DNA from: Bradyrhizobium betae
Lineage (GTDB): Bacteria > Pseudomonadota > Alphaproteobacteria > Rhizobiales > Xanthobacteraceae
Assembly: GCF_008932115.1 (NCBI RefSeq)
Contig: NZ_CP044543.1
Span: 4,780,501-4,844,500 of the forward strand
Direction: 5' to 3'
DNA: 64,000 nucleotides
In this document: piece by piece, positions 1-64,000 of the stretch
Layout of the letters: every line of letters begins with the position of its first letter
Numbering within the stretch: the stretch's first letter is position 1
Program-made: the position numbers and the translations under genes
The notes under the pieces: generated by a model
Seen by the model: only the letters and a program-made list of their open reading frames with translations
Database searches by the model: none
Told to the model about the DNA's origin: nothing

Positions 1-1885
1 TGCCCGGTTCCATCGGCCCCATCACATAGGAGAGGAACCGCCCTTCCGGAAATTTCCAGTCGTTCTCGGTCATCTCGTTGCCTTCAGGCGTCAGCCACAG
101 CGCACCGTAGGAGATGCCATCCTTGGGGCGGCCGTCGAGCCAGCGATGGCTGCGAAGCTGCGAGAAGCGGCGGCGGATGTCGGCGAGACCGGTGACGAAA
201 TCGACCATGTCGTCGCCATCCTTGCCGAGATTGTCCCAGCCGACCCAGCCGACCTCGTTGTCCTGGCAGTAAGCGTTGTTGTTGCCGGATTGCGAATTGC
301 CGACCTCGTCGCCGGCGAGGATCAGCGGAATGCCTTGCGCCAGCATCAGGCAGGCCAGCACGTTCTTGCGAAGCTGCCGGCGTAGTCCGATGATCTGGGG
401 ATCGTCGGTCGGGCCTTCGACGCCGCAATTATTGCTGTGGTTGTCGCTGGAGCCGTCGCGATTGTCCTCGCCATTGGCTTCGTTGTGCTTCTCGTTGTAG
501 CTGAAGAGGTCGGCGAGCGTGAAACCGTCGTGCACCGTGATGTGGTTGATGCTGGCGCGCGGCCGCCGTCCGTCATGGTTGAACAAATCGGACGATGCCG
601 TCATGCGGCTGGAGATATCGCCGATCAGGCTGCCTTCGCCGCTCCAGTAGCGCCGCATGGCGCTGCGATAGCGGTCGTTCCACTCCGACCATTGCGAGGG
701 AAACGCGCCGACCTGGTAGCCGCCGAGGCCGAGATCCCAGGGCTCGGCAACGAGCTTGACGGTCGCCAGCACAGGATCCTGCCGGATCGCGGTCAGGAAC
801 GAGATGCCGCGATCATAGCCGTTCACCCCGCGCGCTAGCGTGGTGGCGAGGTCGAAGCGGAAGCCGTCGACATGGCAGACCTCGACCCAGTAGCGCAGCG
901 AATCCATCACCATCTGCAGCACGCGTGGATGCGTGAGGTTCACCGACGAACCGCAGCCGGTGAAGTCGTCGTAATAGCGCGGGTTGTCGCGGTTGAGCCA
1001 GTAATAGGAGGCGTTGTCGATGCCGCGATAGCACAGCGTCGGGCCGAGGTGATTGCCCTCTGCGGTGTGGTTGTAGACGACGTCGAGCATCACCTCGATG
1101 CCGGCGTCGTGCAGGCGCGCCACCGTGGTGCGGAAGGAGTCGAGCGCGTTGTCCTGGGCGTAGCGTGCCTCGGGCGCGAAGAAGGATAGCGTGTTGTAGC
1201 CCCAGTAATTGGCGAGCTTCTTCTCGACCAATATGCGATCGTCGACGAAGGCGTGGATGGGCAGGAGCTCGACCGTGGTGACGCCGAGCTTCTTCAGATG
1301 CTCGATCATCGCCGGTGACGACAGCCCGCCATAGGTGCCGCGCAGATTCGGCGGCACGTCGTCGCGCTTCTGCGTCAGGCCCTTGACGTGGGCCTCGTAG
1401 ATGATGGTGTCTTCCCAGGGGATGTTGGGCCGGATCTCGCGGCGGCCCCAGTTGAAGGTCTCGTCGACGACCACGCCCTTCGGCATGCCGCGCGCGTTGT
1501 CGCGCCGGTCGAACGACAAATCCTCGCGCGGGCTTCCGGTGCGGTAGGCGAAATGCGCGTCGCTCCACACCAGCCGGCCCGCAAGCCGCTTGGCATAGGG
1601 GTCGAGCAGCAGCTTGTTGGCGTTGAAGCGGTGGCCGTGCTCGGGCTCGTAGGGGCCGTGCACGCGATAGCCGTAGAGCTGGCCCGGCGAGACGTCGTTG
1701 AGATAGCCGTGCCAGACGTCCTCGGTGCGTTCGGGCAGCTCGATGCGCTCGAGCTCGCGCCGGCCCTGGCCGTCGAACAGGCATAGCTCGACCTTCTGCG
1801 CATTCGCGGAGAACAGCGCGAAGTTGGTGCCGCGTCCGTCCCAGCTTGCACCGAGGCGTGCGGGCGATCCGGCAGTCAGGCGCAT
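1..1885 (-). CDS. glgX: Glycogen debranching enzyme GlgX (partial, 3' end beyond window)
   Basis: Isoamylase-type GH13 enzyme that hydrolyses alpha-1,6 branches of glycogen in the cytoplasm. The frame is open from ATG at 1885 to the left edge (628 codons), so roughly the last 60-100 residues of a normal GlgX (about 690-730 aa) are missing. An N-terminal CBM48-like region (WDGRGTNFALFSANA near residue 15) precedes the GH13 barrel. Catalytic residues are present: Asp345 in GFRFDLATT, Glu381 in LVAEPWDLG and the Asp of TVHDGFTLAD. It is the last gene of the glgE-treS-glgB-glgX run and starts 3 bp after the glgB stop. A GGAAAG stretch lies about 9 bases before the ATG. TreX-type isoamylases are close relatives, but the glgB neighbour favours GlgX. 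Confidence 0.93.
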   Translation of the reverse strand, partial: MRLTAGSPARLGASWDGRGTNFALFSANAQKVELCLFDGQGRRELERIELPERTEDVWHGYLNDVSPGQLYGYRVHGPYEPEHGHRFNANKLLLDPYAKRLAGRLVWSDAHFAYRTGSPREDLSFDRRDNARGMPKGVVVDETFNWGRREIRPNIPWEDTIIYEAHVKGLTQKRDDVPPNLRGTYGGLSSPAMIEHLKKLGVTTVELLPIHAFVDDRILVEKKLANYWGYNTLSFFAPEARYAQDNALDSFRTTVARLHDAGIEVMLDVVYNHTAEGNHLGPTLCYRGIDNASYYWLNRDNPRYYDDFTGCGSSVNLTHPRVLQMVMDSLRYWVEVCHVDGFRFDLATTLARGVNGYDRGISFLTAIRQDPVLATVKLVAEPWDLGLGGYQVGAFPSQWSEWNDRYRSAMRRYWSGEGSLIGDISSRMTASSDLFNHDGRRPRASINHITVHDGFTLADLFSYNEKHNEANGEDNRDGSSDNHSNNCGVEGPTDDPQIIGLRRQLRKNVLACLMLAQGIPLILAGDEVGNSQSGNNNAYCQDNEVGWVGWDNLGKDGDDMVDFVTGLADIRRRFSQLRSHRWLDGRPKDGISYGALWLTPEGNEMTENDWKFPEGRFLSYVMGPMEPG

Positions 1886-1888
1886 CGG

Positions 1889-4036
1889 TCAGCTTTCCGG
1901 AACGAGGAAGATCGCGGCGAGAGGCGGAATGGTGAGGCGAAGCTCGGGCGGCTTGCCGTCAACGGCATGCACCTCGCCGATGTTCCCGACATTGGTGCCG
2001 CCATAATGGGCGGAGTCCGAATTGAACACCTCTTTCCACTTGCCGGCAAACGGCACAGGGATGCGATAGTTACGATAGACGTTGGGCGAGAAGTTGACGA
2101 TGACGAGGCACCGCGCGTGCGCGTCGATCCCCTTGCGCAGCCAGGCGAACACATTGCGGTTGGCATCGTCCGTGACCAGCCATTCGAAGCCGGCCGGGTC
2201 GCAATCCATCTGATGCAGCGCCGGCACGGCGCGATAGACCCGGTTGAGATCGCGGATCAGAGACTGAATGCCGGAGTGGTTCTTGTAGTCCAGCAGGTGC
2301 CAGTCGAGCGACTGGTCGTGATTCCATTCGCGGCTCTGCGCGATCTCGTTGCCCATGAACAGCAGCTTCTTGCCAGGATGGCCGAACATGAAGCTGTAAT
2401 AGGCGCGCAAATTCGCGAAGCGCTGCCATTCGTCGCCGGGCATGCGGCCGAGAATCGAGCGTTTGCCGTGCACGACCTCGTCATGCGACAGCGGCAGGAT
2501 GAAGTTTTCGGAGAAGGCGTAGTGCAGGCCGAACAGGATGTCGCCGTGATGATGCTTGCGGTGGATGGGATCCTTGCTGATGTAGTTCAGCGTGTCGTGC
2601 ATCCAGCCCATGTTCCACTTGTAGCCGAAGCCGAGCCCGCCGAATTCGACCGGGCGCGAGACCTGCGGCCACGCAGTGGATTCCTCCGCCGCTGTCGTCG
2701 CCTGCGGGAAGCGCGCAAACAGCTCGGTGTTGACGCGGCGCAGGAACGCGATCGCCTCGATGTTTTCCCGGCCGCCATACTGGTTGGGAATCCAGGCTCC
2801 CGGTGGGCGGCTGTAGTCGAGATAGAGCATGGATGCCACGGCGTCGACGCGCAGGCCGTCGATGGCGTAGCGCTCCAGCCAGAACAGCGCATTCGACACC
2901 AGGAAGTTCGTCACTTCGGTGCGGCCGTAATTGTAGATCAGCGTGCCCCAATCGAGGTGGCGGCCCTGCAGCGGGTTGGCATGCTCGTAGAGCGCGGTAC
3001 CGTCGAAGCTGCCGAGCCCGTGCGGATCGTCGGGGAAGTGGCCGGGCACCCAATCGAGCAGCACGGCAATGCCCTCTCGATGGCAGGCATCGACCAGCGC
3101 GGCGAAATCCCCCGGCGTGCCGAAGCGGCTGGTCGGCGCGTAGAGACCGGTCGGCTGGTAGCCCCAGGAGCCGTCGAAGGGATGCTCGCTGACGGGCAGG
3201 AATTCCAGATGGGTGAAGCCCATGTCGCGGGCATAGGCCGGCAATTGCTCGGCGAGCTCGCGATAGGTCAGCCACTCGTTGCCGTTCTTGCGCCGCCAGG
3301 ACCCGAGATGGACCTCGTAGATCGACATCGGCGCAGACAGCGCGTTGATGCCGTCGGGCGCCGGACGCGGACGCGGCAGATGTGCCTCGTCGAACACGAT
3401 CGAGGCGGTCTTCGGCCGCACCTCGCTCGCGAACGCCATCGGATCGGATTTCTGCGGAAGCTGATGGCCGTGCGGTCCGATCATGTCGAACTTGTAGTGG
3501 TCGCCGGCCTTGGCGTGCGGGACGAACAATTCCCAATAGCCGTTGCCGCGCACCCGCATGGGATGGCGCCGGGCGTCCCAGAAATTGAAGTCGCCGACCA
3601 CGGACACGCGCCGCGCATTCGGTGCCAGCACCACGAAGCCGATGCCGTCGATGCCTTCGAGCCGCATCGGATGCGCGCCGAGCTTGTCGTAGAGGCGCTG
3701 GTGCGTGCCTTCGCCGAGCAGATAGAGATCGAAGTCGGTCAGGATCGGCGGAAAACGATAGGCGTCCTCGAATTCGACGACGTTACCGCCGAACTTGGCG
3801 CGGAGCTGATAGTGCCTGGACCCGTTGGGGAGAACGCCGATGAACAGGCCGGCATCGTGGACCCGATCGAGCCGGGCGACCTCGCCATGCTCGCCGACCG
3901 CCTCGACGTTCGAGGCCTCCGGCAGGAAGGCGCGCACCACGCTCGTGCCGTCCTCGGGATGCAGCCCGAGATAATGGAAGGGATCGGAGTGGCGGCCCTC
4001 GATGATCGCGTAGGCCTCGGCGGGCAGTTTAGGCAT
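1889..4036 (-). CDS. glgB: 1,4-alpha-glucan branching enzyme GlgB
   Basis: Transfers alpha-1,4-glucan segments to alpha-1,6 positions, making branched alpha-glucan from the linear product of the upstream genes. 715 aa from ATG 4036; an in-frame GTG at 4054 would add six residues but lacks a ribosome-binding site, whereas GAGAG lies 8 bases before the ATG. The start overlaps the treS stop by 8 bp, implying translational coupling. Two N-terminal CBM48-type regions precede the GH13 barrel. Catalytic residues are intact: Asp398 in [10 protein letters not shown], Glu451 in AAEEST and Asp in [10 protein letters not shown]; the 53-residue Asp-to-Glu spacing equals that of E. coli GlgB (405/458). Length is normal for the family. 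Confidence 0.96.
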
Positions 4037-7000
4037 GGGCTTCGCTCTCGGCACTGGACAGGATGCGAAGCAGGCTGGTCAGCGGCGCATGAAGCCCCTC
4101 CGGCCGGTGGGACAGCTCGTACTCTACTTCGTCGAAGGCTTGATCAAGCAGGAAAAACCTTAACAGGCCGTCCGCGGATTGCCGGTCTTGCGGCCACAGC
4201 CGCCGGTCGGTCATGGCCTCGCGATAGGCCGACAGGAAGGTCGCGGTGGCGCGTTCGCGCCATTCGCCGAGCGCCGCCGCGAGCCGGCCCTGCTCGTCGC
4301 CGCCGCCCGACAGCGCGCGGTTAAGCGCCGCGTTAACCGAAAGATCAATCGAGCGGATCAGGCCGGCGACGTCGCGTGCGGCTGGCAGCTTGCGCCGCTT
4401 GTCGGCCAAAGGCAGACGCGGATCGCCGTCGAAGTCGATGATGAAGATATCGTCCTTCACGATCAGAGTCTGCCCGAGACGGAAGTCGCCATGATGACGA
4501 ATGTTCAACCCACCGATGTCCGATGGCAAGAGCGCATTCAGCTGGTCGGGCAGCGTCGCGCGCATTGCGGCGAGCCGGTCGATCAGCGGCCGCTCGCCCT
4601 CGTGCCCGGCGGTGCGGCTGTCGGCGAGCCGCTCGAAAACCCGCTCGGCCCGGGCCTTGAGGTCCGCGGTCCAGCGCTTGACGTGATTGGGGCCGGTCGG
4701 CTCCGGCGCGAGATCGTCGGGCCTTGCGGCGGCCAGAGCGACATGCAGTTCGGCCAGCCGCCGGCCGATCTGCGCCATGAAGTGCAGATAGGGCGCCTGC
4801 TCCTGGGTTTCACGCGGCATCTCGCCCGGCGGCAGCACCCGCTGCTCGTCGATATAGCGGTCGAGATAGCCGGCGGTGACGGCCCAGCCGTCGCCCTGGT
4901 TCTCGACATAGGCATGCAGCACGCCGAGCGCGCTGCGGCTGTCGTCGTCGACCAGCTCGACGCTGCCGAGCAGCGCGGGCGTGTTGGCAAAGCGGGCGAC
5001 CTCGGTGAGGTAACGGCCGATCTCGATCTCGGGACTGATGCCGCTGTCGAGCTTCCGATAGATCTTGGCGACGTACTGGTTGTCGACCAGCGCCGTGCTG
5101 TTCGACTGCTCGATCGCGCGGATGCGCTCGGGCTCCTTAATGGTGTAATCGGCGAACCGGCTGGTGGCCTTGAAGTCGAGCCGCAGATTGTTCTCCTCCA
5201 CCACCAGGTTCTGCGACAGATTGCGCAGGAACAGGCCGATGAAGATCTGGTCGGTCGCGACGTCGAGCAGCGTGCCCTCGCGCGCGCCCTGGCGTACGGC
5301 GGCGAGCGCCTTCGGATTGAAGCGCTCGCGGTCGAAGCGCACCCATTCGATCTGCATCGGCAGCACGTAACGCGTCGTGACGTCGTGCTGCGCCGTCTCG
5401 AAGAACGCGATCCAGGGCCTGTTGTCGCCGATGTCGCAGAACGGCACTGCCGAGAGCAGCGTCGGCTTGATGTGCTTGGGGTTGTGCTCGGGATACCAGC
5501 GCGTCCGCGACAGGAATCCCGGCAGCACCTCGTGCTCGAATACGCCGCGTTCGCGTGCCAGCGACACCCAGGTCGAATTGACCGGCACCACCAGCGTCTC
5601 GAACTCCGGCACCGCGTGTGGCGTCACCGGTTCGGACTTGTCGCGCTCGTTGAGCTGGAACCAGTAGAAGCCGTAGGGCCCCAGCGTGATCATGTAGGGC
5701 AATTCGCCGATCGGCGGGAAGCGCGTACGGCCGAGCATCTCCTGCGGGATGCGGTCCTTCCACGGCGACAAGTCGAGCTCGGTCGCCTGCGCGGCGCGCG
5801 ACAAATTGGCGACGCAGAGGATCACCTCGTCGCGATATTGCCTGACATAGGCCAGCACGGAGCGGTTGGCCGGGCGGATGAAGGTCATGGTGCCGCGGCC
5901 GAAGGCGAGCGTCGACTTGCGCACCGAGATCAGCCGCTTGGTGGCGCTGAGCAGCGAGGACAGGCTGCGCGACTGTGCCTCCACGTTGACCGATTCGTAT
6001 CCGTAGACGGGATCCATGATCAGCGGCGCATAGAGGCGGGCCGGGTCGCAGCGGGAGAAGCCGCCGTTGCGGTCCGGGCTCCATTGCATCGGCGTGCGCA
6101 CGCCGTTGCGGTCGCCGAGATAGATGTTGTCGCCCATGCCGATCTCGTCGCCGTAATAGATGATCGGCGTGCCCGGGAAAGACAGCAGCAGCGAGTTCAT
6201 CAGCTCGATCTTGCGCCGGTCATTGTCCATCAGCGGCGCGAGGCGGCGGCGGATGCCGACGTTGATGCGGGCGCGCGGGTCGTTGGCGTAGGTGGTCCAG
6301 AGATAGTCGCGCTCGACGTCGGTCACCATCTCCAGCGTCAGCTCGTCATGGTTGCGCAGGAACAGCGCCCATTGGCAGCTCGCCGGAATGTCCGGCGTCT
6401 GGCGCAAAATGTCGGTGATCGGGAAACGGTCCTCCTGCGCGATCGCCATGTAGATGCGCGGCATCAGCGGGAAATGATAGGCCATGTGGCATTCGTCGCC
6501 ACGGCCGAAATATTCCTGCACGTCCTCCGGCCATTGATTGGCCTCGGCCAGCAGCAGCTTGCCCTTGGAGTAGGAGTCCAGCTCCTGGCGCAGCCGCTTG
6601 ATGATCGCATGCGTCTCGGGGAGGTTCTCGTTCGAGGTGCCCTCGCGCTCGCACAGATAGGGAATGGCGTCGAGCCGGAAGCCGTCGACGCCGGCGTCGA
6701 GCCAGCGCTTCATCACCTGGATCAGCGCGCTGACGACGCGCGGATTGTCGAAATTGAGGTCCGGCTGGTGCGAGAAGAAGCGGTGCCAGTAGAACGCGCC
6801 GGCCTCGTGATCCCAGGTCCAGTTCGACTTCTCCGTGTCGGTGAAGATGATGCGCGTGCCCTGGTATTTCTGGTCGGTGTCGCTCCAGACATACCAGTTG
6901 CGGGCGCTCGAGCCCGGATGGCTGCGGCGCGCGCGCTTGAACCATTTGTGCTGGTCGGAGGTGTGGTTGACGACGAGCTCGGTGATGACGCGCAGGCCGC

Positions 7001-7322
7001 GCTTCTGCGCTTCCTGGATGAAGCGCTTGAAGTCCTTCATGGTCCCGAAATCGGGATTGACCGAGCCGTAGTCGCCGATGTCGTAGCCGTCGTCGCGGCC
7101 GGGCGAGGGGTAGAACGGCAGCAGCCACAGCGCGGTGACGCCGAGCTCCTGGAGATAAGGCAGCTTCTCGGTCAGTCCGGCGAAGTCGCCGATGCCGTCA
7201 TTGTTGCTGTCGGCAAAAGCCTTGACGTGGAGCTGGTAGATGATGGCGTCCTTGTACCACAGCTCATCCACGATTTCGGCAGCCTCGGACGTCTTGGTGT
7301 CGACGGAAGACAATACATTCAT
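4029..7322 (-). CDS. treS: Trehalose synthase / maltokinase fusion protein (TreS-Pep2)
   Basis: Two-domain enzyme of 1097 aa. The N-terminal GH13 half (about residues 20-560) is trehalose synthase, interconverting trehalose and maltose, with Asp218 in [10 protein letters not shown], Glu260 in [10 protein letters not shown] and Asp326 in FLRNHDELT. The C-terminal half (about 600-1097) is a maltokinase that uses ATP to make maltose-1-phosphate, with the kinase signature [11 protein letters not shown] at 943-953 and IIDFDGDP ending at 968. The usual family form of that last motif is DFEGEP, so both acidic positions have changed conservatively. ATG 7322 is chosen because AAGGA lies 7 bases upstream; a 15-residue longer reading has no such site. 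It lies 10 bp after the GlgE-like gene and overlaps glgB. The fusion is common outside Actinobacteria. Confidence 0.95.
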
Positions 7323-7332
7323 GGCGTGATCC

Positions 7333-9279
7333 TTACGCCAGGCAGCGGAACAAGAGCGCAGGATCACGGTCGGGATCGATACGCAATTTGATCCCGCCCC
7401 ATTCGATGCGGGACTGTTCGCCTGTCAGGAGATTTTCGAGTGCGCTGACGGGGCGGCGCTCGCCGCCGGCGTCGATGGTGAGGTCGCCGAGCGGCAGCCA
7501 GAATTCGCGCTCATGGCGCGAGAGGGCGATGACCGCGACGACGGTATTGGCCGGATCGGCTGCCTCCTTGGCGAAGGCGATCGTTTCGCCGTCTTCGACG
7601 GCAAGGAAGCGCAGGTTCGCAGTCTGCTGAAGCGCGGCGTTGTCGTTGCGGATGCGGTTCATCTCCGTGATGTAGGCTTTGATATTGTCCGGCCTGTCCC
7701 AGTCGCGCTGCTTGATCTCGTACTTCTCGGAATTGAGATATTCTTCGCTGCCGGGGATCGCCTCGTGCTCCAGCAGCTCGAAGCCGCTGTAGACGCCGTA
7801 ATTGCCCGATAGCGTCGCCGCCAGCGCAACGCGCGACTTGAACGCCCAGGCTTCGCCGCTCTGGAGATGATAGGGCAGCAGGTCAGGCGTGTTGACGAAC
7901 AGGTTCGGGCGATAGAAATCCCGCTCGGGGTAGCGCGTCAGCTCGCCGAGATATTGCTCCAGCTCCCACTTCGCCGTGCGCCAGGGGAAATAGCTGAAGG
8001 ACTGCGCGAAGCCGAGCTTGGCGAGGCCCTTCATCAGCTTCGGCCGCGCGAACGTCTTGGAGAACAGGACCACCTCGGGATGCCGGCGGCGGATGTCACC
8101 GATCAGCCACTCCCAGAACGGCAACGGCGCGGTGTCGTGATTGTCGATGGCGAAGATGGTCACGCCATGGTCGATCCAGAACAGCATGGCATCGCGAAAC
8201 GCATTCCACAGCCCGGCTCGATCGACGGATGTGAAATCGGGGAGGACGATGTCCGAATAGGGGCCATCCGCCGTCCGCACCGAGCGGTCTGGCCGCCACT
8301 TGAACCATTCCGGATGCTGCGTCAGCCAGGGGTGATCCGGCGAGCACTGCACGGCGAAGTCGAGTGCGAGTTCGAGGCCGTATTCGAGACAGGTCGCGAC
8401 CAGCGCGCGGAAATCCTCGATGGTGCCGAGCTCCGGATGCAGCGCATCGTGCCCGCCTTCGGCCGAGCCGATCGCATAGGGCGACCCCGGATCGCCTTCG
8501 CTCGCCACCGGCGCATTGTTGCGGCCCTTGCGACGAGTCTTGCCGATCGGGTGGATCGGCGTGAAGTAGAGCACGTCAAAGCCCATCGCGGCGATATCGG
8601 GCACGCGCGCGATGCAGTCGCGCAGCGTGCCGTGCTGGCCCGGCACAGTGCTCTGGCTGCGCGGCATCATCTGATACCAGGCGCCAAAGCGCGCTCTGTC
8701 GCGGTCGACGATCAGCGGGAAGTTTTGCGAGCGGGTCAGGTCGGGGCGCGGCTGGCTCTCGGCCATGGCTGCGCCGAGCTCGGTTTCGAGCAGCGGCGCG
8801 ACTTCGCCAGTCTGAAGAAAATCCTCGCATTGCCTGACGATCACGGCCGCGGCGTCCTGCCGCGCGCCATGTGCCTTGGTCAAGAGGCCGGCGCCCTCGA
8901 TCGCATCGAGGCTGACATCCACACCGGTATGCTGCTTGCGCGCAACGGCGTGCGACCAGGTGGCGAACTCGTCGGTCCAGGCTTCGATGGCGTAGACATA
9001 TCGGCCGGGCTCAACGGGGGTGAACGCGCCGGACCAGCGGTCATTGCCGTGAGGGATCATCGGCTCGCTCCGCCATTCACGCTCCTGCTCTCCTCGCCAG
9101 ATCAGCGCCGCGCCGATCACGGCGTCGCCGTCTCGGTAGATGTCGGCCCAGACCTCGACCGGTTCGGCAGCGATCCGCTTCACGGCAAAGCGGCCGCCGT
9201 CGATCGACGGATAGATATCTTCGATGAGGAAAGCACTGCCGGCTGCGGCGCTCTCGACAGTTTGAATTGTCTTGTTCAC
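7333..9279 (-). CDS. glgE: GlgE-like maltosyltransferase homologue with altered active site
   Basis: By overall sequence this is alpha-1,4-glucan:maltose-1-phosphate maltosyltransferase (GH13_3), about 648 aa from GTG 9279: VLYFTPIHPIGKTRRKGRNN, an SPYAIGSAEGGHD stretch, NLFVNTPD and SEEYLNSEKYE are conserved. The active site is not. The nucleophile Asp379 is kept, but the family's RVDNPHTKP reads AIDNHDTAP. The acid/base Glu in the LAEAF/LSEAF motif is Lys408 (LFSKTFARP, AAG at 8056-8058), exactly 29 residues after the Asp as in characterised GlgE. The phosphate-binding ENPPKKYQD loop reads DGPYSD. The protein may be inactive or may act on another substrate. A longer reading to 9471 is unlikely because it crosses the promoter palindrome. 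Start confidence is moderate, as no clear ribosome-binding site is visible. Confidence 0.85.
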   Translation of the reverse strand: MNKTIQTVESAAAGSAFLIEDIYPSIDGGRFAVKRIAAEPVEVWADIYRDGDAVIGAALIWRGEQEREWRSEPMIPHGNDRWSGAFTPVEPGRYVYAIEAWTDEFATWSHAVARKQHTGVDVSLDAIEGAGLLTKAHGARQDAAAVIVRQCEDFLQTGEVAPLLETELGAAMAESQPRPDLTRSQNFPLIVDRDRARFGAWYQMMPRSQSTVPGQHGTLRDCIARVPDIAAMGFDVLYFTPIHPIGKTRRKGRNNAPVASEGDPGSPYAIGSAEGGHDALHPELGTIEDFRALVATCLEYGLELALDFAVQCSPDHPWLTQHPEWFKWRPDRSVRTADGPYSDIVLPDFTSVDRAGLWNAFRDAMLFWIDHGVTIFAIDNHDTAPLPFWEWLIGDIRRRHPEVVLFSKTFARPKLMKGLAKLGFAQSFSYFPWRTAKWELEQYLGELTRYPERDFYRPNLFVNTPDLLPYHLQSGEAWAFKSRVALAATLSGNYGVYSGFELLEHEAIPGSEEYLNSEKYEIKQRDWDRPDNIKAYITEMNRIRNDNAALQQTANLRFLAVEDGETIAFAKEAADPANTVVAVIALSRHEREFWLPLGDLTIDAGGERRPVSALENLLTGEQSRIEWGGIKLRIDPDRDPALLFRCLA

Positions 9280-9349
9280 GGTGATGCCATTGACAAGAAA
9301 GCAGGAGCCCGTTTCCCTTGCCGGGAACCTACGCTTGATACCTATATAG

Positions 9350-9405
9350 AAAGCCGCTTGTGTGTCATTGGTTCCCCTGGGAACGGCAGGCGCGGTTTGC
9401 GAGTT
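9350..9405. promoter_or_regulatory. Divergent glgE/malQ promoter region with back-to-back GGAAC (EcfG-like) elements
   Basis: A perfect inverted repeat GTTCCC-CT-GGGAAC at 9371-9384 places a GGAAC box on each strand. On the plus strand GGAAC (9380-9384) is followed after 17 bases by aGTT (9402-9405), close to the EcfG consensus GGAAC-N16/17-cGTT, about 80 bases before the malQ ATG. On the minus strand GGAAC (complement of 9371-9375) is followed after 17 bases by CTTT (complement of 9350-9353), one base off consensus, about 70 bases before the GTG of the glgE-like gene. General-stress control of trehalose/glycogen genes fits known EcfG regulons; here it is inferred from sequence only. Confidence 0.45.
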
Positions 9406-9483
9406 GACCCTGACTAACCTCTTCCGCGCCCTCGTTAAAATCGATGCCCCCGGCCAGAGAATGGCCTGCAAGCTGCGTGCCGA

Positions 9484-11445
9484 ATGGATCTTTTAGCTCA
9501 AGCCCAGATCAAGGGCGTTCAGTCCGAATTCGTCGATGCCCTCGGAAAGCTGCGGGTCACCGATCCCGTGGCCCTCAAATCCATCCTCGATGCCCTGCCG
9601 GAGAAGCGGGTTTATCACTTCGTCCAGGGGCCGGTGGTGGTGCGTGCCCTGAGGCATGCGCGCACCGAGCTGGCGGCCACCGGCGCGCCCCCGCTCAAAT
9701 GGACCATCACCGGCGACACAAAGGTGATCGCGCAAGGCGAGGCGCGCGAGCCCGTGATTGCCTGGCCCGCCGACCTGCCGCTCGGCTATCACCGGCTGAC
9801 CCTGACCGATGCCGAAGGCGTGACCGAGGAGGTGCCGATGATCGTGGCACCCGAGCGCGCTTTTGGCGGCGATTTCGACCGCGGCTGGCTGCTCGCCGTT
9901 CAGCTCTACAGCATCCGTTCGGATCGCAATTGGGGCATCGGCGATTTCACCGATCTGGCCGGTCTGGTCCGGCTCGCCAAGCAGCTCGGCGCCGACGGCG
10001 TCGGGCTCAATCCGCTGCATGTCCTGTTCGACAATCATCCGGCCGATTGCAGTCCCTATTCGCCGAACAGCCGGCTGTTCCTCAATCCGCTCTATATCGA
10101 CGTCGAGGCCATCCCTGAATTCTCGGCAGACCTCGTGCCTGATGCCGCAGCCACCGCCGCGCGGCTGCGCCAGGGCGATCGTGTCCCCTATGCCGACATG
10201 GCGGCGCTGAAATGGCGGGCCTTGCGCGCCGCCTTTGACGCTTTCGTGACAAAGGCGAGCGGAATCCGCCGCAATCAGTTCGACGCCTTCCGCGCCGACC
10301 GCGCGCCGCTATTGTCCCGCTTTGCCTGCTTCGAGGTGCTGCGGCATCGTTTCGTGGCGCCGTGGTGGGAATGGCCGGTGGAATGGCAGCAGCCGGACGA
10401 CGGCAAATGCGCGGAGCTGCGCGGTGGCCCCGACAAGCGCGAGGTCGAGTTCGTCGAATTCGTGCAGTGGACGGCCGACAGCCAATTGCAGGCGGCCAGG
10501 GAGCTTGCGAGCCAACTCGGTATGCGGGTCGGACTGTATCTCGACGTTGCCGTCGGCGTGCAATCCAACGGCTTCGATGCCTGGAACGAGCAGATCGCGA
10601 TCTCGCGCCATCTGGCGGTCGGCGCGCCGCCCGACGTGCTCAATACCGCCGGTCAGGATTGGGGGCTCGCCGGCTTCAATGCCGGCGGCCTGGAGGCCCA
10701 GTCCTTCGTGCCGTTTGCCGATATGCTGGCGGCCTCGATGCGCCATGCCGGCGCCATCCGGATTGACCACGTATTGGGGCTGAAGCGGCTTTACCTGGTG
10801 CCGCGCGGCTTCAAGCCCGACAACGGCGCCTATGTGCAGATGCCGTTCGAGGCGCTGCTGGCGGCCATCGCGCGCGAGAGCGTAGCGCACAAGTGCATCG
10901 TGATCGGCGAGGACCTTGGCACCGTGCCGGAAGGTTTCCGCGAGACCATGCAGGATTTCGGCATCTGGTCCTATCTCGTCATGATGTTCGAGCGCGACGA
11001 AGCCGGACATTTCCGCAACTCCGACTTCTACCGGCCCAACGCGCTGGTGACGCTGAACACGCACGACCTCTGCACCTATGCGGGCTGGCGCTCCTTCAGC
11101 GATCTCAAGGTCAAGCTCTCGCTCGGGCTCGATCCCGGCGAGAACGAGCAGGCGCGCTGGGATGCGCTCGGCATGCTCGACGAGATCCTGCGCCAGAACG
11201 GCATCACCGCCAACGACCTCTATTCGGTGCTCGCCTTCCTGTCGCGCACGCCGTCGCGGCTGCTCGCGGTATCGCTGGAGGATCTGCTCGGCGTGCTCGA
11301 CCAGCCCAACATTCCCGGCACGATCGACGAGCATCCGAACTGGCGCCAGCGCCTGCCCATCGCGCTCGACAAGATCGCCGCGAAGGTTGATCTCGCGGCT
11401 TTGAAGGCCGCGACGCGGGAACGTTCCCTCATCGGCGGGAGTTGA
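9484..11445 (+). CDS. malQ: 4-alpha-glucanotransferase MalQ (amylomaltase)
   Basis: GH77 enzyme of 653 aa that transfers glucan segments between maltodextrins and releases glucose, recycling short products of glycogen debranching. Catalytic residues are visible: Asp428 in IRIDHVLGL, Glu476 in VIGEDLGTV and the Asp of NTHDLCTYAGW. An N-terminal region of about 130 residues before the barrel resembles the extra module seen in many proteobacterial MalQ proteins. It is divergent from the glgE-like operon and is followed 30 bp later by a GH15 glucosidase on the same strand, probably one transcript. The ATG at 9484 has only a weak ribosome-binding site. Confidence 0.94.
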   Translation: MDLLAQAQIKGVQSEFVDALGKLRVTDPVALKSILDALPEKRVYHFVQGPVVVRALRHARTELAATGAPPLKWTITGDTKVIAQGEAREPVIAWPADLPLGYHRLTLTDAEGVTEEVPMIVAPERAFGGDFDRGWLLAVQLYSIRSDRNWGIGDFTDLAGLVRLAKQLGADGVGLNPLHVLFDNHPADCSPYSPNSRLFLNPLYIDVEAIPEFSADLVPDAAATAARLRQGDRVPYADMAALKWRALRAAFDAFVTKASGIRRNQFDAFRADRAPLLSRFACFEVLRHRFVAPWWEWPVEWQQPDDGKCAELRGGPDKREVEFVEFVQWTADSQLQAARELASQLGMRVGLYLDVAVGVQSNGFDAWNEQIAISRHLAVGAPPDVLNTAGQDWGLAGFNAGGLEAQSFVPFADMLAASMRHAGAIRIDHVLGLKRLYLVPRGFKPDNGAYVQMPFEALLAAIARESVAHKCIVIGEDLGTVPEGFRETMQDFGIWSYLVMMFERDEAGHFRNSDFYRPNALVTLNTHDLCTYAGWRSFSDLKVKLSLGLDPGENEQARWDALGMLDEILRQNGITANDLYSVLAFLSRTPSRLLAVSLEDLLGVLDQPNIPGTIDEHPNWRQRLPIALDKIAAKVDLAALKAATRERSLIGGS

Positions 11446-11475
11446 TCTGCCGGGATTTTTCAGGCTCGCAAGACA

Positions 11476-13275
11476 TTGTCTCAAAAGATCGAAGACTATG
11501 CACTGATCGGCGACTGCGAGACTGCGGCGCTGGTCGGTCGCAACGGCTCGATCGACTGGCTGTGCTGGCCTGCGTTCGATTCCGACGCCTGCTTTGCCGC
11601 GATCCTCGGCACGCAGGACAACGGCCGCTGGCTGATCGCGCCAGGCGAAGACATCACAGCGATTTCACGCCGCTATCTCGGCAACACCCTGATCCTCGAG
11701 ACGCGCTTTGAAACGAAGAGCGGCACCGTCGCGCTGATCGACTTCATGCCGCCGCGCGGCAAGGCCTCCGATATCGTCCGGCTGGTGCGCGGCGTCAGCG
11801 GCACGGTGAAGATGCGGATGGAGTTCGTCATTCGTTTCGGCTTCGGCGTCGACATTCCCTGGGTGCGGCGGATCGATCACTCGCTGCTGGCCATCTGCGG
11901 CCAGGACATGGCGGTGCTGCGCACGCCGGTCGAAATCCGCGGCGAGGACCTGACCACGGTCGCCGACTTCGAGGTGAAGGCGGGCGAGACCGTGCCGTTC
12001 GTGCTGACCTACGGCCCCTCGCATCTCGATCCGCCCCAGGCGATCGACCCCGAGATCGCGCTCCAGGAGACCGAGAAATTCTGGCAGAAATGGTGCAGCC
12101 GCTGCACGCGCGACGGCGAATATCACGATCTCATCCTGCGCTCGCTGATCACGCTGAAAGCCCTGACCTTTGCGCCGACCGGCGGCATCGTCGCCGCGCC
12201 GACCACCTCCCTGCCGGAAAAGCTCGGCGGGATGCGGAACTGGGATTACCGCTTCTGCTGGCTGCGCGATGCCACCTTCACGCTGCTGGCGCTGATGAAC
12301 TCGGGTTATACCGAGGAGGCCCTGGCCTGGCACAATTGGCTGCTGCGCGCGGCGGCCGGTGCGCCGGCGAACATGCAGATCATGTACGGCATCTGGGGCC
12401 AGCGGCGACTGCTGGAATGGGAGGCGAGCTGGCTCGACGGCTATGAGGGCGCGCAGCCGGTGCGCGTCGGCAATGCCGCGCATGCGCAGCTTCAGCTCGA
12501 CGTTTATGGCGAGCTGATCGACGCCTTCCACCAGTCACGCATGGCCAAGCTCAAGCTCGACGAAACGACCTGGGCGCTGGAATGCGCTGTGCTCGATCAT
12601 CTCGCCGAAGTCTGGGATCAGCCCGACCATGGCATCTGGGAGCGGCGCGGCCAGCCGCGGCACTATGTCTTCTCCAAGGTCATGACCTGGGTCGCGTTCG
12701 ATCGCGGCATCAAAAGCGCCGAAACCTTTGGCTTCAAGGCGCCGCTGCTGCACTGGCGCGCGCTGCGCGAGGCCATTCACCGCGACGTCTGCAACAAGGG
12801 ATTTGACGCGGAGGAGAATGCGTTCGTCGAAGCCTACGGCTGCAAGCTGCTCGACGCCAGCGTGCTGCTGCTGCCGGCCGTGGGCTTCCTGCCGGCGCAG
12901 GACCCGCGCATCCGCGGCACCATTGCCGCCGTCGAAAAGCACCTGATGCGCGACGGCTTTGTCTTGCGCCACGATCCGCGCGAAGTCTCCGAAGAGCAGC
13001 AGCCGATCGAGGGCGCGTTCCTCGCCTGCAGCCTGTGGCTCGCCGATGCCCACGTGCTGGCCGGCAATCTCGACAAGGCGCAAGTGTTGCTCGATCGCGT
13101 GGTCGGGATTGCAAACGATGTCGGGCTTTTGGCTGAGGAATATGATTCAGGCGCCCGGCGCCAGACCGGAAATTTCCCGCAGGCCCTGACCCATATCGCG
13201 CTGATCAACACCTCGCATAATCTGTCGGCGGCAAGGCAGGAGTGCGATAAGCCGGCCGTGCAGCGGTCGAAGTAG
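11476..13275 (+). CDS. GH15 family glucosidase (glucoamylase- or trehalase-type)
   Basis: 599 aa from a TTG start. The N-terminal super-sandwich region opens with IEDYALIGDCETAALVGRNG, the usual start of this subgroup, followed by the (alpha/alpha)6 barrel. The hallmark NWDYRFCWLRDA begins at residue 255, just after the general-acid region (TTSLPEKLGG), and the catalytic base pair is Glu554-Glu555 in GLLAEEYD. There is no signal peptide, so it acts in the cytoplasm. GH15 enzymes of this type include glucan 1,4-alpha-glucosidases and the mycobacterial-type trehalase; sequence alone does not decide. Beside malQ and treS, either maltodextrin trimming to glucose or trehalose hydrolysis makes sense. 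It converges on the HAD gene with 4 bp between the stop codons. Confidence 0.88.
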   Translation: MSQKIEDYALIGDCETAALVGRNGSIDWLCWPAFDSDACFAAILGTQDNGRWLIAPGEDITAISRRYLGNTLILETRFETKSGTVALIDFMPPRGKASDIVRLVRGVSGTVKMRMEFVIRFGFGVDIPWVRRIDHSLLAICGQDMAVLRTPVEIRGEDLTTVADFEVKAGETVPFVLTYGPSHLDPPQAIDPEIALQETEKFWQKWCSRCTRDGEYHDLILRSLITLKALTFAPTGGIVAAPTTSLPEKLGGMRNWDYRFCWLRDATFTLLALMNSGYTEEALAWHNWLLRAAAGAPANMQIMYGIWGQRRLLEWEASWLDGYEGAQPVRVGNAAHAQLQLDVYGELIDAFHQSRMAKLKLDETTWALECAVLDHLAEVWDQPDHGIWERRGQPRHYVFSKVMTWVAFDRGIKSAETFGFKAPLLHWRALREAIHRDVCNKGFDAEENAFVEAYGCKLLDASVLLLPAVGFLPAQDPRIRGTIAAVEKHLMRDGFVLRHDPREVSEEQQPIEGAFLACSLWLADAHVLAGNLDKAQVLLDRVVGIANDVGLLAEEYDSGARRQTGNFPQALTHIALINTSHNLSAARQECDKPAVQRSK

Positions 13276-13279
13276 TGAC

Positions 13280-14092
13280 TCAACCAGCCCCATTCCGCTT
13301 CAAGATCATCTCCATCGCCTCGGCAAAACCATCCTGCTCATTGCTCGCCGTGACATGCGTCGCCTGGTCCTTGACGCTGTCGGTGGCGTTGCCCATGGCG
13401 ATCGAGGTGCCGCTGACGCGGAACATCGCGAGGTCGTTCTGCATGTCGCCGATGGTGGCGACCGCATCGGTCGCAATCCCCAGGCGCCTGGCCATCGCCT
13501 CGACGAAGGTGCCCTTGTCGAAGCCGGGCGGGGTGATGTCGAGATAATAGGTCTGCGAGCGCACTGCGGTGGCCCCGCTGCCGAGCGCCTCCTGCATCGT
13601 CTTTTCGCACGCCTCGAGCCCGGCGGCATCGGCGCTGGCGCCGACGATCTTGCAGGCGCTGGCGAGGTACGGCGAGAAATCCGTTACGGTGGTCGGCTCG
13701 GACCGGATCGTGTGCTGCTCATGGGGGACGTATTTGCCGCTGGCGTTGTCGATCAGCCATTTGTCGGTGGTGAAGAGCCAGATGTCGGCGCCGAATTCGC
13801 GCAGGATCTGCAGGGACCGCTCGGCCGCGCCGGCGGGAATCAGATGCTGCTCGACCGGCTTCATCTCGGGATCGACGATCGAGGAGCCGTTGAACGGGCC
13901 GACCGGCAGCCACAGCGCCAGCGGCTCGATCAGGAAGCGCATGCCGATGGCGGGGCGGCTGGAGGTGATGGTGAAGCCGATGCCGGCCTGATGCAGCCGC
14001 TGCACCGCGCCCTTCGCGCGGTCGGTCAGAATCTTGTCCTTGGTCAGCAGCGTGCCGTCGACATCGGAGACGACCAGCGAGATTTTCGTCAT
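13280..14092 (-). CDS. Cof-type HAD-IIB sugar-phosphatase-like hydrolase
   Basis: 270 aa cytoplasmic HAD hydrolase of the Cof/YidA group, which dephosphorylates sugar phosphates and similar small molecules. Motif I is SDVDGTLL (residues 9-16), motif II is the Ser in TITSSRP, the motif III Lys lies in PPGFDKGT, and motif IV is ATIGDMQNDLAMF. The HAD-IIB cap lies between motifs II and III. It is the last gene of the tal-pgi/gnd/zwf/pgl/gntK run, 26 bp after gntK, so a role in clearing a pentose-phosphate-pathway phosphate such as phosphogluconate is plausible but inferred. Trehalose-6-phosphatase and mannosyl-3-phosphoglycerate phosphatase share the fold; no specific signature for either was recognised. 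Confidence 0.85.
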   Translation of the reverse strand: MTKISLVVSDVDGTLLTKDKILTDRAKGAVQRLHQAGIGFTITSSRPAIGMRFLIEPLALWLPVGPFNGSSIVDPEMKPVEQHLIPAGAAERSLQILREFGADIWLFTTDKWLIDNASGKYVPHEQHTIRSEPTTVTDFSPYLASACKIVGASADAAGLEACEKTMQEALGSGATAVRSQTYYLDITPPGFDKGTFVEAMARRLGIATDAVATIGDMQNDLAMFRVSGTSIAMGNATDSVKDQATHVTASNEQDGFAEAMEMILKRNGAG

Positions 14093-14118
14093 GGCAGGAC
14101 CTTCCGGGTTTCTCGGTC

Positions 14119-14649
14119 TCAGCGTTTCGCCCCGCTCAGATTCAATTGCCGGACCACGCCGTCCACGATCGCCTCGACGGATTCGTCGATCGAGACGGTG
14201 ATGACGTGCTCGCTCGCTTCCGGCGGCTCCAACGTGTCGAACTGGCTGGTCAGCAGCCCGGTCGGCATGAAATGGCCCTTGCGGTGCGCAAGCCGTTCGG
14301 CAATCAGCTCCTTGGTGCCCTTCAGGAAGACGAAGCGGACGTCGTCGCGTCCGCGCAGCAGCACGTCACGATAGGTGTGTTTCAGTGCCGAGCAGGCGAT
14401 GATGATTTGCTCGCCTCTGTCGCAGACCCGTGCGATCTCGTCGGCGATGGCGTTGAGCCACGGCCAGCGGTCCTCGTCGGTCAGCGGATGGCCGGCCCGC
14501 ATCTTCTCGACATTGCTGGCGGGGTGAAAGCTGTCGCCGTCCTCGAACCGCCAGCCGAGGCGTTTGCCGAGCAATTCCGCCACCGTGCTCTTGCCCGAAC
14601 CCGACACGCCCATCACGATCAATGCACAAGGTGCTTTAACGCCCGCCAC
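14119..14649 (-). CDS. gntK: Gluconokinase
   Basis: ATP-dependent kinase that phosphorylates gluconate to 6-phosphogluconate, feeding the product of Zwf/Pgl or the substrate of Gnd. 176 aa from GTG 14649, chosen because GGAGGGA lies about 5 bases upstream and the gene then overlaps pgl by 14 bp; the longer ATG reading adds Arg-rich shadow sequence. The P-loop GVSGSGKST is near residue 14-22, followed by the family motif FEDGDSFHPASNVEKM and a D-RWPWL stretch. Length matches the usual 165-180 aa. No gluconate transporter is adjacent. Confidence 0.93.
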   Translation of the reverse strand: MAGVKAPCALIVMGVSGSGKSTVAELLGKRLGWRFEDGDSFHPASNVEKMRAGHPLTDEDRWPWLNAIADEIARVCDRGEQIIIACSALKHTYRDVLLRGRDDVRFVFLKGTKELIAERLAHRKGHFMPTGLLTSQFDTLEPPEASEHVITVSIDESVEAIVDGVVRQLNLSGAKR

Positions 14650-15385
14650 GAATTCCCTCCGGTAGCGCGGCCTGGTCGACCAGCCAGACGGTCTCGCCAT
14701 TCGAGCGCGCGCGTAAGGCCGGCAACCTCTCGCCATTGAGCAGGCGCGTCAAGATCGGCTGCTTGTCGTGCCCGGCAATCTCGAACAGCATTTCACGGCA
14801 GGACGCCAAGGCGGGCAGGGTGAGCGAGACCCGCGGCACGAACGGCGCGACATTGGCCTTGGGGACGCCGACGACCCAGCGTTCGGTCTCCTCGATTTCG
14901 GGGAAGCCGGGAAACAGCGAGGCGGTGTGGCCGTCCGGGCCGGCACCCATCAAAACCAGGTCGAACAGCGGGCGTGCCGGATCGAGGCTGTCAGCGCCAT
15001 AGAAGGCTTGCAGCTCGCGCGCATAGGCTTGCGCGCTTTGATCCGGATTTTCAGCCGTGGTTGGAATCGGGTGGATATGGCCGGGCGGCGCGCTGCGATC
15101 GAGAAAGATCGCGCGGGCGACCGCCATGTTGTTGAGGGGATCGCTCGAAGGCACGAAGCGCTCGTCGCCGATGAACCAGTGTACGCGCTCCCAAGGAATC
15201 CTGTCGCGCCAAGCGTCGCTGCCGAGCATCTGATAGAGCTTCTTCGGGCTGGAGCCGCCGGTGAGGCAGATCGCGATGCGTCCGGGATTGGCCGATATCC
15301 GCGCCATCACCCGTTCGGCCGCGGCCTGCGCCAGCGCCTCGGCGTCGGCCGCGACGGTCAGCATCGGCTGGCCGGCCGATGCCAT
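14636..15385 (-). CDS. pgl: 6-phosphogluconolactonase
   Basis: Hydrolyses 6-phosphoglucono-delta-lactone, the product of Zwf, to 6-phosphogluconate. 249 aa from ATG 15385, which overlaps the zwf stop as ATGA; a GTG further upstream would run inside zwf. Motifs of the DevB/SOL family are present: LTGGSSPKKLY, FIGDERFVPSSDPLNN and GAGPDGHTASLFPG with the catalytic His. Overlap on both sides (zwf and gntK) shows tight translational coupling. Confidence 0.95.
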   Translation of the reverse strand: MASAGQPMLTVAADAEALAQAAAERVMARISANPGRIAICLTGGSSPKKLYQMLGSDAWRDRIPWERVHWFIGDERFVPSSDPLNNMAVARAIFLDRSAPPGHIHPIPTTAENPDQSAQAYARELQAFYGADSLDPARPLFDLVLMGAGPDGHTASLFPGFPEIEETERWVVGVPKANVAPFVPRVSLTLPALASCREMLFEIAGHDKQPILTRLLNGERLPALRARSNGETVWLVDQAALPEGIRGGR

Positions 15386-16896
15386 CACGAAAATTTCCGC
15401 CAGCTTCGCCCGTCGCGCCGCAGCAACTCGTCGGCGCATTTCGGGCCGTCGCTGCCGGCTTCATAGGTCTCGATGCCGTTGGTTCCTTCGCTCTTCCAGG
15501 CGTCCAGGAACGGCTGCACCGCCTGCCATCCGGCCTCGACGCCGTCGGCGCGCTGGAACAGGATGTTGTCGCCGATCATGCAGTCGTAGATCAGCGTCTC
15601 GTAGCCGGTCGAGGGATCTGCCCGGAAGTAATCGCCGTAGCGGAATTTCATCTCGACGCCGTCGATGGTGATGCTCGGTCCCGGAATCTTGGCGTTGAAT
15701 TGCAACTCGATGGTCTCGGTCGGCGCGATGCCGATAGTCAGGAAGTTCTGCGACAGGTGGTCGATGTCCGTCCCTGAGAACATCGACAGCGGCGCCTGCT
15801 TGAACTTGATTGCGACTTCAGTGCGCTTGTGGCCGAGCGCCTTGCCGGTGCGCAAGTAAAACGGCACGCCGGCCCAGCGCCAATTATCGATCATCAGCTT
15901 CAGCGCGACAAAGGTCTCGGTGGTGCTACCGGGCTTGACCTCCTCGGTCTTGCGATAGTCCGGGATGTCGTCGTCGCCGATCTGGCCGGCGAGATATTGC
16001 GCGCGCACGGAATTTCTCAGCGCTTCTTCCCGGCTGGGCTGCTGGATCGCCGAGAGCACATCGGCCTTTTCGGAACGGACGGAGTGCGCGTCGAAACGGG
16101 TCGGCGGCTCCATCGCGACCAGCGACATCAGCTGGAACAGATGGTTCGGCACCATGTCGCGCAGCGCGCCGGTGGCGTCGTAGAAGCCGCCGCGATGGCC
16201 GACGCCAAGCTTCTCCTCGACGGTGATCTGGATGTGGTCGATATGGTTGCGATTCCAGATCGGCTCGAACATGCCGTTGGCAAAGCGCAGCACCAGGATG
16301 TTCTGCACCGTCTCCTTGCCGAGATAGTGATCGATCCGGTAGATCTGGTGCTCGGTCATGATGTTCAGAAGCTCGGCGTTCAGCGCCCGCGCCGAGGCGA
16401 GGTCGGTGCCGAACGGCTTCTCGATCACCAGCCGCCGCCAGGCTCCGTTCTCCTTCATCAGGCCGGTGCGGCCGAGCTCGCGCGCGGTCGGCGCGAACGC
16501 GGCCGGCGGCGTTGCGAGATAATACAGCCGGTTGCCCCCCGTACCCTGCGAGCATTCCAGCGTATCGAGATGCTCGCGCAGGCGGTCGAAGGACGGCGGG
16601 TCCTTCGGGTCGGCCTCGACGAAGGTCACGCATTGCAGCAGCTGCTTGGCGACGACATCGTCAACCGGCCTCGTTGCGAACTCGCGCAGGCCCTTCATCA
16701 GGCTGTCGCGCAACTCGTCGTCCGACTGGCCCTTGCGGGCCACGCCGACGACGCAGAATCTTTCCGGCAGCAGGTCTTCTGCGGCGAGGTTGTACAACGA
16801 AGGCATCACGAGGCGGTGAGTGAGATCACCGGTGACACCGAAAATGACGAAGGCGCAATTTTCCGGCTTGGGCTTGGGCTGCGGGTCTTTTGTCAC
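15385..16896 (-). CDS. zwf: Glucose-6-phosphate 1-dehydrogenase
   Basis: NADP-dependent oxidation of glucose-6-phosphate, the entry step of the oxidative pentose-phosphate and Entner-Doudoroff pathways. 503 aa, a normal length, from GTG 16896. The Rossmann motif FGVTGDLTHRLVMPSLYNL is near residue 19 and the active-site signature RIDHYLGKETVQN is near the middle. The gnd stop lies 27 bp upstream and pgl overlaps by 4 bp. Alphaproteobacteria often carry several zwf copies; this one belongs to the complete pathway operon. Confidence 0.97.
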   Translation of the reverse strand: MTKDPQPKPKPENCAFVIFGVTGDLTHRLVMPSLYNLAAEDLLPERFCVVGVARKGQSDDELRDSLMKGLREFATRPVDDVVAKQLLQCVTFVEADPKDPPSFDRLREHLDTLECSQGTGGNRLYYLATPPAAFAPTARELGRTGLMKENGAWRRLVIEKPFGTDLASARALNAELLNIMTEHQIYRIDHYLGKETVQNILVLRFANGMFEPIWNRNHIDHIQITVEEKLGVGHRGGFYDATGALRDMVPNHLFQLMSLVAMEPPTRFDAHSVRSEKADVLSAIQQPSREEALRNSVRAQYLAGQIGDDDIPDYRKTEEVKPGSTTETFVALKLMIDNWRWAGVPFYLRTGKALGHKRTEVAIKFKQAPLSMFSGTDIDHLSQNFLTIGIAPTETIELQFNAKIPGPSITIDGVEMKFRYGDYFRADPSTGYETLIYDCMIGDNILFQRADGVEAGWQAVQPFLDAWKSEGTNGIETYEAGSDGPKCADELLRRDGRSWRKFS

Positions 16897-16923
16897 GAAC
16901 GATTGGCCTTCGCTTTGTTACGC

Positions 16924-17922
16924 TTATTTGGGTTTCGAAGCGCCCGGCGGCTTCGGCTCCTTGTGGCCGCCGAAGCCCGCACGCATCGCGGAGAGAATCT
17001 TTTCGGCGAAGGTGTGTTCCCGGCGGGAACGGAAACGTGTGTAGAGCGCCGCGGTCAGCACTTCCGCCGGCACGGCCTCGTCGATCGCCGCATTCACGGT
17101 CCAGCGTCCCTCGCCGGAATCCTCGACGAAGCCGGAATATTCCGAAAGCTGTGGGCTGTCGGCAAGCGCGTTCGAGGTGAGGTCGAGCAGCCATGACGGG
17201 ATCACGCTGCCGCGCCGCCACACCTCGGCGATATCGGCAAGGTCGAAATCATAGCGATGATCCGCCGGCAAGGCCTCGATGTTGGCGTTCTTGAGGATGT
17301 CGAAGCCTTCGGCATAGGCCTGCATCAGGCCGTATTCGATGCCGTTGTGGATCATCTTGACGAAGTGGCCGGCGCCCACCGGGCCGGCGTGGATGTAGCC
17401 CTGCTCGATGCGGGGATCGCGTCCATCGCGTCCCTCGGTGCGCGGAATGTCGCCGGCGCCGGGCGCGAGCGCGGCGAAGATCGGATCGAGCCGGTCCACC
17501 ACCTGCTTCTCGCCGCCGATCATCATGCAATAGCCGCGGTCGAGACCCCAGACGCCGCCTGACGTGCCGACGTCGACATAGTGGATGCCGCGCGCCTTCA
17601 GTGCCTTGCCGCGGCGGACGTCGTCCTGCCAGAAGGTGTTGCCGCCGTCGATGATGACGTCGCCGTCCTGCATCACGCCTGCGATCGTGTCGATCGTGGT
17701 CTCGGTGATGTGGCCCGCAGGCAGCATCACCCAGGCCGTGCGCGGCCGCTCCAGCTTTGAAATGAACTCTTCCAGAGTCGCCGAGCCCACCGCGCCGTCC
17801 GCGGCAAGGCCGGCGACGGCCTTGGCGTCCTTGTCGTAGACCACGGTCGAATGGCCGTGGCGCATCAGCCGGCGAACGATGTTGCCGCCCATCCGGCCGA
17901 GGCCGATCATGCCGAGTTGCAT
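16924..17922 (-). CDS. gnd: 6-phosphogluconate dehydrogenase, decarboxylating (short form)
   Basis: Oxidative decarboxylation of 6-phosphogluconate to ribulose-5-phosphate. At 332 aa this is the short GndA/YqeC-type enzyme rather than the 470-aa form; short forms often prefer NAD, but specificity was not determined here. It shows the nucleotide-binding GLGRMG at residues 7-12, the [16 protein letters not shown] loop, and the catalytic [15 protein letters not shown]. It lies 13 bp after tal-pgi and 27 bp before zwf, with ATG 17922 as the only good start. Confidence 0.95.
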
Positions 17923-17935
17923 TTGAGAGATTCCC

Positions 17936-20785
17936 TTAGTTCAGCGCGTCGTTCAGCGCCGCATTGAGCGCCGCGAGACCCTTCTTGAGCCCGCCCTTGA
18001 GGTGCACCCGAAGCGCCCGCCGGCCGCGCTCGGTGAGCACGTCGAAATCGCCGCGCGCCTGCGCTGCCTTGATCACGCCGAAGCTGGCCTTCTGGCCCGG
18101 CACGGCAAGATCCCTGGCATCGTCGGCGGTGATCTGCAGGAACACGCCGCTGTCAGGCCCGCCCTTGTAGGCCTGGCCGGTGGAGTGCAGGAAGCGCGGG
18201 CCGAACTCGGCGCAGGTCGCGACGTGGCGCTTCTCGCGCACTTCCAGCCGCATGGCCTGGAGCGCGTCGATCGTCGCCTTGTCGCGGGCGATGTAGCCGA
18301 GCAGGGCGACATAGTCGCCATGGTTGGAGCGGGAGAGATGCGCCTTCAGCCAGGAGGTGAGGTCGCCGTTGGCGCCGGCAGCGCGGAGCGCCTTTGCGTT
18401 GGCCTCGTCGGTGTAGAGATCGGCTTCATCCGTGCTGACCACCGGCTGCTCCGCCGGCAGCGCGCCGGACTTCTCGTACGCCGTGGTCAACTCGCGAGTC
18501 TTGATCTTGGCAGCTTCCACGTCCGGCTGGTCGAACGGATTGATGCCGAGGATGCTGCCGGCCACCGCCGTCGCCATCTCGAAGCGGAAGAATTCCTGGC
18601 CGAGATGATCGATCGACTTCATCACGATGCGCACGACGGGATGGCCGGCCGCTTCGATCGCGGCAAGCTGAGAGTCGTGTGCGGCGTCCGCTTCGCCCTC
18701 GGTGCGGATGTCGATGAAGAAGCGGTCGTTGCTGTAGACCGAAGGCTCGCCCAGCGGCTCGCCGGCGATCGGGATCAGGCCCTTGCCTTCCTTGCCGGTC
18801 GATTCCGCGATCAGCTGTTCGGCCCAGGCGCCGAAATCGGCGATCTTCTTCGACGACAGGATCGTCACCTTGTCGCGGCCTTCGAGGCCGGCAAGGCCCA
18901 TGGCAAGGCCGAGCTGCACGCCGGGGTTCTCACTGGGTGGTACGTCCGGTCCGCAGGAACGTGCCATCGCCAGCGCATGCTTGACGAGGGTCTTGACGTC
19001 GATGCCCGCGGTGGCCGCCGGCACCAGGCCGAACGGCGACAGCACCGAATAGCGCCCGCCGATCGACGGTTCGCCATGGAAGATGCGGGCGTAGTTCAGC
19101 GTCTTGGCCGCCTTCTCCAGCGACGAGCCGGGGTCGGTCACCGCGATGAAGCGATGGCCCGCCTTCACCTTGGGGCCGACCGCCTGCGCGACGCGCTCGT
19201 GGAAATAGTCCTTCATCGCGTTCGGCTCGGTGGTGCCGCCCGACTTGCTGGACACGATGAACAATGTGTTGGCGATGTCGATCCTGGCTTCCATCGCCCG
19301 CACCTGCGCAGGGTCGGTGGAGTCGAGCACGTGCAGCTTCGGGAAGCCGGACTTCTTCGCGAACGTTTCGGCCAGCACCTCGGGCCCGAGGCTCGATCCA
19401 CCCATGCCGAGCACGACGGCATCGGAGAACTTCTGGCCCTTCACGCGGTTCGCGTAATCCTCGTAGTCGGCGACATCGGCCTTGGCGGCGCTGTCGAGCC
19501 AGCCAAGCCATTTGTCCTCGTCGGTGCCGGTCCAGACCGATTTGTCGCGCTGCCACAGCCGGCGGATTTTCGCCGATGCGCGCCATTCCTCGGTGCTCTT
19601 GGCCACGGCCTTGCCGAGCCCGTCGCCGAGCGAGAGAAGCTGGCGGTCGATCGCGGGACCAAGCACGGCGGCGCGCTTGTGCGCGACCGCGCCGTAGAGC
19701 TTGTCGGCGGCATCCGCAAACTGCTTCACGCCGTCCTTGACGAGTTCCTCGGTGATGGCGTCGAGCGAAACGCCTGAGCGCTCCAGCTCTTCCAGCACGC
19801 GATAGGCATCCTCGACATTCTCCTCCAGGCTGTCGCGCGGCTTGCCGTGGTCGCGGAACGCATCCAGCGTTGCCGGCGGCACGGTGTTGATGGTGTCGGG
19901 GCCGATCAGCTCCTCGACATAGAGCACGTCGCTATAATCCTTGTTCTTGGTGCCGGTGGAGGCCCACAGCATCCGCTGCGGCCTGGCGCCCTTGGCGGCG
20001 AGCTTGTCCCAGCGCGGACCTGCGAACAGGCGCTTGTAGTCCTGGTAGGCAACCTTGGCGTTGGCGATCGCGACCTTGCCTTTCAGCGCGGCGAGCCGCT
20101 CCTTCTCGGATGGATCGTTGGCGCGCGCGATCTTCTCGTCGAGCTGCTTGTCGACGACGCTGTCGATGCGGCTGACGAAGAAGCTCGCCACGCTCGCGAC
20201 ATGCGAGGGGTCGCCGCCACCGGCGACGTATTTCTCGAGACCGGCGAGATAGGCTTCGGCGACCTCAAGATAGACCGCCTTCGAGAACAACAGCGTGATG
20301 TTGATGCTGATGCCGTCACCGATCAGTGTTTCGATCGCCGGCAGACCTTCCGGCGTCGCCGGCACCTTCACCATCAGGTTCTTGCGATTCACGTCTTTCC
20401 AGAGCCGCCGCGCCTCGGCGACCGTGCCGGCGGTGTCCATCGCGAGGTAAGGCGAGACCTCCAGGCTGACATAGCCGTCGCCGCCCTTGAGACGATCGTA
20501 GACCGGGCGGAGCACGTCGGCGGCATTCTGGATGTCCTCGACCGCGACGGCCTCGAACAGATCGGCCACGGTCCGGTCGCCGCGCTTGAGCGCCTTGCCG
20601 ATCGGGGCGTCGTATTCGTCCGAGCTGCCGATCGCCTTCTCGAAGATCGAGGGGTTGGAGGTGACGCCCTTGACGCCGTCGGTATCGATCAGCCGCTTCA
20701 AATCGCCCTTGGCGATGAAACCACGGGCCAGGAAGTCCAGCCAGACGGCTTGTCCGTGCTTTTCCAGTTCTTTTACGGGATTCAT
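17936..20785 (-). CDS. tal-pgi: Bifunctional transaldolase / glucose-6-phosphate isomerase
   Basis: 949 aa fusion. Residues 1-370 are transaldolase with the Schiff-base Lys in [12 protein letters not shown] and the leading [13 protein letters not shown] motif. From about residue 390 to the end is phosphoglucose isomerase, with [15 protein letters not shown] and the sugar-phosphate motif [17 protein letters not shown]. One polypeptide therefore links the non-oxidative pentose pathway to the glucose-6-phosphate used by Zwf, encoded two genes downstream. Such fusions are known in several Rhizobiales and Actinobacteria. It is the first gene of the six-gene minus-strand operon. ATG 20785 has only a distant GGAG about 18 bases upstream, so the exact start is slightly uncertain. 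Confidence 0.95.
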
Positions 20786-20957
20786 GATGCTTATTTTTCT
20801 CCAAGCCTGCGGGCAAAGGGTTCCCGCGCCGGTCCTGACGCGCTATCCTCTAGCGTACATGCTCCCGGGAGGGAACCAATCAAGGGTATCAGCGTCATAC
20901 TCCCAGTGTAACTCTGCCGCGATCATGGCGATCCATGTGGCGAACGGTGTGTTGCGT

Positions 20958-20988
20958 AAAAAATCATTGGCCGGGGAGGACCGGCCAA
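20958..20988 (-). terminator. Intrinsic terminator, minus strand
   Basis: Perfect 8-bp stem TTGGCCGG/CCGGCCAA with six-base loop (20967-20988), followed on the minus strand by TGA and six T (complement of 20958-20963). No annotated minus-strand gene ends just upstream of it, so it terminates either an unannotated RNA or a leader transcript. On the plus strand the tail is not U-rich. Confidence 0.65.
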
Positions 20989-21090
20989 GATCTTGTTGCG
21001 TAACGCCGGCCGCCTGGTCTCGTTGGCTTTTGCCACTTGGGCTCGTGGCTGTGCGGAGTATCATCGGCGGATTCCGGTCCGCCTGGTACA
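20958..21090 (-). ncRNA. Candidate minus-strand small RNA or operon leader with anti-Shine-Dalgarno terminator loop
   Basis: The 343-bp gap between tal-pgi and the next plus-strand gene holds no convincing protein gene. On the minus strand it could fold into a hairpin at 21066-21083 (GGCGGA/TCCGCC) and end in the terminator at 20958-20988, whose loop is UCCUCC. Loops of this anti-Shine-Dalgarno kind are known in small RNAs of Alphaproteobacteria. A 10-base direct repeat TGTTGCGTAA (20950-20959 and 20994-21003) brackets the terminator. The RNA would be about 130 nt; its 5' end is a guess. It could equally be an attenuated leader of tal-pgi, which starts 170 bases further on. Confidence 0.4.
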
Positions 21091-21128
21091 TCGTGACTTG
21101 GTCGCGAATGGCCATGCTGGGGGAAAGC

Positions 21129-21770
21129 ATGCACGCACATCATGACGGTCTGGCGCTCTCCGTCACCGACAGAACGCAAGCGGTCGCGTCGGCCATTTGC
21201 ATTGACGCGTCCCACGATCTCGAAATCAGTCCATGTACGACCCAGCTGCGGCTGCTGGTCGCTGCGGGTTTCGCGATGACCCTGCTCAGCGCGACTCTTG
21301 CCTTTGACTGGTGGGACGGCCTCGGCGACTACGGCACGACGGTCGGCTATGCCGGCGTCGCGGTGTTCGGCCTGATGACCTGCCGGCTGATCTGGATGCT
21401 GCCCGCCGAACGGGGGGCGGTGGTGATCGTCACCCCCTACGGCATCCGCGATCTCCGCATCGGCAATGAATTTCTGCTGTGGGACTCGATCGCGGAGATT
21501 TCGGCTGACGAATGCCGCGGACACAAGATGATCGTGCTGACGCCGACGCCAGCCTTGCAGCGCCAGCTCGGCGCGATCCGCAGCTCCGCTCGCCGCGCGC
21601 AGAACGATCGGATCGTCATCCGTCTGGATGGGTTGGCGACCGATTTTGACACATTGCTGAGGGCTTGCCGCGACTGTCATGCTGCGAGCGACCCACGCAC
21701 CGCATTGCAGCAGGAAGATGAACGCGGCGCACATGACGGCATTCGCGGCTTCGCCGTACCAGCGACATAA
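21129..21770 (+). CDS. Membrane-anchored PH-like protein, STM3941-type (paralogue of 29368-29952)
   Basis: 213 aa hypothetical protein. Two predicted membrane helices (about residues 37-58 and 66-88) are followed by a cytoplasmic region whose GIRDLRIGNEFLLWDSIAEI resembles the core of bacterial PH-like domains. It aligns over its centre with the protein at 29368-29952 (shared LAF-W, FGL-TCR-W-L, VV, GIRD-R, W pattern). Function unknown. ATG 21129 follows a GGGGGA stretch; another in-frame ATG lies at 21114. No gene overlaps it. The only genes near are the divergent tal-pgi and the downstream prkA, 306 bp away, so it is probably monocistronic. Confidence 0.72.
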   Translation: MHAHHDGLALSVTDRTQAVASAICIDASHDLEISPCTTQLRLLVAAGFAMTLLSATLAFDWWDGLGDYGTTVGYAGVAVFGLMTCRLIWMLPAERGAVVIVTPYGIRDLRIGNEFLLWDSIAEISADECRGHKMIVLTPTPALQRQLGAIRSSARRAQNDRIVIRLDGLATDFDTLLRACRDCHAASDPRTALQQEDERGAHDGIRGFAVPAT

Positions 21771-21897
21771 GATTGCCGCGCGCGGACTGCTCCATGTTGC
21801 GGTGCCGGATGGACTCGTCCCCCCGGTAAGACCCGGATGTTGCGAGCGAGTGACATTTTCTGGAAATGAGCGATGATAGACGCAGATTCGCACAAAT

Positions 21898-21915
21898 AAC
21901 AGGCATGTGCCTGTT
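21898..21915. promoter_or_regulatory. Inverted repeat upstream of prkA, possible operator
   Basis: AACAGGCA-TG-TGCCTGTT, a perfect 8-2-8 inverted repeat in the 306-bp gap between the PH-like gene and prkA, about 160 bases before the prkA ATG. It has no U-tract, so a protein-binding site is more likely than a terminator. The rest of the gap (21771-22076) shows no protein gene. Confidence 0.35.
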
Positions 21916-22013
21916 CGTAACTCAACGAGTGCCTACGTTGTGCGTTGCGTGGAGTTGGCACCCGGGTGTCCAATGATCGTCATGTGCTCACGCTGATTCG
22001 AGAGTGGCGCTAC

Positions 22014-22038
22014 GGAACGGTCCAGTCGTCGCTGCTTT
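22014..22038 (+). promoter_or_regulatory. Possible EcfG-like promoter of prkA
   Basis: GGAAC at 22014-22018, 16 bases, then CTTT at 22035-22038; the EcfG consensus is GGAAC-N16/17-cGTT, so one position of the -10 box is off, the same deviation as in the glgE-side element at 9350. A start near 22045 would give a leader of about 30 nt before prkA. Weak evidence on its own. Confidence 0.3.
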
Positions 22039-22076
22039 AGTTCAGTTGTGTAGCGGAACTCACGCGGAGAGGGATC

Positions 22077-24020
22077 ATGTACAACGATTCTTTGTTCAAC
22101 GCTTTCGCTCGGTCGTTCGAGGCGAGAAGCCAGCACGACATGTCGATGGCGGAATATCTGGAATCGTGTCGAAGCGATCCCATGAAATACGCCAACGCGG
22201 CCGAACGATTACTAGCGGCGATCGGTGAGCCCCAAACGATTGACACGGCCAAGGACCCACGCCTTGGCCGTATTTTTTTGAACCGCACGATCCGCACCTA
22301 TCCGGCCTTCGCCGGCTTCTACGGCATGGAAGAAACCATCGAGCGCATCGTCGGGTTCTTCCGTCACGCGGCGCAAGGCCTCGAAGAGCGCAAGCAGATT
22401 CTCTATCTGCTCGGTCCGGTCGGCGGCGGCAAATCCTCGCTCGCCGAGCGGCTGAAGTCGCTGATGGAAGTGCATCCGATCTACGTGCTCAAGGCCGGTG
22501 ACGAACTCTCGCCCGTGTTCGAGAGCCCGCTCAGCCTGTTCGATCCCGATCAGCTCGGCCCGATGCTGGAAGAGAAATACGGCATTCCGCGCCGGCGCCT
22601 CACCGGCCTGATGAGCCCGTGGTGCTACAAGCGGCTGGAGGCCTTCGGCGGCGACATTTCCCAGTTCAGAGTCGCAAAGATCCAGCCGTCGCGGCTGCGC
22701 CAGATCGGCATCGCCAAGACCGAGCCCGGTGACGAGAACAACCAGGACATCTCCTCGCTGGTCGGCAAGGTCGACATCCGCAAGCTCGAGACCTACGCCC
22801 AGAACGATCCCGACGCCTACAGCTATTCCGGCGGCCTGAACCGCGCCAACCAGGGCGTGCTCGAGTTCGTCGAGATGTTCAAGGCGCCGATCAAGATGCT
22901 GCATCCGCTGCTCACGGCGACGCAGGAAGGCAACTACATCGGCACCGAGAATATCGGTGCGATCCCGTTCACCGGCGTCATCCTCGCGCATTCGAACGAG
23001 GCCGAGTGGGCGAGCTTCAAGTCGAACAAGAACAACGAGGCCTTCATCGACCGCATCTGCGTGATCAAGGTGCCTTACTGCCTGCGGATCACGGAAGAGC
23101 AGAAGATCTACGAGAAGCTGATCCAGGGCTCCGAGCTCGCGGCCGCGCCATGCGCGCCCTCGACGCTGGAGACGCTGGCGCGGTTCTCGGTGATGTCGCG
23201 GCTGCGCAAGCACGAGAACTCCACGATCTATGCCAAGATGCGGGTCTACGACGGCGAGAGCCTGAAGGAATCCGATCCGAAGGCGCGCAGCGTCCAGGAA
23301 TACCGCGATGCGGCCGGCGTCGACGAGGGCATGGACGGCGTCTCCACCCGCTTTGCCTTCAAGATCCTGGCTGCGACCTTCAACCACGATCCGCAGGAAG
23401 TCGCCGCCGACGCCGTGCATCTGATGTACGCGCTGGAGCAGTCGATCAAGCGCGAGCAGCTGCCCGAGGAAGTCGAGAAGCGCTACCTCGAATTCATCAA
23501 GGCGGATCTGGCGCCGCGTTATGCCGAGTTCATCGGTCACGAGATCCAGAAGGCCTATCTCGAATCCTACTCGGATTACGGCCAGAACCTGTTCGATCGC
23601 TACGTCGACTACGCCGATGCCTGGATCGAGGACCAGGACTTCAAGGATCCCGACACCGGCCAGCTGCTCGATCGCGAACTCTTGAACCAGGAACTGACGA
23701 AAATCGAGAAGCCGGCGGGCATCGCCAACCCCAAGGACTTCCGCAACGAGGTGGTCAAATTCTCGTTACGGTCGCGGGCCCAGAACGGCGGCAAGAATCC
23801 GACCTGGACCTCCTACGAGAAGATTCGCGATGTGATCGAAAAGCGGATATTCTCTCAGGTCGAGGACCTGCTTCCGGTGATCTCGTTCGGGTCGAAGAAG
23901 GACGGCGAGACGGAGAAGAAGCACGGCGAGTTCGTGGCACGCATGGTGGAGCGCGGCTACACCGAGCGTCAGGTTCGCCGGCTGGTCGAATGGTACATGC
24001 GCGTGAAGCAAGCCGGTTGA
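22077..24020 (+). CDS. prkA: PrkA family serine protein kinase / AAA ATPase
   Basis: 647 aa, the normal length of PrkA (YeaG in E. coli), a cytoplasmic AAA-type protein with reported Ser kinase activity linked to starvation and stress responses. The N-terminus (MAEYLESCRSDPMKYANAAE) aligns with YeaG from its start, so ATG 22077 is right; GGAGAGGGA lies just upstream. The Walker A motif GPVGGGKSS is near residue 120 and the C-terminal PrkA domain ends in VEWYMRVKQAG. It is the first gene of prkA-yeaH-spoVR (15 bp gap, then overlap). Odd feature: codons 1-68 use many codons rare in this genome (AGA, CGA, TTA-CTA, CCA, ATT-TTT-TTG) and contain a complete intrinsic terminator, after which codon use returns to the GC-rich norm. 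Confidence 0.96.
   Translation: MYNDSLFNAFARSFEARSQHDMSMAEYLESCRSDPMKYANAAERLLAAIGEPQTIDTAKDPRLGRIFLNRTIRTYPAFAGFYGMEETIERIVGFFRHAAQGLEERKQILYLLGPVGGGKSSLAERLKSLMEVHPIYVLKAGDELSPVFESPLSLFDPDQLGPMLEEKYGIPRRRLTGLMSPWCYKRLEAFGGDISQFRVAKIQPSRLRQIGIAKTEPGDENNQDISSLVGKVDIRKLETYAQNDPDAYSYSGGLNRANQGVLEFVEMFKAPIKMLHPLLTATQEGNYIGTENIGAIPFTGVILAHSNEAEWASFKSNKNNEAFIDRICVIKVPYCLRITEEQKIYEKLIQGSELAAAPCAPSTLETLARFSVMSRLRKHENSTIYAKMRVYDGESLKESDPKARSVQEYRDAAGVDEGMDGVSTRFAFKILAATFNHDPQEVAADAVHLMYALEQSIKREQLPEEVEKRYLEFIKADLAPRYAEFIGHEIQKAYLESYSDYGQNLFDRYVDYADAWIEDQDFKDPDTGQLLDRELLNQELTKIEKPAGIANPKDFRNEVVKFSLRSRAQNGGKNPTWTSYEKIRDVIEKRIFSQVEDLLPVISFGSKKDGETEKKHGEFVARMVERGYTERQVRRLVEWYMRVKQAG
22245..22279 (+). terminator. 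Intrinsic terminator inside the prkA coding sequence (candidate attenuator)
   Basis: Sense-strand hairpin with a perfect 10-bp stem ACGGCCAAGG/CCTTGGCCGT (22245-22254 and 22262-22271), 7-base loop, then A and seven T (22273-22279). It covers prkA codons 57-68. Translating ribosomes would melt the stem; without translation the RNA should end here, giving a transcript of roughly 235 nt if it starts near 22045. The U-tract is encoded by ATT TTT TTG, unusual in a gene that otherwise favours ATC, TTC and CTG/CTC. Confidence 0.7.
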
Positions 24021-24035
24021 GGCGGATGGGAATCA

Positions 24036-25319
24036 GTGGCCATTCACATCATTGACAGGCGCCTGAATCCAGGCGGCAAGAGTCTTGAGAACCGTCAGCG
24101 GTTCTTGCGTCGGGCCAAATCCCTGGTGCAGGGCGCCGTCAAGAAGACCTCGCAGGAACGCGATATCAAGGACGTCCTGGAGGGTGGTGAGGTCACGATC
24201 CCGCTCGACGGCATGCACGAGCCGCGGTTCCGCCGTGAGGGCGGAACGCGCGACATGGTGCTGCCGGGCAACAAGAAGTTCGTCGAGGGCGACTATCTCC
24301 AGCGCTCCGGCCAGGGCAGCGCCAAGGATTCCGGTCCCGGTGAAGGCGACAGCGAGGACGCCTTCCGCTTCGTGCTCAGCCGCGACGAGTTCGTCGATCT
24401 CTTCCTCGACGATCTCGAACTGCCGGATCTGGCCAAACGCAAGATTGCGCAGACCGAGAGCGAGGGTATCCAGCGCGCCGGCTACACCACGTCGGGCTCG
24501 CCCTCCAACATCTCGGTGAGCCGGACGGTGCGCCGCGCGATGGCGCGTCGTATCGCGCTCAAACGTCCCAGCAAGGACGAGATCGAGGAGCTGGAAGCGG
24601 CAATCGCCGCTTGCACGGACGAGGACGAGCGCTCGCTGATGCTCGCCCAGCTCGAAAAGCTGAAGGCGAAGTCGAAGCGGATTCCGTTCATCGATCCGAT
24701 CGACATCCGCTATCGGCGCTTCGAGACGGTGCCCAAGCCGGTCGCGCAGGCCGTGATGTTCTGCCTGATGGATGTCTCGGGCTCGATGTCCGAGCACATG
24801 AAGGATCTCGCCAAGCGATTCTACATGCTGCTCTACGTGTTCCTGAAACGGCGCTACAAGCACGTCGAGATCGTCTTCATCCGCCACACCGACCGCGCCG
24901 AGGAGGTGGACGAGCAGACCTTCTTCTACGGCCCGGCCTCGGGCGGCACGCTGGTCTCCAGCGCGCTGCAGGCGATGCATGAGATCGTGCGCGAGCGCTT
25001 CAGCCCGGCGGACTGGAACATCTACGCCGCGCAGGCCTCCGACGGCGACAACTCCTATTCCGACGGCGAGCTCACGGGCATGCTGCTGACCGACAAGATC
25101 CTGCCGGTCTGCCAGTTCTTTGCCTATCTCGAGGTCGGGGAATCAGGCGGCAGCGCCTTCGATCTCTCCGACTCCTCGCTCTGGACTCTCTACGAGCGCC
25201 TGCGCAACGGCGGCGCACCGCTTTCGATGCGCAAGGTCAGCGAGCGCAGCGAGATCTTCCCGGTGTTCCACGATCTGTTCCAGCGCCGCGAAACGGCCCA
25301 GGAGAAAGCTGCTCCATGA
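24036..25319 (+). CDS. YeaH/YhbH family protein with von Willebrand A-like domain
   Basis: 427 aa from GTG 24036. A charged N-terminal half contains the family pattern (IDRRLNPGGKSLENRQRFLRR by position 5-25), and the C-terminal half is a vWA-like fold with the metal-site motif CLMDVSGSMSEHMKD around residue 246. Biochemical role unknown; in Bacillus (YhbH) and E. coli (YeaH) the gene always sits with prkA and often spoVR and is induced by stress or stationary phase. It lies 15 bp after prkA, and its stop overlaps the spoVR start by 4 bp (ATGA), so the three proteins are probably made together. Confidence 0.93.
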   Translation: MAIHIIDRRLNPGGKSLENRQRFLRRAKSLVQGAVKKTSQERDIKDVLEGGEVTIPLDGMHEPRFRREGGTRDMVLPGNKKFVEGDYLQRSGQGSAKDSGPGEGDSEDAFRFVLSRDEFVDLFLDDLELPDLAKRKIAQTESEGIQRAGYTTSGSPSNISVSRTVRRAMARRIALKRPSKDEIEELEAAIAACTDEDERSLMLAQLEKLKAKSKRIPFIDPIDIRYRRFETVPKPVAQAVMFCLMDVSGSMSEHMKDLAKRFYMLLYVFLKRRYKHVEIVFIRHTDRAEEVDEQTFFYGPASGGTLVSSALQAMHEIVRERFSPADWNIYAAQASDGDNSYSDGELTGMLLTDKILPVCQFFAYLEVGESGGSAFDLSDSSLWTLYERLRNGGAPLSMRKVSERSEIFPVFHDLFQRRETAQEKAAP

Positions 25320-26851
25320 CGGAAAGATTGTTCGAAGGCGCGGATTGGGACTTTCACACCTTGCAGCGCATTACCGATGCCTGCGAGGAGGTGGCGAAGA
25401 ACGATCTCGGTCTCGACGTCTATCCGAACCAGATCGAGGTCATCACCGCCGAGCAGATGCTGGATGCCTACTCTTCGGTCGGCATGCCGCTGTTCTACAA
25501 GCACTGGTCCTTCGGCAAGCAGTTCGCCTATCACGAGGCCTCCTACCGCAAGGGCCTGATGGGCCTCGCCTATGAGATCGTGATCAACTCTTCGCCCTGC
25601 ATCTCCTATCTGATGGAGGAGAACACGGCGACGATGCAGACGCTGGTGATCGCGCACGCCGCCTTCGGCCACAACCATTTCTTCAAGAACAACTATCTGT
25701 TCAAGCAATGGACCGACGCCGACGGCATCCTGGACTATCTCGATTTCGCCAAGACCTACGTCATGCAATGCGAGGAGCGCTACGGCCGCACCGAGGTCGA
25801 GCGCACGCTGGACGCCGCGCATGCGCTGATGTCGCACGGCATCGACCGCTATCCCGGCAAGAAGAAGCTCGACCTGCGCGCCGAGGAGAAGCGGGCAGGG
25901 CGCCGCCGCCAGCACGAGGAGGAGGTCTTCAACGATCTCTGGCGCACGGTCCCCAAGGGTGCCGCCAAGAGCAAGTCCACGCTCAGCCTCGAGCGCCGCC
26001 GCAAGCTGCTCGGCCTGCCGCAGGAAAACCTGCTCTATTTCCTGGAGAAGAGCGCGCCGCGGTTGGCTCCCTGGCAGCGCGAGCTGCTGCGCATCGTCCG
26101 CCACATCGCGCAATATTTCTATCCGCAGAGCCAGACCAAGGTGATGAACGAGGGCACCGCGACCTACGTCCATTACCGCATCATGACCAAGCTGCACCAG
26201 ACGGGCCGCATCACCGACGGCAATTTCCTCGAATTCCTGCAATCGCACACCAACGTGGTGTTTCAGCCCGAATTCGACGATCGGCGCTTCTCCGGCTTCA
26301 ATCCCTATGCGATCGGCTTCGCCATGATGCAGGACATCGAGCGCATCGTCACCAGGCCGGAGGACGAGGACCGGGAATGGTTCCCCGATATCGCCGGCAA
26401 GAACGACGTAATGGGCGTGCTGCGCGACGTCTGGGCCAACTACCGCGACGAAAGCTTCATCGCCCAGTTCCTGAGTCCGAAGCTGATGCGGCAGCTCCGC
26501 ATGTTCCATCTGCACGATGATCCCGAGGAGCGTGCCGGCATCCGGGTCGATGCGATTCACGACGAGCGCGGCTTCCGCCGCGTGCGGCGCGAGCTCGCGC
26601 GGCAGCACGATGTCGGCTACATCGACGCCAACATCGAGGTGGTCGACGTCGATCTCTCCGGCGACCGCCGGCTGATCCTGCACCACCACGTCATCAAGGG
26701 CGCGCAGCTCAACGAGACCGACGCCAAGCGGGTGCTCCAGCACCTCGCCGATCTCTGGACCTACGACGTCTCGCTGATCGAGGTCGACGCCAACGACAAG
26801 GTCCTGCGCGAATACGTCGTGAGCCCGCGCCCGATCACCGCGGCGGCCTGA
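25316..26851 (+). CDS. spoVR: SpoVR family protein
   Basis: 511 aa, full length for the SpoVR/YcgB family. Conserved blocks include YHEASYRKGLMGLAYEIVIN, SYLMEENTATMQTLVIAHA with FGHNHFFKNN, and GKNDVMGVLRDVWANYRDES. In Bacillus SpoVR affects spore cortex formation; this organism is not expected to sporulate, and in proteobacteria the family belongs to the PrkA/YeaH stress triad with unknown biochemistry. Starts in an ATGA overlap with yeaH. A short palindromic repeat element begins 45 bp after the stop. Confidence 0.94.
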   Translation: MTERLFEGADWDFHTLQRITDACEEVAKNDLGLDVYPNQIEVITAEQMLDAYSSVGMPLFYKHWSFGKQFAYHEASYRKGLMGLAYEIVINSSPCISYLMEENTATMQTLVIAHAAFGHNHFFKNNYLFKQWTDADGILDYLDFAKTYVMQCEERYGRTEVERTLDAAHALMSHGIDRYPGKKKLDLRAEEKRAGRRRQHEEEVFNDLWRTVPKGAAKSKSTLSLERRRKLLGLPQENLLYFLEKSAPRLAPWQRELLRIVRHIAQYFYPQSQTKVMNEGTATYVHYRIMTKLHQTGRITDGNFLEFLQSHTNVVFQPEFDDRRFSGFNPYAIGFAMMQDIERIVTRPEDEDREWFPDIAGKNDVMGVLRDVWANYRDESFIAQFLSPKLMRQLRMFHLHDDPEERAGIRVDAIHDERGFRRVRRELARQHDVGYIDANIEVVDVDLSGDRRLILHHHVIKGAQLNETDAKRVLQHLADLWTYDVSLIEVDANDKVLREYVVSPRPITAAA

Positions 26852-26896
26852 GGGGCTGGTTACGCGGACCAGTATGGCGGGATGCGCGTTGATGCG

Positions 26897-27039
26897 CCCT
26901 CGCCCCTTGTGGGAGAGGGCCGCGACCGCGGCAGACACAAGCTCACTTGGGTGAGGGGTGTCTCTCCACAGTTTCCCGTGCCGATAGAGACCCCTCATCC
27001 GGCGCTTCGCGCCACCTTCTCCCACAAGTGGAGAAGGAA
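26897..27039. repeat. Intergenic palindromic repeat element, 'CCCTCGCCCC...TTCTCCCACAAG' type
   Basis: About 140 bp made of two nested inverted pairs: an outer pair (CCTTGTGGGAGAGGG near 26904 and CCTTCTCCCACAAG near 27015) and an inner pair (GGTGAGGGGTGTCTC near 26950 and GAGACCCCTCATCC near 26987). The same plan recurs at 40553-40683. It fills the gap between convergent spoVR and the DUF1801 gene and may act as a processed hairpin or weak terminator. Confidence 0.7.
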
Positions 27040-27063
27040 GGCATTCGTGGCGCAACGGCTGTG

Positions 27064-27501
27064 CTATGCGGAGCGCTTCGCCGGCTTCTTCTTCGACGCG
27101 TTCAGCTCCACCGCTGCACGGATCAGCGCCTTCAACGCCTTCTCGTTGATCTTTTCGCCCTCGCGAATATCGATCGCACGCCGCACATTGCCGTCGAGGC
27201 TGGAATTGAACAGGCCGGACGGGTCATCCAGCGCCGCGCCCTTGGCGAACGTCATCTTCACCACGGCCTTGTAGGTCTCGCCGGTGCAGATGATCCCGTC
27301 GTGCTCCCAGACGGGAACGCCGCGCCACTTCCATTCCTCGGTGACATCAGGGTCGGCCTCCTTGATCAGGGCACGGATTCGCCCGAGCATCTCGCCGCGC
27401 CAGTCGCCGAGCTCCTTGATCCTGCCGTCGATCATCTTGGACGGCGAAGCACTGTCAGCTTTCGTCGCGCTGCTTGTCTTTGCCGTGACAGCTTTTTTCA
27501 T
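27064..27501 (-). CDS. DUF1801 domain protein
   Basis: 145 aa. The first 25 residues are a Lys/Ala/Ser-rich lead, followed by a DUF1801 (YdhG-like) domain with EWKWRGVPVWEHDG and GALDDPSGLFNSSLDG-like motifs (residues about 55-110) and a basic tail. Function unknown; the fold resembles frataxin/YjbR-type small domains. ATG 27501 is preferred over the longer reading, which runs through the two upstream genes. Last gene of the ArsR-SRPBCC-membrane protein-DUF1801 operon, 11 bp after the small membrane protein. SRPBCC and DUF1801 genes are frequently found behind such ArsR genes. Confidence 0.82.
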   Translation of the reverse strand: MKKAVTAKTSSATKADSASPSKMIDGRIKELGDWRGEMLGRIRALIKEADPDVTEEWKWRGVPVWEHDGIICTGETYKAVVKMTFAKGAALDDPSGLFNSSLDGNVRRAIDIREGEKINEKALKALIRAAVELNASKKKPAKRSA

Positions 27502-27512
27502 GGTCGCCTCGT

Positions 27513-27719
27513 TCACGCGTTGCTGCGTCGGCTGAGATGGGTCAGCGCGAACAGATATAGCCCGGTAATCAGCAGCGGGATCAGCGGCACAAGCGCGAGG
27601 AAGCCGATCCATGCGGCCTGGATCTGCTGAATCATGGCGACGATGTTGGCGATGACGGCGATCGTGAACGCGATCGACAGCCAGCGATGGATCTGCCGAA
27701 TCCGCATGTTCGAGTTCAT
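27513..27719 (-). CDS. Small two-helix membrane protein
   Basis: 68 aa. Two hydrophobic helices (about residues 13-32 and 36-57) separated by a QQIQAAW linker, with a basic C-terminal SRRSNA. ATG 27719 follows GGGAGG by 5 bases. No recognised family. It lies between the SRPBCC gene (41 bp gap) and the DUF1801 gene (11 bp), so it belongs to the ArsR operon. Confidence 0.72.
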   Translation of the reverse strand: MNSNMRIRQIHRWLSIAFTIAVIANIVAMIQQIQAAWIGFLALVPLIPLLITGLYLFALTHLSRRSNA

Positions 27720-27760
27720 TGGGACCTCCCTTGAGAATTGATCTGTGCTGGTGGCGTGGT

Positions 27761-28192
27761 TCACTCCACCCGCGCCAGCACCTCGTCCAGCTTGGCGAGA
27801 AACTGCTTCCAGCCGGCATGCGCGCCGCCATAGGCCTGCTTCTGTGTCGGGCTGAAGCCCGCCTGCTCGACGCGCAGGTGAGTGCCCGCGTCCGTCGGTG
27901 TGAGCGTGAAGGTCACCACGCTCTTCAGGTCGAACGCCGCATCCTCATGCGAGAAATTCCAGGTGTAGGCGAGCATGCGCTGCGGCTCGATGGCGAGCAC
28001 CTCGCAGTCCAGCACGCCGCCCCATTCGCCGCGAAGGTTGAAGCGGTGACCGACTGACGGCTTGAAGTCGTTCTTCATCAGCCATTCCTCGATCAGATGC
28101 GGCTGTGTCAGCGCGCGCCAGATCCGCTCCACTGGGGCGGCGAATTCGCGCTCGATCACCACGGAGCGCATCTCGGCTGCGGCTTCTGTCAT
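27761..28192 (-). CDS. SRPBCC (AHSA1-like) domain protein
   Basis: 143 aa single-domain protein of the START/Bet v1-like AHSA1 group: VIEREFAAPVERIWRALTQP at the N-terminus, TWNFSHEDAAF and a C-terminal GWKQFLAKLDEVL helix. The fold binds hydrophobic ligands; the substrate is unknown. ATG 28192 overlaps the ArsR stop as ATGA, so the two are co-translated. ArsR-AHSA1 pairs are very common in soil bacteria, suggesting that the regulator and the ligand-binding protein respond to the same compound (inference). Confidence 0.9.
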   Translation of the reverse strand: MTEAAAEMRSVVIEREFAAPVERIWRALTQPHLIEEWLMKNDFKPSVGHRFNLRGEWGGVLDCEVLAIEPQRMLAYTWNFSHEDAAFDLKSVVTFTLTPTDAGTHLRVEQAGFSPTQKQAYGGAHAGWKQFLAKLDEVLARVE

Positions 28193-28512
28193 TGGTCCAT
28201 CCTCTTGAGGAGATCGTCGAGCGCATCGAGCCGGTTCTGCCAGAACCCGGCCATCTGGCTGGTCCAGTCGATCAGCGGATTGAGCGCGCCGGGCTGCGCG
28301 CTGTAATGGGTTTGCCGTCCCGCGTGGCGGTCGCGGACGAGGCCGGCCTGCTTCAGCGCGCCGAGATGCTTCGACACCGCCGGCTGGGAAACGCCCGATC
28401 GCGCCGTCAGCGCCCCGACCGTCTGCTCCCCTTCGCGGCACAGCCGCTCGAAGATCGCCCGCCGGGTCGGGTCGGCGAGCGTTCGGAACAAAAGGTCGGG
28501 GGCGGCGGACAT
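28189..28512 (-). CDS. ArsR-family transcriptional regulator (SdpR-like)
   Basis: 107 aa winged-helix repressor, with LADPTRRAIFERL and a recognition helix in SGVSQPAVSKHLGALKQAGL (residues about 41-60). No CxC metal-binding motif of ArsR/SmtB is present, so it is of the non-metal type. First gene of its operon; the two palindromes at 28520-28564 immediately before its start probably are its own operators. Confidence 0.92.
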   Translation of the reverse strand: MSAAPDLLFRTLADPTRRAIFERLCREGEQTVGALTARSGVSQPAVSKHLGALKQAGLVRDRHAGRQTHYSAQPGALNPLIDWTSQMAGFWQNRLDALDDLLKRMDQ

Positions 28513-28519
28513 GTGGAAT

Positions 28520-28564
28520 CCATAACCAGTAAGTTATGGATCAATTCATAACCGTGTGGTTATG
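28520..28564. promoter_or_regulatory. Tandem palindromic operators upstream of the ArsR gene
   Basis: Two perfect inverted repeats: CCATAAC-N6-GTTATGG (28520-28539) and CATAACC-N4-GGTTATG (28547-28564), 26 bp between centres. Both share CATAAC/GTTATG half-sites and lie within 55 bp of the ArsR ATG, in a strongly AT-richer stretch. ArsR dimers bind such palindromes, so autorepression is the simplest reading. Confidence 0.7.
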
Positions 28565-28588
28565 AGTAAGTCAAGCGCGATATCTCTA

Positions 28589-28620
28589 CCGTCATTGCTT
28601 CGCTGCGCTCGCAATGACGG
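28589..28620. repeat. Short palindromic repeat (CGTCATTGC type)
   Basis: CCGTCATTGC/GCAATGACGG, 10-bp arms around a 12-base loop that itself contains TTCGCTGCGCTC. The same core occurs in the larger element at 46935-47015, so it belongs to a dispersed family. It lies between the ArsR operators and the DsrE gene. Confidence 0.7.
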
Positions 28621-28649
28621 AGAATGTGGCGCCGCCTTCGCGGCAAACC

Positions 28650-29099
28650 CTACGGCCGCAGATACAGATAGCCCTGCGACTGCAGCTCGGCCAAACGGAC
28701 CACGCCGCCTTTCTCCGCGCTGACGAAGCCGGGCAGCAGATCCGTCAGCGTGACGTTCTGCGCCTTCATCGTGTTGCCGCAGGCGGCGAGCTCGACACCG
28801 TCCCTGGAGAAATCGCCGACGCGCTTGCTGATATCGGGGTTGGCCTGTGCCCAGTGAAACGCCTTCAGCGCCGGCCCATGGATCACCAGCGCGATCGTCA
28901 CATGCTCGGGCCCGCCGACGCCGTCGATATGGTTCTGGATGTTGCCGAGCACGAAATTGACCTTCTCGGCGTCGCTGAGATGATAGACTACCCTGAGCTT
29001 GTTGCCAGCACCGGCCTCCGTTGCGGCCTGGGCGCGCGAGACGCCGAACGCCGCGCCGAAGGCAGACACGGCGCTCCACAGGATGTTTCGGCGGTTCAT
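28650..29099 (-). CDS. Exported DsrE/DsrF-like family protein
   Basis: 149 aa from ATG 29099 (GAGGAGA 5 bases upstream; a longer reading adds 13 unlikely residues). An N-terminal signal peptide begins MNRRNILW and ends near SRAQA (residue 25), so the mature protein should be periplasmic. The DsrE-like domain follows (RVVYHLSDAEKVNFVLGNI), with a conserved Cys in ELAACGNTMKAQNV. Exported members of the family are of unknown function; sulfur-trafficking DsrE proteins are cytoplasmic. It stands alone, divergent from the PH-like gene at 29368. The 268-bp gap between them shows no further gene. Confidence 0.82.
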   Translation of the reverse strand: MNRRNILWSAVSAFGAAFGVSRAQAATEAGAGNKLRVVYHLSDAEKVNFVLGNIQNHIDGVGGPEHVTIALVIHGPALKAFHWAQANPDISKRVGDFSRDGVELAACGNTMKAQNVTLTDLLPGFVSAEKGGVVRLAELQSQGYLYLRP

Positions 29100-29367
29100 G
29101 GCGATCTCCTCGACTAAGCCTGACTTCGCCGGAGACATATCATTTGTGGCGGAGCGCGGCGAGTTCCTCGCAGTCAGTCACCAGCGAGGCGCACTCGCTG
29201 ATTCCGGTGCGGTCGAGGCGGTTCGTCGCAAGCCGGGCGCCGCGCGTTCACGTGCGAATGCTTCGCACTCCCGTGGGGAGCCTCGCGCAAGGTTCCAGCC
29301 TTAACACCTTAGAAGGAGGGGCGTTCCTAAACCCCAGGTTGTTGCAAAAGACTGGTCGCGGTCGAAC

Positions 29368-29952
29368 ATGTCCGTAAGTCAGAACTTGCCCAACGTCACG
29401 ATTGGCTTTTCCCGGGGGCGGCTGCTGATGATTTTCGGCGCCTGCCTGCTGCTGACGCTGCTTTGTGCCGGGCTCGCCTTCACCTGGCAGGAAGGCAAGG
29501 GCGTCACCACGTTCGAGCTCGCCGCCTGCTATATCGGCGCGGTGTTCTTCGGCCTTGCCACCTGCAGGATGCTCTGGAGGTTGGCCACCGCCAGGGCGCC
29601 GGTGGTCTTCATCAGCCGTGTCGGCATTCGCGACACCAGGCTCGCCGACGAGACCATCGCCTGGAGCGCCGTGCGGAAGATACAGATCTGGGACCACCGC
29701 GCGCAGAAGTGCGTCGTGCTCAAAGTCGATCCCCTTGTCGCCAAACGATTCGCCGGGGGATTTCTGACGCGCGCCCTGATGAGCAAGGCGCTCGGCACCG
29801 ACGGCGTGGTCGTCAATGCCGGCGGCCTGACCATGGACGTCGGAACATTGCTCGAGATCTGCAAGCAATATTGGGGGGCCGGACGGCCGGCCCATTTTGA
29901 CGACGCCGTGCCGGAGCCTGAGGCCGAGCCCGAGCCCGAGCCTGTCAGCTAG
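29368..29952 (+). CDS. Membrane-anchored PH-like protein, STM3941-type (paralogue of 21129-21770)
   Basis: 194 aa. Two membrane helices (about residues 18-38 and 50-68), then a PH-like cytoplasmic region with VGIRDTRLADETIAWSAVRKI, and a low-complexity acidic/proline tail (EPEAEPEPEP). It is clearly related to the protein at 21129-21770, 8 kb away, in helix spacing and core motif. Function unknown. The ATG at 29368 has no obvious ribosome-binding site. Its stop is 23 bp from the convergent korB stop. Confidence 0.78.
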   Translation: MSVSQNLPNVTIGFSRGRLLMIFGACLLLTLLCAGLAFTWQEGKGVTTFELAACYIGAVFFGLATCRMLWRLATARAPVVFISRVGIRDTRLADETIAWSAVRKIQIWDHRAQKCVVLKVDPLVAKRFAGGFLTRALMSKALGTDGVVVNAGGLTMDVGTLLEICKQYWGAGRPAHFDDAVPEPEAEPEPEPVS

Positions 29953-29975
29953 AGTAGGACACGCCAGCCGCCATC

Positions 29976-31031
29976 TCAGCGCAGGCTGGCGTTGAACTTG
30001 TCCAGCGCCGCCGAGCCCGGGCACAGCCTATCCGCTTCCAGCGTGTTGAGCGGCGTCTCGACCGTGTTGAGATGGGTGTGCAGATCGTCCGCATCGGGAT
30101 CGACGTAGAGCAGGCCGGTGACGATCTGGCCCTTCGCGGCGTGCCTTGCGAGGAAGGTCTGGGCCCCCAGCCGGTCGTGCGGATCGTAGTCCGCGTCGAT
30201 CTTGCGCAGCGCGATCTTGCTGCCGTCATGCTGCTCGACCACCTGCACCGTGCCCGGCGCATAGTCGACCGCGATCGGATCGCGGCCGACCAGCACGTCG
30301 AGCCGGTTCACGGCATCGTTGTGCTCGCGGACGTAATCGAAACTCTTGGTCGAGCCGGCGTGGTTGTTGAAGGCGATGCAGGGGCTGATGACGTCGATGA
30401 AGGACGCGCCCTTGTGGCCGATCGCGGCCGCGATCAACGGCACCAGCTGGGTCTTGTCGCCGGAGAACGAGCGCGCGACGAAGGTGGCGCCCAGCTGCAG
30501 CGCGATCGCGACGAGGTCGATGGCGTTGTCGGTGTTGGTGACGCCCTTCTTGGACTTGGAGCCGCGGTCGGCGGTCGCCGAAAACTGGCCCTTGGTCAGT
30601 CCGTAGACGCCGTTGTTCTCGACGATATAGGTCATGTTGACGCCGCGCCGAATCGAATGCGCGAACTGGCCGAAGCCGATCGAGGCGGAATCGCCGTCGC
30701 CGGAAACGCCGAGATAGATCAAGTCGCGGTTGGCGAGGTTGGCGCCGGTCAACACGCTGGGCATGCGGCCGTGTACGGTGTTGAAGCCGTGCGAGTTGCC
30801 GAGGAAGTAGTCCGGCGTCTTCGACGAGCAGCCGATGCCGGAAATCTTCGCCACCCGGTGCGGCTCGATCGAGAGCTCGTAGCATGCCTCGATGATCGAG
30901 GCCGTGATCGAATCGTGGCCGCAGCCGGCGCACAGCGTCGAGATCTTGCCCTCGTAGTCGCGGTGGGTGTAGCCGAGCTCGTTCTTCTTGAGGCCCGGAT
31001 GATGGAATTTCGGCTTTGCAATGTAGGTCAT
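29976..31031 (-). CDS. korB: 2-oxoacid:ferredoxin oxidoreductase, beta subunit (KorB-like)
   Basis: 351 aa thiamine-diphosphate subunit. CAGCGH (Cys34, Cys37) and a third Cys at 68 in GIGCSSK are the usual [4Fe-4S] ligands of this class; the TPP motif is GVSGDGDSASIGFGQF with ENNGVYGLTKGQ. With KorA it oxidatively decarboxylates a 2-oxoacid, most likely 2-oxoglutarate, to the acyl-CoA while reducing ferredoxin. It overlaps the korA stop by 4 bp (ATGA). Pyruvate or branched-chain substrates cannot be excluded. Confidence 0.93.
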   Translation of the reverse strand: MTYIAKPKFHHPGLKKNELGYTHRDYEGKISTLCAGCGHDSITASIIEACYELSIEPHRVAKISGIGCSSKTPDYFLGNSHGFNTVHGRMPSVLTGANLANRDLIYLGVSGDGDSASIGFGQFAHSIRRGVNMTYIVENNGVYGLTKGQFSATADRGSKSKKGVTNTDNAIDLVAIALQLGATFVARSFSGDKTQLVPLIAAAIGHKGASFIDVISPCIAFNNHAGSTKSFDYVREHNDAVNRLDVLVGRDPIAVDYAPGTVQVVEQHDGSKIALRKIDADYDPHDRLGAQTFLARHAAKGQIVTGLLYVDPDADDLHTHLNTVETPLNTLEADRLCPGSAALDKFNASLR

Positions 31032-32875
31032 GACACGGCCTTGCGGAGCGGGGTCACCTTGAGGTGATCCTGGTGGTCGCCAATGGCTTTTGCGATGTAG
31101 CGGGCGGTGATCGGGGTGCCGTCGTAATGCACGATCGGCACGAGGCGGACGGGATCGATGCCGTTCTCGTTGACGATCAGCTGCCGCAACTGGCTGTCGC
31201 GATTCTGCTCGACCACATAGACGAAGTCGTGCTCGGCGAGGAAGCTCGCCACGCTCGAATGGAACGGGAAGGCGCGGATGCGCAGGCGGTCGAGCTGATG
31301 TCCGCGCGCTTCCAGCAGTCCGATCGCCTCGTCCATCGCCGGCGAGGTCGAGCCGAAATAGATCACGCCATATCTGGTCGGCCGTTCCGCGTTGGCTTGC
31401 AGCGGCCGTGGCACGAGATCCTGCGCGGTCTCGAACTTGCGGACGAGACGTTGCATGTTGTCGGCATAGACCGAGCCTTCCTCGGAGTAGCGCGCATAGC
31501 GATCACGCGAGGTGCCGCGGGTGAAATAGGAGCCCTTGGTCGGATGCGTGCCGGGATAGGTGCGGTAGGGGATGCCGTCGCCGTCGACGTCGAGATAGCG
31601 GCCGAAGTCGCGGCCTTGCTCCAGCATCTCCGCGGTCATCACCTTGCCGCGGTCATACTGCTTGGAATCGTCCCATTTCAGCGGACGGCAGAGCCGGTGG
31701 TTCATGCCGATGTCGAGGTCGAGCATCAGGAAGATCGTGGTCTGCAGCCGTTCGGCGAGATCGAAGGCGGCCGCCGCGAACTCGAAGGCTTCAGCCGGAT
31801 CTTCCGGAAACAGCAGCACATGCTTGGTGTCGCCGTGCGAGGCATAGGCGCAGGCGATGATGTCGCATTGCTGGGTGCGGGTCGGCATGCCCGTGGAGGG
31901 GCCGGCGCGCTGGATGTTCATGATCACCGCGGGGATCTCGGCGAAGTACGACAGGCCGATGAACTCGGTCATCAGCGAGATGCCCGGGCCGGAGGTCGCG
32001 GTGAAGGCGCGGGCGCCGTTCCAGGAGGCGCCAATGACGATACCGATGGAAGCCAGCTCGTCCTCGCCCTGCACGATCGCGTATTTCGCCTTGCCGGTCT
32101 CGGGATCGTGCCGGTACTTCTTGCAATGGGCGGTGAAGGCCTCCGCCACTGACGAGGACGGCGTGATCGGATACCAGGCGCACACCGTGGCGCCGCCATA
32201 GACGGCGCCGAGCGCAGCCGCGCTGTTGCCCTCGATGAAGATGCGGTCGCCGACCTTGTCGGACTTCTTGATGCGCAAGCCCAGCGGGCATTTCAAATTC
32301 TGCAGCGCCCAGTCGCGGCCGAGATGCAGCGCGTGGACGTTGGAGGAGAGCAGCTTCTCCTTGCCCTTGTACTGCTCGCCGATCAGCTGCTCGATCAGCT
32401 TCGGGTCCATGTCGAGCAGCGCACTGAGCGCGCCTAAATAGATGATGTTCTTGAACAGCTGGCGCTGGCGCGGATCGGTGTAGGTCGAGTTGGTGATCGC
32501 GGTGAGGGGCACGCCGATCACGGTGATGTCGTCGCGGAATTTGGTCGACGGCATCGGCTTGGTGGAATCGTAGAACAGATAGCCGCCGGGCTCGATGCCG
32601 GCGACGTCCTTGTCCCAGGTCTGCGGATTCATCGCCACCATCATGTCGACGCCGCCGCGGGCGCCGAGATGGCCGTCCTCCGTCACCCGGACCTCGTACC
32701 AGGTCGGCAGGCCCTGGATGTTGGAGGGGAAGATGTTGCGGGGGGAGACCGGCACACCATGGCGCAGGATCGCGCGCGCGAACATTTCGTTGGCGCTGGC
32801 CGAGCCCGAGCCGTTGACGTTGGCGAAACGGACGACGAAGTCGTTTACGCTGCTGAGCGGCTTTTTGTCGGACAT
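31028..32875 (-). CDS. korA: 2-oxoacid:ferredoxin oxidoreductase, alpha subunit (KorA-like, gamma-alpha fusion)
   Basis: 615 aa. The N-terminal about 190 residues are the gamma domain (GSGSASANEMFARAILRHG), followed by the pyrimidine-binding alpha domain (WYPITPSSSVAEAFTAHCKK, TSGPGISLMTEFIGLS) and a C-terminal domain II. This two-subunit KorAB layout is typical of aerobic actinobacteria and some alphaproteobacteria and supports an oxygen-tolerant 2-oxoglutarate oxidoreductase. ATG 32875 lies inside the 3' end of the upstream FAD gene (31-bp overlap), and longer readings run through that gene in the wrong frame. An incomplete SD (AGG) precedes it. Confidence 0.93.
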   Translation of the reverse strand: MSDKKPLSSVNDFVVRFANVNGSGSASANEMFARAILRHGVPVSPRNIFPSNIQGLPTWYEVRVTEDGHLGARGGVDMMVAMNPQTWDKDVAGIEPGGYLFYDSTKPMPSTKFRDDITVIGVPLTAITNSTYTDPRQRQLFKNIIYLGALSALLDMDPKLIEQLIGEQYKGKEKLLSSNVHALHLGRDWALQNLKCPLGLRIKKSDKVGDRIFIEGNSAAALGAVYGGATVCAWYPITPSSSVAEAFTAHCKKYRHDPETGKAKYAIVQGEDELASIGIVIGASWNGARAFTATSGPGISLMTEFIGLSYFAEIPAVIMNIQRAGPSTGMPTRTQQCDIIACAYASHGDTKHVLLFPEDPAEAFEFAAAAFDLAERLQTTIFLMLDLDIGMNHRLCRPLKWDDSKQYDRGKVMTAEMLEQGRDFGRYLDVDGDGIPYRTYPGTHPTKGSYFTRGTSRDRYARYSEEGSVYADNMQRLVRKFETAQDLVPRPLQANAERPTRYGVIYFGSTSPAMDEAIGLLEARGHQLDRLRIRAFPFHSSVASFLAEHDFVYVVEQNRDSQLRQLIVNENGIDPVRLVPIVHYDGTPITARYIAKAIGDHQDHLKVTPLRKAVS

Positions 32876-34644
32876 GTCGAACCTGCGTGAGTCATCTCGA
32901 TGAAATATTTCTGCATGTCCCAGGCACCGGTGGGACAACGCTCGGCGCACAGCCCGCAATGCAGGCAGACGTCCTCGTCCTTGACCATGACGCGCCCGGT
33001 CTTGAGGTCGCTGGACACGTAGAGGTCCTGGTCCGGATGCGGCGACGGCGCCTTCAGGCGATGGCGCAGATCGTCTTCTTCGCCGTTGCCGGTGAAGGTG
33101 ATGCAGTCCATCGGGCAGATGTCGGCGCAGGCATCGCACTCGATGCAGAGCGAAGTCGAGAACACGGTCTGGACGTCGCAGTTCAGGCAGCGCTCGGCCT
33201 CGCCGAGCGCGAGCTTGACGTCGTAGCCGAGCTCGACCTCGGTGCGGATGTCCTTCAGCGCGATCACCTTGTCGCGATGCGGCACCTTGAAGCGCTTGTC
33301 GTTGGAGATGTCGTTGTCATAGCTCCATTCGTGGATGCCCATCTTCTGCGAGGAGATTTGCACCTCCGGCAGCGGCCGCTCGGTGATGTCCTCGCCCGAG
33401 AGCAGTTTGTGGATCGACAGCGCGGCGTCATGGCCCTGCGCCACCGCCCAGATGATGTTCTTCGGCCCGAACGCGGCGTCGCCGCCGAAGAACACCTTTG
33501 GATTGGTCGAGACGAAGGTCTTCGGGTCGACCTTGGGCATGTGCCATTTGTCGAACTCGATGCCGCAATCCTGCTCGATCCAGGGGAAGGCATTCTCCTG
33601 GCCGACCGCGACCAGCACGTCGTCGCATGCGATGGTCTGGTCGGGCTCGCCCGAGGGAACGAGATTGCGGCGGCCCTTGGCATCGTATTCGGCCTTCACC
33701 TTCTGGAAGGTGATGCCGGTGAGCTTGCCATTGTCGTGCACGAAGGCGACGGGAACGAGGAAGTTGAGGATCGGAATGTCCTCGTGGAGTGCGTCTTCTT
33801 TCTCCCACGGCGAGGCCTTCATCTCTTCGAAGCCGGAGCGCACGATCACCTTGACGTCTTCGCCGCCGAGCCTGCGCGCGGTGCGGCAGCAATCCATCGC
33901 GGTGTTGCCGCCGCCGAGCACGATGACGCGCTTGCCGATCTTGTCGGTGTGGCCGAACGACACCGACGACAGCCAGTCGATGCCGATATGGATATTGGTA
34001 GCCGCTTCCTTGCGGCCCGGAATGTCGAGCTCGCGTCCACGCGGCGCGCCGGAGCCGACGAAGATCGCGTCATACTTCTCCGCGAGCAGCGCCTTCATGC
34101 TCTCGATGCGGTGACCTCCCTTGAAGTCGACGCCGAGACCCAGGATGTAGCCGGTCTCCTCGTCGATGACGGAGTTAGGCAGACGGAATTTCGGGATCTG
34201 CGTCCGCATCATGCCGCCAGCTTCGGGGTCGCCGTCGAACACCGTGCAGTGATAGCCGAGCGGCGCGAGATCGCGCGCCACCGTCAGCGAGGCCGGGCCA
34301 CCTCCGACGAAGGCGACGCGCTTGCCGTTTTTCGCGGAAGGGCGCGGCAGGCGCTGCGTGATGTCGTCCTTGAAATCAGCGGCGACGCGCTTGAGGCGAC
34401 AGATCGCGACCGGCGTCTCCTCGACGCGTCCGCGGCGGCACGCCGGCTCGCACGGACGATCGCAGGTGCGTCCCAGAATTCCGGGAAACACATTCGACTT
34501 CCAGTTGATCATGTAGGCGTCGCTGTAGCGGCCTTGCGCGATCAGTCGGATGTATTCGGGAACGGGAGTGTGCGCTGGACAGGCCCATTGGCAATCGACC
34601 ACTTTGTGAAAGTAGTCGGGGGCCGCGATATCGGTCGGTTTCAT
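32845..34644 (-). CDS. FAD-dependent oxidoreductase with C-terminal 2x[4Fe-4S] domain (GltD-like)
   Basis: 599 aa. The N-terminal part is the GltD-type Fe-S region (CQWACPAHTPVPEY and CDRPCEPACRRG), then two nucleotide-binding folds (VAFVGGGPASL near residue 110 and VIVLGGGNTAMDCCRTARR for NAD(P)H), and a bacterial ferredoxin-like C-terminus with CIECDACADICPMDC and CLHCGLCAERCPTG. It probably shuttles electrons between NAD(P)H and ferredoxin or KorAB. It is the first gene of the operon and overlaps korA by 31 bp. The 275-bp upstream gap carries an inverted repeat GCTCAAG/CTTGAGC at 34664-34693, possibly a leader structure. Confidence 0.9.
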   Translation of the reverse strand: MKPTDIAAPDYFHKVVDCQWACPAHTPVPEYIRLIAQGRYSDAYMINWKSNVFPGILGRTCDRPCEPACRRGRVEETPVAICRLKRVAADFKDDITQRLPRPSAKNGKRVAFVGGGPASLTVARDLAPLGYHCTVFDGDPEAGGMMRTQIPKFRLPNSVIDEETGYILGLGVDFKGGHRIESMKALLAEKYDAIFVGSGAPRGRELDIPGRKEAATNIHIGIDWLSSVSFGHTDKIGKRVIVLGGGNTAMDCCRTARRLGGEDVKVIVRSGFEEMKASPWEKEDALHEDIPILNFLVPVAFVHDNGKLTGITFQKVKAEYDAKGRRNLVPSGEPDQTIACDDVLVAVGQENAFPWIEQDCGIEFDKWHMPKVDPKTFVSTNPKVFFGGDAAFGPKNIIWAVAQGHDAALSIHKLLSGEDITERPLPEVQISSQKMGIHEWSYDNDISNDKRFKVPHRDKVIALKDIRTEVELGYDVKLALGEAERCLNCDVQTVFSTSLCIECDACADICPMDCITFTGNGEEDDLRHRLKAPSPHPDQDLYVSSDLKTGRVMVKDEDVCLHCGLCAERCPTGAWDMQKYFIEMTHAGSTCPTKSRSAA

Positions 34645-34882
34645 TCCTACCCTGTCCGCGCAGGCTCAAGGACCCCGCGGCCTTTTCTTGAGCTTGGCGA
34701 ACGCTAATGCGCGTCGATCTGGTTTCTGAATGGCGTCATTGGGTTAGCTTATTAGAACGGTTCCGAAGTACAACGGCAAATTTTCGCGATTGACCGCTTT
34801 CATGGGAGCTGCGCGTGCACAGCATTAACGTGCCGCGCGCGGTGATGCGGCGATGCAATATATTGCGCTGCGCACGTCGAAG

Positions 34883-34903
34883 GTCCCGTGCCCCGGACGG
34901 GAC
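34883..34903. terminator. Hairpin downstream of the 34920 gene, possible terminator
   Basis: GTCCCGT-N7-ACGGGAC, a 7-bp stem 17 bp beyond the stop codon of the minus-strand gene at 34920. No T-tract follows, so termination would be weak or Rho-assisted. Next to it, at 34855-34866, lies a perfect 12-bp palindrome GCAATATATTGC of unknown role. Confidence 0.35.
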
Positions 34904-34919
34904 ACGAGAGCAACGCGCG

Positions 34920-35597
34920 TCAGCTCCGCGCGATGTCGCTCTTCGCCAGATCCCACATCAGGCTGTAAGTGCCGACGGAGACGGGAAGCGGGAAGGGCGC
35001 CGCAGCAGGGCCGGTGAAGCGCTCGGCGATGACGGCGGAGACCGCGCCGACATGCGTGCCGTCGATCAGCACGAACCAGTCGCGTGCGCCCTCGTTGCGC
35101 GTCGCCGGAATATCCGCCGTTGCGCCTGACAATTCCGGCTCGCTCTCGAGCAGGTGCATCGAGATGATGCCCTCACGCGTCTCGATCGCCAGCTTTTCTT
35201 GCAGTGCATCACGCCATGCGCCTGCGTTGTCTGCTGTCGGCCGCAGCCGCACCAGGCCGAGCGCGGCGCCGCGGCCGGTGCCCTTGCTGATGGTGATGCG
35301 CGCGACCACGCGCAGCATGTCCTTGAAATGCGCCATGGTCCGCCGCGACCATTCGGTCTGGTTGGCGAGCCGCGCCCGATAGGCGGGGCTGTCGAGCACG
35401 TCGAGCGTCGCGGTCGAATACAGCGAGAGATATTTGGGATTGGCCGCATACGCGACATAGCGCCGCGCCTCCAGGAATCCCTCGATCGCGACGCGCTCTT
35501 CCAGATGCTCGCGATCGTACCAGCGGTTGAAATCGGGCTCATTGGCTTCGTCGATGTTCATCGACGTCAGCAGCATGCCTTTCCCGGCGAGCGGCAT
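34920..35597 (-). CDS. Hypothetical dimeric alpha/beta-barrel protein
   Basis: 225 aa without signal peptide or membrane segments. It contains two related halves typical of dimeric alpha/beta-barrel proteins: FNRWYDREHLEERVAIEGFL near residue 23, matching the WYDREHL pattern of unknown-function barrels, and a second region from about residue 115. No catalytic residues could be assigned. It lies 26 bp after the aminopeptidase gene, so it may be the last gene of the pqq transcript. The start is uncertain: ATG 35597 has a distant AAGGA, and ATG 35576 follows GGGAAAGG. Confidence 0.7.
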   Translation of the reverse strand: MPLAGKGMLLTSMNIDEANEPDFNRWYDREHLEERVAIEGFLEARRYVAYAANPKYLSLYSTATLDVLDSPAYRARLANQTEWSRRTMAHFKDMLRVVARITISKGTGRGAALGLVRLRPTADNAGAWRDALQEKLAIETREGIISMHLLESEPELSGATADIPATRNEGARDWFVLIDGTHVGAVSAVIAERFTGPAAAPFPLPVSVGTYSLMWDLAKSDIARS

Positions 35598-35623
35598 TCT
35601 TTTTGTTATCCTTTTTTTGGGCG

Positions 35624-36607
35624 TTAACGCGCGGCCTTCGATGCGAGATCCGCGATCGACTTCATGACCGCGTCCCGCACGCCGGCATCATAGAGCGAAT
35701 GTCCGGCTTCTTCCACGATCCTGACCTCGGAACCCGGCCAAACTTTCGCGAGCGCCTGCGATGTCGCGGGCGGGCACAACAGATCGTAGCGGCCCTGCAC
35801 GATGATGCCGGGAATGCCGTTGAGCTTGCCGGCGTTCCGCAACAGCTGGTTCTCGCTCATGAAGCTGTCGTGGACGAAATAATGCGCCTCCATGAACGGC
35901 GTCGCCGGCAGCGTGCGCCAGACGTTCAACGAGGCGAGATCGATCCGCGTCTTGGCCGGCTTGTGCTCGGACAAGGCGCGTTCGGTATCGTGCCAGGCGC
36001 GCGACGCCGGGCCGTGCACGGACGGATCGGCATCGAGGATGCGACGATAGTAGGCTTCCACCGGCTGCTCGCGCTCTTCCGGCGGCAGCACGCTGAGGAA
36101 ATCCTCGTAGAGCGCGGGATAGAATTGCGACAGGCGCGAGGTGAAGGCCGTCTCGACTTCCGCCCGTGTGCCCAGGAATGTCGCGCGCAGCGCGATGCCG
36201 GAGACGCGCTCGGGATGCGCCTCTGCATAAGCCAGCGCCAGCGTCGCGCCCCAGGAGCCGCCGACCACCATCCAGCGCGAGATGCCGAATTTCTCGCGGA
36301 TTGTCTCCATGTCCGCGATCAGATGCGCCGTGGTGTTGTGCGCACGCGATCCCTTGGGACGGCTGCGGCCGCAGCCGCGCTGGTCGAACAGCACCGCATG
36401 CATGCGCTCGGGATCGAACAGCCGGCGGTGGTCGGGCTGGCAGCCGCTGCCCGGGCCGCCATGCAGATAAATGGCCGGGATGCCATCGGCGCGCCCAACG
36501 CTCTCGACATAGAGCTCATGGCCGTCGCCGACATCGAGCATCTCGGAGGTCAGTGGCGCAAAGGGATCGGCGCGTTTGGCGGATGCGGCCGCGTCGGCGT
36601 CAGGCAT
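35624..36607 (-). CDS. pip: Proline iminopeptidase (alpha/beta hydrolase)
   Basis: 327 aa serine peptidase that removes N-terminal proline. Motifs: oxyanion HGGPGSG, nucleophile elbow GGSWGATLALAY, acidic residue in QGRYDLLCPP and His in EEAGHSLYD. ATG 36607 overlaps the pqqE stop by 8 bp (another ATG sits at 36610), so it is translationally coupled to the pqq genes. A peptidase in a PQQ operon could degrade the remains of the PqqA peptide; known pqq proteases are of other families (PqqF/PqqG zinc proteases), so this link is inference. Confidence 0.9.
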   Translation of the reverse strand: MPDADAAASAKRADPFAPLTSEMLDVGDGHELYVESVGRADGIPAIYLHGGPGSGCQPDHRRLFDPERMHAVLFDQRGCGRSRPKGSRAHNTTAHLIADMETIREKFGISRWMVVGGSWGATLALAYAEAHPERVSGIALRATFLGTRAEVETAFTSRLSQFYPALYEDFLSVLPPEEREQPVEAYYRRILDADPSVHGPASRAWHDTERALSEHKPAKTRIDLASLNVWRTLPATPFMEAHYFVHDSFMSENQLLRNAGKLNGIPGIIVQGRYDLLCPPATSQALAKVWPGSEVRIVEEAGHSLYDAGVRDAVMKSIADLASKAAR

Positions 36608-37793
36608 CATTGCCGGATTCCGGAGTGCCGCCGGCGAAATTGCGATAGAGGAAGCGGTTGGTCTCGCCCTCGGCCTCGCGCTCGGCCTGCTTGAAGATGG
36701 TCTCGTGCAGCGGCGACAGCGCGCAGGCGGGATCGGTGTTGGCGGCATCGCCTGTCAGCGCAAAGGCCTGGCAGCGGCAGCCGCCGAAATCGATCTCGCG
36801 GAATTCGCAGCTCTTGCACGGCTCCTTCATCCAGCCGGTGCCACGATAGCGGTTGAAGGCCTCCGAGTTCTGCCAGATCCACGCGATCGAATGGTTCGAG
36901 CGCACCGACTCGAAGTCGAGTCCGGTGATGCTCTCGGCGGCATGGCACGGCAGCACCTTGCCGGCGGGCGAGATGTTGAAGAACTGCCGGCCCCAGCCGC
37001 CCATGCACTTCTTCGGCCGCAGCGCGTAGTAATCCGGCACGACGTAGTCGATGGCGAGCGTGCCCTTGAGCCGCTCCCGCGCCTCCTCGACGATATCAGT
37101 GCATGCGTCGAGCTGCGCCACCGTCGGCATCAGCGCGGCGCGGTTCTTCAGCGCCCAGCCGTAATATTGCACGTTGGCGACCTCGAGCCGGTCGGCGTCG
37201 AGATCGACAGACATCTGGATGATGTCGGGAAGCTGGTGCAAATTCTGCCGGTGCATCACCGCGTTCACGGTGAGCGGCAGATCGAGCTCGCGCGTCCATT
37301 TTGCCACCTCTAACTTCTTGTGGTGGCCGCCTTTGTAGCCGGCGACGCGATCGGCGAGACCTTCCTCGACGCCTTGGAAAGAGATCTGCACATGGCAGAG
37401 CCCGGCATCGGCAAGCTCGCTCAGCCGCTCGCGCGTCAGCAGCACGGCCGAGGTGATCAGGTTGGTGTAGAGCCCGACGTCGGTTGCATGCTTGACCAGC
37501 TCGACGAGGTCTTTCCGCGCCGTCGGCTCGCCGCCGGAGAAATGCACCTGCAGCACGCCGATCTCGGCGAGCTCGCTCAGCACCTTCTTCCACTCGTCCG
37601 TGGTCAGCTCCTTGCCCGAGCGATCGAGCTCGACCGGGTTGGAGCAATAGGGGCACTGCAGCGGGCAGCGGTGGGTGATCTCGAGCAGCACGGCGAGCGG
37701 AATGCCGAACGTCTCCGCCGTCGAGCGGCCCTTCTCCAGCACCGCGAGGCTGTCGCTGGCATCGGGCGGGATAATTGGGAGCACGTCGCTCAT
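36600..37793 (-). CDS. pqqE: PQQ biosynthesis radical SAM enzyme PqqE
   Basis: 397 aa. Forms the Glu-Tyr carbon-carbon crosslink on the PqqA peptide, the first step of pyrroloquinoline quinone synthesis. Radical-SAM cluster ligands Cys43, Cys47 and Cys50 lie in CPLQCPYC; the C-terminal SPASM part carries the auxiliary-cluster cysteines (CMGGWG, CHAAE, CKSCEFREIDFGGCRC). ATG 37793 overlaps pqqD as ATGA; the longer reading through pqqD is a shadow. Confidence 0.97.
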   Translation of the reverse strand: MSDVLPIIPPDASDSLAVLEKGRSTAETFGIPLAVLLEITHRCPLQCPYCSNPVELDRSGKELTTDEWKKVLSELAEIGVLQVHFSGGEPTARKDLVELVKHATDVGLYTNLITSAVLLTRERLSELADAGLCHVQISFQGVEEGLADRVAGYKGGHHKKLEVAKWTRELDLPLTVNAVMHRQNLHQLPDIIQMSVDLDADRLEVANVQYYGWALKNRAALMPTVAQLDACTDIVEEARERLKGTLAIDYVVPDYYALRPKKCMGGWGRQFFNISPAGKVLPCHAAESITGLDFESVRSNHSIAWIWQNSEAFNRYRGTGWMKEPCKSCEFREIDFGGCRCQAFALTGDAANTDPACALSPLHETIFKQAEREAEGETNRFLYRNFAGGTPESGNDA

Positions 37794-38101
37794 GGCGTCT
37801 TCTCCCGGGCCTCGGTCAAAAAGCCCTTGTCGGCGAGATCCTGCAGCATGACGATGACGTCGGCGAGGATCGCCTCGCGCGGCGCGGCGTATTTCGCCGC
37901 CAGCTGGTCGGAGACGTCGCCGACGCTGCGCTCGCCGTTGCAGAGCTGCAAGACCTCGACCGCGATCTCGTCCGGCGCCAGCACGCGTTCCGGCGCCAGG
38001 ATCACCCAGACCTTGCGCGTCTCGTCGTATTTCAGCTTGGCGTGCCGCGGCAGCACGGGGCGGCTTGCCTCGCTGACGCTGATATGACGCGGCCCGGCCA
38101 T
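37790..38101 (-). CDS. pqqD: PQQ biosynthesis peptide chaperone PqqD
   Basis: 103 aa RiPP-recognition-element protein that binds PqqA and presents it to PqqE. It shows the usual LPRHAKLKYDETRKVWVIL region and a C-terminal LQDLADKGFL helix. The start lies 12 bp after the pqqC stop and its own stop overlaps pqqE. Confidence 0.95.
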   Translation of the reverse strand: MAGPRHISVSEASRPVLPRHAKLKYDETRKVWVILAPERVLAPDEIAVEVLQLCNGERSVGDVSDQLAAKYAAPREAILADVIVMLQDLADKGFLTEAREKTP

Positions 38102-38113
38102 TTCCGTTCCTCT

Positions 38114-38893
38114 TCAACCCGCTTTGGGCACGAACGCGCCCGGCGGAATGTTGCCCTCGACATAGGCGTAATAGAGCGCGTCGAGCTGCACCCACAGCAC
38201 GTTGGTCTTGAAGATCAGCGCGTTGCAGACCGATGCGCGTTGCTCCGGCGTCGTCGCATGCGTCCTGACATAGTCGAGCGCGAAATTGGCGTCGCGCGGC
38301 GCCTGGGTCAGGCGGCGCTTGAAGTAGCTCATGGTGTCCGGGTTGACGAAGTCATAGTGCTGCAGCATGCCGGCAATGCGCTCCTCGTGGATGCTGGGCG
38401 CGAACAATTCGGTCAGCGACGAGGCGATCGCCTCCAGCGGTGACTTCTCGCGGCAATAATGGACATAGGCTTCGACCGCGAAGCGTGTCGCCGGCAGAAT
38501 GCCCTCGGTGGATTCCACGTAAGCCGTGTCGAGGCCGAGGCCGTCGGTCAGCTTCAGCCAGCGCTCGATGCCGCCCTCGCTGCCGACATCGCCGTCATGG
38601 TCCTCGATGCGGTGCCGCCATTCCAGGCGCGTGGCGCGGTCGCGGAAGCGCGAGATCACCACCGCGTCCTTGATCGGGATCGTGCTCTGGTAATAGTAGC
38701 GGTTCAGCGCCCAGGCCTGCACCTGGCCCTTGTTCAGCTTGCCGCCGTGCAGCAGCTTATGAAACGGGTGCAGGCTGTGATAGCGGGTCGCGCCGATGTG
38801 GCGCAGCGCCGCCTCCAGCTCCTCGGCCGAATTGAGCCTGATGTCCTTGCCGATCGAGAGTGCAGTCATTCCAGTCAGTGACGCGGCATTCAC
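38114..38893 (-). CDS. pqqC: Pyrroloquinoline-quinone synthase PqqC
   Basis: 259 aa cofactorless oxidase that carries out the final ring closure and eight-electron oxidation to PQQ. All-helical TENA-like sequence with YHSLHPFHKLLHGGKL, QAWALNRYYYQSTIPIKDA and HDGDVGSEGGIERWL. It starts at GTG 38893, overlapping the pqqB stop by 4 bp; an internal ATG at 38869 (residue 9) is the alternative. Confidence 0.96.
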   Translation of the reverse strand: MNAASLTGMTALSIGKDIRLNSAEELEAALRHIGATRYHSLHPFHKLLHGGKLNKGQVQAWALNRYYYQSTIPIKDAVVISRFRDRATRLEWRHRIEDHDGDVGSEGGIERWLKLTDGLGLDTAYVESTEGILPATRFAVEAYVHYCREKSPLEAIASSLTELFAPSIHEERIAGMLQHYDFVNPDTMSYFKRRLTQAPRDANFALDYVRTHATTPEQRASVCNALIFKTNVLWVQLDALYYAYVEGNIPPGAFVPKAG

Positions 38894-39819
38894 AACACGA
38901 TCTCCGTTCCGTCGGCGGGTATCTGCCAGCCCGCCGCCTCGGTGGCTTTGCGCTCGGGTGACGCGGGCAGCAGCGCCGGGTTCGAGTTATTGATATGCAG
39001 AAACATCTTCCTGTCGAGCGTGAGATCGGCCAGCCGGGCGATCGCGCCGTCGTCGCCGGACATTGCGACGTGGCCCATGCTCTTGCCGGTCTTGTGGCCG
39101 AGCCCGGCCTGGATCATCTCGTCGTCCCGCCAGACCGTGCCGTCGAAGAACACCAGCGCGGCGCCGTCGATCTCGGCCTTGAGCGCGTCGGTCACCTCGG
39201 CGCAGGCGGCGATGAAGTAGAAGAACTTGCCGCTGGTCTTGTCGGTGATCTTCAGCCCCAGCGTATCGCCGTCGCCGCTCTCGCCGCCGGGATGCGCCTT
39301 GCCTTCGAGATACCAGGCCGATTTGCCAGGCACCGCGAAGGCCAGCACCTCCAGCCCCGAGCGCGCGCCGTTCGGCAATCGTGGCTCGAACGGCTCGCGG
39401 ATATCGATCGGCTGCCGTTTGACGTTCTTCTCGTTCAGCACGTTGAAGATGCTGTTGCTCGCCAGGATCGCCAGCACCTTGTCATGCGCATAGATCGTGA
39501 AGGGCGAGCCCTCGCGCATCGACAGCAGGCCCGCCACCGCATCCACTTCGCTGTTGGTCAGGATCACGCCTGCAACAGGCGTGTGGCGCAGGGCGCCCGC
39601 CTTGGGGTGCAGCTGCGGCGTGGCGTTCAATTGCTGGCGAAGGTCGGGCGAGGCGTTGATCAGGAACCAATGTTCGCCGTCGCCGCTGAAGGCGACCGAG
39701 GCCTGGGTTCGCAAGAGCTCATGGCCGTTGGCTCGGGCCGTCCGGCAACCCTCGCAGCCGCAATTCCATTGCGGCACTCCGCCGCCGGCCCCGGCGCCCA
39801 GGACGACGACGCGAAGCAT
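38890..39819 (-). CDS. pqqB: PQQ biosynthesis protein PqqB (metallo-beta-lactamase fold)
   Basis: 309 aa MBL-fold protein; in other species PqqB is an iron-dependent hydroxylase acting on the Glu-Tyr-derived intermediate. It begins MLRVVVLGAGAGGGVPQWNC, the invariant PqqB start, with a Cys-rich CGCEGCRTAR zinc site close behind. AGGAGA precedes ATG 39819. It is separated from pqqA by 118 bp, the only sizeable gap in the operon, where an mRNA processing or attenuation site is common in other pqq operons; no obvious terminator is visible here. Confidence 0.95.
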   Translation of the reverse strand: MLRVVVLGAGAGGGVPQWNCGCEGCRTARANGHELLRTQASVAFSGDGEHWFLINASPDLRQQLNATPQLHPKAGALRHTPVAGVILTNSEVDAVAGLLSMREGSPFTIYAHDKVLAILASNSIFNVLNEKNVKRQPIDIREPFEPRLPNGARSGLEVLAFAVPGKSAWYLEGKAHPGGESGDGDTLGLKITDKTSGKFFYFIAACAEVTDALKAEIDGAALVFFDGTVWRDDEMIQAGLGHKTGKSMGHVAMSGDDGAIARLADLTLDRKMFLHINNSNPALLPASPERKATEAAGWQIPADGTEIVL

Positions 39820-39937
39820 GTTACGTCTCCTGGAGGCAATGTCGCGAGGTGGATCTCACGCCGACACAAATCCTGTCGTCCGGACATGCATCGTGACTGA
39901 AAGATCCACCTGCGCAGAACGCGAACTCACCAGCCGC

Positions 39938-40018
39938 TTACTTGCGGGTGGCGCTCACATACATGTTGATTTCCATGCCGCAGGGCACTTCGACGATCTT
40001 CGGGGCTTTCCAGGCCAT
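39938..40018 (-). CDS. pqqA: PQQ precursor peptide PqqA
   Basis: 26-residue peptide, MAWKAPKIVEVPCGMEIN then MYVSATRK. The invariant Glu16 and Tyr20, which become the PQQ skeleton, are present in E-I-N-M-Y. GGAGAG lies 6 bases before ATG 40018. It is the first gene of pqqABCDE. Confidence 0.95.
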   Translation of the reverse strand: MAWKAPKIVEVPCGMEINMYVSATRK

Positions 40019-40266
40019 ATCAGCTCTCCATTTCGCGAACTCGGACGTATCCGCCCATGGGTTAAAGTAATGCGGGCACGAAAGTTCGCCAGTGAAATTT
40101 TCCCGAGGAAGCCATGTTGCGCCGCGAAAAATGATGGTGGAACATCAGTTCTGGTGACGCTGCCTTGCGCGTGGCGCATTCGGTCGTGAACGCTGTCCTG
40201 ATAAAGCAGTTGTGAGTGCAGTGCAGCTTTCAATCCGGTACAGGCGACTTTAGCTGGATCTCGGTG

Positions 40267-40524
40267 ATGCCCAAATATTTCTTCAACACCCGCATTGGCG
40301 ACGAGTTGATCGTGGATCCCGAAGGCGAGGACCTGCGCAACCCCGATCGTGCCTGGGAGGTCGCCCGCCAGATGATCCTGGAGGTGCTGAAATCCGAGGG
40401 GACCCAGCCGGCGCTCATGGAGGCCGTGATCGAGGTGACCGACGTCGAGGGCGAAATCGTGCTGGAATTCCCCTTCACCGAGGCCCTGCTGGACATGCCC
40501 GACCAGTCCGCGACGAGGCATTAG
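40267..40524 (+). CDS. DUF6894 family small protein
   Basis: 85 aa cytoplasmic protein starting MPKYFFNTRIGDELIVDPEG, the signature of a family abundant in Bradyrhizobium and relatives, usually annotated DUF6894. Acidic overall, function unknown. It is divergent from pqqA across 248 bp, in which no further gene is visible, and is followed by a palindromic repeat. Confidence 0.8.
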   Translation: MPKYFFNTRIGDELIVDPEGEDLRNPDRAWEVARQMILEVLKSEGTQPALMEAVIEVTDVEGEIVLEFPFTEALLDMPDQSATRH

Positions 40525-40552
40525 CCGCAAGGGCCAGCCACGAGAGCGGTGC

Positions 40553-40683
40553 CACCTCTCCCCAGCGGGGAGAGGTCGGATTGCGAAGCAATCCGGGTGA
40601 GGGGCGGCAGTGTACAGTGAAATCCCAACCCCTCACCCGGATCGCATCTTCGATGCGCTCCAACCTCTCCCTACGGGAGAGGT
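40553..40683. repeat. Intergenic palindromic repeat element (second copy of the 26897 type)
   Basis: About 130 bp with outer arms CACCTCTCCCC/GGGAGAGGTG and inner arms ATCCGGGTGAGGGG/CCCCTCACCCGGAT, plus small hairpins (GATTGCGAAGCAATC, GCATCTTCGATGC). Same architecture as 26897-27039. Lies between DUF6894 and the amidase gene. Confidence 0.75.
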
Positions 40684-40764
40684 GCCCCCCCTTCGCCCCT
40701 GCGAAATCCGCATGGCTTTGCCGCGTTCCCGGCGCTAAAAGACGCCGGTTAAACGGAGCAAGCC

Positions 40765-42165
40765 ATGCAAGATCTCTGGCGCCTGTCGGCCGCCGACCTC
40801 GCCACCCTCGTCAAAGCCAAAAAAGTGTCCGCCCGGGAGGCGGCCAAGGCCGGTCTCGCCCGGCTCGATGCGGTCAATCCCCAGCTCAATGCGGTGATCG
40901 ACCACCGGCCCGAGGACGTGCTCAAGCAGGCCGACGCCGTCGATGCCGCGATCGCGCGGGGCGAGGACCCCGGCGTGCTCGCCGGCGTCCCCGTTACCAT
41001 CAAGGCCAATGTCGACCAGGAGGGCTTTGCCACCACCAACGGCCTGAAACTCCAGCGCGACCTGATCGCGCGCGAGGACAATCCGGTGGTCGCCAATTTC
41101 CGGAAAGCAGGCGCGGTTCTGCTGGGCCGCACCAATTGCCCGGCCTTCTCCTACCGCTGGTTCACCACCAACCTCGTCCATGGCGACACCAAGAACCCCC
41201 GCGATGCCTCGCTGACGCCGGGCGGCTCGTCCGGCGGCGCCGGTTCGGCGGTCGCGGCCGGCATCGGCCATATCGCCCATGGCACCGACATCGCCGGCTC
41301 GATCCGCTATCCCGCCTATGCCTGCGGCGTGCATGGCCTGCGTCCGACGCTCGGCCGTATCCCGGCCTTCAACCCGGCGCTGCCGGAGCGCCCGATCGGG
41401 CCGCAGATCATGGCGGTCTCGGGACCCTTGGCGCGCACCGTCAACGACATCAGGATTTCGCTCGCCGCGATGTCGGCCCGCGATATCCGCGACCCCTGGT
41501 ATGTGCCGGCGCCGCTGGAAGGCCCCGCGCGACCGAAGCGTGCCGCGCTCTGCCTCAATCCAGACGGGCTCGCCACCACGCCGGAGGTGAAGGCGGCGGT
41601 GGTCGATGCCGGCAAGCGGCTGGAGCGCGCCGGCTGGACCGTCGAGACGATCGAAAACACGCCGCCGATGCGCGAAGCCGTCCAGTGGCAGATCAAACTC
41701 TGGCTCGGCGACGGCTTTGAGGCGCAGCTGGAGATGGCCGAGCGCGAAGGCGATCCCGGTGCGCTGGCCTGCCTGCGCGGCAACCGCGCCAAGGTCACGC
41801 CGATGGACCAGGCCAATTACGCGCAGGCGCTGACCCGCCGCGCCACGCTGACCCGCGACTGGATGCTGTTCTTCGAAAAATATGCCGTCGTGCTGACGCC
41901 GGTCTCCGGCGAGCTGCCGTTCCCCGATCATCTCGACCGCAAGGACGAGGAGTCCTTCAAGCGCGTCTGGGAAGCGCAGATGCCGCAGATCGCGACCCCG
42001 TTCATGGGGCTGCCGGGCCTCGTGGTCTCCACCGGCCTCGTCGGCAAGGCGCCGGTCGGCGTGCACATCGTCTCCGGCCGCTATCGCGAGGACCTGTGTC
42101 TGCTCGCGGGCGAAGCGATCGAGGCGGGCGGCGTGCCGCCGTCGCCGATCGATCCCGTGGGTTAG
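40765..42165 (+). CDS. Amidase-signature family amidase
   Basis: 466 aa amidohydrolase. The Ser-cisSer-Lys triad is visible: Lys in VPVTIKANVD (near residue 79), cis-Ser in TPGGSSGGAGSA (near 155) and the nucleophile Ser in DIAGSIRYPA (near 178). The substrate is unknown; relatives are annotated as amidase or as GatA-like, but no gatB/gatC is nearby and the length fits a free-standing amidase. GGAGCAAGCC precedes the ATG. The glutathione peroxidase gene follows 2 bp after its stop, so they share a transcript. Confidence 0.88.
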   Translation: MQDLWRLSAADLATLVKAKKVSAREAAKAGLARLDAVNPQLNAVIDHRPEDVLKQADAVDAAIARGEDPGVLAGVPVTIKANVDQEGFATTNGLKLQRDLIAREDNPVVANFRKAGAVLLGRTNCPAFSYRWFTTNLVHGDTKNPRDASLTPGGSSGGAGSAVAAGIGHIAHGTDIAGSIRYPAYACGVHGLRPTLGRIPAFNPALPERPIGPQIMAVSGPLARTVNDIRISLAAMSARDIRDPWYVPAPLEGPARPKRAALCLNPDGLATTPEVKAAVVDAGKRLERAGWTVETIENTPPMREAVQWQIKLWLGDGFEAQLEMAEREGDPGALACLRGNRAKVTPMDQANYAQALTRRATLTRDWMLFFEKYAVVLTPVSGELPFPDHLDRKDEESFKRVWEAQMPQIATPFMGLPGLVVSTGLVGKAPVGVHIVSGRYREDLCLLAGEAIEAGGVPPSPIDPVG

Positions 42166-42167
42166 CG

Positions 42168-42644
42168 ATGTCCGCCATCTACGACTTCAAGGCCAACTCG
42201 CTTGCCGGCGAGGAAGTGCCGATGAAACGTTTCGAAGGCCAGGTGCTGCTGATCGTCAACACCGCGAGCAAATGCGGCTTCACGCCGCAATATCGCGGGC
42301 TCGAGGATCTCCATCGCGACCTGTCGCCGCGCGGCTTCTCCGTGCTCGGCTTTCCCTGCAACCAGTTCGGCGCGCAGGAGCCAGGGCAGGCCACCGAGAT
42401 CCAGACGTTCTGCTCGACCAGTTACGACGTCACCTTTCCCCTGTTCGAGAAAATCGACGTCAACGGCGCCCATGCGCATCCCCTGTATGAGTACCTGAAA
42501 CGTCAGCAATCCGGCCTGCTCGGTGCCTCCATCAAATGGAATTTCACCAAATTCCTGGTGGACCGTGCCGGCAAGGTGATCGCGCGCTATGCGCCGACCG
42601 CCCGGCCGGAAGGATTGCGGCAGCAAATCGAGACCCTGTTATGA
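42168..42644 (+). CDS. Glutathione peroxidase-like thiol peroxidase
   Basis: 158 aa, Cys-type member of the GPx family that reduces peroxides with glutathione or thioredoxin. Catalytic Cys in NTASKCGFTPQY, Gln in FPCNQFGAQEPG and Trp in KWNFTKFLVD are all present. No signal peptide. The ATG at 42168 follows the amidase stop by 2 bp, and the stop overlaps the next gene as ATGA. Confidence 0.94.
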   Translation: MSAIYDFKANSLAGEEVPMKRFEGQVLLIVNTASKCGFTPQYRGLEDLHRDLSPRGFSVLGFPCNQFGAQEPGQATEIQTFCSTSYDVTFPLFEKIDVNGAHAHPLYEYLKRQQSGLLGASIKWNFTKFLVDRAGKVIARYAPTARPEGLRQQIETLL

Positions 42645-42898
42645 GCGAGACAATCATGAGCGACGAATTTCCCGACCGCCTCTCGGTCGATCCGAACAGC
42701 CCCTATTACAACGCGGATATTCTCTCCCGCGACGTCGGCATCCGCTTCAAGGGCGTCGAGAAAACCAATGTCGAGGAATACTGCATCAGCGAAGGCTGGG
42801 TCCGCGTCACCGCCGGCAACGCCAAGGACCGCCACGGCAACCCGCTGACCATCAAGGTGCACGGCCCGGTCGAGCCGTATTTCAGGGATAAGAAGTAG
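42641..42898 (+). CDS. DUF3297 family small protein
   Basis: 85 aa cytoplasmic protein (PDRLSVDPNSPYYNADILSR, then GIRFKGVEKTNVEEYCISEGWVR), the DUF3297 pattern, widespread in proteobacteria and of unknown function. Its ATG overlaps the glutathione peroxidase stop by 4 bp, so it is translated with it; an internal ATG five codons on is an alternative start. Confidence 0.88.
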   Translation: MSETIMSDEFPDRLSVDPNSPYYNADILSRDVGIRFKGVEKTNVEEYCISEGWVRVTAGNAKDRHGNPLTIKVHGPVEPYFRDKK

Positions 42899-42963
42899 TT
42901 CGAGGCACGCTCTCTCTCTCGACTCATTGCGAGGAGAGAATACGAAATCGCCTGTCTCTCCGC

Positions 42964-43070
42964 TGTCATGCCCCGGCTTGACCGGGGCATCCAGTACGCC
43001 GCGGCCTCTCGGCTCAATCACAATCGTCTCTGGAATACTGGATCGCCCGCTCAAAGCCGGGCGATGACAC
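42964..43070. repeat. 107-bp palindromic repeat, copy 1, downstream of malonyl-CoA decarboxylase
   Basis: Begins TGTCATGCCCCGGCTTGACC and ends GGGCGATGACAC; the two halves contain small hairpins (CCCCGG/CCGGGG and CGCCCG/CGGGCG) and the ends are mutually inverted (TGTCAT/ATGACA). A second copy in the same orientation lies at 44611-44714, on the other side of the decarboxylase gene. Confidence 0.85.
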
Positions 43071-43081
43071 CGAGGTTGTAG

Positions 43082-44434
43082 CTACGACAACCGCATATCC
43101 AGCAGCCGTCGCCCTTCGCCCTTCAGCAGCTTCTTCACCGCGCTCGACGCCACGACCTCGCCGTCATTCGCATACGCCTCGTGGTTCTTCTCGATGTCGT
43201 CGAGGCGGTAGAGATAGTTGACCATCACGCCGGCGGACTCGCGCAGGCCCTTCGGCGAGAGGTCGCCGAGCCAGTTGATGCGCTCGAGCCTCGCGCCGTT
43301 GCCGAGATGGAAACGCGCGACGGAATCGATCAGCCGGCCCTTCGGCGTGCGCGCCTTCAGCAAGTAATGCGCGGCGAGCGGCTCGATCACGGCGCGCAGC
43401 AGCGTGGTCGTCTCGGGATTCTCGAACCATTTGGGATCGTCGAGGCGCTTCAGCACCTCGCGGTCCTCGTCCGTCAGCGGCAAATCCTTGTCCTGCTTCA
43501 CCCATTGCATGAAGCCCGGCACCGGTGACAGCGTCACGAAGGTGTCGAGCTTCGGCAATTCGCGGCGCAGCTCCTCGACCACCTGCTTGATCAGGAAGCT
43601 GCCGAACGAGATGCCCCCGAGGCCGCGCTGGGTGTTGGAGATCGAATAGAACACCGCGGTGCGGGCGCGCGCGATCGGCAGGTGCTGGCGGTCGACCGCG
43701 AGCAGGGGTTGGATCGCGCCCGGAATCGTTTCGGTCAGCGCCACCTCGACGAAGATCAGCGGCTCGTCGACCATGGCGGGATGGAAGAAGGCGTAGCAGC
43801 GGCGATCGACCGGATCGAGGCGGCGGCGCAAATCGTCCCAGTCGCTGATCTCGTGCACGGCTTCGTAGCGGATGATCTTTTCGAGGATGTTGGCCGGGGT
43901 CGACCAGTCAATCCGGCGCAGCACGAGAAACCCCCTGTTGAACCACGAAGACAGCAGATGCGAGACGTCGCGATCGAGCGCGGCGAGATCGGTGTGGCCT
44001 TTCATCATGCCGAGCAGATCGGCCCGCATGTTGACGAGATCGCCGGTGCCGCCGGGCGCGCGGTTGAGGCGGCGGATCAGTTCCTGCCGGCGCGGCTCCG
44101 AGGCGAAATGCAGTGCGCTTGCGTCTTCGTCGCTGGGCTTGGCGCGCCACGTCTCGATGGCTTTTGACAGGCGTTCCCGGTCCGGCCCGAAATCACGCAC
44201 GAGGCCATCGAAAAAGGCGCGGCGTCCCGCCGCATCCAGCTCCTGGTAGATATCCAGCACCTCACGCGCAAGCGCGGTGCCGGAGGCTTCGCCCCGGCCC
44301 GACAGCAGCGCGCCGCAGAGCTCGATCAGCCCGTCGGCGTCCTGTTTGGTGTCCGCGCCATCGCCGCGCCGAAGCAGCGTGCGGCCGCGCTCGGAGATGG
44401 TGGCGAGCAGATCGGAGAAGAAGGCGTTCGCCAT
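43082..44434 (-). CDS. Malonyl-CoA decarboxylase
   Basis: 450 aa. Converts malonyl-CoA to acetyl-CoA and CO2. The N-terminal helical domain is followed by the catalytic acetyltransferase-like domain: HPAMVDEPLIFVEVAL, YSISNTQRGLGGISFGSFL with the catalytic Ser, FVTLSPVPGF and the His of VARFHLGNGA. Rhizobial homologues (MatA) act in malonate use with MatB and MatC, but neither is adjacent here, so it may regulate malonyl-CoA levels or serve a dispersed malonate pathway. It stands alone between two direct copies of the 107-bp repeat. Confidence 0.93.
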   Translation of the reverse strand: MANAFFSDLLATISERGRTLLRRGDGADTKQDADGLIELCGALLSGRGEASGTALAREVLDIYQELDAAGRRAFFDGLVRDFGPDRERLSKAIETWRAKPSDEDASALHFASEPRRQELIRRLNRAPGGTGDLVNMRADLLGMMKGHTDLAALDRDVSHLLSSWFNRGFLVLRRIDWSTPANILEKIIRYEAVHEISDWDDLRRRLDPVDRRCYAFFHPAMVDEPLIFVEVALTETIPGAIQPLLAVDRQHLPIARARTAVFYSISNTQRGLGGISFGSFLIKQVVEELRRELPKLDTFVTLSPVPGFMQWVKQDKDLPLTDEDREVLKRLDDPKWFENPETTTLLRAVIEPLAAHYLLKARTPKGRLIDSVARFHLGNGARLERINWLGDLSPKGLRESAGVMVNYLYRLDDIEKNHEAYANDGEVVASSAVKKLLKGEGRRLLDMRLS

Positions 44435-44610
44435 CGGGGCCTTTCGAAACCGGGTTGTGCGGTGCGGGAAGTTTACACGTGATTTGGGCGGAAGCCGATC
44501 ACAATCATGCAGGGGAATTCGGCAAGTCGAGCTGGGGCGTGCGTTTGGCGAATGCTGTCATGCCCCGCGAAAGCGGGATGCAGCGTGGCCATGCCTACCC
44601 CGAAACGCGC

Positions 44611-44714
44611 TGTCATGCCCCGCGCAGGCGGGGCATCCAGTACGCCGCAGCCCATCGGCTCAATTACTGCCGTCTCGGAATACTGGATCGCCCGGTCAAG
44701 CCGGGCGATGACAC
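44611..44714. repeat. Palindromic repeat, copy 2, overlapping the 3' end of the AraC gene
   Basis: Same sequence plan and orientation as 42964-43070 (TGTCATGCCCC, CATCCAGTACGCCGC, GGCTCAAT, GGAATACTGGATCGCCCG, GGGCGATGACACCGAG). A partial extra arm lies at 44555-44580. The right half supplies the last 16 codons of the AraC-family gene. The 176-bp gap between the malonyl-CoA decarboxylase start and this repeat holds nothing else. Confidence 0.85.
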
Positions 44715-45551
44715 CGAGTGTGTGGCAAACTCCGTCGGCGTCCGACCCGTCACCTGCCGGAACGCGGCCGAGAACGCCGGCACGCTGGCATAGCCGAGCT
44801 GGGTGGCGAGCTGCTTGACCGATACGCCGGCATCGGTGGACAGCCGCTGGATCGCGGCCGCAATCCTGGCGCGCTGGCACCAGCTCTTGAAGCTCAGCTG
44901 CGTCTGCGTCGAGAACAATCGCGACAGCGTGCGCGCGGAGGTTCCGACCTCGCGCGCCAGCGTGTCGATGTCGTGCAGGCCGGTGGGATCGTCGAGCACG
45001 ATCATCGCCGCGCGCCGGCAGCGCGGCTCGCGCGGCAGCGGCACGAACGTGGCGGAATCCTCGGCCTGGTGCAGTTCCAGCATCACCAGCCGCACCAGCA
45101 GCTCGGTACGCTCTTGCGTGTTGCGGGCGTCGAACAGCGCGAGGATCGCCTGGTGCAGCAGCGGCGACACCCGCACCACGAATTCCTTGGCGAGGCCCTC
45201 GTTGCGCTGCTCGCGCGTCAGCCAGGGCAGGTCGAAATACAGCGTGCGCATCTCGATGTCGGCGAGCACGTCGATGGCATGCTCGAGCCCCGCGGGCACC
45301 CAGACCGCGCGGTCCGGCGGCACCAGCCAGCGCCCTCCGGGCGTGGTCACCTGCATGGTGCCCTTCGCTGCGTAGACCAGCTGGGCCTCGCGGTGCATGT
45401 GCGGGTCGAGCCGCAGGCCCCTCGGGTAGTCCCGCGCGACCAGATGCACGCCCGCGGTCGAGCGATGGTTGCCCCGGACCTCCCGGAGGATTGGCGTTTC
45501 CAAAATTGGCGTTTCCAAAGTTGGCGTCTTCAAGACAGTCATTGGCCGCAT
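44664..45551 (-). CDS. AraC-family transcriptional regulator with cupin sensor
   Basis: 295 aa. An N-terminal cupin-type sensor (RLDPHMHREAQLVYAAKGTM, residues about 47-66) is followed by a C-terminal AraC double helix-turn-helix (SVKQLATQLGYASVPAFSAAF, the second motif, about 248-268). It is divergent from the MFS exporter with 50 bp between starts, so it most likely controls it. Two oddities: residues 6-21 are a threefold L-x-T-P-x repeat from a 15-bp tandem repeat, and the last 16 residues (about 280-295) are encoded by the palindromic repeat at 44611-44714. The start could be ATG 45551 or 45542. Confidence 0.88.
   Translation of the reverse strand: MRPMTVLKTPTLETPILETPILREVRGNHRSTAGVHLVARDYPRGLRLDPHMHREAQLVYAAKGTMQVTTPGGRWLVPPDRAVWVPAGLEHAIDVLADIEMRTLYFDLPWLTREQRNEGLAKEFVVRVSPLLHQAILALFDARNTQERTELLVRLVMLELHQAEDSATFVPLPREPRCRRAAMIVLDDPTGLHDIDTLAREVGTSARTLSRLFSTQTQLSFKSWCQRARIAAAIQRLSTDAGVSVKQLATQLGYASVPAFSAAFRQVTGRTPTEFATHSVSSPGLTGRSSIPRRQ
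45491..45535. repeat. Three 15-bp tandem repeats in the AraC gene N-terminus
   Basis: TTGGCGTTTCCAAAA, TTGGCGTTTCCAAAG and TTGGCGTCTTCAAGA in succession (plus-strand reading). In-frame, so it changes the protein by units of five residues (L-x-T-P-x) ahead of the sensor domain. Confidence 0.85.
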
Positions 45552-45601
45552 CCCGTCATGGGTCAGACATATAACTCATTTTCGAGCAGGAGAGGATTCG
45601 T

Positions 45602-46774
45602 ATGAACAGCCCCAGCCGGGTCATCAGTTTCGTCAACGCAGGCCATTTCATCGACCATTATGCGATGCTGATCTTTGCCGCCGCCGTGATCATCATGGGG
45701 CCGGCGCTCGGCATGGCCTATTCGGAACTGCTGCCTTACGCGACGCCGGGCTTCATCGCCTTCGGCGCGGGCTCGCTGCTCACCGGCTGGCTCGGGGATC
45801 GCTGGAGCCGCCGCCACATGATGCTGATCTTCTTCGTCGGCATCGGCCTGTCCATGATCTCGGTCGGCTTTGTGCGGACGCCGGCTGAACTCGGCGCCGC
45901 GCTGTTCGCGATCGGCATCTTCGCCTCGATCTACCATCCCGTCGGCACCGCGATGATCGTGTCCTATGCCGATCGGCTCGGCCGCGAGATGGGGATTAAC
46001 GGCGTCTGGGGCAATCTCGGCGTTGCGTCTTCGGCGCTCGTCACCGGCGTGATCGGCCAGTATCTCGGCTGGCGCTTTGCCTTCATCGTTCCGGGCGTGG
46101 TCACGATCCTGATCGGCATCGCGTTTGCGATGATGGTCGTGCACGAGGACCGCAAGGGTTCGAAGCAGGCGGCGGCTCAGGCGCGCGTCGCCAAGCAGGA
46201 CATGTGGCGCGTGATCCTCGCGCTCCTGATCGTCGTGATCGCGATCTCCACCACGTTCAACGCCGTCACCGTGGCGCTGCCGAAGCTGTTTGCCGAGCGG
46301 CTCGCCGACCTCACCAAGAGCCCGGCGCTGCTCGGAATCATCGCGGCCTGCGTCTACGTCTTCGGCGCGATGACGCAGTACACGATCGGCCGGCTGCTCG
46401 ACCGCTATTCGCTGAAGACGGTGGCGCTGCCGCTGTCCTTCATGCTGGCGCCGTTCCTCTATCTCGCCGCGAGCCTGTCCAATCTGCCGCTGATTTTGGT
46501 TTCGATCGGCATCGTCATGGGCGCGTTCGGGCAGGTCACGGTGAACGACGCCATGGTCGGCAAATACACCAGCGAGGAATGGCGCTCGCGCGCCTATGCG
46601 GTGCGCTATTTCATCGGCTTCACCGCGGCCGGCGCTTCGGTTGGCCTGGTCGCGTGGCTCTATGAACGAGGCGGCTTCGTCACCATGCTGCACGCCTTCG
46701 CCGCGCTCTGCCTGCTCGCGATCGCCGCCGCGATCATCCTGCCGCGCGAGATCCGGACACCGCAAGCGGTGTGA
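45602..46774 (+). CDS. MFS transporter, fosmidomycin-resistance (Fsr)-like
   Basis: 390 aa with about 12 membrane helices. The opening HFIDHYAMLIFAAAVIIMG and the first-loop motif GWLGDRWSRRHMM are those of Fsr-type drug/organic-compound exporters, as is GIFASIYHPVGTAMI. AGGAGAGG precedes ATG 45602. The substrate is unknown; the divergent AraC regulator suggests induction by a small molecule. Confidence 0.87.
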   Translation: MNSPSRVISFVNAGHFIDHYAMLIFAAAVIIMGPALGMAYSELLPYATPGFIAFGAGSLLTGWLGDRWSRRHMMLIFFVGIGLSMISVGFVRTPAELGAALFAIGIFASIYHPVGTAMIVSYADRLGREMGINGVWGNLGVASSALVTGVIGQYLGWRFAFIVPGVVTILIGIAFAMMVVHEDRKGSKQAAAQARVAKQDMWRVILALLIVVIAISTTFNAVTVALPKLFAERLADLTKSPALLGIIAACVYVFGAMTQYTIGRLLDRYSLKTVALPLSFMLAPFLYLAASLSNLPLILVSIGIVMGAFGQVTVNDAMVGKYTSEEWRSRAYAVRYFIGFTAAGASVGLVAWLYERGGFVTMLHAFAALCLLAIAAAIILPREIRTPQAV

Positions 46775-46781
46775 GGCTCTC

Positions 46782-47015
46782 GTGTCCCGGACGCGCCGCA
46801 GCGTGCAACGCTGCTGCGCAGAGCCGGGGCACGGGTGATTGTCGTGAGGCGCGCAACTGTCTCCCCATGGTCATTCCGGGCTCGTCGCTCCGCGACGCCC
46901 CGGAATGACGAGAGACGGCGTGGCTTTTTCCACGCGTCATTGCGAGCGCAGCGAAGCAATCCAGAATCTGTCCGCGGAGGACTCTGGATTGCTTCGCTGT
47001 GCGCTCGGAATGACG
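46782..47015. repeat. Cluster of three palindromic repeat elements between MFS and RND genes
   Basis: The 424-bp gap 46775-47198 contains no gene but three distinct repeat elements: 46782-46832 (GTGTCCCGG... GCCGGGGCAC with internal GCAGCG/CGCTGC), 46871-46908 (TCATTCCGGG/CCCGGAATGA) and 46935-47015 (CGTCATTGCGAGCGCAGCG... with inverted CGAATGACG-like end, related to 28589-28620). A fourth inverted repeat ATTTCGGT-GAG-ACCGAAAT lies at 47107-47125. Convergent transcription from both sides ends here, so hairpins may serve as terminators. Confidence 0.75.
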
Positions 47016-47198
47016 GATGAGACGGCAAGGACGGGGGACGGGGAGGCACCCTGCGCATGCCGCCGATGATGCCATTCTGCCCCTGTTTTGCCCGACGGCG
47101 CAAGTCATTTCGGTGAGACCGAAATTTTCCAAGCCTTTTCAACCCCTCCCTACTGTGCATGGGGTTGTTCTAGCATCTTCGTCACCGCGGCGAAAAAC

Positions 47199-50100
47199 CT
47201 ACGGCTTCACCTCCGCCACCGGCTGCGCCTTCGGCGACTTCCTCGACGCGCGCCAGTTCTCGAACCGCTGCACCACCACGAAGAAGGCCGGCACGAACAG
47301 CACCGCGAGGCAGGTCGAGGCCAGCATGCCCGAGAACACCGTGATGCCGATCGACTTGCGGGCGCTGGCGCCGGCGCCGGTGGCGAGCACCAGCGGCGCC
47401 ACGCCGAGGATGAAGGCGAACGACGTCATCAGGATCGGGCGGAAGCGGGCGCGTGCCGCCTCGATCGCGGATTCGAGCACAGGCTTGCCGTCGCGGCCGT
47501 GCAGCTCGAGCCCGACCTCGACGATCAGGATGGCGTTCTTGGCCGACAGCGCGATCAGCAGGATCAGGCCGATCTGGCAGTAGAGGTTGTTGTCGATCTT
47601 CAAGCCGTTGAGGATCAGCGTCGGCCCGATCAGCGACAGCGGCACCGCCAGGATCACCGAGATCGGCGCGTACCAGCTTTCATACTGGCCGGCGAGCACG
47701 AGATAGACCAGCAGCATGGCGAGGCCGAACACCCAGTAGATCTGGCCCGAGACCGCCTTCTCCTGATATGACATCGCGGTCCATTCGTAGCCGGTGCCCG
47801 GCGGCAGCGTCTTGTCCGCGATCTCCTCCATCAGCTTCAGCGACTGGCCGGACGAATAGCCCTGCGCCGGCAGGCCGATCACCGTCGAGGACGGATAGAG
47901 ATTGTAGAGGCTGATCAGCGACGGGCCGGTGGCCGGCGTAATCGTGGCGACGGTGCCGATCGGGATCATGTCGCCGTTCGAGTTGCGCACCATCATGTTG
48001 GCGATGTCGCGCTCGGTGATGCGGAAGGCCGGATCGGCCTGGGTGTAGACCTGGAAGACGCGGCCGAACTTGTTGAACTGGTTGACGTAGGACGAGCCGA
48101 GATAGGTCGACAGCGCCGAGAATACCTGGTCGGTGGTCACGTGCAGCGTCTGGGTCTTGATGCGGTCGATCTCGACGTCGAACTGCGGCACCGAGGAGCG
48201 GAACGAGGACTGCACGCGCTGCAGCGCGCTCTGGCTCTGGCCGTTGCTGACCACCGCGCCGGTGATCGCCTGCAGCTTGGCGAAATCGCTGTTGCCGTCG
48301 CGCAGTTCGACCTGCATCGAGAAGCCGGCGGCGTTGCCGATGCCCTGGATCGGCGGCGGCGGCAGCACGATGGTGCGGGCCTCCATGATGACGGCGAGCT
48401 TGTCGTTCAGTCCATACACCAGCGAGCGCAGATCCTCGCCGGGGCCCTTGCGCGCGTCCCAGTCCTTCAGGATGATGTAGGCGACGCCGGCATTGGCGAG
48501 GCTGGCGCTGCTGTCGAGCGCGGAGATGCCGGCGATGGTGATGACCTGCTGGACGCCCGGTGTCTCCTTGATGATCCCGCTGGCACGGTCGAGCACCTTC
48601 TGGGTTCGCTCCAGCGAGGCGCCGTCGGGCAGCTGAATGGCCGCGATCAGATAGCCCTGGTCTTCGATCGGCAGGAAGCCGGTCGGCACCCGCGACAGGC
48701 CGTAGCCGCCGGCGACGATCAGCACCAGTGCGAACGCGACCGACACCGTGGCATGTCCGCACAGGAAGGTGATCAGCCGCGTGTAGCCGCGCTCGACCCG
48801 GTTATAGACGTTGTTGAAGCCGCGATAGAAGAAGTTGCGCTGCTCCGGCGGCACGGTCGGCCGCAGCCACAGCGCGCATTGCGTCGGCTTCAGGGTCGCC
48901 GCGTTGATGGCGGACAGAAGCGCGGTCGCCGCGATCACCAGCGCGAATTGCGAGTAGATGCGGCCCGTCAGGCCGGCGAGGAACGAGGCCGGCAAGAACA
49001 CCGAGATCAGCACCAGCGTGATGCCGACGATCGGCGCGAACAGCTGGTCCATCGCCCGGATCGCGGCGTCGTGGCCGTTCATGCCCTGCTCGATGTTGTG
49101 GGCGGCGCCTTCGACCACGACGATGGCGTCGTCGACCACGATGCCGATTGCGAGCACGATCGCAAACAGCGTCGACATGTTGATGGTGAAGCCGAGCGCC
49201 GCCATCGCGGCGAAGGCGCCGATGATGGTGACGGGCACCGTCGTTGCCGGCACCAGCATCGCGCGCCAGTCCTGCAGGAACACCAGGATCACGACCAGCA
49301 CCAGGAGGCCGGCCTCGATCAGCGTCATGTAGACCTCGTGCACCGAGGCCTCGACGAATTTGGTGGTGTCGAACGGCGTGTCGTATTTGATGCCTTCGGG
49401 GAATCGCTTGGCGAGCTCCACCATCTTCTTCTCGACGGCCTGCTCGACCTGGAGCGCGTTGGCGCCGGGCGACTGGAAGACGCCGATGCCGACGGCGGGC
49501 TGCTTGTTCAGCGAGAAGATCTGGCTGTAGGTCTGCGCGCCCAATTCGACCCAGCCGACGTCGCGCACGCGCGTGACGTCGCCGGCGGTACCCGATTTGA
49601 CGATGATGTTCTCGAACTGGCTGGTGTCGTCGAGCCGGCCGTTGACGTTGAGCGTGTACTGGAACGCCTGGCCCGGCGGCGTCGGCGGCGCGCCGATCTG
49701 GCCGGCGGAGACCTGCTGGCTCTGCTGCTGGATAGCCTGGATGACGTCCTGCGGCATCAATCCGCGCACCTGCAGCTTGTTCGGGTCGAGCCACACCCGC
49801 ATCGAATACTGGCCGGCGCCGAACACCGTGACGTTGCCGACGCCGGGCAGGCGTGACAGCTCGTCGCGGATGTTGATGGTGGCGTAGTTGCTCAGGTACA
49901 GGCTGTCGAACCTTGAGTCCGGCGAGGTCAGCGTCACGAACAGCAGGATCGAGGTCGATTTCTTCTGGACGGTGACGCCCTGGTTCTGCACCGATTGCGG
50001 CAATTGCGACAGCGCGCTGGAGACGCGGTTCTGCACCAGCACCTGCGCGAAGTTCAGGTCGGTGCCGATCTTGAAGGTCACGGTCAGCGTATAGGTGCCG

Positions 50101-50357
50101 TCGGAGGCGCTGTAGGACTGCATGTAGAGCATGTCCTCGACGCCGTTGACCTGTTGCTCGATCGGCAAGGCAACTGTGTCGATCACGGTCTTGGCGCTGG
50201 CGCCGGGATAGCGCGTTGTGACCTGCACCGTCGGCGGCACCACGTCGGGATATTGCGCGATAGCCAGATTGAACAGCGCGACGCCGCCGATCAGGATCAT
50301 CAGGAGCGCGATGACGTTCGAGAGGACCGGCCGCTCGATGAAGAATTTTGAGATCAT
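47199..50357 (-). CDS. RND multidrug efflux permease (AcrB/MexF-like, HAE-1)
   Basis: 1052 aa inner-membrane proton antiporter, the usual HAE-1 length. It begins MISKFFIERPVLSNVIALLM, has 12 predicted helices and two large periplasmic loops, and the proton-relay Asp pair is in GIVVDDAIVVVEGA. With the adaptor upstream and an outer-membrane channel encoded elsewhere it exports drugs or other amphiphiles. It lies 12 bp after the adaptor gene. Confidence 0.95.
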   Translation of the reverse strand: MISKFFIERPVLSNVIALLMILIGGVALFNLAIAQYPDVVPPTVQVTTRYPGASAKTVIDTVALPIEQQVNGVEDMLYMQSYSASDGTYTLTVTFKIGTDLNFAQVLVQNRVSSALSQLPQSVQNQGVTVQKKSTSILLFVTLTSPDSRFDSLYLSNYATINIRDELSRLPGVGNVTVFGAGQYSMRVWLDPNKLQVRGLMPQDVIQAIQQQSQQVSAGQIGAPPTPPGQAFQYTLNVNGRLDDTSQFENIIVKSGTAGDVTRVRDVGWVELGAQTYSQIFSLNKQPAVGIGVFQSPGANALQVEQAVEKKMVELAKRFPEGIKYDTPFDTTKFVEASVHEVYMTLIEAGLLVLVVILVFLQDWRAMLVPATTVPVTIIGAFAAMAALGFTINMSTLFAIVLAIGIVVDDAIVVVEGAAHNIEQGMNGHDAAIRAMDQLFAPIVGITLVLISVFLPASFLAGLTGRIYSQFALVIAATALLSAINAATLKPTQCALWLRPTVPPEQRNFFYRGFNNVYNRVERGYTRLITFLCGHATVSVAFALVLIVAGGYGLSRVPTGFLPIEDQGYLIAAIQLPDGASLERTQKVLDRASGIIKETPGVQQVITIAGISALDSSASLANAGVAYIILKDWDARKGPGEDLRSLVYGLNDKLAVIMEARTIVLPPPPIQGIGNAAGFSMQVELRDGNSDFAKLQAITGAVVSNGQSQSALQRVQSSFRSSVPQFDVEIDRIKTQTLHVTTDQVFSALSTYLGSSYVNQFNKFGRVFQVYTQADPAFRITERDIANMMVRNSNGDMIPIGTVATITPATGPSLISLYNLYPSSTVIGLPAQGYSSGQSLKLMEEIADKTLPPGTGYEWTAMSYQEKAVSGQIYWVFGLAMLLVYLVLAGQYESWYAPISVILAVPLSLIGPTLILNGLKIDNNLYCQIGLILLIALSAKNAILIVEVGLELHGRDGKPVLESAIEAARARFRPILMTSFAFILGVAPLVLATGAGASARKSIGITVFSGMLASTCLAVLFVPAFFVVVQRFENWRASRKSPKAQPVAEVKP

Positions 50358-50369
50358 GACCGGCCGCTC

Positions 50370-51563
50370 CTACTTGGCAGACGCTTGCGGCTGGCTGATC
50401 TTCGTTGCTTGCGGGTCGATCTTCTGGCCCGGGATCACCCGCAGCAGACCCGCGATCACCACGCGGTCGTCCGGCTTCAGGCCGCTCTCGATCACGCGCA
50501 GCCCGTTGTCGACGGGACCGATCTGCACCTTGCGCTGCTCGACCACGTTGTCGCCGTTGACGACCAGCAGATAGCGGCCGCCCTGGTCGCTGCCGAGCGC
50601 GGTGTCGGGGACGAGGAGGGAGTCCTTCTCCTGGCTGAAGGGCACGCGGACGCGGACGAAATAGCCGGGCAGGAGCACCCGCTTGTCGTTGGGCACGAGG
50701 CCGCGCACCGCCAGCGTGCCGGTCGACTGGTTGATGGTCGGCGAGACATAGTCGAGGTGGCCTTCGTGCGGATAACCGCTCTCGGTCTGGAGGCCGACCT
50801 GAATGGGAAATTGCTTGAGGTCCGCGGTGGTGAGCCCGCGTCGGACCGCCTCGGCGCGGATGCGCAACACGTCCTGCTCGTTGATGGTGAAGTTCACATA
50901 GATCGGGTCCATCGCGACGATGGTCGCGAGCTGGGTCGGCGAGGCGACGCCGACGAGCTCGCCGATCGAGACCATGTGCGCGCTGACGACGCCGTCGAAC
51001 GGCGCGCTCACTTTGGTGTAGCCGTAATTGACCTCCGCGAGCTTCGTGTTGGCCTGGGCCTGCTGGAGGTTGGCCTGGGCGTTGTCGCGGGTCGACGTCG
51101 AGCTGTCGAGGGTGGCCTGCGACACCGCCTGGCGCTGTACCAGATCGCTCTGTCGCTTGAAGTCGGCTTCCGCCTGCCGGAGCGAGGCCTGCGCGCCGGC
51201 TTCCGCCGCCTGCGCCTGCTCGAGCTTCAGCTTGTAGGTCTCGGGCTCGATCGTGAACAGCTGGGTGCCCTGCTTGACGAAGGTGCCGTCCTGGTAGTCG
51301 ATCGACTGCAGGAAGCCCTGCACGCGCGCCACCAGGTCGACATTCTGGATCGGCGCGGTGTTGCCAGTGGCCTCGACATAGCGCGTCACAGCGCGCTGCA
51401 CCGGCGTCGCGACGTCGACCTTGGGCGGGGGCGGCGCCACGAAGGTGTTCTTGTCTTCGCAGCCGGCGAGCAGGGCCATTGCCGCCAGGACGGTCAGCGC
51501 CCGCCCGATCTGTCTCCACTCTCCATTGCAATGTGCGAGAGATGCGGGATTCGCGCGCGTCAT
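50370..51563 (-). CDS. RND efflux periplasmic adaptor (membrane fusion protein)
   Basis: 397 aa lipoprotein-type adaptor: lipobox LLAGC ending at Cys35, barrel-sandwich halves flanking a long alpha-hairpin rich in Ala/Gln (residues about 100-175), then beta-barrel and membrane-proximal domains. It pairs with the permease 12 bp downstream. No outer-membrane factor gene is present. The divergent 224-bp gap to the next plus-strand gene contains an 18-bp palindrome likely to be the operator of a regulator encoded elsewhere. Confidence 0.93.
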   Translation of the reverse strand: MTRANPASLAHCNGEWRQIGRALTVLAAMALLAGCEDKNTFVAPPPPKVDVATPVQRAVTRYVEATGNTAPIQNVDLVARVQGFLQSIDYQDGTFVKQGTQLFTIEPETYKLKLEQAQAAEAGAQASLRQAEADFKRQSDLVQRQAVSQATLDSSTSTRDNAQANLQQAQANTKLAEVNYGYTKVSAPFDGVVSAHMVSIGELVGVASPTQLATIVAMDPIYVNFTINEQDVLRIRAEAVRRGLTTADLKQFPIQVGLQTESGYPHEGHLDYVSPTINQSTGTLAVRGLVPNDKRVLLPGYFVRVRVPFSQEKDSLLVPDTALGSDQGGRYLLVVNGDNVVEQRKVQIGPVDNGLRVIESGLKPDDRVVIAGLLRVIPGQKIDPQATKISQPQASAK

Positions 51564-51684
51564 TCAGTGGCCCCCGATTGCGGTCTGTCGGTATGGCAGG
51601 CTACCAACAAATACGGGGCCGTGGAACACCATAGCCATGGCAGTCACAGACCTTGCACTGCAAACGGCGCTATGTCCTTTGACG

Positions 51685-51702
51685 GGTTTGTCATGACAAA
51701 CC
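51685..51702. promoter_or_regulatory. Perfect 18-bp palindrome upstream of the RND operon
   Basis: GGTTTGTCATGACAAACC, fully self-complementary, about 120 bp before the adaptor start and 85 bp before the solute-binding gene on the other side. TetR-type efflux repressors bind sites of this sort. No regulator gene is adjacent, so the binding protein would be encoded elsewhere. Confidence 0.5.
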
Positions 51703-51787
51703 GCTTTTCATCGCGCGCACGATCGACCAGTATTGCGTCAAAGGCCGCAAGATAAGAAGCAAGAAGAAAAGGTGAGGAGAACATGAC

Positions 51788-52608
51788 ATGTCCAAGTCCT
51801 TCCAATCCACGCCCCTCCAATCGGCCCTTGCCGGCCTCGTTCTCGCAGCGGCGGTCGCCATGCCTGCGCTAGCCGATGGCCTGAAGGACGAGATCGCGCC
51901 GACCGGCAAGCTGCGGGTCGCGATCGCGATCAGCCCGGCGGGCGGGGCGTTCTGGTCGACCAAGACCGAAGCCGGCTATGCCGGCGTTCCCGTCGATCTC
52001 GGCAAGGAGATGGCCGCGCAGCTCGGCGTATCAGTCGAATATGTCGTGCACCAGAATTCCGGGCAGATCACCGACGCGGCCGGCAAGGGGGCTCTTGAAA
52101 AAGGTGCTTGGGACGTCACCTGGCTGCCCAGGGATCCCGAGCGCGAGACCAAAATGCTGTTCGGCCCGATCTACGAGGTCGCCGACGCCACCTATATCGT
52201 CAAGCCGGGCTCCAACGTCACCAATTTCGCCTCGCTCGACCAGCCCGGCATCAAGGTCGCCGCCGTCAACGCCACGACGACCATGCGCGGCGCGATCGCG
52301 CATCTGAAGAATGCGACAGTCACGGGTTATCAGACCTATGACGAAATCTTCGGTCTCCTGAAAACGGCGAGGTCGATGCCTTCGCATTGTCACGCGACCA
52401 GCTGAACAAGATGGCGCAGAAGATTCCGGGCACCAAGGTGCTGGACGAGACCTTCAAGAAGACCGTGACGGCCATCGCCGTCCCGCTCGGCCACAACCAG
52501 TCGCTGGCCTTCGCCACGAAGTTCATGACGGACGCGACGACGAACGGCACCTTGCGCAAGGCCTATGACAATAACGGGCTGAAGGACACGCCGATCCGCA
52601 CCGAGTAG
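51788..52608 (+). pseudogene. Solute-binding protein (family 3), frameshifted
   Basis: An amino-acid-type periplasmic binding protein: signal peptide to about residue 29 (AMPALA), then KLRVAIAISPAGGAFWS and TYIVKPGSNV. The frame runs from ATG 51788 (AGGAG upstream) to a stop at 52405, but the conserved reading continues in another frame from about 52365 to 52608 (LSRDQLNKMAQKIPGTK onward). One base appears missing in the run of four A at 52361-52364 (CTG AAAA CGG where CTG AAA AAC GG is expected). Either a true frameshift, a sequencing error, or slippage. No permease or ATPase gene is adjacent, so it would be an orphan binding protein. Confidence 0.8.
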
Positions 52609-52616
52609 GGCGGCCG

Positions 52617-53687
52617 TCAGCGCGGCTTGATCTCCGCATATGTCGCCATCGCCCGCTCGAACTTGCGGTTGAACAGCCACATCGCGGCGAGGATATCGCG
52701 GAAGCTGGCCGAGCTGCGCGCCCGGTCGGCCTGTCCGAACGCGAAGATGCTGTTGTTGCGCAGGTGCTTCATGATCGTGGGGCTGGATACGCGGTAGTTC
52801 AGCAGGTCGCCCGATCTGAGCGCGGACCGCGTCGGGGTGGGCACGATCTGGATCAGCTCGAACAGCTTCATCTGGTCGATCGGATCGGGCAGCGTCTTCA
52901 CGATTCCCGGGATCTCCCGGAAGATCTCCGCATGTGCGTTCATCAGACCGTCGCGCACATTGGTCCAGTGGTTGAAGCGGTGGTCGGTGCCGCGGGCGCG
53001 CGCCTCTTCCTTGTCGTCGCGCGCGCTCAGTGCGGGATTGGCCGCTGCGATCACTGGTTTGATCGCCTCCCACTTCCTGCGGCCGTTGCGGTCTTCGGAG
53101 GGGCCGGTCTGGAAGCTGCCCATATAGGTGTTCGAGCGGCCGTTGTGGACATTCTGCTTGCCGTTGGTTTCCGCGAAGAACAGCCCGAGACTGATGCGGC
53201 CCGCAGCTTCGGCGTGGTCAGGTGTAAGCCCCTTGGCACGCGCGATCGCGACCGCGAGATCGACGACGTCCTTGAACGGCGTCGCCGAGTTCTGCGCATC
53301 GGCCGGCGGCGCCTCCATGATATCGAACAGCTTGCCGTACTCGTCGATCAGCGGCTCGATGTCGGCATCGAAATAGGCCGGCGGGATCTCGAACTTGTTG
53401 GGCCTGCCGATCCGCGACGGCATCGCGTCGGTGAGGTCCTTGTAGCTGCTGATCACGGCGACGCGGGCGAGATAGATCGCCTGGCCCGGCAGGTTCGGCA
53501 GCTTCTGCCTGGCCTCGATCTGCTTGCGCCGCTCGGCGAGGATGGATTTGAAATCGCCGAGCGCACGCTCGTAGGCCGCAAGCGCTTCCGATTGCTTTGC
53601 CGTGGGCGTTTGCGCCTGGCTCACGGCGAACGAGAGTATCAGTCCAAGCGCCGCGACAGCTGCGATGGCATGACGGCGTGCACGCAT
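52617..53687 (-). CDS. Exported protein of unknown function
   Basis: 356 aa with a signal peptide (MRARRHAIAAVAALGLILSF, cleavage near SQA, about residue 25). The mature part is helical; a central block, GLFFAETNGKQNVHNGRSN followed by YMGSFQTG, looks like the Glu-containing segment of lysozyme-type transglycosylases, but this similarity is by eye and weak. It converges on the frameshifted binding-protein gene (8 bp between stops) and lies 43 bp after the cupin gene. GGGGAGAA precedes ATG 53687. Confidence 0.7.
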   Translation of the reverse strand: MRARRHAIAAVAALGLILSFAVSQAQTPTAKQSEALAAYERALGDFKSILAERRKQIEARQKLPNLPGQAIYLARVAVISSYKDLTDAMPSRIGRPNKFEIPPAYFDADIEPLIDEYGKLFDIMEAPPADAQNSATPFKDVVDLAVAIARAKGLTPDHAEAAGRISLGLFFAETNGKQNVHNGRSNTYMGSFQTGPSEDRNGRRKWEAIKPVIAAANPALSARDDKEEARARGTDHRFNHWTNVRDGLMNAHAEIFREIPGIVKTLPDPIDQMKLFELIQIVPTPTRSALRSGDLLNYRVSSPTIMKHLRNNSIFAFGQADRARSSASFRDILAAMWLFNRKFERAMATYAEIKPR

Positions 53688-53730
53688 GGCCGGTTCTCCC
53701 CGAACGATTCGTTCGTCGGGAGATCGTAGC

Positions 53731-54180
53731 CTAGTCGTTGGCCTCCGGCGGCAGGAAGTCGACCTCGTGCAGCGCCGAGATGCGCACGACCTCGGCGGGG
53801 TCGGTCAGATTGTCGAGCTGGGTGAACAGCGCTTCCAGCTTCTGCATCGGCGAGACCCAGAACAGCGCGCGGGCCGGCTTGTCGGACTTGTTGAAATAGC
53901 CGTGCGGGATGCCGCGCGGCAGGCGCACGAGGTCGCCGGCATGGGCCTTGACCCACACGCCGTCGAGCTTGAGGTCGAGCGTGCCTTCCTGCACCAGGAT
54001 GAATTCGTCCTGGGTCGGATGGACGTGCACCGGCACGAACTGGCCGGGCTCGCTGTTGGTCTCGAACGCGAAGGTGGAGTCGGTGACGGCCTTGGGGAAA
54101 TAGACCTGGCCGAGGATGTTCCAGCTCTTGCCGCCATAGCCCGTGCCGTTCGCGGTGATGCCCTTTTCGAGTGCAGTCAT
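53731..54180 (-). CDS. Single-domain cupin protein
   Basis: 149 aa, a small beta-barrel cupin. Metal-site motif 1 is PVHVHPTQDEFILVQEG and motif 2 GDLVRLPRGIPHGYFN, both with their His residues. Cytoplasmic; enzymatic or sensory role unknown. ATG 54180 follows GGAGG by 7 bases; the longer reading runs into the histidine kinase in another frame. Confidence 0.87.
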   Translation of the reverse strand: MTALEKGITANGTGYGGKSWNILGQVYFPKAVTDSTFAFETNSEPGQFVPVHVHPTQDEFILVQEGTLDLKLDGVWVKAHAGDLVRLPRGIPHGYFNKSDKPARALFWVSPMQKLEALFTQLDNLTDPAEVVRISALHEVDFLPPEAND

Positions 54181-54256
54181 GGCTTGCCTCCATTGGAATT
54201 TTGCTGGCGCGGAGTTTTGCCCAGCGGAGCTGCGGAGTCCATCCGTCAGACGCGCG

Positions 54257-56098
54257 TCAACGCCCGTCGAGATCGGAGGAGTGCTTGTGCAAGAAGTCTT
54301 CGACGTCGGCCTGCACCGAATAGGGCGTCGGGATCGGATCGCCGGCGGCATCGACGGCGGTGTCGAGAGAGCGGCGCAGCATGCGCGCGAGCTCGGCCTT
54401 GCGGTAGGGCTTTGGCAGCAGCGGCGCGCCCATGGTGACGTGTCCCGGCCCGTGCGGGGCGTCGTGGGCATAGCCCGAGGTGAACAGGACACGCAAAGAG
54501 GGGCGCATGGCCACCATCTCGTCGGCGAGCTCGCGTCCATTCAGGGCGCCGGCCATCACGATGTCGGTGAAGAGCAGGTCGAACGGCGTGCCTGCGCCCG
54601 CGATGGCAAGTGCTTCGGCCGCGTTGGCGGCGGGGATGACCTTGTAGCCGAGGCTTTGGAGCTGGACCGTGACGAACTGACGGACGTCGCGGTCGTCCTC
54701 GACGCAAAGGATGGTTTCCGTCCCGCCCACGACCTTGCGCTCGTCATAACCAGCCGGGCGAAGCGTACTGGTCTCGGCCTTCGGCAAATAGATCGTGAAT
54801 GTCGTGCCGCGGCCTTCGGTGGAGTTGACCTTGATGCCGCCGCCGGACTGCTTGACGAAACCGAACACCATGCTGAGGCCGAGGCCGGTGCCCTTGCCGA
54901 CGTCCTTGGTCGAGAAGAACGGGTCGAAGATCCGCTCGAGGATCGCCTGGGGAATCCCTGTGCCGGTGTCGGCGATCTCGATCTCGACATAGTCGCCGGC
55001 ATAGCCGGCACCGACCGCGACGGCCTCGCGCACGCCGAACACGACGTTGCGCGTCGCCAGCGTCAGCCTGCCGCCGTCCAGCATCGCGTCGCGGGCGTTG
55101 ATCGCAAGGTTGAGCAGGGCCGAGCTCAACTGGCCGCGGTCGGCGAAGGCCAGCCAGATCTTGCCGTCGAGCCTGGTCACGATCTCGATGTTCTTGTCGA
55201 AGGTCGCCAGCAGCAGCTTCGCCAGCTCTTCCAGCAGGTCGTTGACGTCGATCTCGGCCGGCTGCAGCGCCTGCTTGCGCGCAAAGGAGAGCAGGCTCGA
55301 CGTCAGCGCGGCGCCGCGGTCGGCGGCCTCGCTGATCAGCTTGGTGATGGTCGCAAGCGGCGGGTTGTCCTTCACGGCGTCGGCGAGGATCTCGATCGTA
55401 CCCGTGATCACGGTGAGCATGTTGTTGAATTCGTGCGCGATGCCGCCGGTGAGCTGGCCGACCGCCTCCATCTTCTGCGCCTGGATCAACTGCTCCTCGG
55501 CGGCGCGCTTCTGGGTGACGTCCTTGACGAAACTGTTGATGACGGTGCGCCCGCCAATCTGAAGCGCGGTGCTCGATGCCTCGATCAGGATTTCGTCGCC
55601 CTCCCGGTGCAGCAGGGTCGCTTCGAAGCGGATGCCGATCGGCGTGTTCGACAGCTCCGGCAGCAGCCGCATCATGCGTTGCCGAAAGCCGTCACGGAGC
55701 GGCTCGGCGACGAGCAGGTCGACGGCGTCGGTGCCGAGTGCCTCCTGCCGCGTCCATCCGGTCAGGGCCTCGGCCTGAAAGCTCCACTCCAGGACGATAC
55801 CGTTCGCGTCGGTCTGAACGAAGGCATCGAGCGCGGTCTTGATCACGGCTTGCGTCATTTGGGCGCTGGCCTGCGCCTGCTCGGCAAGTTGCGCCGCGGC
55901 TTGTTTTTGCTGTGACGTCTCGATCCTGCGCGCGCAGAACCGCGCGAGCAGCACCGCGACGGCGCCGCTTGCGATCAGGGCGATGATCTCTGGCATGCCG
56001 AAGCCGGCGCCGGTCACGGCATAGGAAGCGAGGAGAGCCACAGCGGTCACGATGACCTGCGCGGCCATCGCGAGTGTCAGAAGCCTCCTGAGTTTCAT
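54257..56098 (-). CDS. Hybrid sensor histidine kinase (PAS-HisKA-HATPase-REC)
   Basis: 613 aa. Two N-terminal membrane helices (residues about 8-28 and 36-53) leave almost no periplasmic part. A coiled coil (58-85) leads to a PAS domain (about 85-195), HisKA with phospho-acceptor His222 in [11 protein letters not shown], HATPase_c with [10 protein letters not shown] and [11 protein letters not shown], and a C-terminal receiver with phospho-Asp512 in LLFTDIVMA. Layout is that of many rhizobial hybrid kinases; the signal is unknown. No partner response-regulator gene is adjacent. It precedes the cupin gene (76 bp) on the same strand. Confidence 0.92.
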
Positions 56099-56217
56099 GG
56101 TCTCACACCAAAGACGGCAGCCGCGGCCGCCCTGTCGAAGAGTCCGGCATCATGTGAGCTACAGACTCGTCGCGGCTGCGTCGAGGGTCAATTTGCGGTA
56201 CTCTAGGAAGGCGGCGG

Positions 56218-56850
56218 CTAGCCCGTCGGCGAATCGGTCTGGCGCAACGTCGTCACCCAGATCACGCGCGATGGCTGCTGGGTCGGGTTGTCGAACATGT
56301 GGGGCACGATGCTCGGAAAACGAAAGCTGTCGCCGGCTTCGAGCAGATGGGCCTGGTTGTCGAGCCACAGCCGCAGGCTGCCGGACAGGATGTAGCCGGC
56401 CTTCTCGCCGGTGTGCTGCAAAAAATCCGTGCCGGAGGAGGCGCCGGGATTGAGCGTGAGTTCGTACAGTTCGAGCTGGCCTTCGCCTTCCGGCGTCAGC
56501 GCCTCCTTGACGACGCCGCTAGCGGTGAGCCGCAGCAGGCGCCGGCTGTTCTTGCGCACGATGTAGCGCTGGACGTCGCTGGGATCGCTGGTCTCGAAGA
56601 AATAGGATATCGGCACCTCGAGCGCGATGCTGAGCAGGCGCAGCGTGCGGATCGATGGCATGGCGCGTGCACGTTCGAGCTGGCTGATCATGCCGTTGGA
56701 GAGGCCGGTCTTGGTGGCGACGTCCTGGATCGAAAGGCCGGCGCGCTGGCGCAGCAGCCGCACGGTTTCGCCGAGGCGCTGGTCGACCGCATCGTCGGCC
56801 TCGATCACCGGGGCGTCCTTCGGACGGTTGGTATCGCCGCGACCATCCAT
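56218..56850 (-). CDS. XRE-cupin transcriptional regulator (PuuR-like)
   Basis: 210 aa from ATG 56850 (GGGAGAG 5 bases upstream). The N-terminal helix-turn-helix (about residues 27-80: LGETVRLLRQRAGLSIQDVA, SNGMISQLERARAMPSI) is joined to a C-terminal cupin sensor (about 135-205: FLQHTGEKAGYILSGSLRLW, GDSFRFPSIVPH). Regulators of this type control transport and catabolism of polyamines, amino acids and related amines. It is divergent from the ABC-transporter/oxidase operon starting at 57070 and probably controls it. Confidence 0.92.
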   Translation of the reverse strand: MDGRGDTNRPKDAPVIEADDAVDQRLGETVRLLRQRAGLSIQDVATKTGLSNGMISQLERARAMPSIRTLRLLSIALEVPISYFFETSDPSDVQRYIVRKNSRRLLRLTASGVVKEALTPEGEGQLELYELTLNPGASSGTDFLQHTGEKAGYILSGSLRLWLDNQAHLLEAGDSFRFPSIVPHMFDNPTQQPSRVIWVTTLRQTDSPTG

Positions 56851-56879
56851 GTCGCTCTCCCATGCATTGCCACAGCCCC

Positions 56880-56996
56880 GGACCGTGTCGGTCCGCAGCG
56901 TCAGTCGGAGTGAAAACGTCGCGCATCCTAGCAATGTGATTGACAGCTGTATTTAGTCATGATGAACTTTTGACGGAAAAATTTAGAAGCACTAAA
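56880..56996. promoter_or_regulatory. Divergent XRE/ABC-transporter control region with inverted repeats
   Basis: The 219-bp gap holds GGACCG-TGT-CGGTCC (56880-56894) and, in an AT-richer block, TTTAG-N5-CTAAA (56982-56996), with another TTTAG at 56952-56956. Either inverted repeat could be the binding site of the XRE-cupin regulator. Confidence 0.4.
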
Positions 56997-57069
56997 GCCC
57001 ACTCCTGTCCCTTTGCCGGGGTTTCGGGGGCGCGGGAGACGGTGCCGCGTGCGAAAACGGAGAGTGGTC

Positions 57070-58758
57070 ATGGCAGACGACACCGGCAGGTTCGGCGTTG
57101 GAGCACTGCATCTCGGCATTCCGAATCGCCGACAATTCTTCCAGCTCGGCGCCGGCGCCGCGGCAGGATGGAGACTTTCAGGCAACGCGTTCGCGCAGAC
57201 CGAGCGTCCCTCAAATCCGCCGGACAAGCCGCGCGGGCAGGTGATTGCCGCGCTGTCGCAGGAGCCGACCGTCTTTCATCCCTTGATGCCCGGCATCGAG
57301 GTCGACCAGGGCATCTGGTGGCAGGTGTTCTCGCCGCTCTGGTTCATCGAGCCCGACGGCAAGTTCGTTCCAGATCTGGCGCGCGAGGTCCCGACGGTCG
57401 AGAATGGCGGCCTGTCGGCGGACGGCCTGACCTGGAAGATCAAGCTTCGCAGCGACGTGAAGTGGCACGACGGCACGCCGTTCACGGCCGAGGACGTCAA
57501 GTTCTCGCTCGAGCTGATCAACAATCCCGATTTCCGCGTCCGCAACCGTGTCGGCCACAACCTCGTCAAGGACATCAAGGTCGTCGCGGCGGACGAGATC
57601 CACTGGCGGATGGAAGCGCCCTATTCGCCCTACATGTCGATCCTGTCGCTCACCTTCATTGTGCCCAAGCACATCCTGGAGAAGCTGTCGGATCCCAACG
57701 CCTCGCCGTTCCACAACGCGCCGGTCGGTACCGGACCGTTCCGTTGGGGCGAGCGCGTGCCCGGCGACCACATTCAGTTGAACGCCCATGCCGGCTACCA
57801 CGGCAAGGGACCCTACGTTGAACGCGTGGTCTTCAAATACATTCCGGATCTCACCGTTCTCTATACCCAGTTCCGCACCGGGCAGGTCGACTACACCGGC
57901 CTGCAGGGCATCCTGCCGAACTTCGTGCAGGAAGCGAAGACGCTGAAGGGCCGCAAGATCTTCGTCTCTGCGACGTCATCGGTCGAACACATCGCGCCCA
58001 ACCTCGAGTTCGGCCCCTTCGCCGACCGCACTGTGCGCGAGGCGCTGTACCTCGCCATCAACAAGCAGGCGATCATCGACGCGCTGAATTACGGACTGCC
58101 GACGCAGACCGAGAGCTTCGTGCCGCAGCAGGCGTGGTCGTTCCAGCAGGGGCTGCCGCAGCACAAATACGATCCGGCCAAGGCCAACGCGCTGCTCGAT
58201 GCGGCCGGATGGACGCGTGGCTCCGGCGGCGTTCGCGAGAAGGGCGGCGTCAAGCTCGAATTCACCAACTCGACCACGTCAGGCAATGCCGTTCGCGAGC
58301 AGACCCAGCAGCTCCTGATGCAGGACTGGCGCGCGATCGGCGCCGCGATGCGCGTCAACAACATGCCCGCCGCCGTGATCTGGGGCGACTTCTGGCAGCA
58401 GTCGAAGTTCAACTCGGTGCTGGTGAACGTGAACTTCATGCTCGGCAGCGACCCCGATGTGACGCCGCGCTTCGGCTCGGGCGCTATTCCCGCCAAGGGC
58501 GGCCGCGGCTACAACACCTATCAGTACAAGAGCCCCGAGGCCGATCGTCTGCTGGCCGAAGGTGCCAGGCAGTTCGACATCGCGCAGCGCAAGACGACCT
58601 ACGGCGATCTGCAGAAGCTGATCCGCAACGACCTTGCGATCCTGCCGCTGTTCCAGGGCTTCATCGCCGAAGGCGTGAAGGAAGGGCTGCAGGGCTTCCG
58701 TCCCAACATCAACACCTCCATCAACTGCTGGAATATCCGCGAATGGTACTGGGCCTGA
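57070..58758 (+). CDS. Peptide/opine-type ABC transporter substrate-binding protein (Tat-exported)
   Basis: 562 aa family-5 (DppA/OppA-like) binding protein. A twin-arginine signal NRRQFFQLGAGAAAG starts near residue 19, with cleavage expected near AFAQ. The domain shows LTWKIKLRSDVKWHDGTPFTAEDV and TNSTTSGN-type segments. ATG 57070 follows GGAGAG by 6 bases; the upstream in-frame ATG at 57013 adds a basic stretch and is less likely. First gene of an operon with two permeases, an oxidase, a dehydrogenase and an ATPase. Confidence 0.92.
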   Translation: MADDTGRFGVGALHLGIPNRRQFFQLGAGAAAGWRLSGNAFAQTERPSNPPDKPRGQVIAALSQEPTVFHPLMPGIEVDQGIWWQVFSPLWFIEPDGKFVPDLAREVPTVENGGLSADGLTWKIKLRSDVKWHDGTPFTAEDVKFSLELINNPDFRVRNRVGHNLVKDIKVVAADEIHWRMEAPYSPYMSILSLTFIVPKHILEKLSDPNASPFHNAPVGTGPFRWGERVPGDHIQLNAHAGYHGKGPYVERVVFKYIPDLTVLYTQFRTGQVDYTGLQGILPNFVQEAKTLKGRKIFVSATSSVEHIAPNLEFGPFADRTVREALYLAINKQAIIDALNYGLPTQTESFVPQQAWSFQQGLPQHKYDPAKANALLDAAGWTRGSGGVREKGGVKLEFTNSTTSGNAVREQTQQLLMQDWRAIGAAMRVNNMPAAVIWGDFWQQSKFNSVLVNVNFMLGSDPDVTPRFGSGAIPAKGGRGYNTYQYKSPEADRLLAEGARQFDIAQRKTTYGDLQKLIRNDLAILPLFQGFIAEGVKEGLQGFRPNINTSINCWNIREWYWA

Positions 58759-58785
58759 TGTCTCGGGCACGCTGGATCGCCTGAG

Positions 58786-59736
58786 ATGGCCCGTTACGTC
58801 GCCAATCGCCTGGCGCAGGCGATCATGCTGCTCGTGATCGTCTCCGCGATCGGCTTCGCCATCCTGCATCTGGCACCGGGCGGCCCGCTGTCGCAATTCG
58901 CGGCCTCGGCGCAGATGACGCAGGAGGATCTCGACCGCGTCACGAAGCAGCTTGGCCTCGATCGCCCGCTGCCGATCCAGTATCTCGACTGGTTCGGTCG
59001 CATGCTGAAGGGCGACTGGGGCAAGTCGTACCGCGACGGCGAGCCGGTGCTGGCGGTGATCTCGTCGCATCTTGGTGCCACGCTGGAGCTGATGGCGACG
59101 ACGACCATCATCGCGGTGCTGCTCGGTTGCTGGATCGGCATCCTCGGTGCACTGCGCCGTTATTCGCTGTTCGACACGCTCGCCACCATCGGCGCCATGG
59201 TTGCGCTCTCGATCCCGACCTTCTGGTTCGGCCTCGTCACCATCTACGTCTTCTCGGTGAAGCTGGGCTGGCTGCCGGCGGGCAACCGCGAGACCGTCGG
59301 CGACGGCTCCTTTCTCGACCTCCTGCATCATCTGATCGCGCCGTCGCTGGTGCTGGCGCTGGTCGAGACCGCGATGTGGGGCCGCTTCATGCGCTCCTCG
59401 ATGCTCGAGGTCATCAACCAGGATTACATCCGCACCGCGCGCGCCAAGGGCATGCCGGAATGGCGCATCCTCACCGTGCACGCGCTGCGCAACGCGCTGC
59501 TGCCGATGATCACGGTGGCCGGCCTGCAGTTTCCGACGCTGCTCGGCGGCGCGCTGGTTGCCGAAACCGTGTTCACCTGGCCCGGCATGGGCCGCCTGTT
59601 CCTCGATTCCATCGGGTATCGCGACTATCCCGTGGTGATGGGCATCCTGATGTTTTCGGCGACCATGGTGCTGATCGGCTCGCTGCTTGCCGACATCCTC
59701 TATGCCGTCGTCGATCCGCGCATCCGGGTGGGCTAG
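58786..59736 (+). CDS. ABC transporter permease, DppB-like
   Basis: 316 aa inner-membrane protein with six predicted helices and the family start MARYVANRLAQAIMLLVIVS. The ATPase-contact EAA-type loop is AKGMPEWRILTVHALRNALLP. It lies 27 bp after the binding protein and 3 bp before the second permease. Confidence 0.94.
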   Translation: MARYVANRLAQAIMLLVIVSAIGFAILHLAPGGPLSQFAASAQMTQEDLDRVTKQLGLDRPLPIQYLDWFGRMLKGDWGKSYRDGEPVLAVISSHLGATLELMATTTIIAVLLGCWIGILGALRRYSLFDTLATIGAMVALSIPTFWFGLVTIYVFSVKLGWLPAGNRETVGDGSFLDLLHHLIAPSLVLALVETAMWGRFMRSSMLEVINQDYIRTARAKGMPEWRILTVHALRNALLPMITVAGLQFPTLLGGALVAETVFTWPGMGRLFLDSIGYRDYPVVMGILMFSATMVLIGSLLADILYAVVDPRIRVG

Positions 59737-59739
59737 GCG

Positions 59740-60615
59740 ATGACGACTGCGACCCTCTCCACCGTTCCGCTCGCGCCCGGCCAGGCCGCCTGGCGGCGAT
59801 TCCGCCGGCATCGGCTCGCGCTCGCCGGCGCGGTGATCATTCTGGTGCTCATCCTCGGCTCGGCGCTTGGCCCCTATCTGCTGCCGTTCGACGACACCTA
59901 TATCGACATCATGAAGCGGTTCGCGCCGCCGCTGTCGGGCGCGCATATCCTCGGCACGGACGAGCTTGGCCGCGACGTGCTGGCGCGGCTGATGATGGGC
60001 GGGCGCGTTTCGCTCTCGATCGGCATCGTCGCGATGGTGATCGCGATGGCGGTGGGCATCGCCGTCGGCGCCTTCGCCGGCTTCTATGGCGGCGTGGTCG
60101 GCGCGGTCCTGATGCGCCTGGTCGATGCCGTATTGTGTTTCCCGACGATCTTTCTGCTGCTCGCGCTGGCGGCGCTCACCGAGCCCGGCCTCGTCACCAC
60201 GACCGTGCTGATCGCGGCCACCGCGTGGATGGCCGTGGCGCGCGTCGTCGAAGCCCAGGTTCGCTCGCTGCGCGAGCGCGAATTCGCGGTCGCCGCGCTT
60301 GCCTTCGGCTCGTCGAACCTGCGCATCATGTTCCGCGAGCTGGTGCCCAATGCGATGGCGCCGATTGTGGTTGCGGCGACGCTGAACGTGGCGAAAGCGA
60401 TCCTGCTCGAATCCTATGTCAGCTATCTCGGTTACGGCATCCAGCCGCCGGCCGCGAGCTGGGGCAACATGCTCAACAACGCCCAGATCTATCTCACCAG
60501 CGCGCCCTGGCTCGCGATCGCCCCGGGCCTCGCCATCACGCTGGCGGTGACCAGCTTCAACTTCCTCGGCGACGGCCTGCGCGACGCGCTCGATCCGCGC
60601 ATGAACATCCCATGA
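59740..60615 (+). CDS. ABC transporter permease, DppC-like
   Basis: 291 aa. The N-terminal OppC-type lead (WRRFRRHRLALAGAVIIL) is followed by about six helices and a LGTDELGRDVLARLMMGGR motif typical of DppC. The coupling loop is around ALAFGSSNLRIMFRELVPN. Partner of the DppB-like permease. Confidence 0.94.
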   Translation: MTTATLSTVPLAPGQAAWRRFRRHRLALAGAVIILVLILGSALGPYLLPFDDTYIDIMKRFAPPLSGAHILGTDELGRDVLARLMMGGRVSLSIGIVAMVIAMAVGIAVGAFAGFYGGVVGAVLMRLVDAVLCFPTIFLLLALAALTEPGLVTTTVLIAATAWMAVARVVEAQVRSLREREFAVAALAFGSSNLRIMFRELVPNAMAPIVVAATLNVAKAILLESYVSYLGYGIQPPAASWGNMLNNAQIYLTSAPWLAIAPGLAITLAVTSFNFLGDGLRDALDPRMNIP

Positions 60616-60670
60616 TCTGCAAACTCATGACGAGCAAGGTCTCGGTCGAACTGAAGTTTAGGAGTGCCTC

Positions 60671-61999
60671 ATGTCCCCGCCGCTCAACCGTATAAACAGC
60701 GATGAACGCCTGCCGGCGCAGGTGGATGTCGTCGTCATCGGCGGCGGCGTGATCGGTGTCTCCGCGGCCTATCATCTGGCGAAGAAGGGCCAGTCCGTCG
60801 CGCTGATCGAGAAGGGCCATGTCGGCGGCGAGCAGTCCAGCCGCAACTGGGGCTGGTGCCGCCAGCAGGGGCGCGCGCGCGAGGAAATTCCGCTGGCGCG
60901 CGAGGCGCTGCGGCTGTGGGAGGACATGCAGAACGACGCCGGTGTCGATGCCGGCTTCCGCCGCACCGGCGTGCTGTTCCTGACCAAGAGCAAGGACGAG
61001 CTCGCGAGCTGGGAGCGCTGGGCGGCAATGGCGCGCGAGGAGCAGGTTCATTCCACCGTGCTGACGCCGGCCGAGGTCGCCGAGCGCATGCCCGGCAATA
61101 CCGACGAATGGGCCGGCGGCCTGCATACGCCGAGCGACGGACGCGCCGAGCCGTCGATGGCTGTGCCCGCGCTCGCGACCGCCGCGCGCAAGCACGGCGT
61201 CACCATCCACCAGGGCTGCGCCGCGCGCGGGCTGGAGACGTCAGGCGGGCGCGTCAGCGCCGTCGTCACCGAGAAGGGCACCATTCGTACCCAGTCCGTG
61301 CTGCTGTCGGGTGGCGCGTGGTCGTCGTTGTTCTGCCGGCGCCATGGCATCGAGCTGCCGATCGGACTCGTCAATGCCACCGCGTGCCGGACCACGCCGG
61401 GACCGGAGATCACCTCGGGCGCGCTCGGCACCGATTTCTACTGCATCCGCCGCCGTCTCGACGGCGGCTTCACGCTGGCGCTGCGCAACCGCGGCACGGT
61501 CGAGCTGTCGCCCGATCTGTTTCGCTATGCGCGGACGTTCTGGCCGACCTATCTGCATCGCCGCAACGGATTGAAGATGTCGTTCGGCAAGTCCTTCTTC
61601 GACCAGCTCGTTCGCGGCACCAGCTGGAGCCTCGACAAGCCGTCGCCGTTCGAGACCGAGCGCGTGCGCGATCCCGCGCCCGACATGTCGCTGGTCAATT
61701 CGGCGCTGGCCGCGCTGATCAAGGCGAATCCCGAATTGAAGGACATCGAGATCGCGGAAGCGTGGGGCGGCACCATCGACTGCACGCCCGACACCATTCC
61801 GGTGATCTCGCCGGTCGACGCCTTGCCCGGCTTCTTCCTCGCGACCGGCTTTTCCGGCCATGGTTTCGGCATCGGTCCTGCCGCCGGCAAGCTCGCCGCC
61901 GACATCGTCACCGGCTCGACGCCGCTGGTCGATCCCGAGCCTTACAGCCACAAGCGCATGATTGACGGCCGGCGGCTCGCGCCGGTCAGCCCGTTCTGA
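60671..61999 (+). CDS. FAD-dependent amine/amino-acid oxidoreductase (DadA/DAO family)
   Basis: 442 aa cytoplasmic flavoprotein. Dinucleotide-binding VVVIGGGVIGVSAAYHLAKK is at residues 20-39, followed by GEQSSRNWGWCRQQGR, and a C-terminal FAD-contact region with ATGFSGHGFGIGPAAGKLAA. The family covers D-amino-acid dehydrogenases, sarcosine/glycine oxidases and opine oxidases; the substrate cannot be read from sequence. Its position inside a transporter operon implies it oxidises the imported compound, giving a 2-oxoacid and an amine. AGGAG precedes ATG 60671. Confidence 0.9.
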   Translation: MSPPLNRINSDERLPAQVDVVVIGGGVIGVSAAYHLAKKGQSVALIEKGHVGGEQSSRNWGWCRQQGRAREEIPLAREALRLWEDMQNDAGVDAGFRRTGVLFLTKSKDELASWERWAAMAREEQVHSTVLTPAEVAERMPGNTDEWAGGLHTPSDGRAEPSMAVPALATAARKHGVTIHQGCAARGLETSGGRVSAVVTEKGTIRTQSVLLSGGAWSSLFCRRHGIELPIGLVNATACRTTPGPEITSGALGTDFYCIRRRLDGGFTLALRNRGTVELSPDLFRYARTFWPTYLHRRNGLKMSFGKSFFDQLVRGTSWSLDKPSPFETERVRDPAPDMSLVNSALAALIKANPELKDIEIAEAWGGTIDCTPDTIPVISPVDALPGFFLATGFSGHGFGIGPAAGKLAADIVTGSTPLVDPEPYSHKRMIDGRRLAPVSPF

Positions 62000-62006
62000 G
62001 GGCGGC

Positions 62007-62933
62007 ATGAGCGTTCTCTACAAGGCCAACATGGTTCGCGGCGCGGAATGGGCGACCTTCTTCGCCGAGCGCGCGCCCGAGCTGCCGTTCCGGCTCTGGC
62101 CCGACATCGGCGATCCCGCCGACATCCGTTATCTCGTGGCGTGGGTGCCGCCTGATGACATCGCGACGACCTTTCCCAATCTCGAGCTGGTGTTCTCGGT
62201 CGGCGCCGGCGTCGATCAGTTCGATGCCACGAAGGTTCCGACGCACATTCCGCTCGTGCGCATGCTGGAGCCGGGTATTGCCGAGACCATGGTGGAATAC
62301 GTCACCATGTCCGTGCTCGCCCTGCATCGCGATCTCTTGCACTTCATGGCCCAGCAGAAGGAGCAGGTCTGGCGCGAGATCCGGATCACGCCGGCGAAGC
62401 GGCGGCGCGTGGGTGTGATGGGGCTCGGCCAGCTCGGCCAGGCCGCGCTCGAACGCCTCAAGGCGTTCGGCTTTCCGCTTGCCGGCTGGAATCGCTCGCC
62501 GCGCGAGATCGAGGGCGTCACCTGTTACGCGGGCGCGGACGCCTTGCCGGAATTCCTCGCGCAGGCGGACATCCTGGTCTGCCTGCTGCCGCTGACCGAC
62601 GAAACCCGCGGCATCCTCAACGCCAATCTGTTCGCGCGCCTGCCGCGCGGCGCTTCGCTGGTCAATGTCGGGCGTGGCCCGCATCTGGTCGAAGCCGATT
62701 TCCTCGCGGCCCTCGATAGCGGCGCGCTGTCCGGTGCCATTCTCGACGTCACCGATCCCGAGCCGCTGCCCGCCGGTCATCCGTTCTGGAGCCATCCGCG
62801 CATCCTGCTGACGCCGCACAACGCCAGCATGACCACGCCGGACACCGCCGTCGATTACGTGCTCGACGTCATCGCACGCTACCGCCGCGGCGAAGCGCTG
62901 CCCGGGCGCGTCGATCGGACGCGGGGCTACTAG
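62007..62933 (+). CDS. 2-hydroxyacid dehydrogenase, GhrA-like (glyoxylate/hydroxypyruvate reductase)
   Basis: 308 aa. A D-isomer-specific 2-hydroxyacid dehydrogenase: nucleotide-binding GVMGLGQLGQAALERL, NVGRGPHLVEADFLAAL with the catalytic Arg region, and catalytic His in LTPHNASMTTP. It would reduce glyoxylate, hydroxypyruvate or a related 2-oxoacid produced by the preceding oxidase. It starts 7 bp after the oxidase stop. Confidence 0.9.
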   Translation: MSVLYKANMVRGAEWATFFAERAPELPFRLWPDIGDPADIRYLVAWVPPDDIATTFPNLELVFSVGAGVDQFDATKVPTHIPLVRMLEPGIAETMVEYVTMSVLALHRDLLHFMAQQKEQVWREIRITPAKRRRVGVMGLGQLGQAALERLKAFGFPLAGWNRSPREIEGVTCYAGADALPEFLAQADILVCLLPLTDETRGILNANLFARLPRGASLVNVGRGPHLVEADFLAALDSGALSGAILDVTDPEPLPAGHPFWSHPRILLTPHNASMTTPDTAVDYVLDVIARYRRGEALPGRVDRTRGY

Positions 62934-62941
62934 GGATTCGC

Positions 62942-64000
<1,059 letters not shown>

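Follow-up and report, generated by a model that had tools for sequence, protein, structure and literature searches.

We found that prkA of Bradyrhizobium betae carries a complete intrinsic-terminator signal within its own coding sequence. A perfect 10-bp stem with a 7-nt loop, followed by A and seven T, occupies positions 22245–22279, in frame at codons 57–68 and on the sense strand of the gene. The hairpin is conserved at its wobble positions beyond what the protein needs, and it is very probably an intrinsic terminator held in prkA by selection. We infer that it stops transcription and that it acts as a translation-sensitive intragenic attenuator, a reading to which we give a probability of roughly 0.55. 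Positions refer to the window, that is, the whole 64,000-nucleotide stretch of DNA that was analysed, and the features discussed are collected in Table 1.

Table 1. Features of the prkA region, in window coordinates.
Feature	Positions	Strand	Remarks
EcfG-like promoter variant, GGAAC-N20-AGTT	22014–22042	+	form in relatives: GGAAC-N16–17-CGTT
Possible pairing of GGGATC before the start codon (22071–22076) with GATCCC (22176–22181, codons 34–35)	22071–22181	+	fold, partial covariation
prkA (PrkA serine kinase/AAA)	22077–24020	+	647 codons; Pfam PF08298, PF06798; hosts the element
Rare-codon segment, prkA codons 1–68, ending at the terminator	22077–22280	+	adaptiveness change point, codon deviation; not unique to copies with the terminator
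Possible long leader hairpin, coding nt 8–15 (22084–22091) with nt 84–91 (22160–22167), inner helices between	22084–22167	+	codon-permutation tests
Terminator stem, 5′ arm, ACGGCCAAGG	22245–22254	+	prkA codons 57–60; near-invariant in 147 copies
Terminator loop, ACCCACG	22255–22261	+	codons 60–62; free variation at the third positions of codons 60 and 61
Terminator stem, 3′ arm, CCTTGGCCGT	22262–22271	+	prkA codons 62–65
U-tract, A (22272) and seven T (22273–22279)	22272–22279	+	codons 66–68, ATT TTT TTG
yeaH-type gene (DUF444), second in putative operon	24036–25319	+	Pfam PF04285
spoVR-type gene, third in putative operon	25316–26851	+	Pfam PF04293

The site has the form of an intrinsic terminator: a stable, G+C-rich hairpin with a short loop and an adjoining U-rich tract. 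The hairpin folds at -18.6 kcal/mol (z -3.2), which was equalled by 3 of 200 shuffles. Under a strict filter (10 bp, at least five G-C pairs and at least six T in eight) it was the only site in the 64-kb window; dinucleotide shuffles gave a mean of 0.06 sites, with one or two sites in 17 of 300. A 12-kb scan returned 13 terminator-like sites, of which the prkA site ranked first; shuffles give 7.8. Additionally, a looser filter was run over 864 kb of the same genome, made up of the window and 40 further stretches (about 12% of the genome, 657 picked ORFs). It returned 41 sites, four of them antisense, four sense-intragenic and 33 intergenic or at gene edges. Sequence outside the picked genes makes up only 22% of the 864 kb, yet these 33 sites lie there or at gene edges, as expected of terminators. 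Only in prkA does a sense-intragenic site have an unbroken T run. Of the remaining three, one starts 3 nt and another 45 nt inside its ORF, and these two ORFs may have been given wrong starts. On the minus strand of the window, an 8-bp stem with a U-rich tail (20967–20988) lies upstream of the minus-strand gene at 17936–20785.

Two other identities for the element were rejected. An antisense terminator does not fit, because the reverse strand has no U-tract 3′ of the prkA stem. A known RNA family does not fit either, since Rfam gave no match in the window and a search of 21850–22450 gave two hits far below the gathering score (E 1 and 1.4).

The element is written in codons that this genome seldom uses. 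Measured over 27 window ORFs (28 picked, prkA excluded), the frequencies are 0.037 for CCA, 0.047 for CTT, 0.079 for CGT, 0.080 for ATT, 0.107 for TTT and 0.063 for TTG, and codons 57–68 are the run of 12 codons that departs most from prkA's own codon usage. A sequence-only reading of this DNA had claimed both a complete terminator signal here and unusual synonymous choices (CTT, CGT and ATT-TTT-TTG) behind it. The sequence, the fold and the uniqueness of the site in the window confirm the first claim, and the codon frequencies bear out the second.

We then have to consider conservation of the protein combined with codon bias, or plain chance, as the source of the pattern. PrkA is indeed a conserved protein, with full-length matches in the genus 91–100% identical, but codon bias works against these particular codons. 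Matches to prkA were obtained in 137 of 146 Bradyrhizobium genomes, with no match in the other nine, and 130 of 144 places were read; across the genus, the gene is 84.4–100% identical to the window copy. Adding 18 copies (16 from related genera and two from the same genus) to the genus loci gave a set of 147. Codons 57–68 are identical to those of the window in 65 of the 130 loci, the window's own counted, and one locus is identical there though its gene is only 85.4% identical overall. Across the 147 copies, all ten stem pairs are present in 136, nine in ten and eight in one. The stem codons (ACG GCC AAG and CGC CTT GGC CGT) hardly vary in genus loci, CTT being found in 128 and CGT in 124 of 129 genus copies. 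Loop codon 61 is variable and may be CCA, CCT, CCC, GCC, ACC or others. In the U-tract, TTT is kept in 124 and TTG in 123 of the 129 genus copies, and codon 66 is ATT in 89 and ATC in 40. The nine bases of codons 66–68 contain seven T in 102 of the 147 copies, six in 35 and five in 10.

Two tests set these counts against the rest of the gene. In the column test, each codon column was swapped for one drawn at random from those columns in codons 69–640 that encode the same amino acid. Over 3000 trials, the mean number of pairs reached at most 8.2, compared with 9.9 observed, and the mean number of T in codons 66–68 reached at most 5.7, compared with 6.6 observed. In the tree count, based on 146 distinct sequences, the seven stem wobble positions changed 10 times where about 112 changes were expected, a result matched in 0 of 100,000 draws; the outermost stem pair accounts for six of the 10. 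Loop codons 60 and 61 changed 12 and 26 times. For the stem, the column test and the tree count lead us to reject chance and protein conservation, and we regard this explanation as practically negligible. For the three U-tract codons, 18 changes were counted and 31 expected, a shortfall that does not reach significance (P 0.23), and codon 66 switched between ATT and ATC 13 times. Thus, the T-richness of the U-tract is unusual, but its rate of change is not. The conservation among relatives that the sequence-only reading had looked for was therefore upheld for the near-invariant stem and for the T-rich composition of the tract, and not for a constant U run. That reading had also raised compensatory synonymous changes in the stem, and none were found. 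In this register every wobble base of the stem faces a first codon position on the opposite arm, which makes synonymous compensation nearly impossible, so that such a test cannot decide.

The variation that does occur in the stem is informative about its nature. AAG was replaced by AGG in 8 of the 147 copies, with the pair retained as G-U. Wobble changes that would likewise be tolerated as G-U pairs (GCC to GCT, CGC to CGT and GGC to GGT) took 0, 0 and 1 steps on the tree. Their near absence means that either the full strength of the stem matters or the letters themselves do, and more than base pairing may be conserved in the stem. One explanation along these lines is that a repressor or a roadblock protein binds the inverted repeat as DNA inside the gene. 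A perfect 10+7+10 palindrome, with near-absolute conservation of sequence even where G-U pairs would be allowed, is what such a site might look like. We nevertheless think this very unlikely, because the position and the form are those of a terminator, the T-rich tract of rare codons stands on one side only, directly 3′ of the repeat, and the recurrent change of AAG to AGG breaks the symmetry of the DNA and keeps the RNA pair. A hairpin in coding sequence beside rare codons could also act on the mRNA only, by slowing ribosomes or by influencing decay or the folding of the N-terminal domain, without terminating transcription. This is quite unlikely in our judgement, as it leaves unexplained both the use of TTT TTG instead of the usual TTC CTG and the strength of the conservation.

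The T run itself might be read as a place where slippage or frameshifting is programmed and the hairpin stimulates it, given that it comprises seven T and that the +1 frame reaches a stop one codon on. One locus (L148, in genome G272) even has eight T instead of seven and a broken prkA frame, which may be a homopolymer sequencing error or a real disruption. We rejected slippage as extremely improbable because the run is interrupted after its first U by ATC in 40 of 129 genus copies. Additionally, the stimulatory stem in ribosomal frameshifting lies 3′ of the slippery run, whereas the prkA stem lies 5′ of it.

The element extends beyond Bradyrhizobium. Among the family genomes sampled, each of the four other genera with a prkA match carries it, in weakened form in some copies (L143, L145, L146 and L147). 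The gene is patchy in the family: 167 of 198 sampled genomes, some of them incomplete, gave no prkA match. Some genomes hold two or three copies of prkA (L125 and L128 in G053, L127 and L129 in G025, L096 and L130 in G012, L131 and L145 in G283; the third copies of G053 and G025 were left out), and all copies read keep the terminator except L145, in which the stem and the U-tract are weakened. In 20 order-level loci of other families the element is absent, with three to eight pairs and no TTT TTG. Among the best 80 named loci, a set that overlaps with the unnamed one, 68 keep nine or ten pairs together with TTT TTG. Carriers in this set include Tardiphaga, Bosea psychrotolerans, a Roseiarcaceae and Rhizobiales bacterium 65-9, and the element is absent there from Rhizobium, Chelatococcus, L248 and the Xanthobacteraceae bin L238. 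The copies outside the family could stem from transfer of prkA or from an older origin. Within the genus, the two clearest cases of weakening come from genomes of 5.0 and 3.5 Mb, at loci L089 (eight pairs, TTC CTC) and L111 (nine pairs, TTC CTG). The weakened sequences of L089, L111, L145 and L147 suggest that the element is dispensable in those genomes.

Rare codons are not confined to the hairpin. A change-point search over the first 333 codons of the lineage showed that codon adaptiveness rises after codon 68, where the U-tract ends, and the deviation in codon usage is 1.29 bits in codons 1–68 versus 0.37 after them. The very rare codons CGA, TTA and CTA stand at positions 44–46. Several rare codons upstream of the stem are conserved in the genus, namely TCT at codon 5 (125 of 129), TGT at codon 31 (128 of 129) and CGA at codon 32 (124 of 129). 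The idea that this rare-codon step occurs together with the terminator was rejected, since loci without a terminator in Rhizobium, Chelatococcus and L238 also show a step. In these loci the change point of GC3 is codon 66 (four Rhizobium loci), 34 (a second Rhizobium group), 69 (Chelatococcus) or 61 (L238); in three carriers outside the family it is codon 90 (Bosea), 124 (L243) or 67 (L237). Most of the 20 order-level loci have a small GC3 difference, L159 being an exception (0.58 versus 0.84). Elsewhere in the window, the first 70 or so codons are also poorly adapted in the ORFs at 31030–33139 (minus strand), 36602–38195 (minus strand) and 57012–58755 (plus strand), perhaps because a start was picked too far upstream or a segment was inserted.

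The start of the gene may hold a second structure. Codons 1–33 (63 sequences) fold better than codon-permuted versions, with 0 of 150 permutations as good in the alignment score and 0 of 150 for single sequences, and codons 1–36 (42 sequences) gave 1 of 150 and 0 of 150. For the control segments, codons 69–104 and 201–236, 97 and 101 of 150 permutations were as good. Eight segments or sets were tried, and only codons 1–33 and 1–36 stand out. Adding 12 nt of leader weakened the alignment score of the lineage, with 8 of 150 permutations as good (1 of 150 for single sequences), and in the same form the 11 loci without the terminator gave 41 of 150 (single sequences 68 of 150). The fold of the whole leader, codons 1–56, is weak (z -1.8, 7 of 150), and codons 29–56 gave no structure signal in the codon-permutation test. 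The helix in codons 1–36 has no covariation beyond that of shuffles. In the pairing of GGGATC with GATCCC, one pair is G-C in 80, C-G in 20 and unpaired in 48 of 148. Judged from these sequence comparisons, a second structure in codons 1–36 is suggestive. The minimum-energy folds computed contain no pairing that would make a competing antiterminator hairpin of the trp type.

Upstream of the gene we found a promoter-like motif that we take to be of the EcfG type, a stress-sigma type with the consensus GGAAC-N16–17-CGTT. This pattern lies within 250 nt upstream of prkA in 83 of 148 loci, at one distance in 61, and in 0 of 148 single shuffles. The window's own motif is imperfect, with three extra bases and AGTT for CGTT; L004 and L006 have N17-AGTT. 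A start predicted just after the motif would give an RNA of about 235 nt ending at the terminator. A sigma-54 promoter, as in R. etli, was rejected, as 1 of 148 loci matched the strict pattern. Ahead of prkA, two blocks (21941–21948 and 21993–22000) recur across genera, GC[AG]TTGC at 138 and CTGATTCG at 106 of 148 loci, with no clear sigma-54 site.

The terminator and the nearby EcfG-like promoter would together define a short RNA, and this brings in the main rival to our reading. It holds that the prkA leader chiefly yields a regulatory small RNA of about 235 nt, which acts on other RNAs, and that attenuation is secondary. The folding of codons 1–33 and 1–36 and the conserved rare codons upstream of the stem would agree with this, and there is precedent in E. 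coli, where ORF-internal small RNAs with conserved wobble positions, such as FtsO, exist according to one report (PMC7815308). We consider a small RNA as chief product unlikely. In the tree count, the third positions of codons 2–56 changed by a mean of 13.1 steps, compared with 15.1 for codons 69–640; this is nearly the usual rate, and so no broadly conserved seed was found in codons 2–56. The 235-nt stretch folds little better than shuffles (z -1.5), it matched no Rfam family, and its leader helix is the one without covariation. Finally, prkA goes unmentioned in the main text of the Bradyrhizobium RNA papers checked, one of which describes a B. japonicum dRNA-seq resource (PMC4842269).

We favour attenuation coupled to translation, which fits the position of the element, the rare codons upstream of it and the published terminators in coding regions. 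The prkA terminator lies in translated sequence, in frame within the gene, as an attenuator of this kind would. In E. coli, one study describes intrinsic terminators in coding sequence that are masked by ribosomes and unmasked by stalling (PMC5021804). A terminator placed 30 bp into an ORF keeps most of its efficiency there, the first ribosome not yet having caught up; this ribosome is thought to reach the polymerase after about 100–200 nt, and later terminators are partly or fully repressed (PMC4824070). The prkA stem begins 169 nt into the gene and would thus stand where coupling is being decided.

Based on these points, we propose the following model. The polymerase would leave the promoter and, some 200 nt beyond the start codon, meet the hairpin. 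With a late first ribosome, owing to weak initiation, slow rare codons upstream or scarce charged tRNA, the hairpin would fold and transcription would stop, yielding a short RNA that lacks a stop codon. With a ribosome close behind, or a polymerase slowed as in starvation, the ribosome would cover the 5′ arm, no hairpin would form and prkA, yeaH and spoVR would be transcribed. The N-terminus of PrkA would thereby double as a leader peptide. The structure in codons 1–36 may set the speed of ribosome loading, and the rare codons 44–46, judging from their position, would hold the ribosome at a point where the stem is still free. In R. etli, prkA is the first gene of a three-gene operon and the most (p)ppGpp-induced gene on an array, according to one report (PMC3188799); a switch that opens in starvation would fit this. 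The Rhizobium loci read do not have the element, and it would therefore not be part of the (p)ppGpp response there. More tentatively, the first 68 codons could be a dual-use module in several genera, serving at once as coding sequence, slow-translation leader and terminator. Such a module would sense the distance between ribosome and polymerase where coupling normally sets in, and would gate a stress operon once transcription has begun, needing neither an antiterminator nor a separate leader peptide; we regard this as a possibility with the odds somewhat against it.

A literature search, which covered few subscription journals, found no published description of a prkA attenuator, in agreement with the sequence-only reading, which knew of none. 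That reading identified the signal correctly and probably assigned it to the right class. Intragenic terminators are usually taken as accidents for ribosomes to mask. The prkA terminator is held almost unchanged, in rare codons, in many species and several genera, and this implies a benefit to the cell. If our model is true, a single natural site would allow a direct test of how transcription and translation are coupled in alphaproteobacteria, and PrkA/YeaH/SpoVR, a stress operon that is conserved but poorly understood in its function, would gain a control step that follows its promoter. Additionally, conserved wobble positions in rare codons, taken together with the register of a hairpin, offer a cheap route to search for other such elements.

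Several known systems resemble the one proposed here. For a rhizobium, a study of S. meliloti DUF1127 describes attenuation that depends on translation, as we propose for prkA; unlike prkA, that system uses an upstream ORF, has no intrinsic terminator, probably works through Rho and is relieved by stalled initiation (PMC12218461). FtsO and aceK int, the latter with an intrinsic terminator score, are like prkA in having a second RNA function within a coding sequence and conserved wobble positions (PMC7815308). The prkA element differs from both in that its terminator is early and downstream of the gene's own start, and in that a small RNA is only predicted. Another such system is pyrBI of E. 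coli, where an intrinsic terminator in the translated sequence of pyrL is suppressed by a close ribosome (PMC5021804), as would happen in prkA. There, pyrL precedes the genes as a leader peptide in its own right, whereas the prkA terminator lies inside the enzyme's own N-terminal coding region. The narY and rsxC candidates from the same EF-P study are intragenic intrinsic terminators that depend on coupling, as we propose for the prkA element. They were predicted by ARNold in E. coli and tested in vitro, where rsxC needed NusA (PMC5021804), whereas the prkA terminator is predicted from sequence. The prkA terminator differs from these two candidates in its deep synonymous conservation over several genera, which shows selection.
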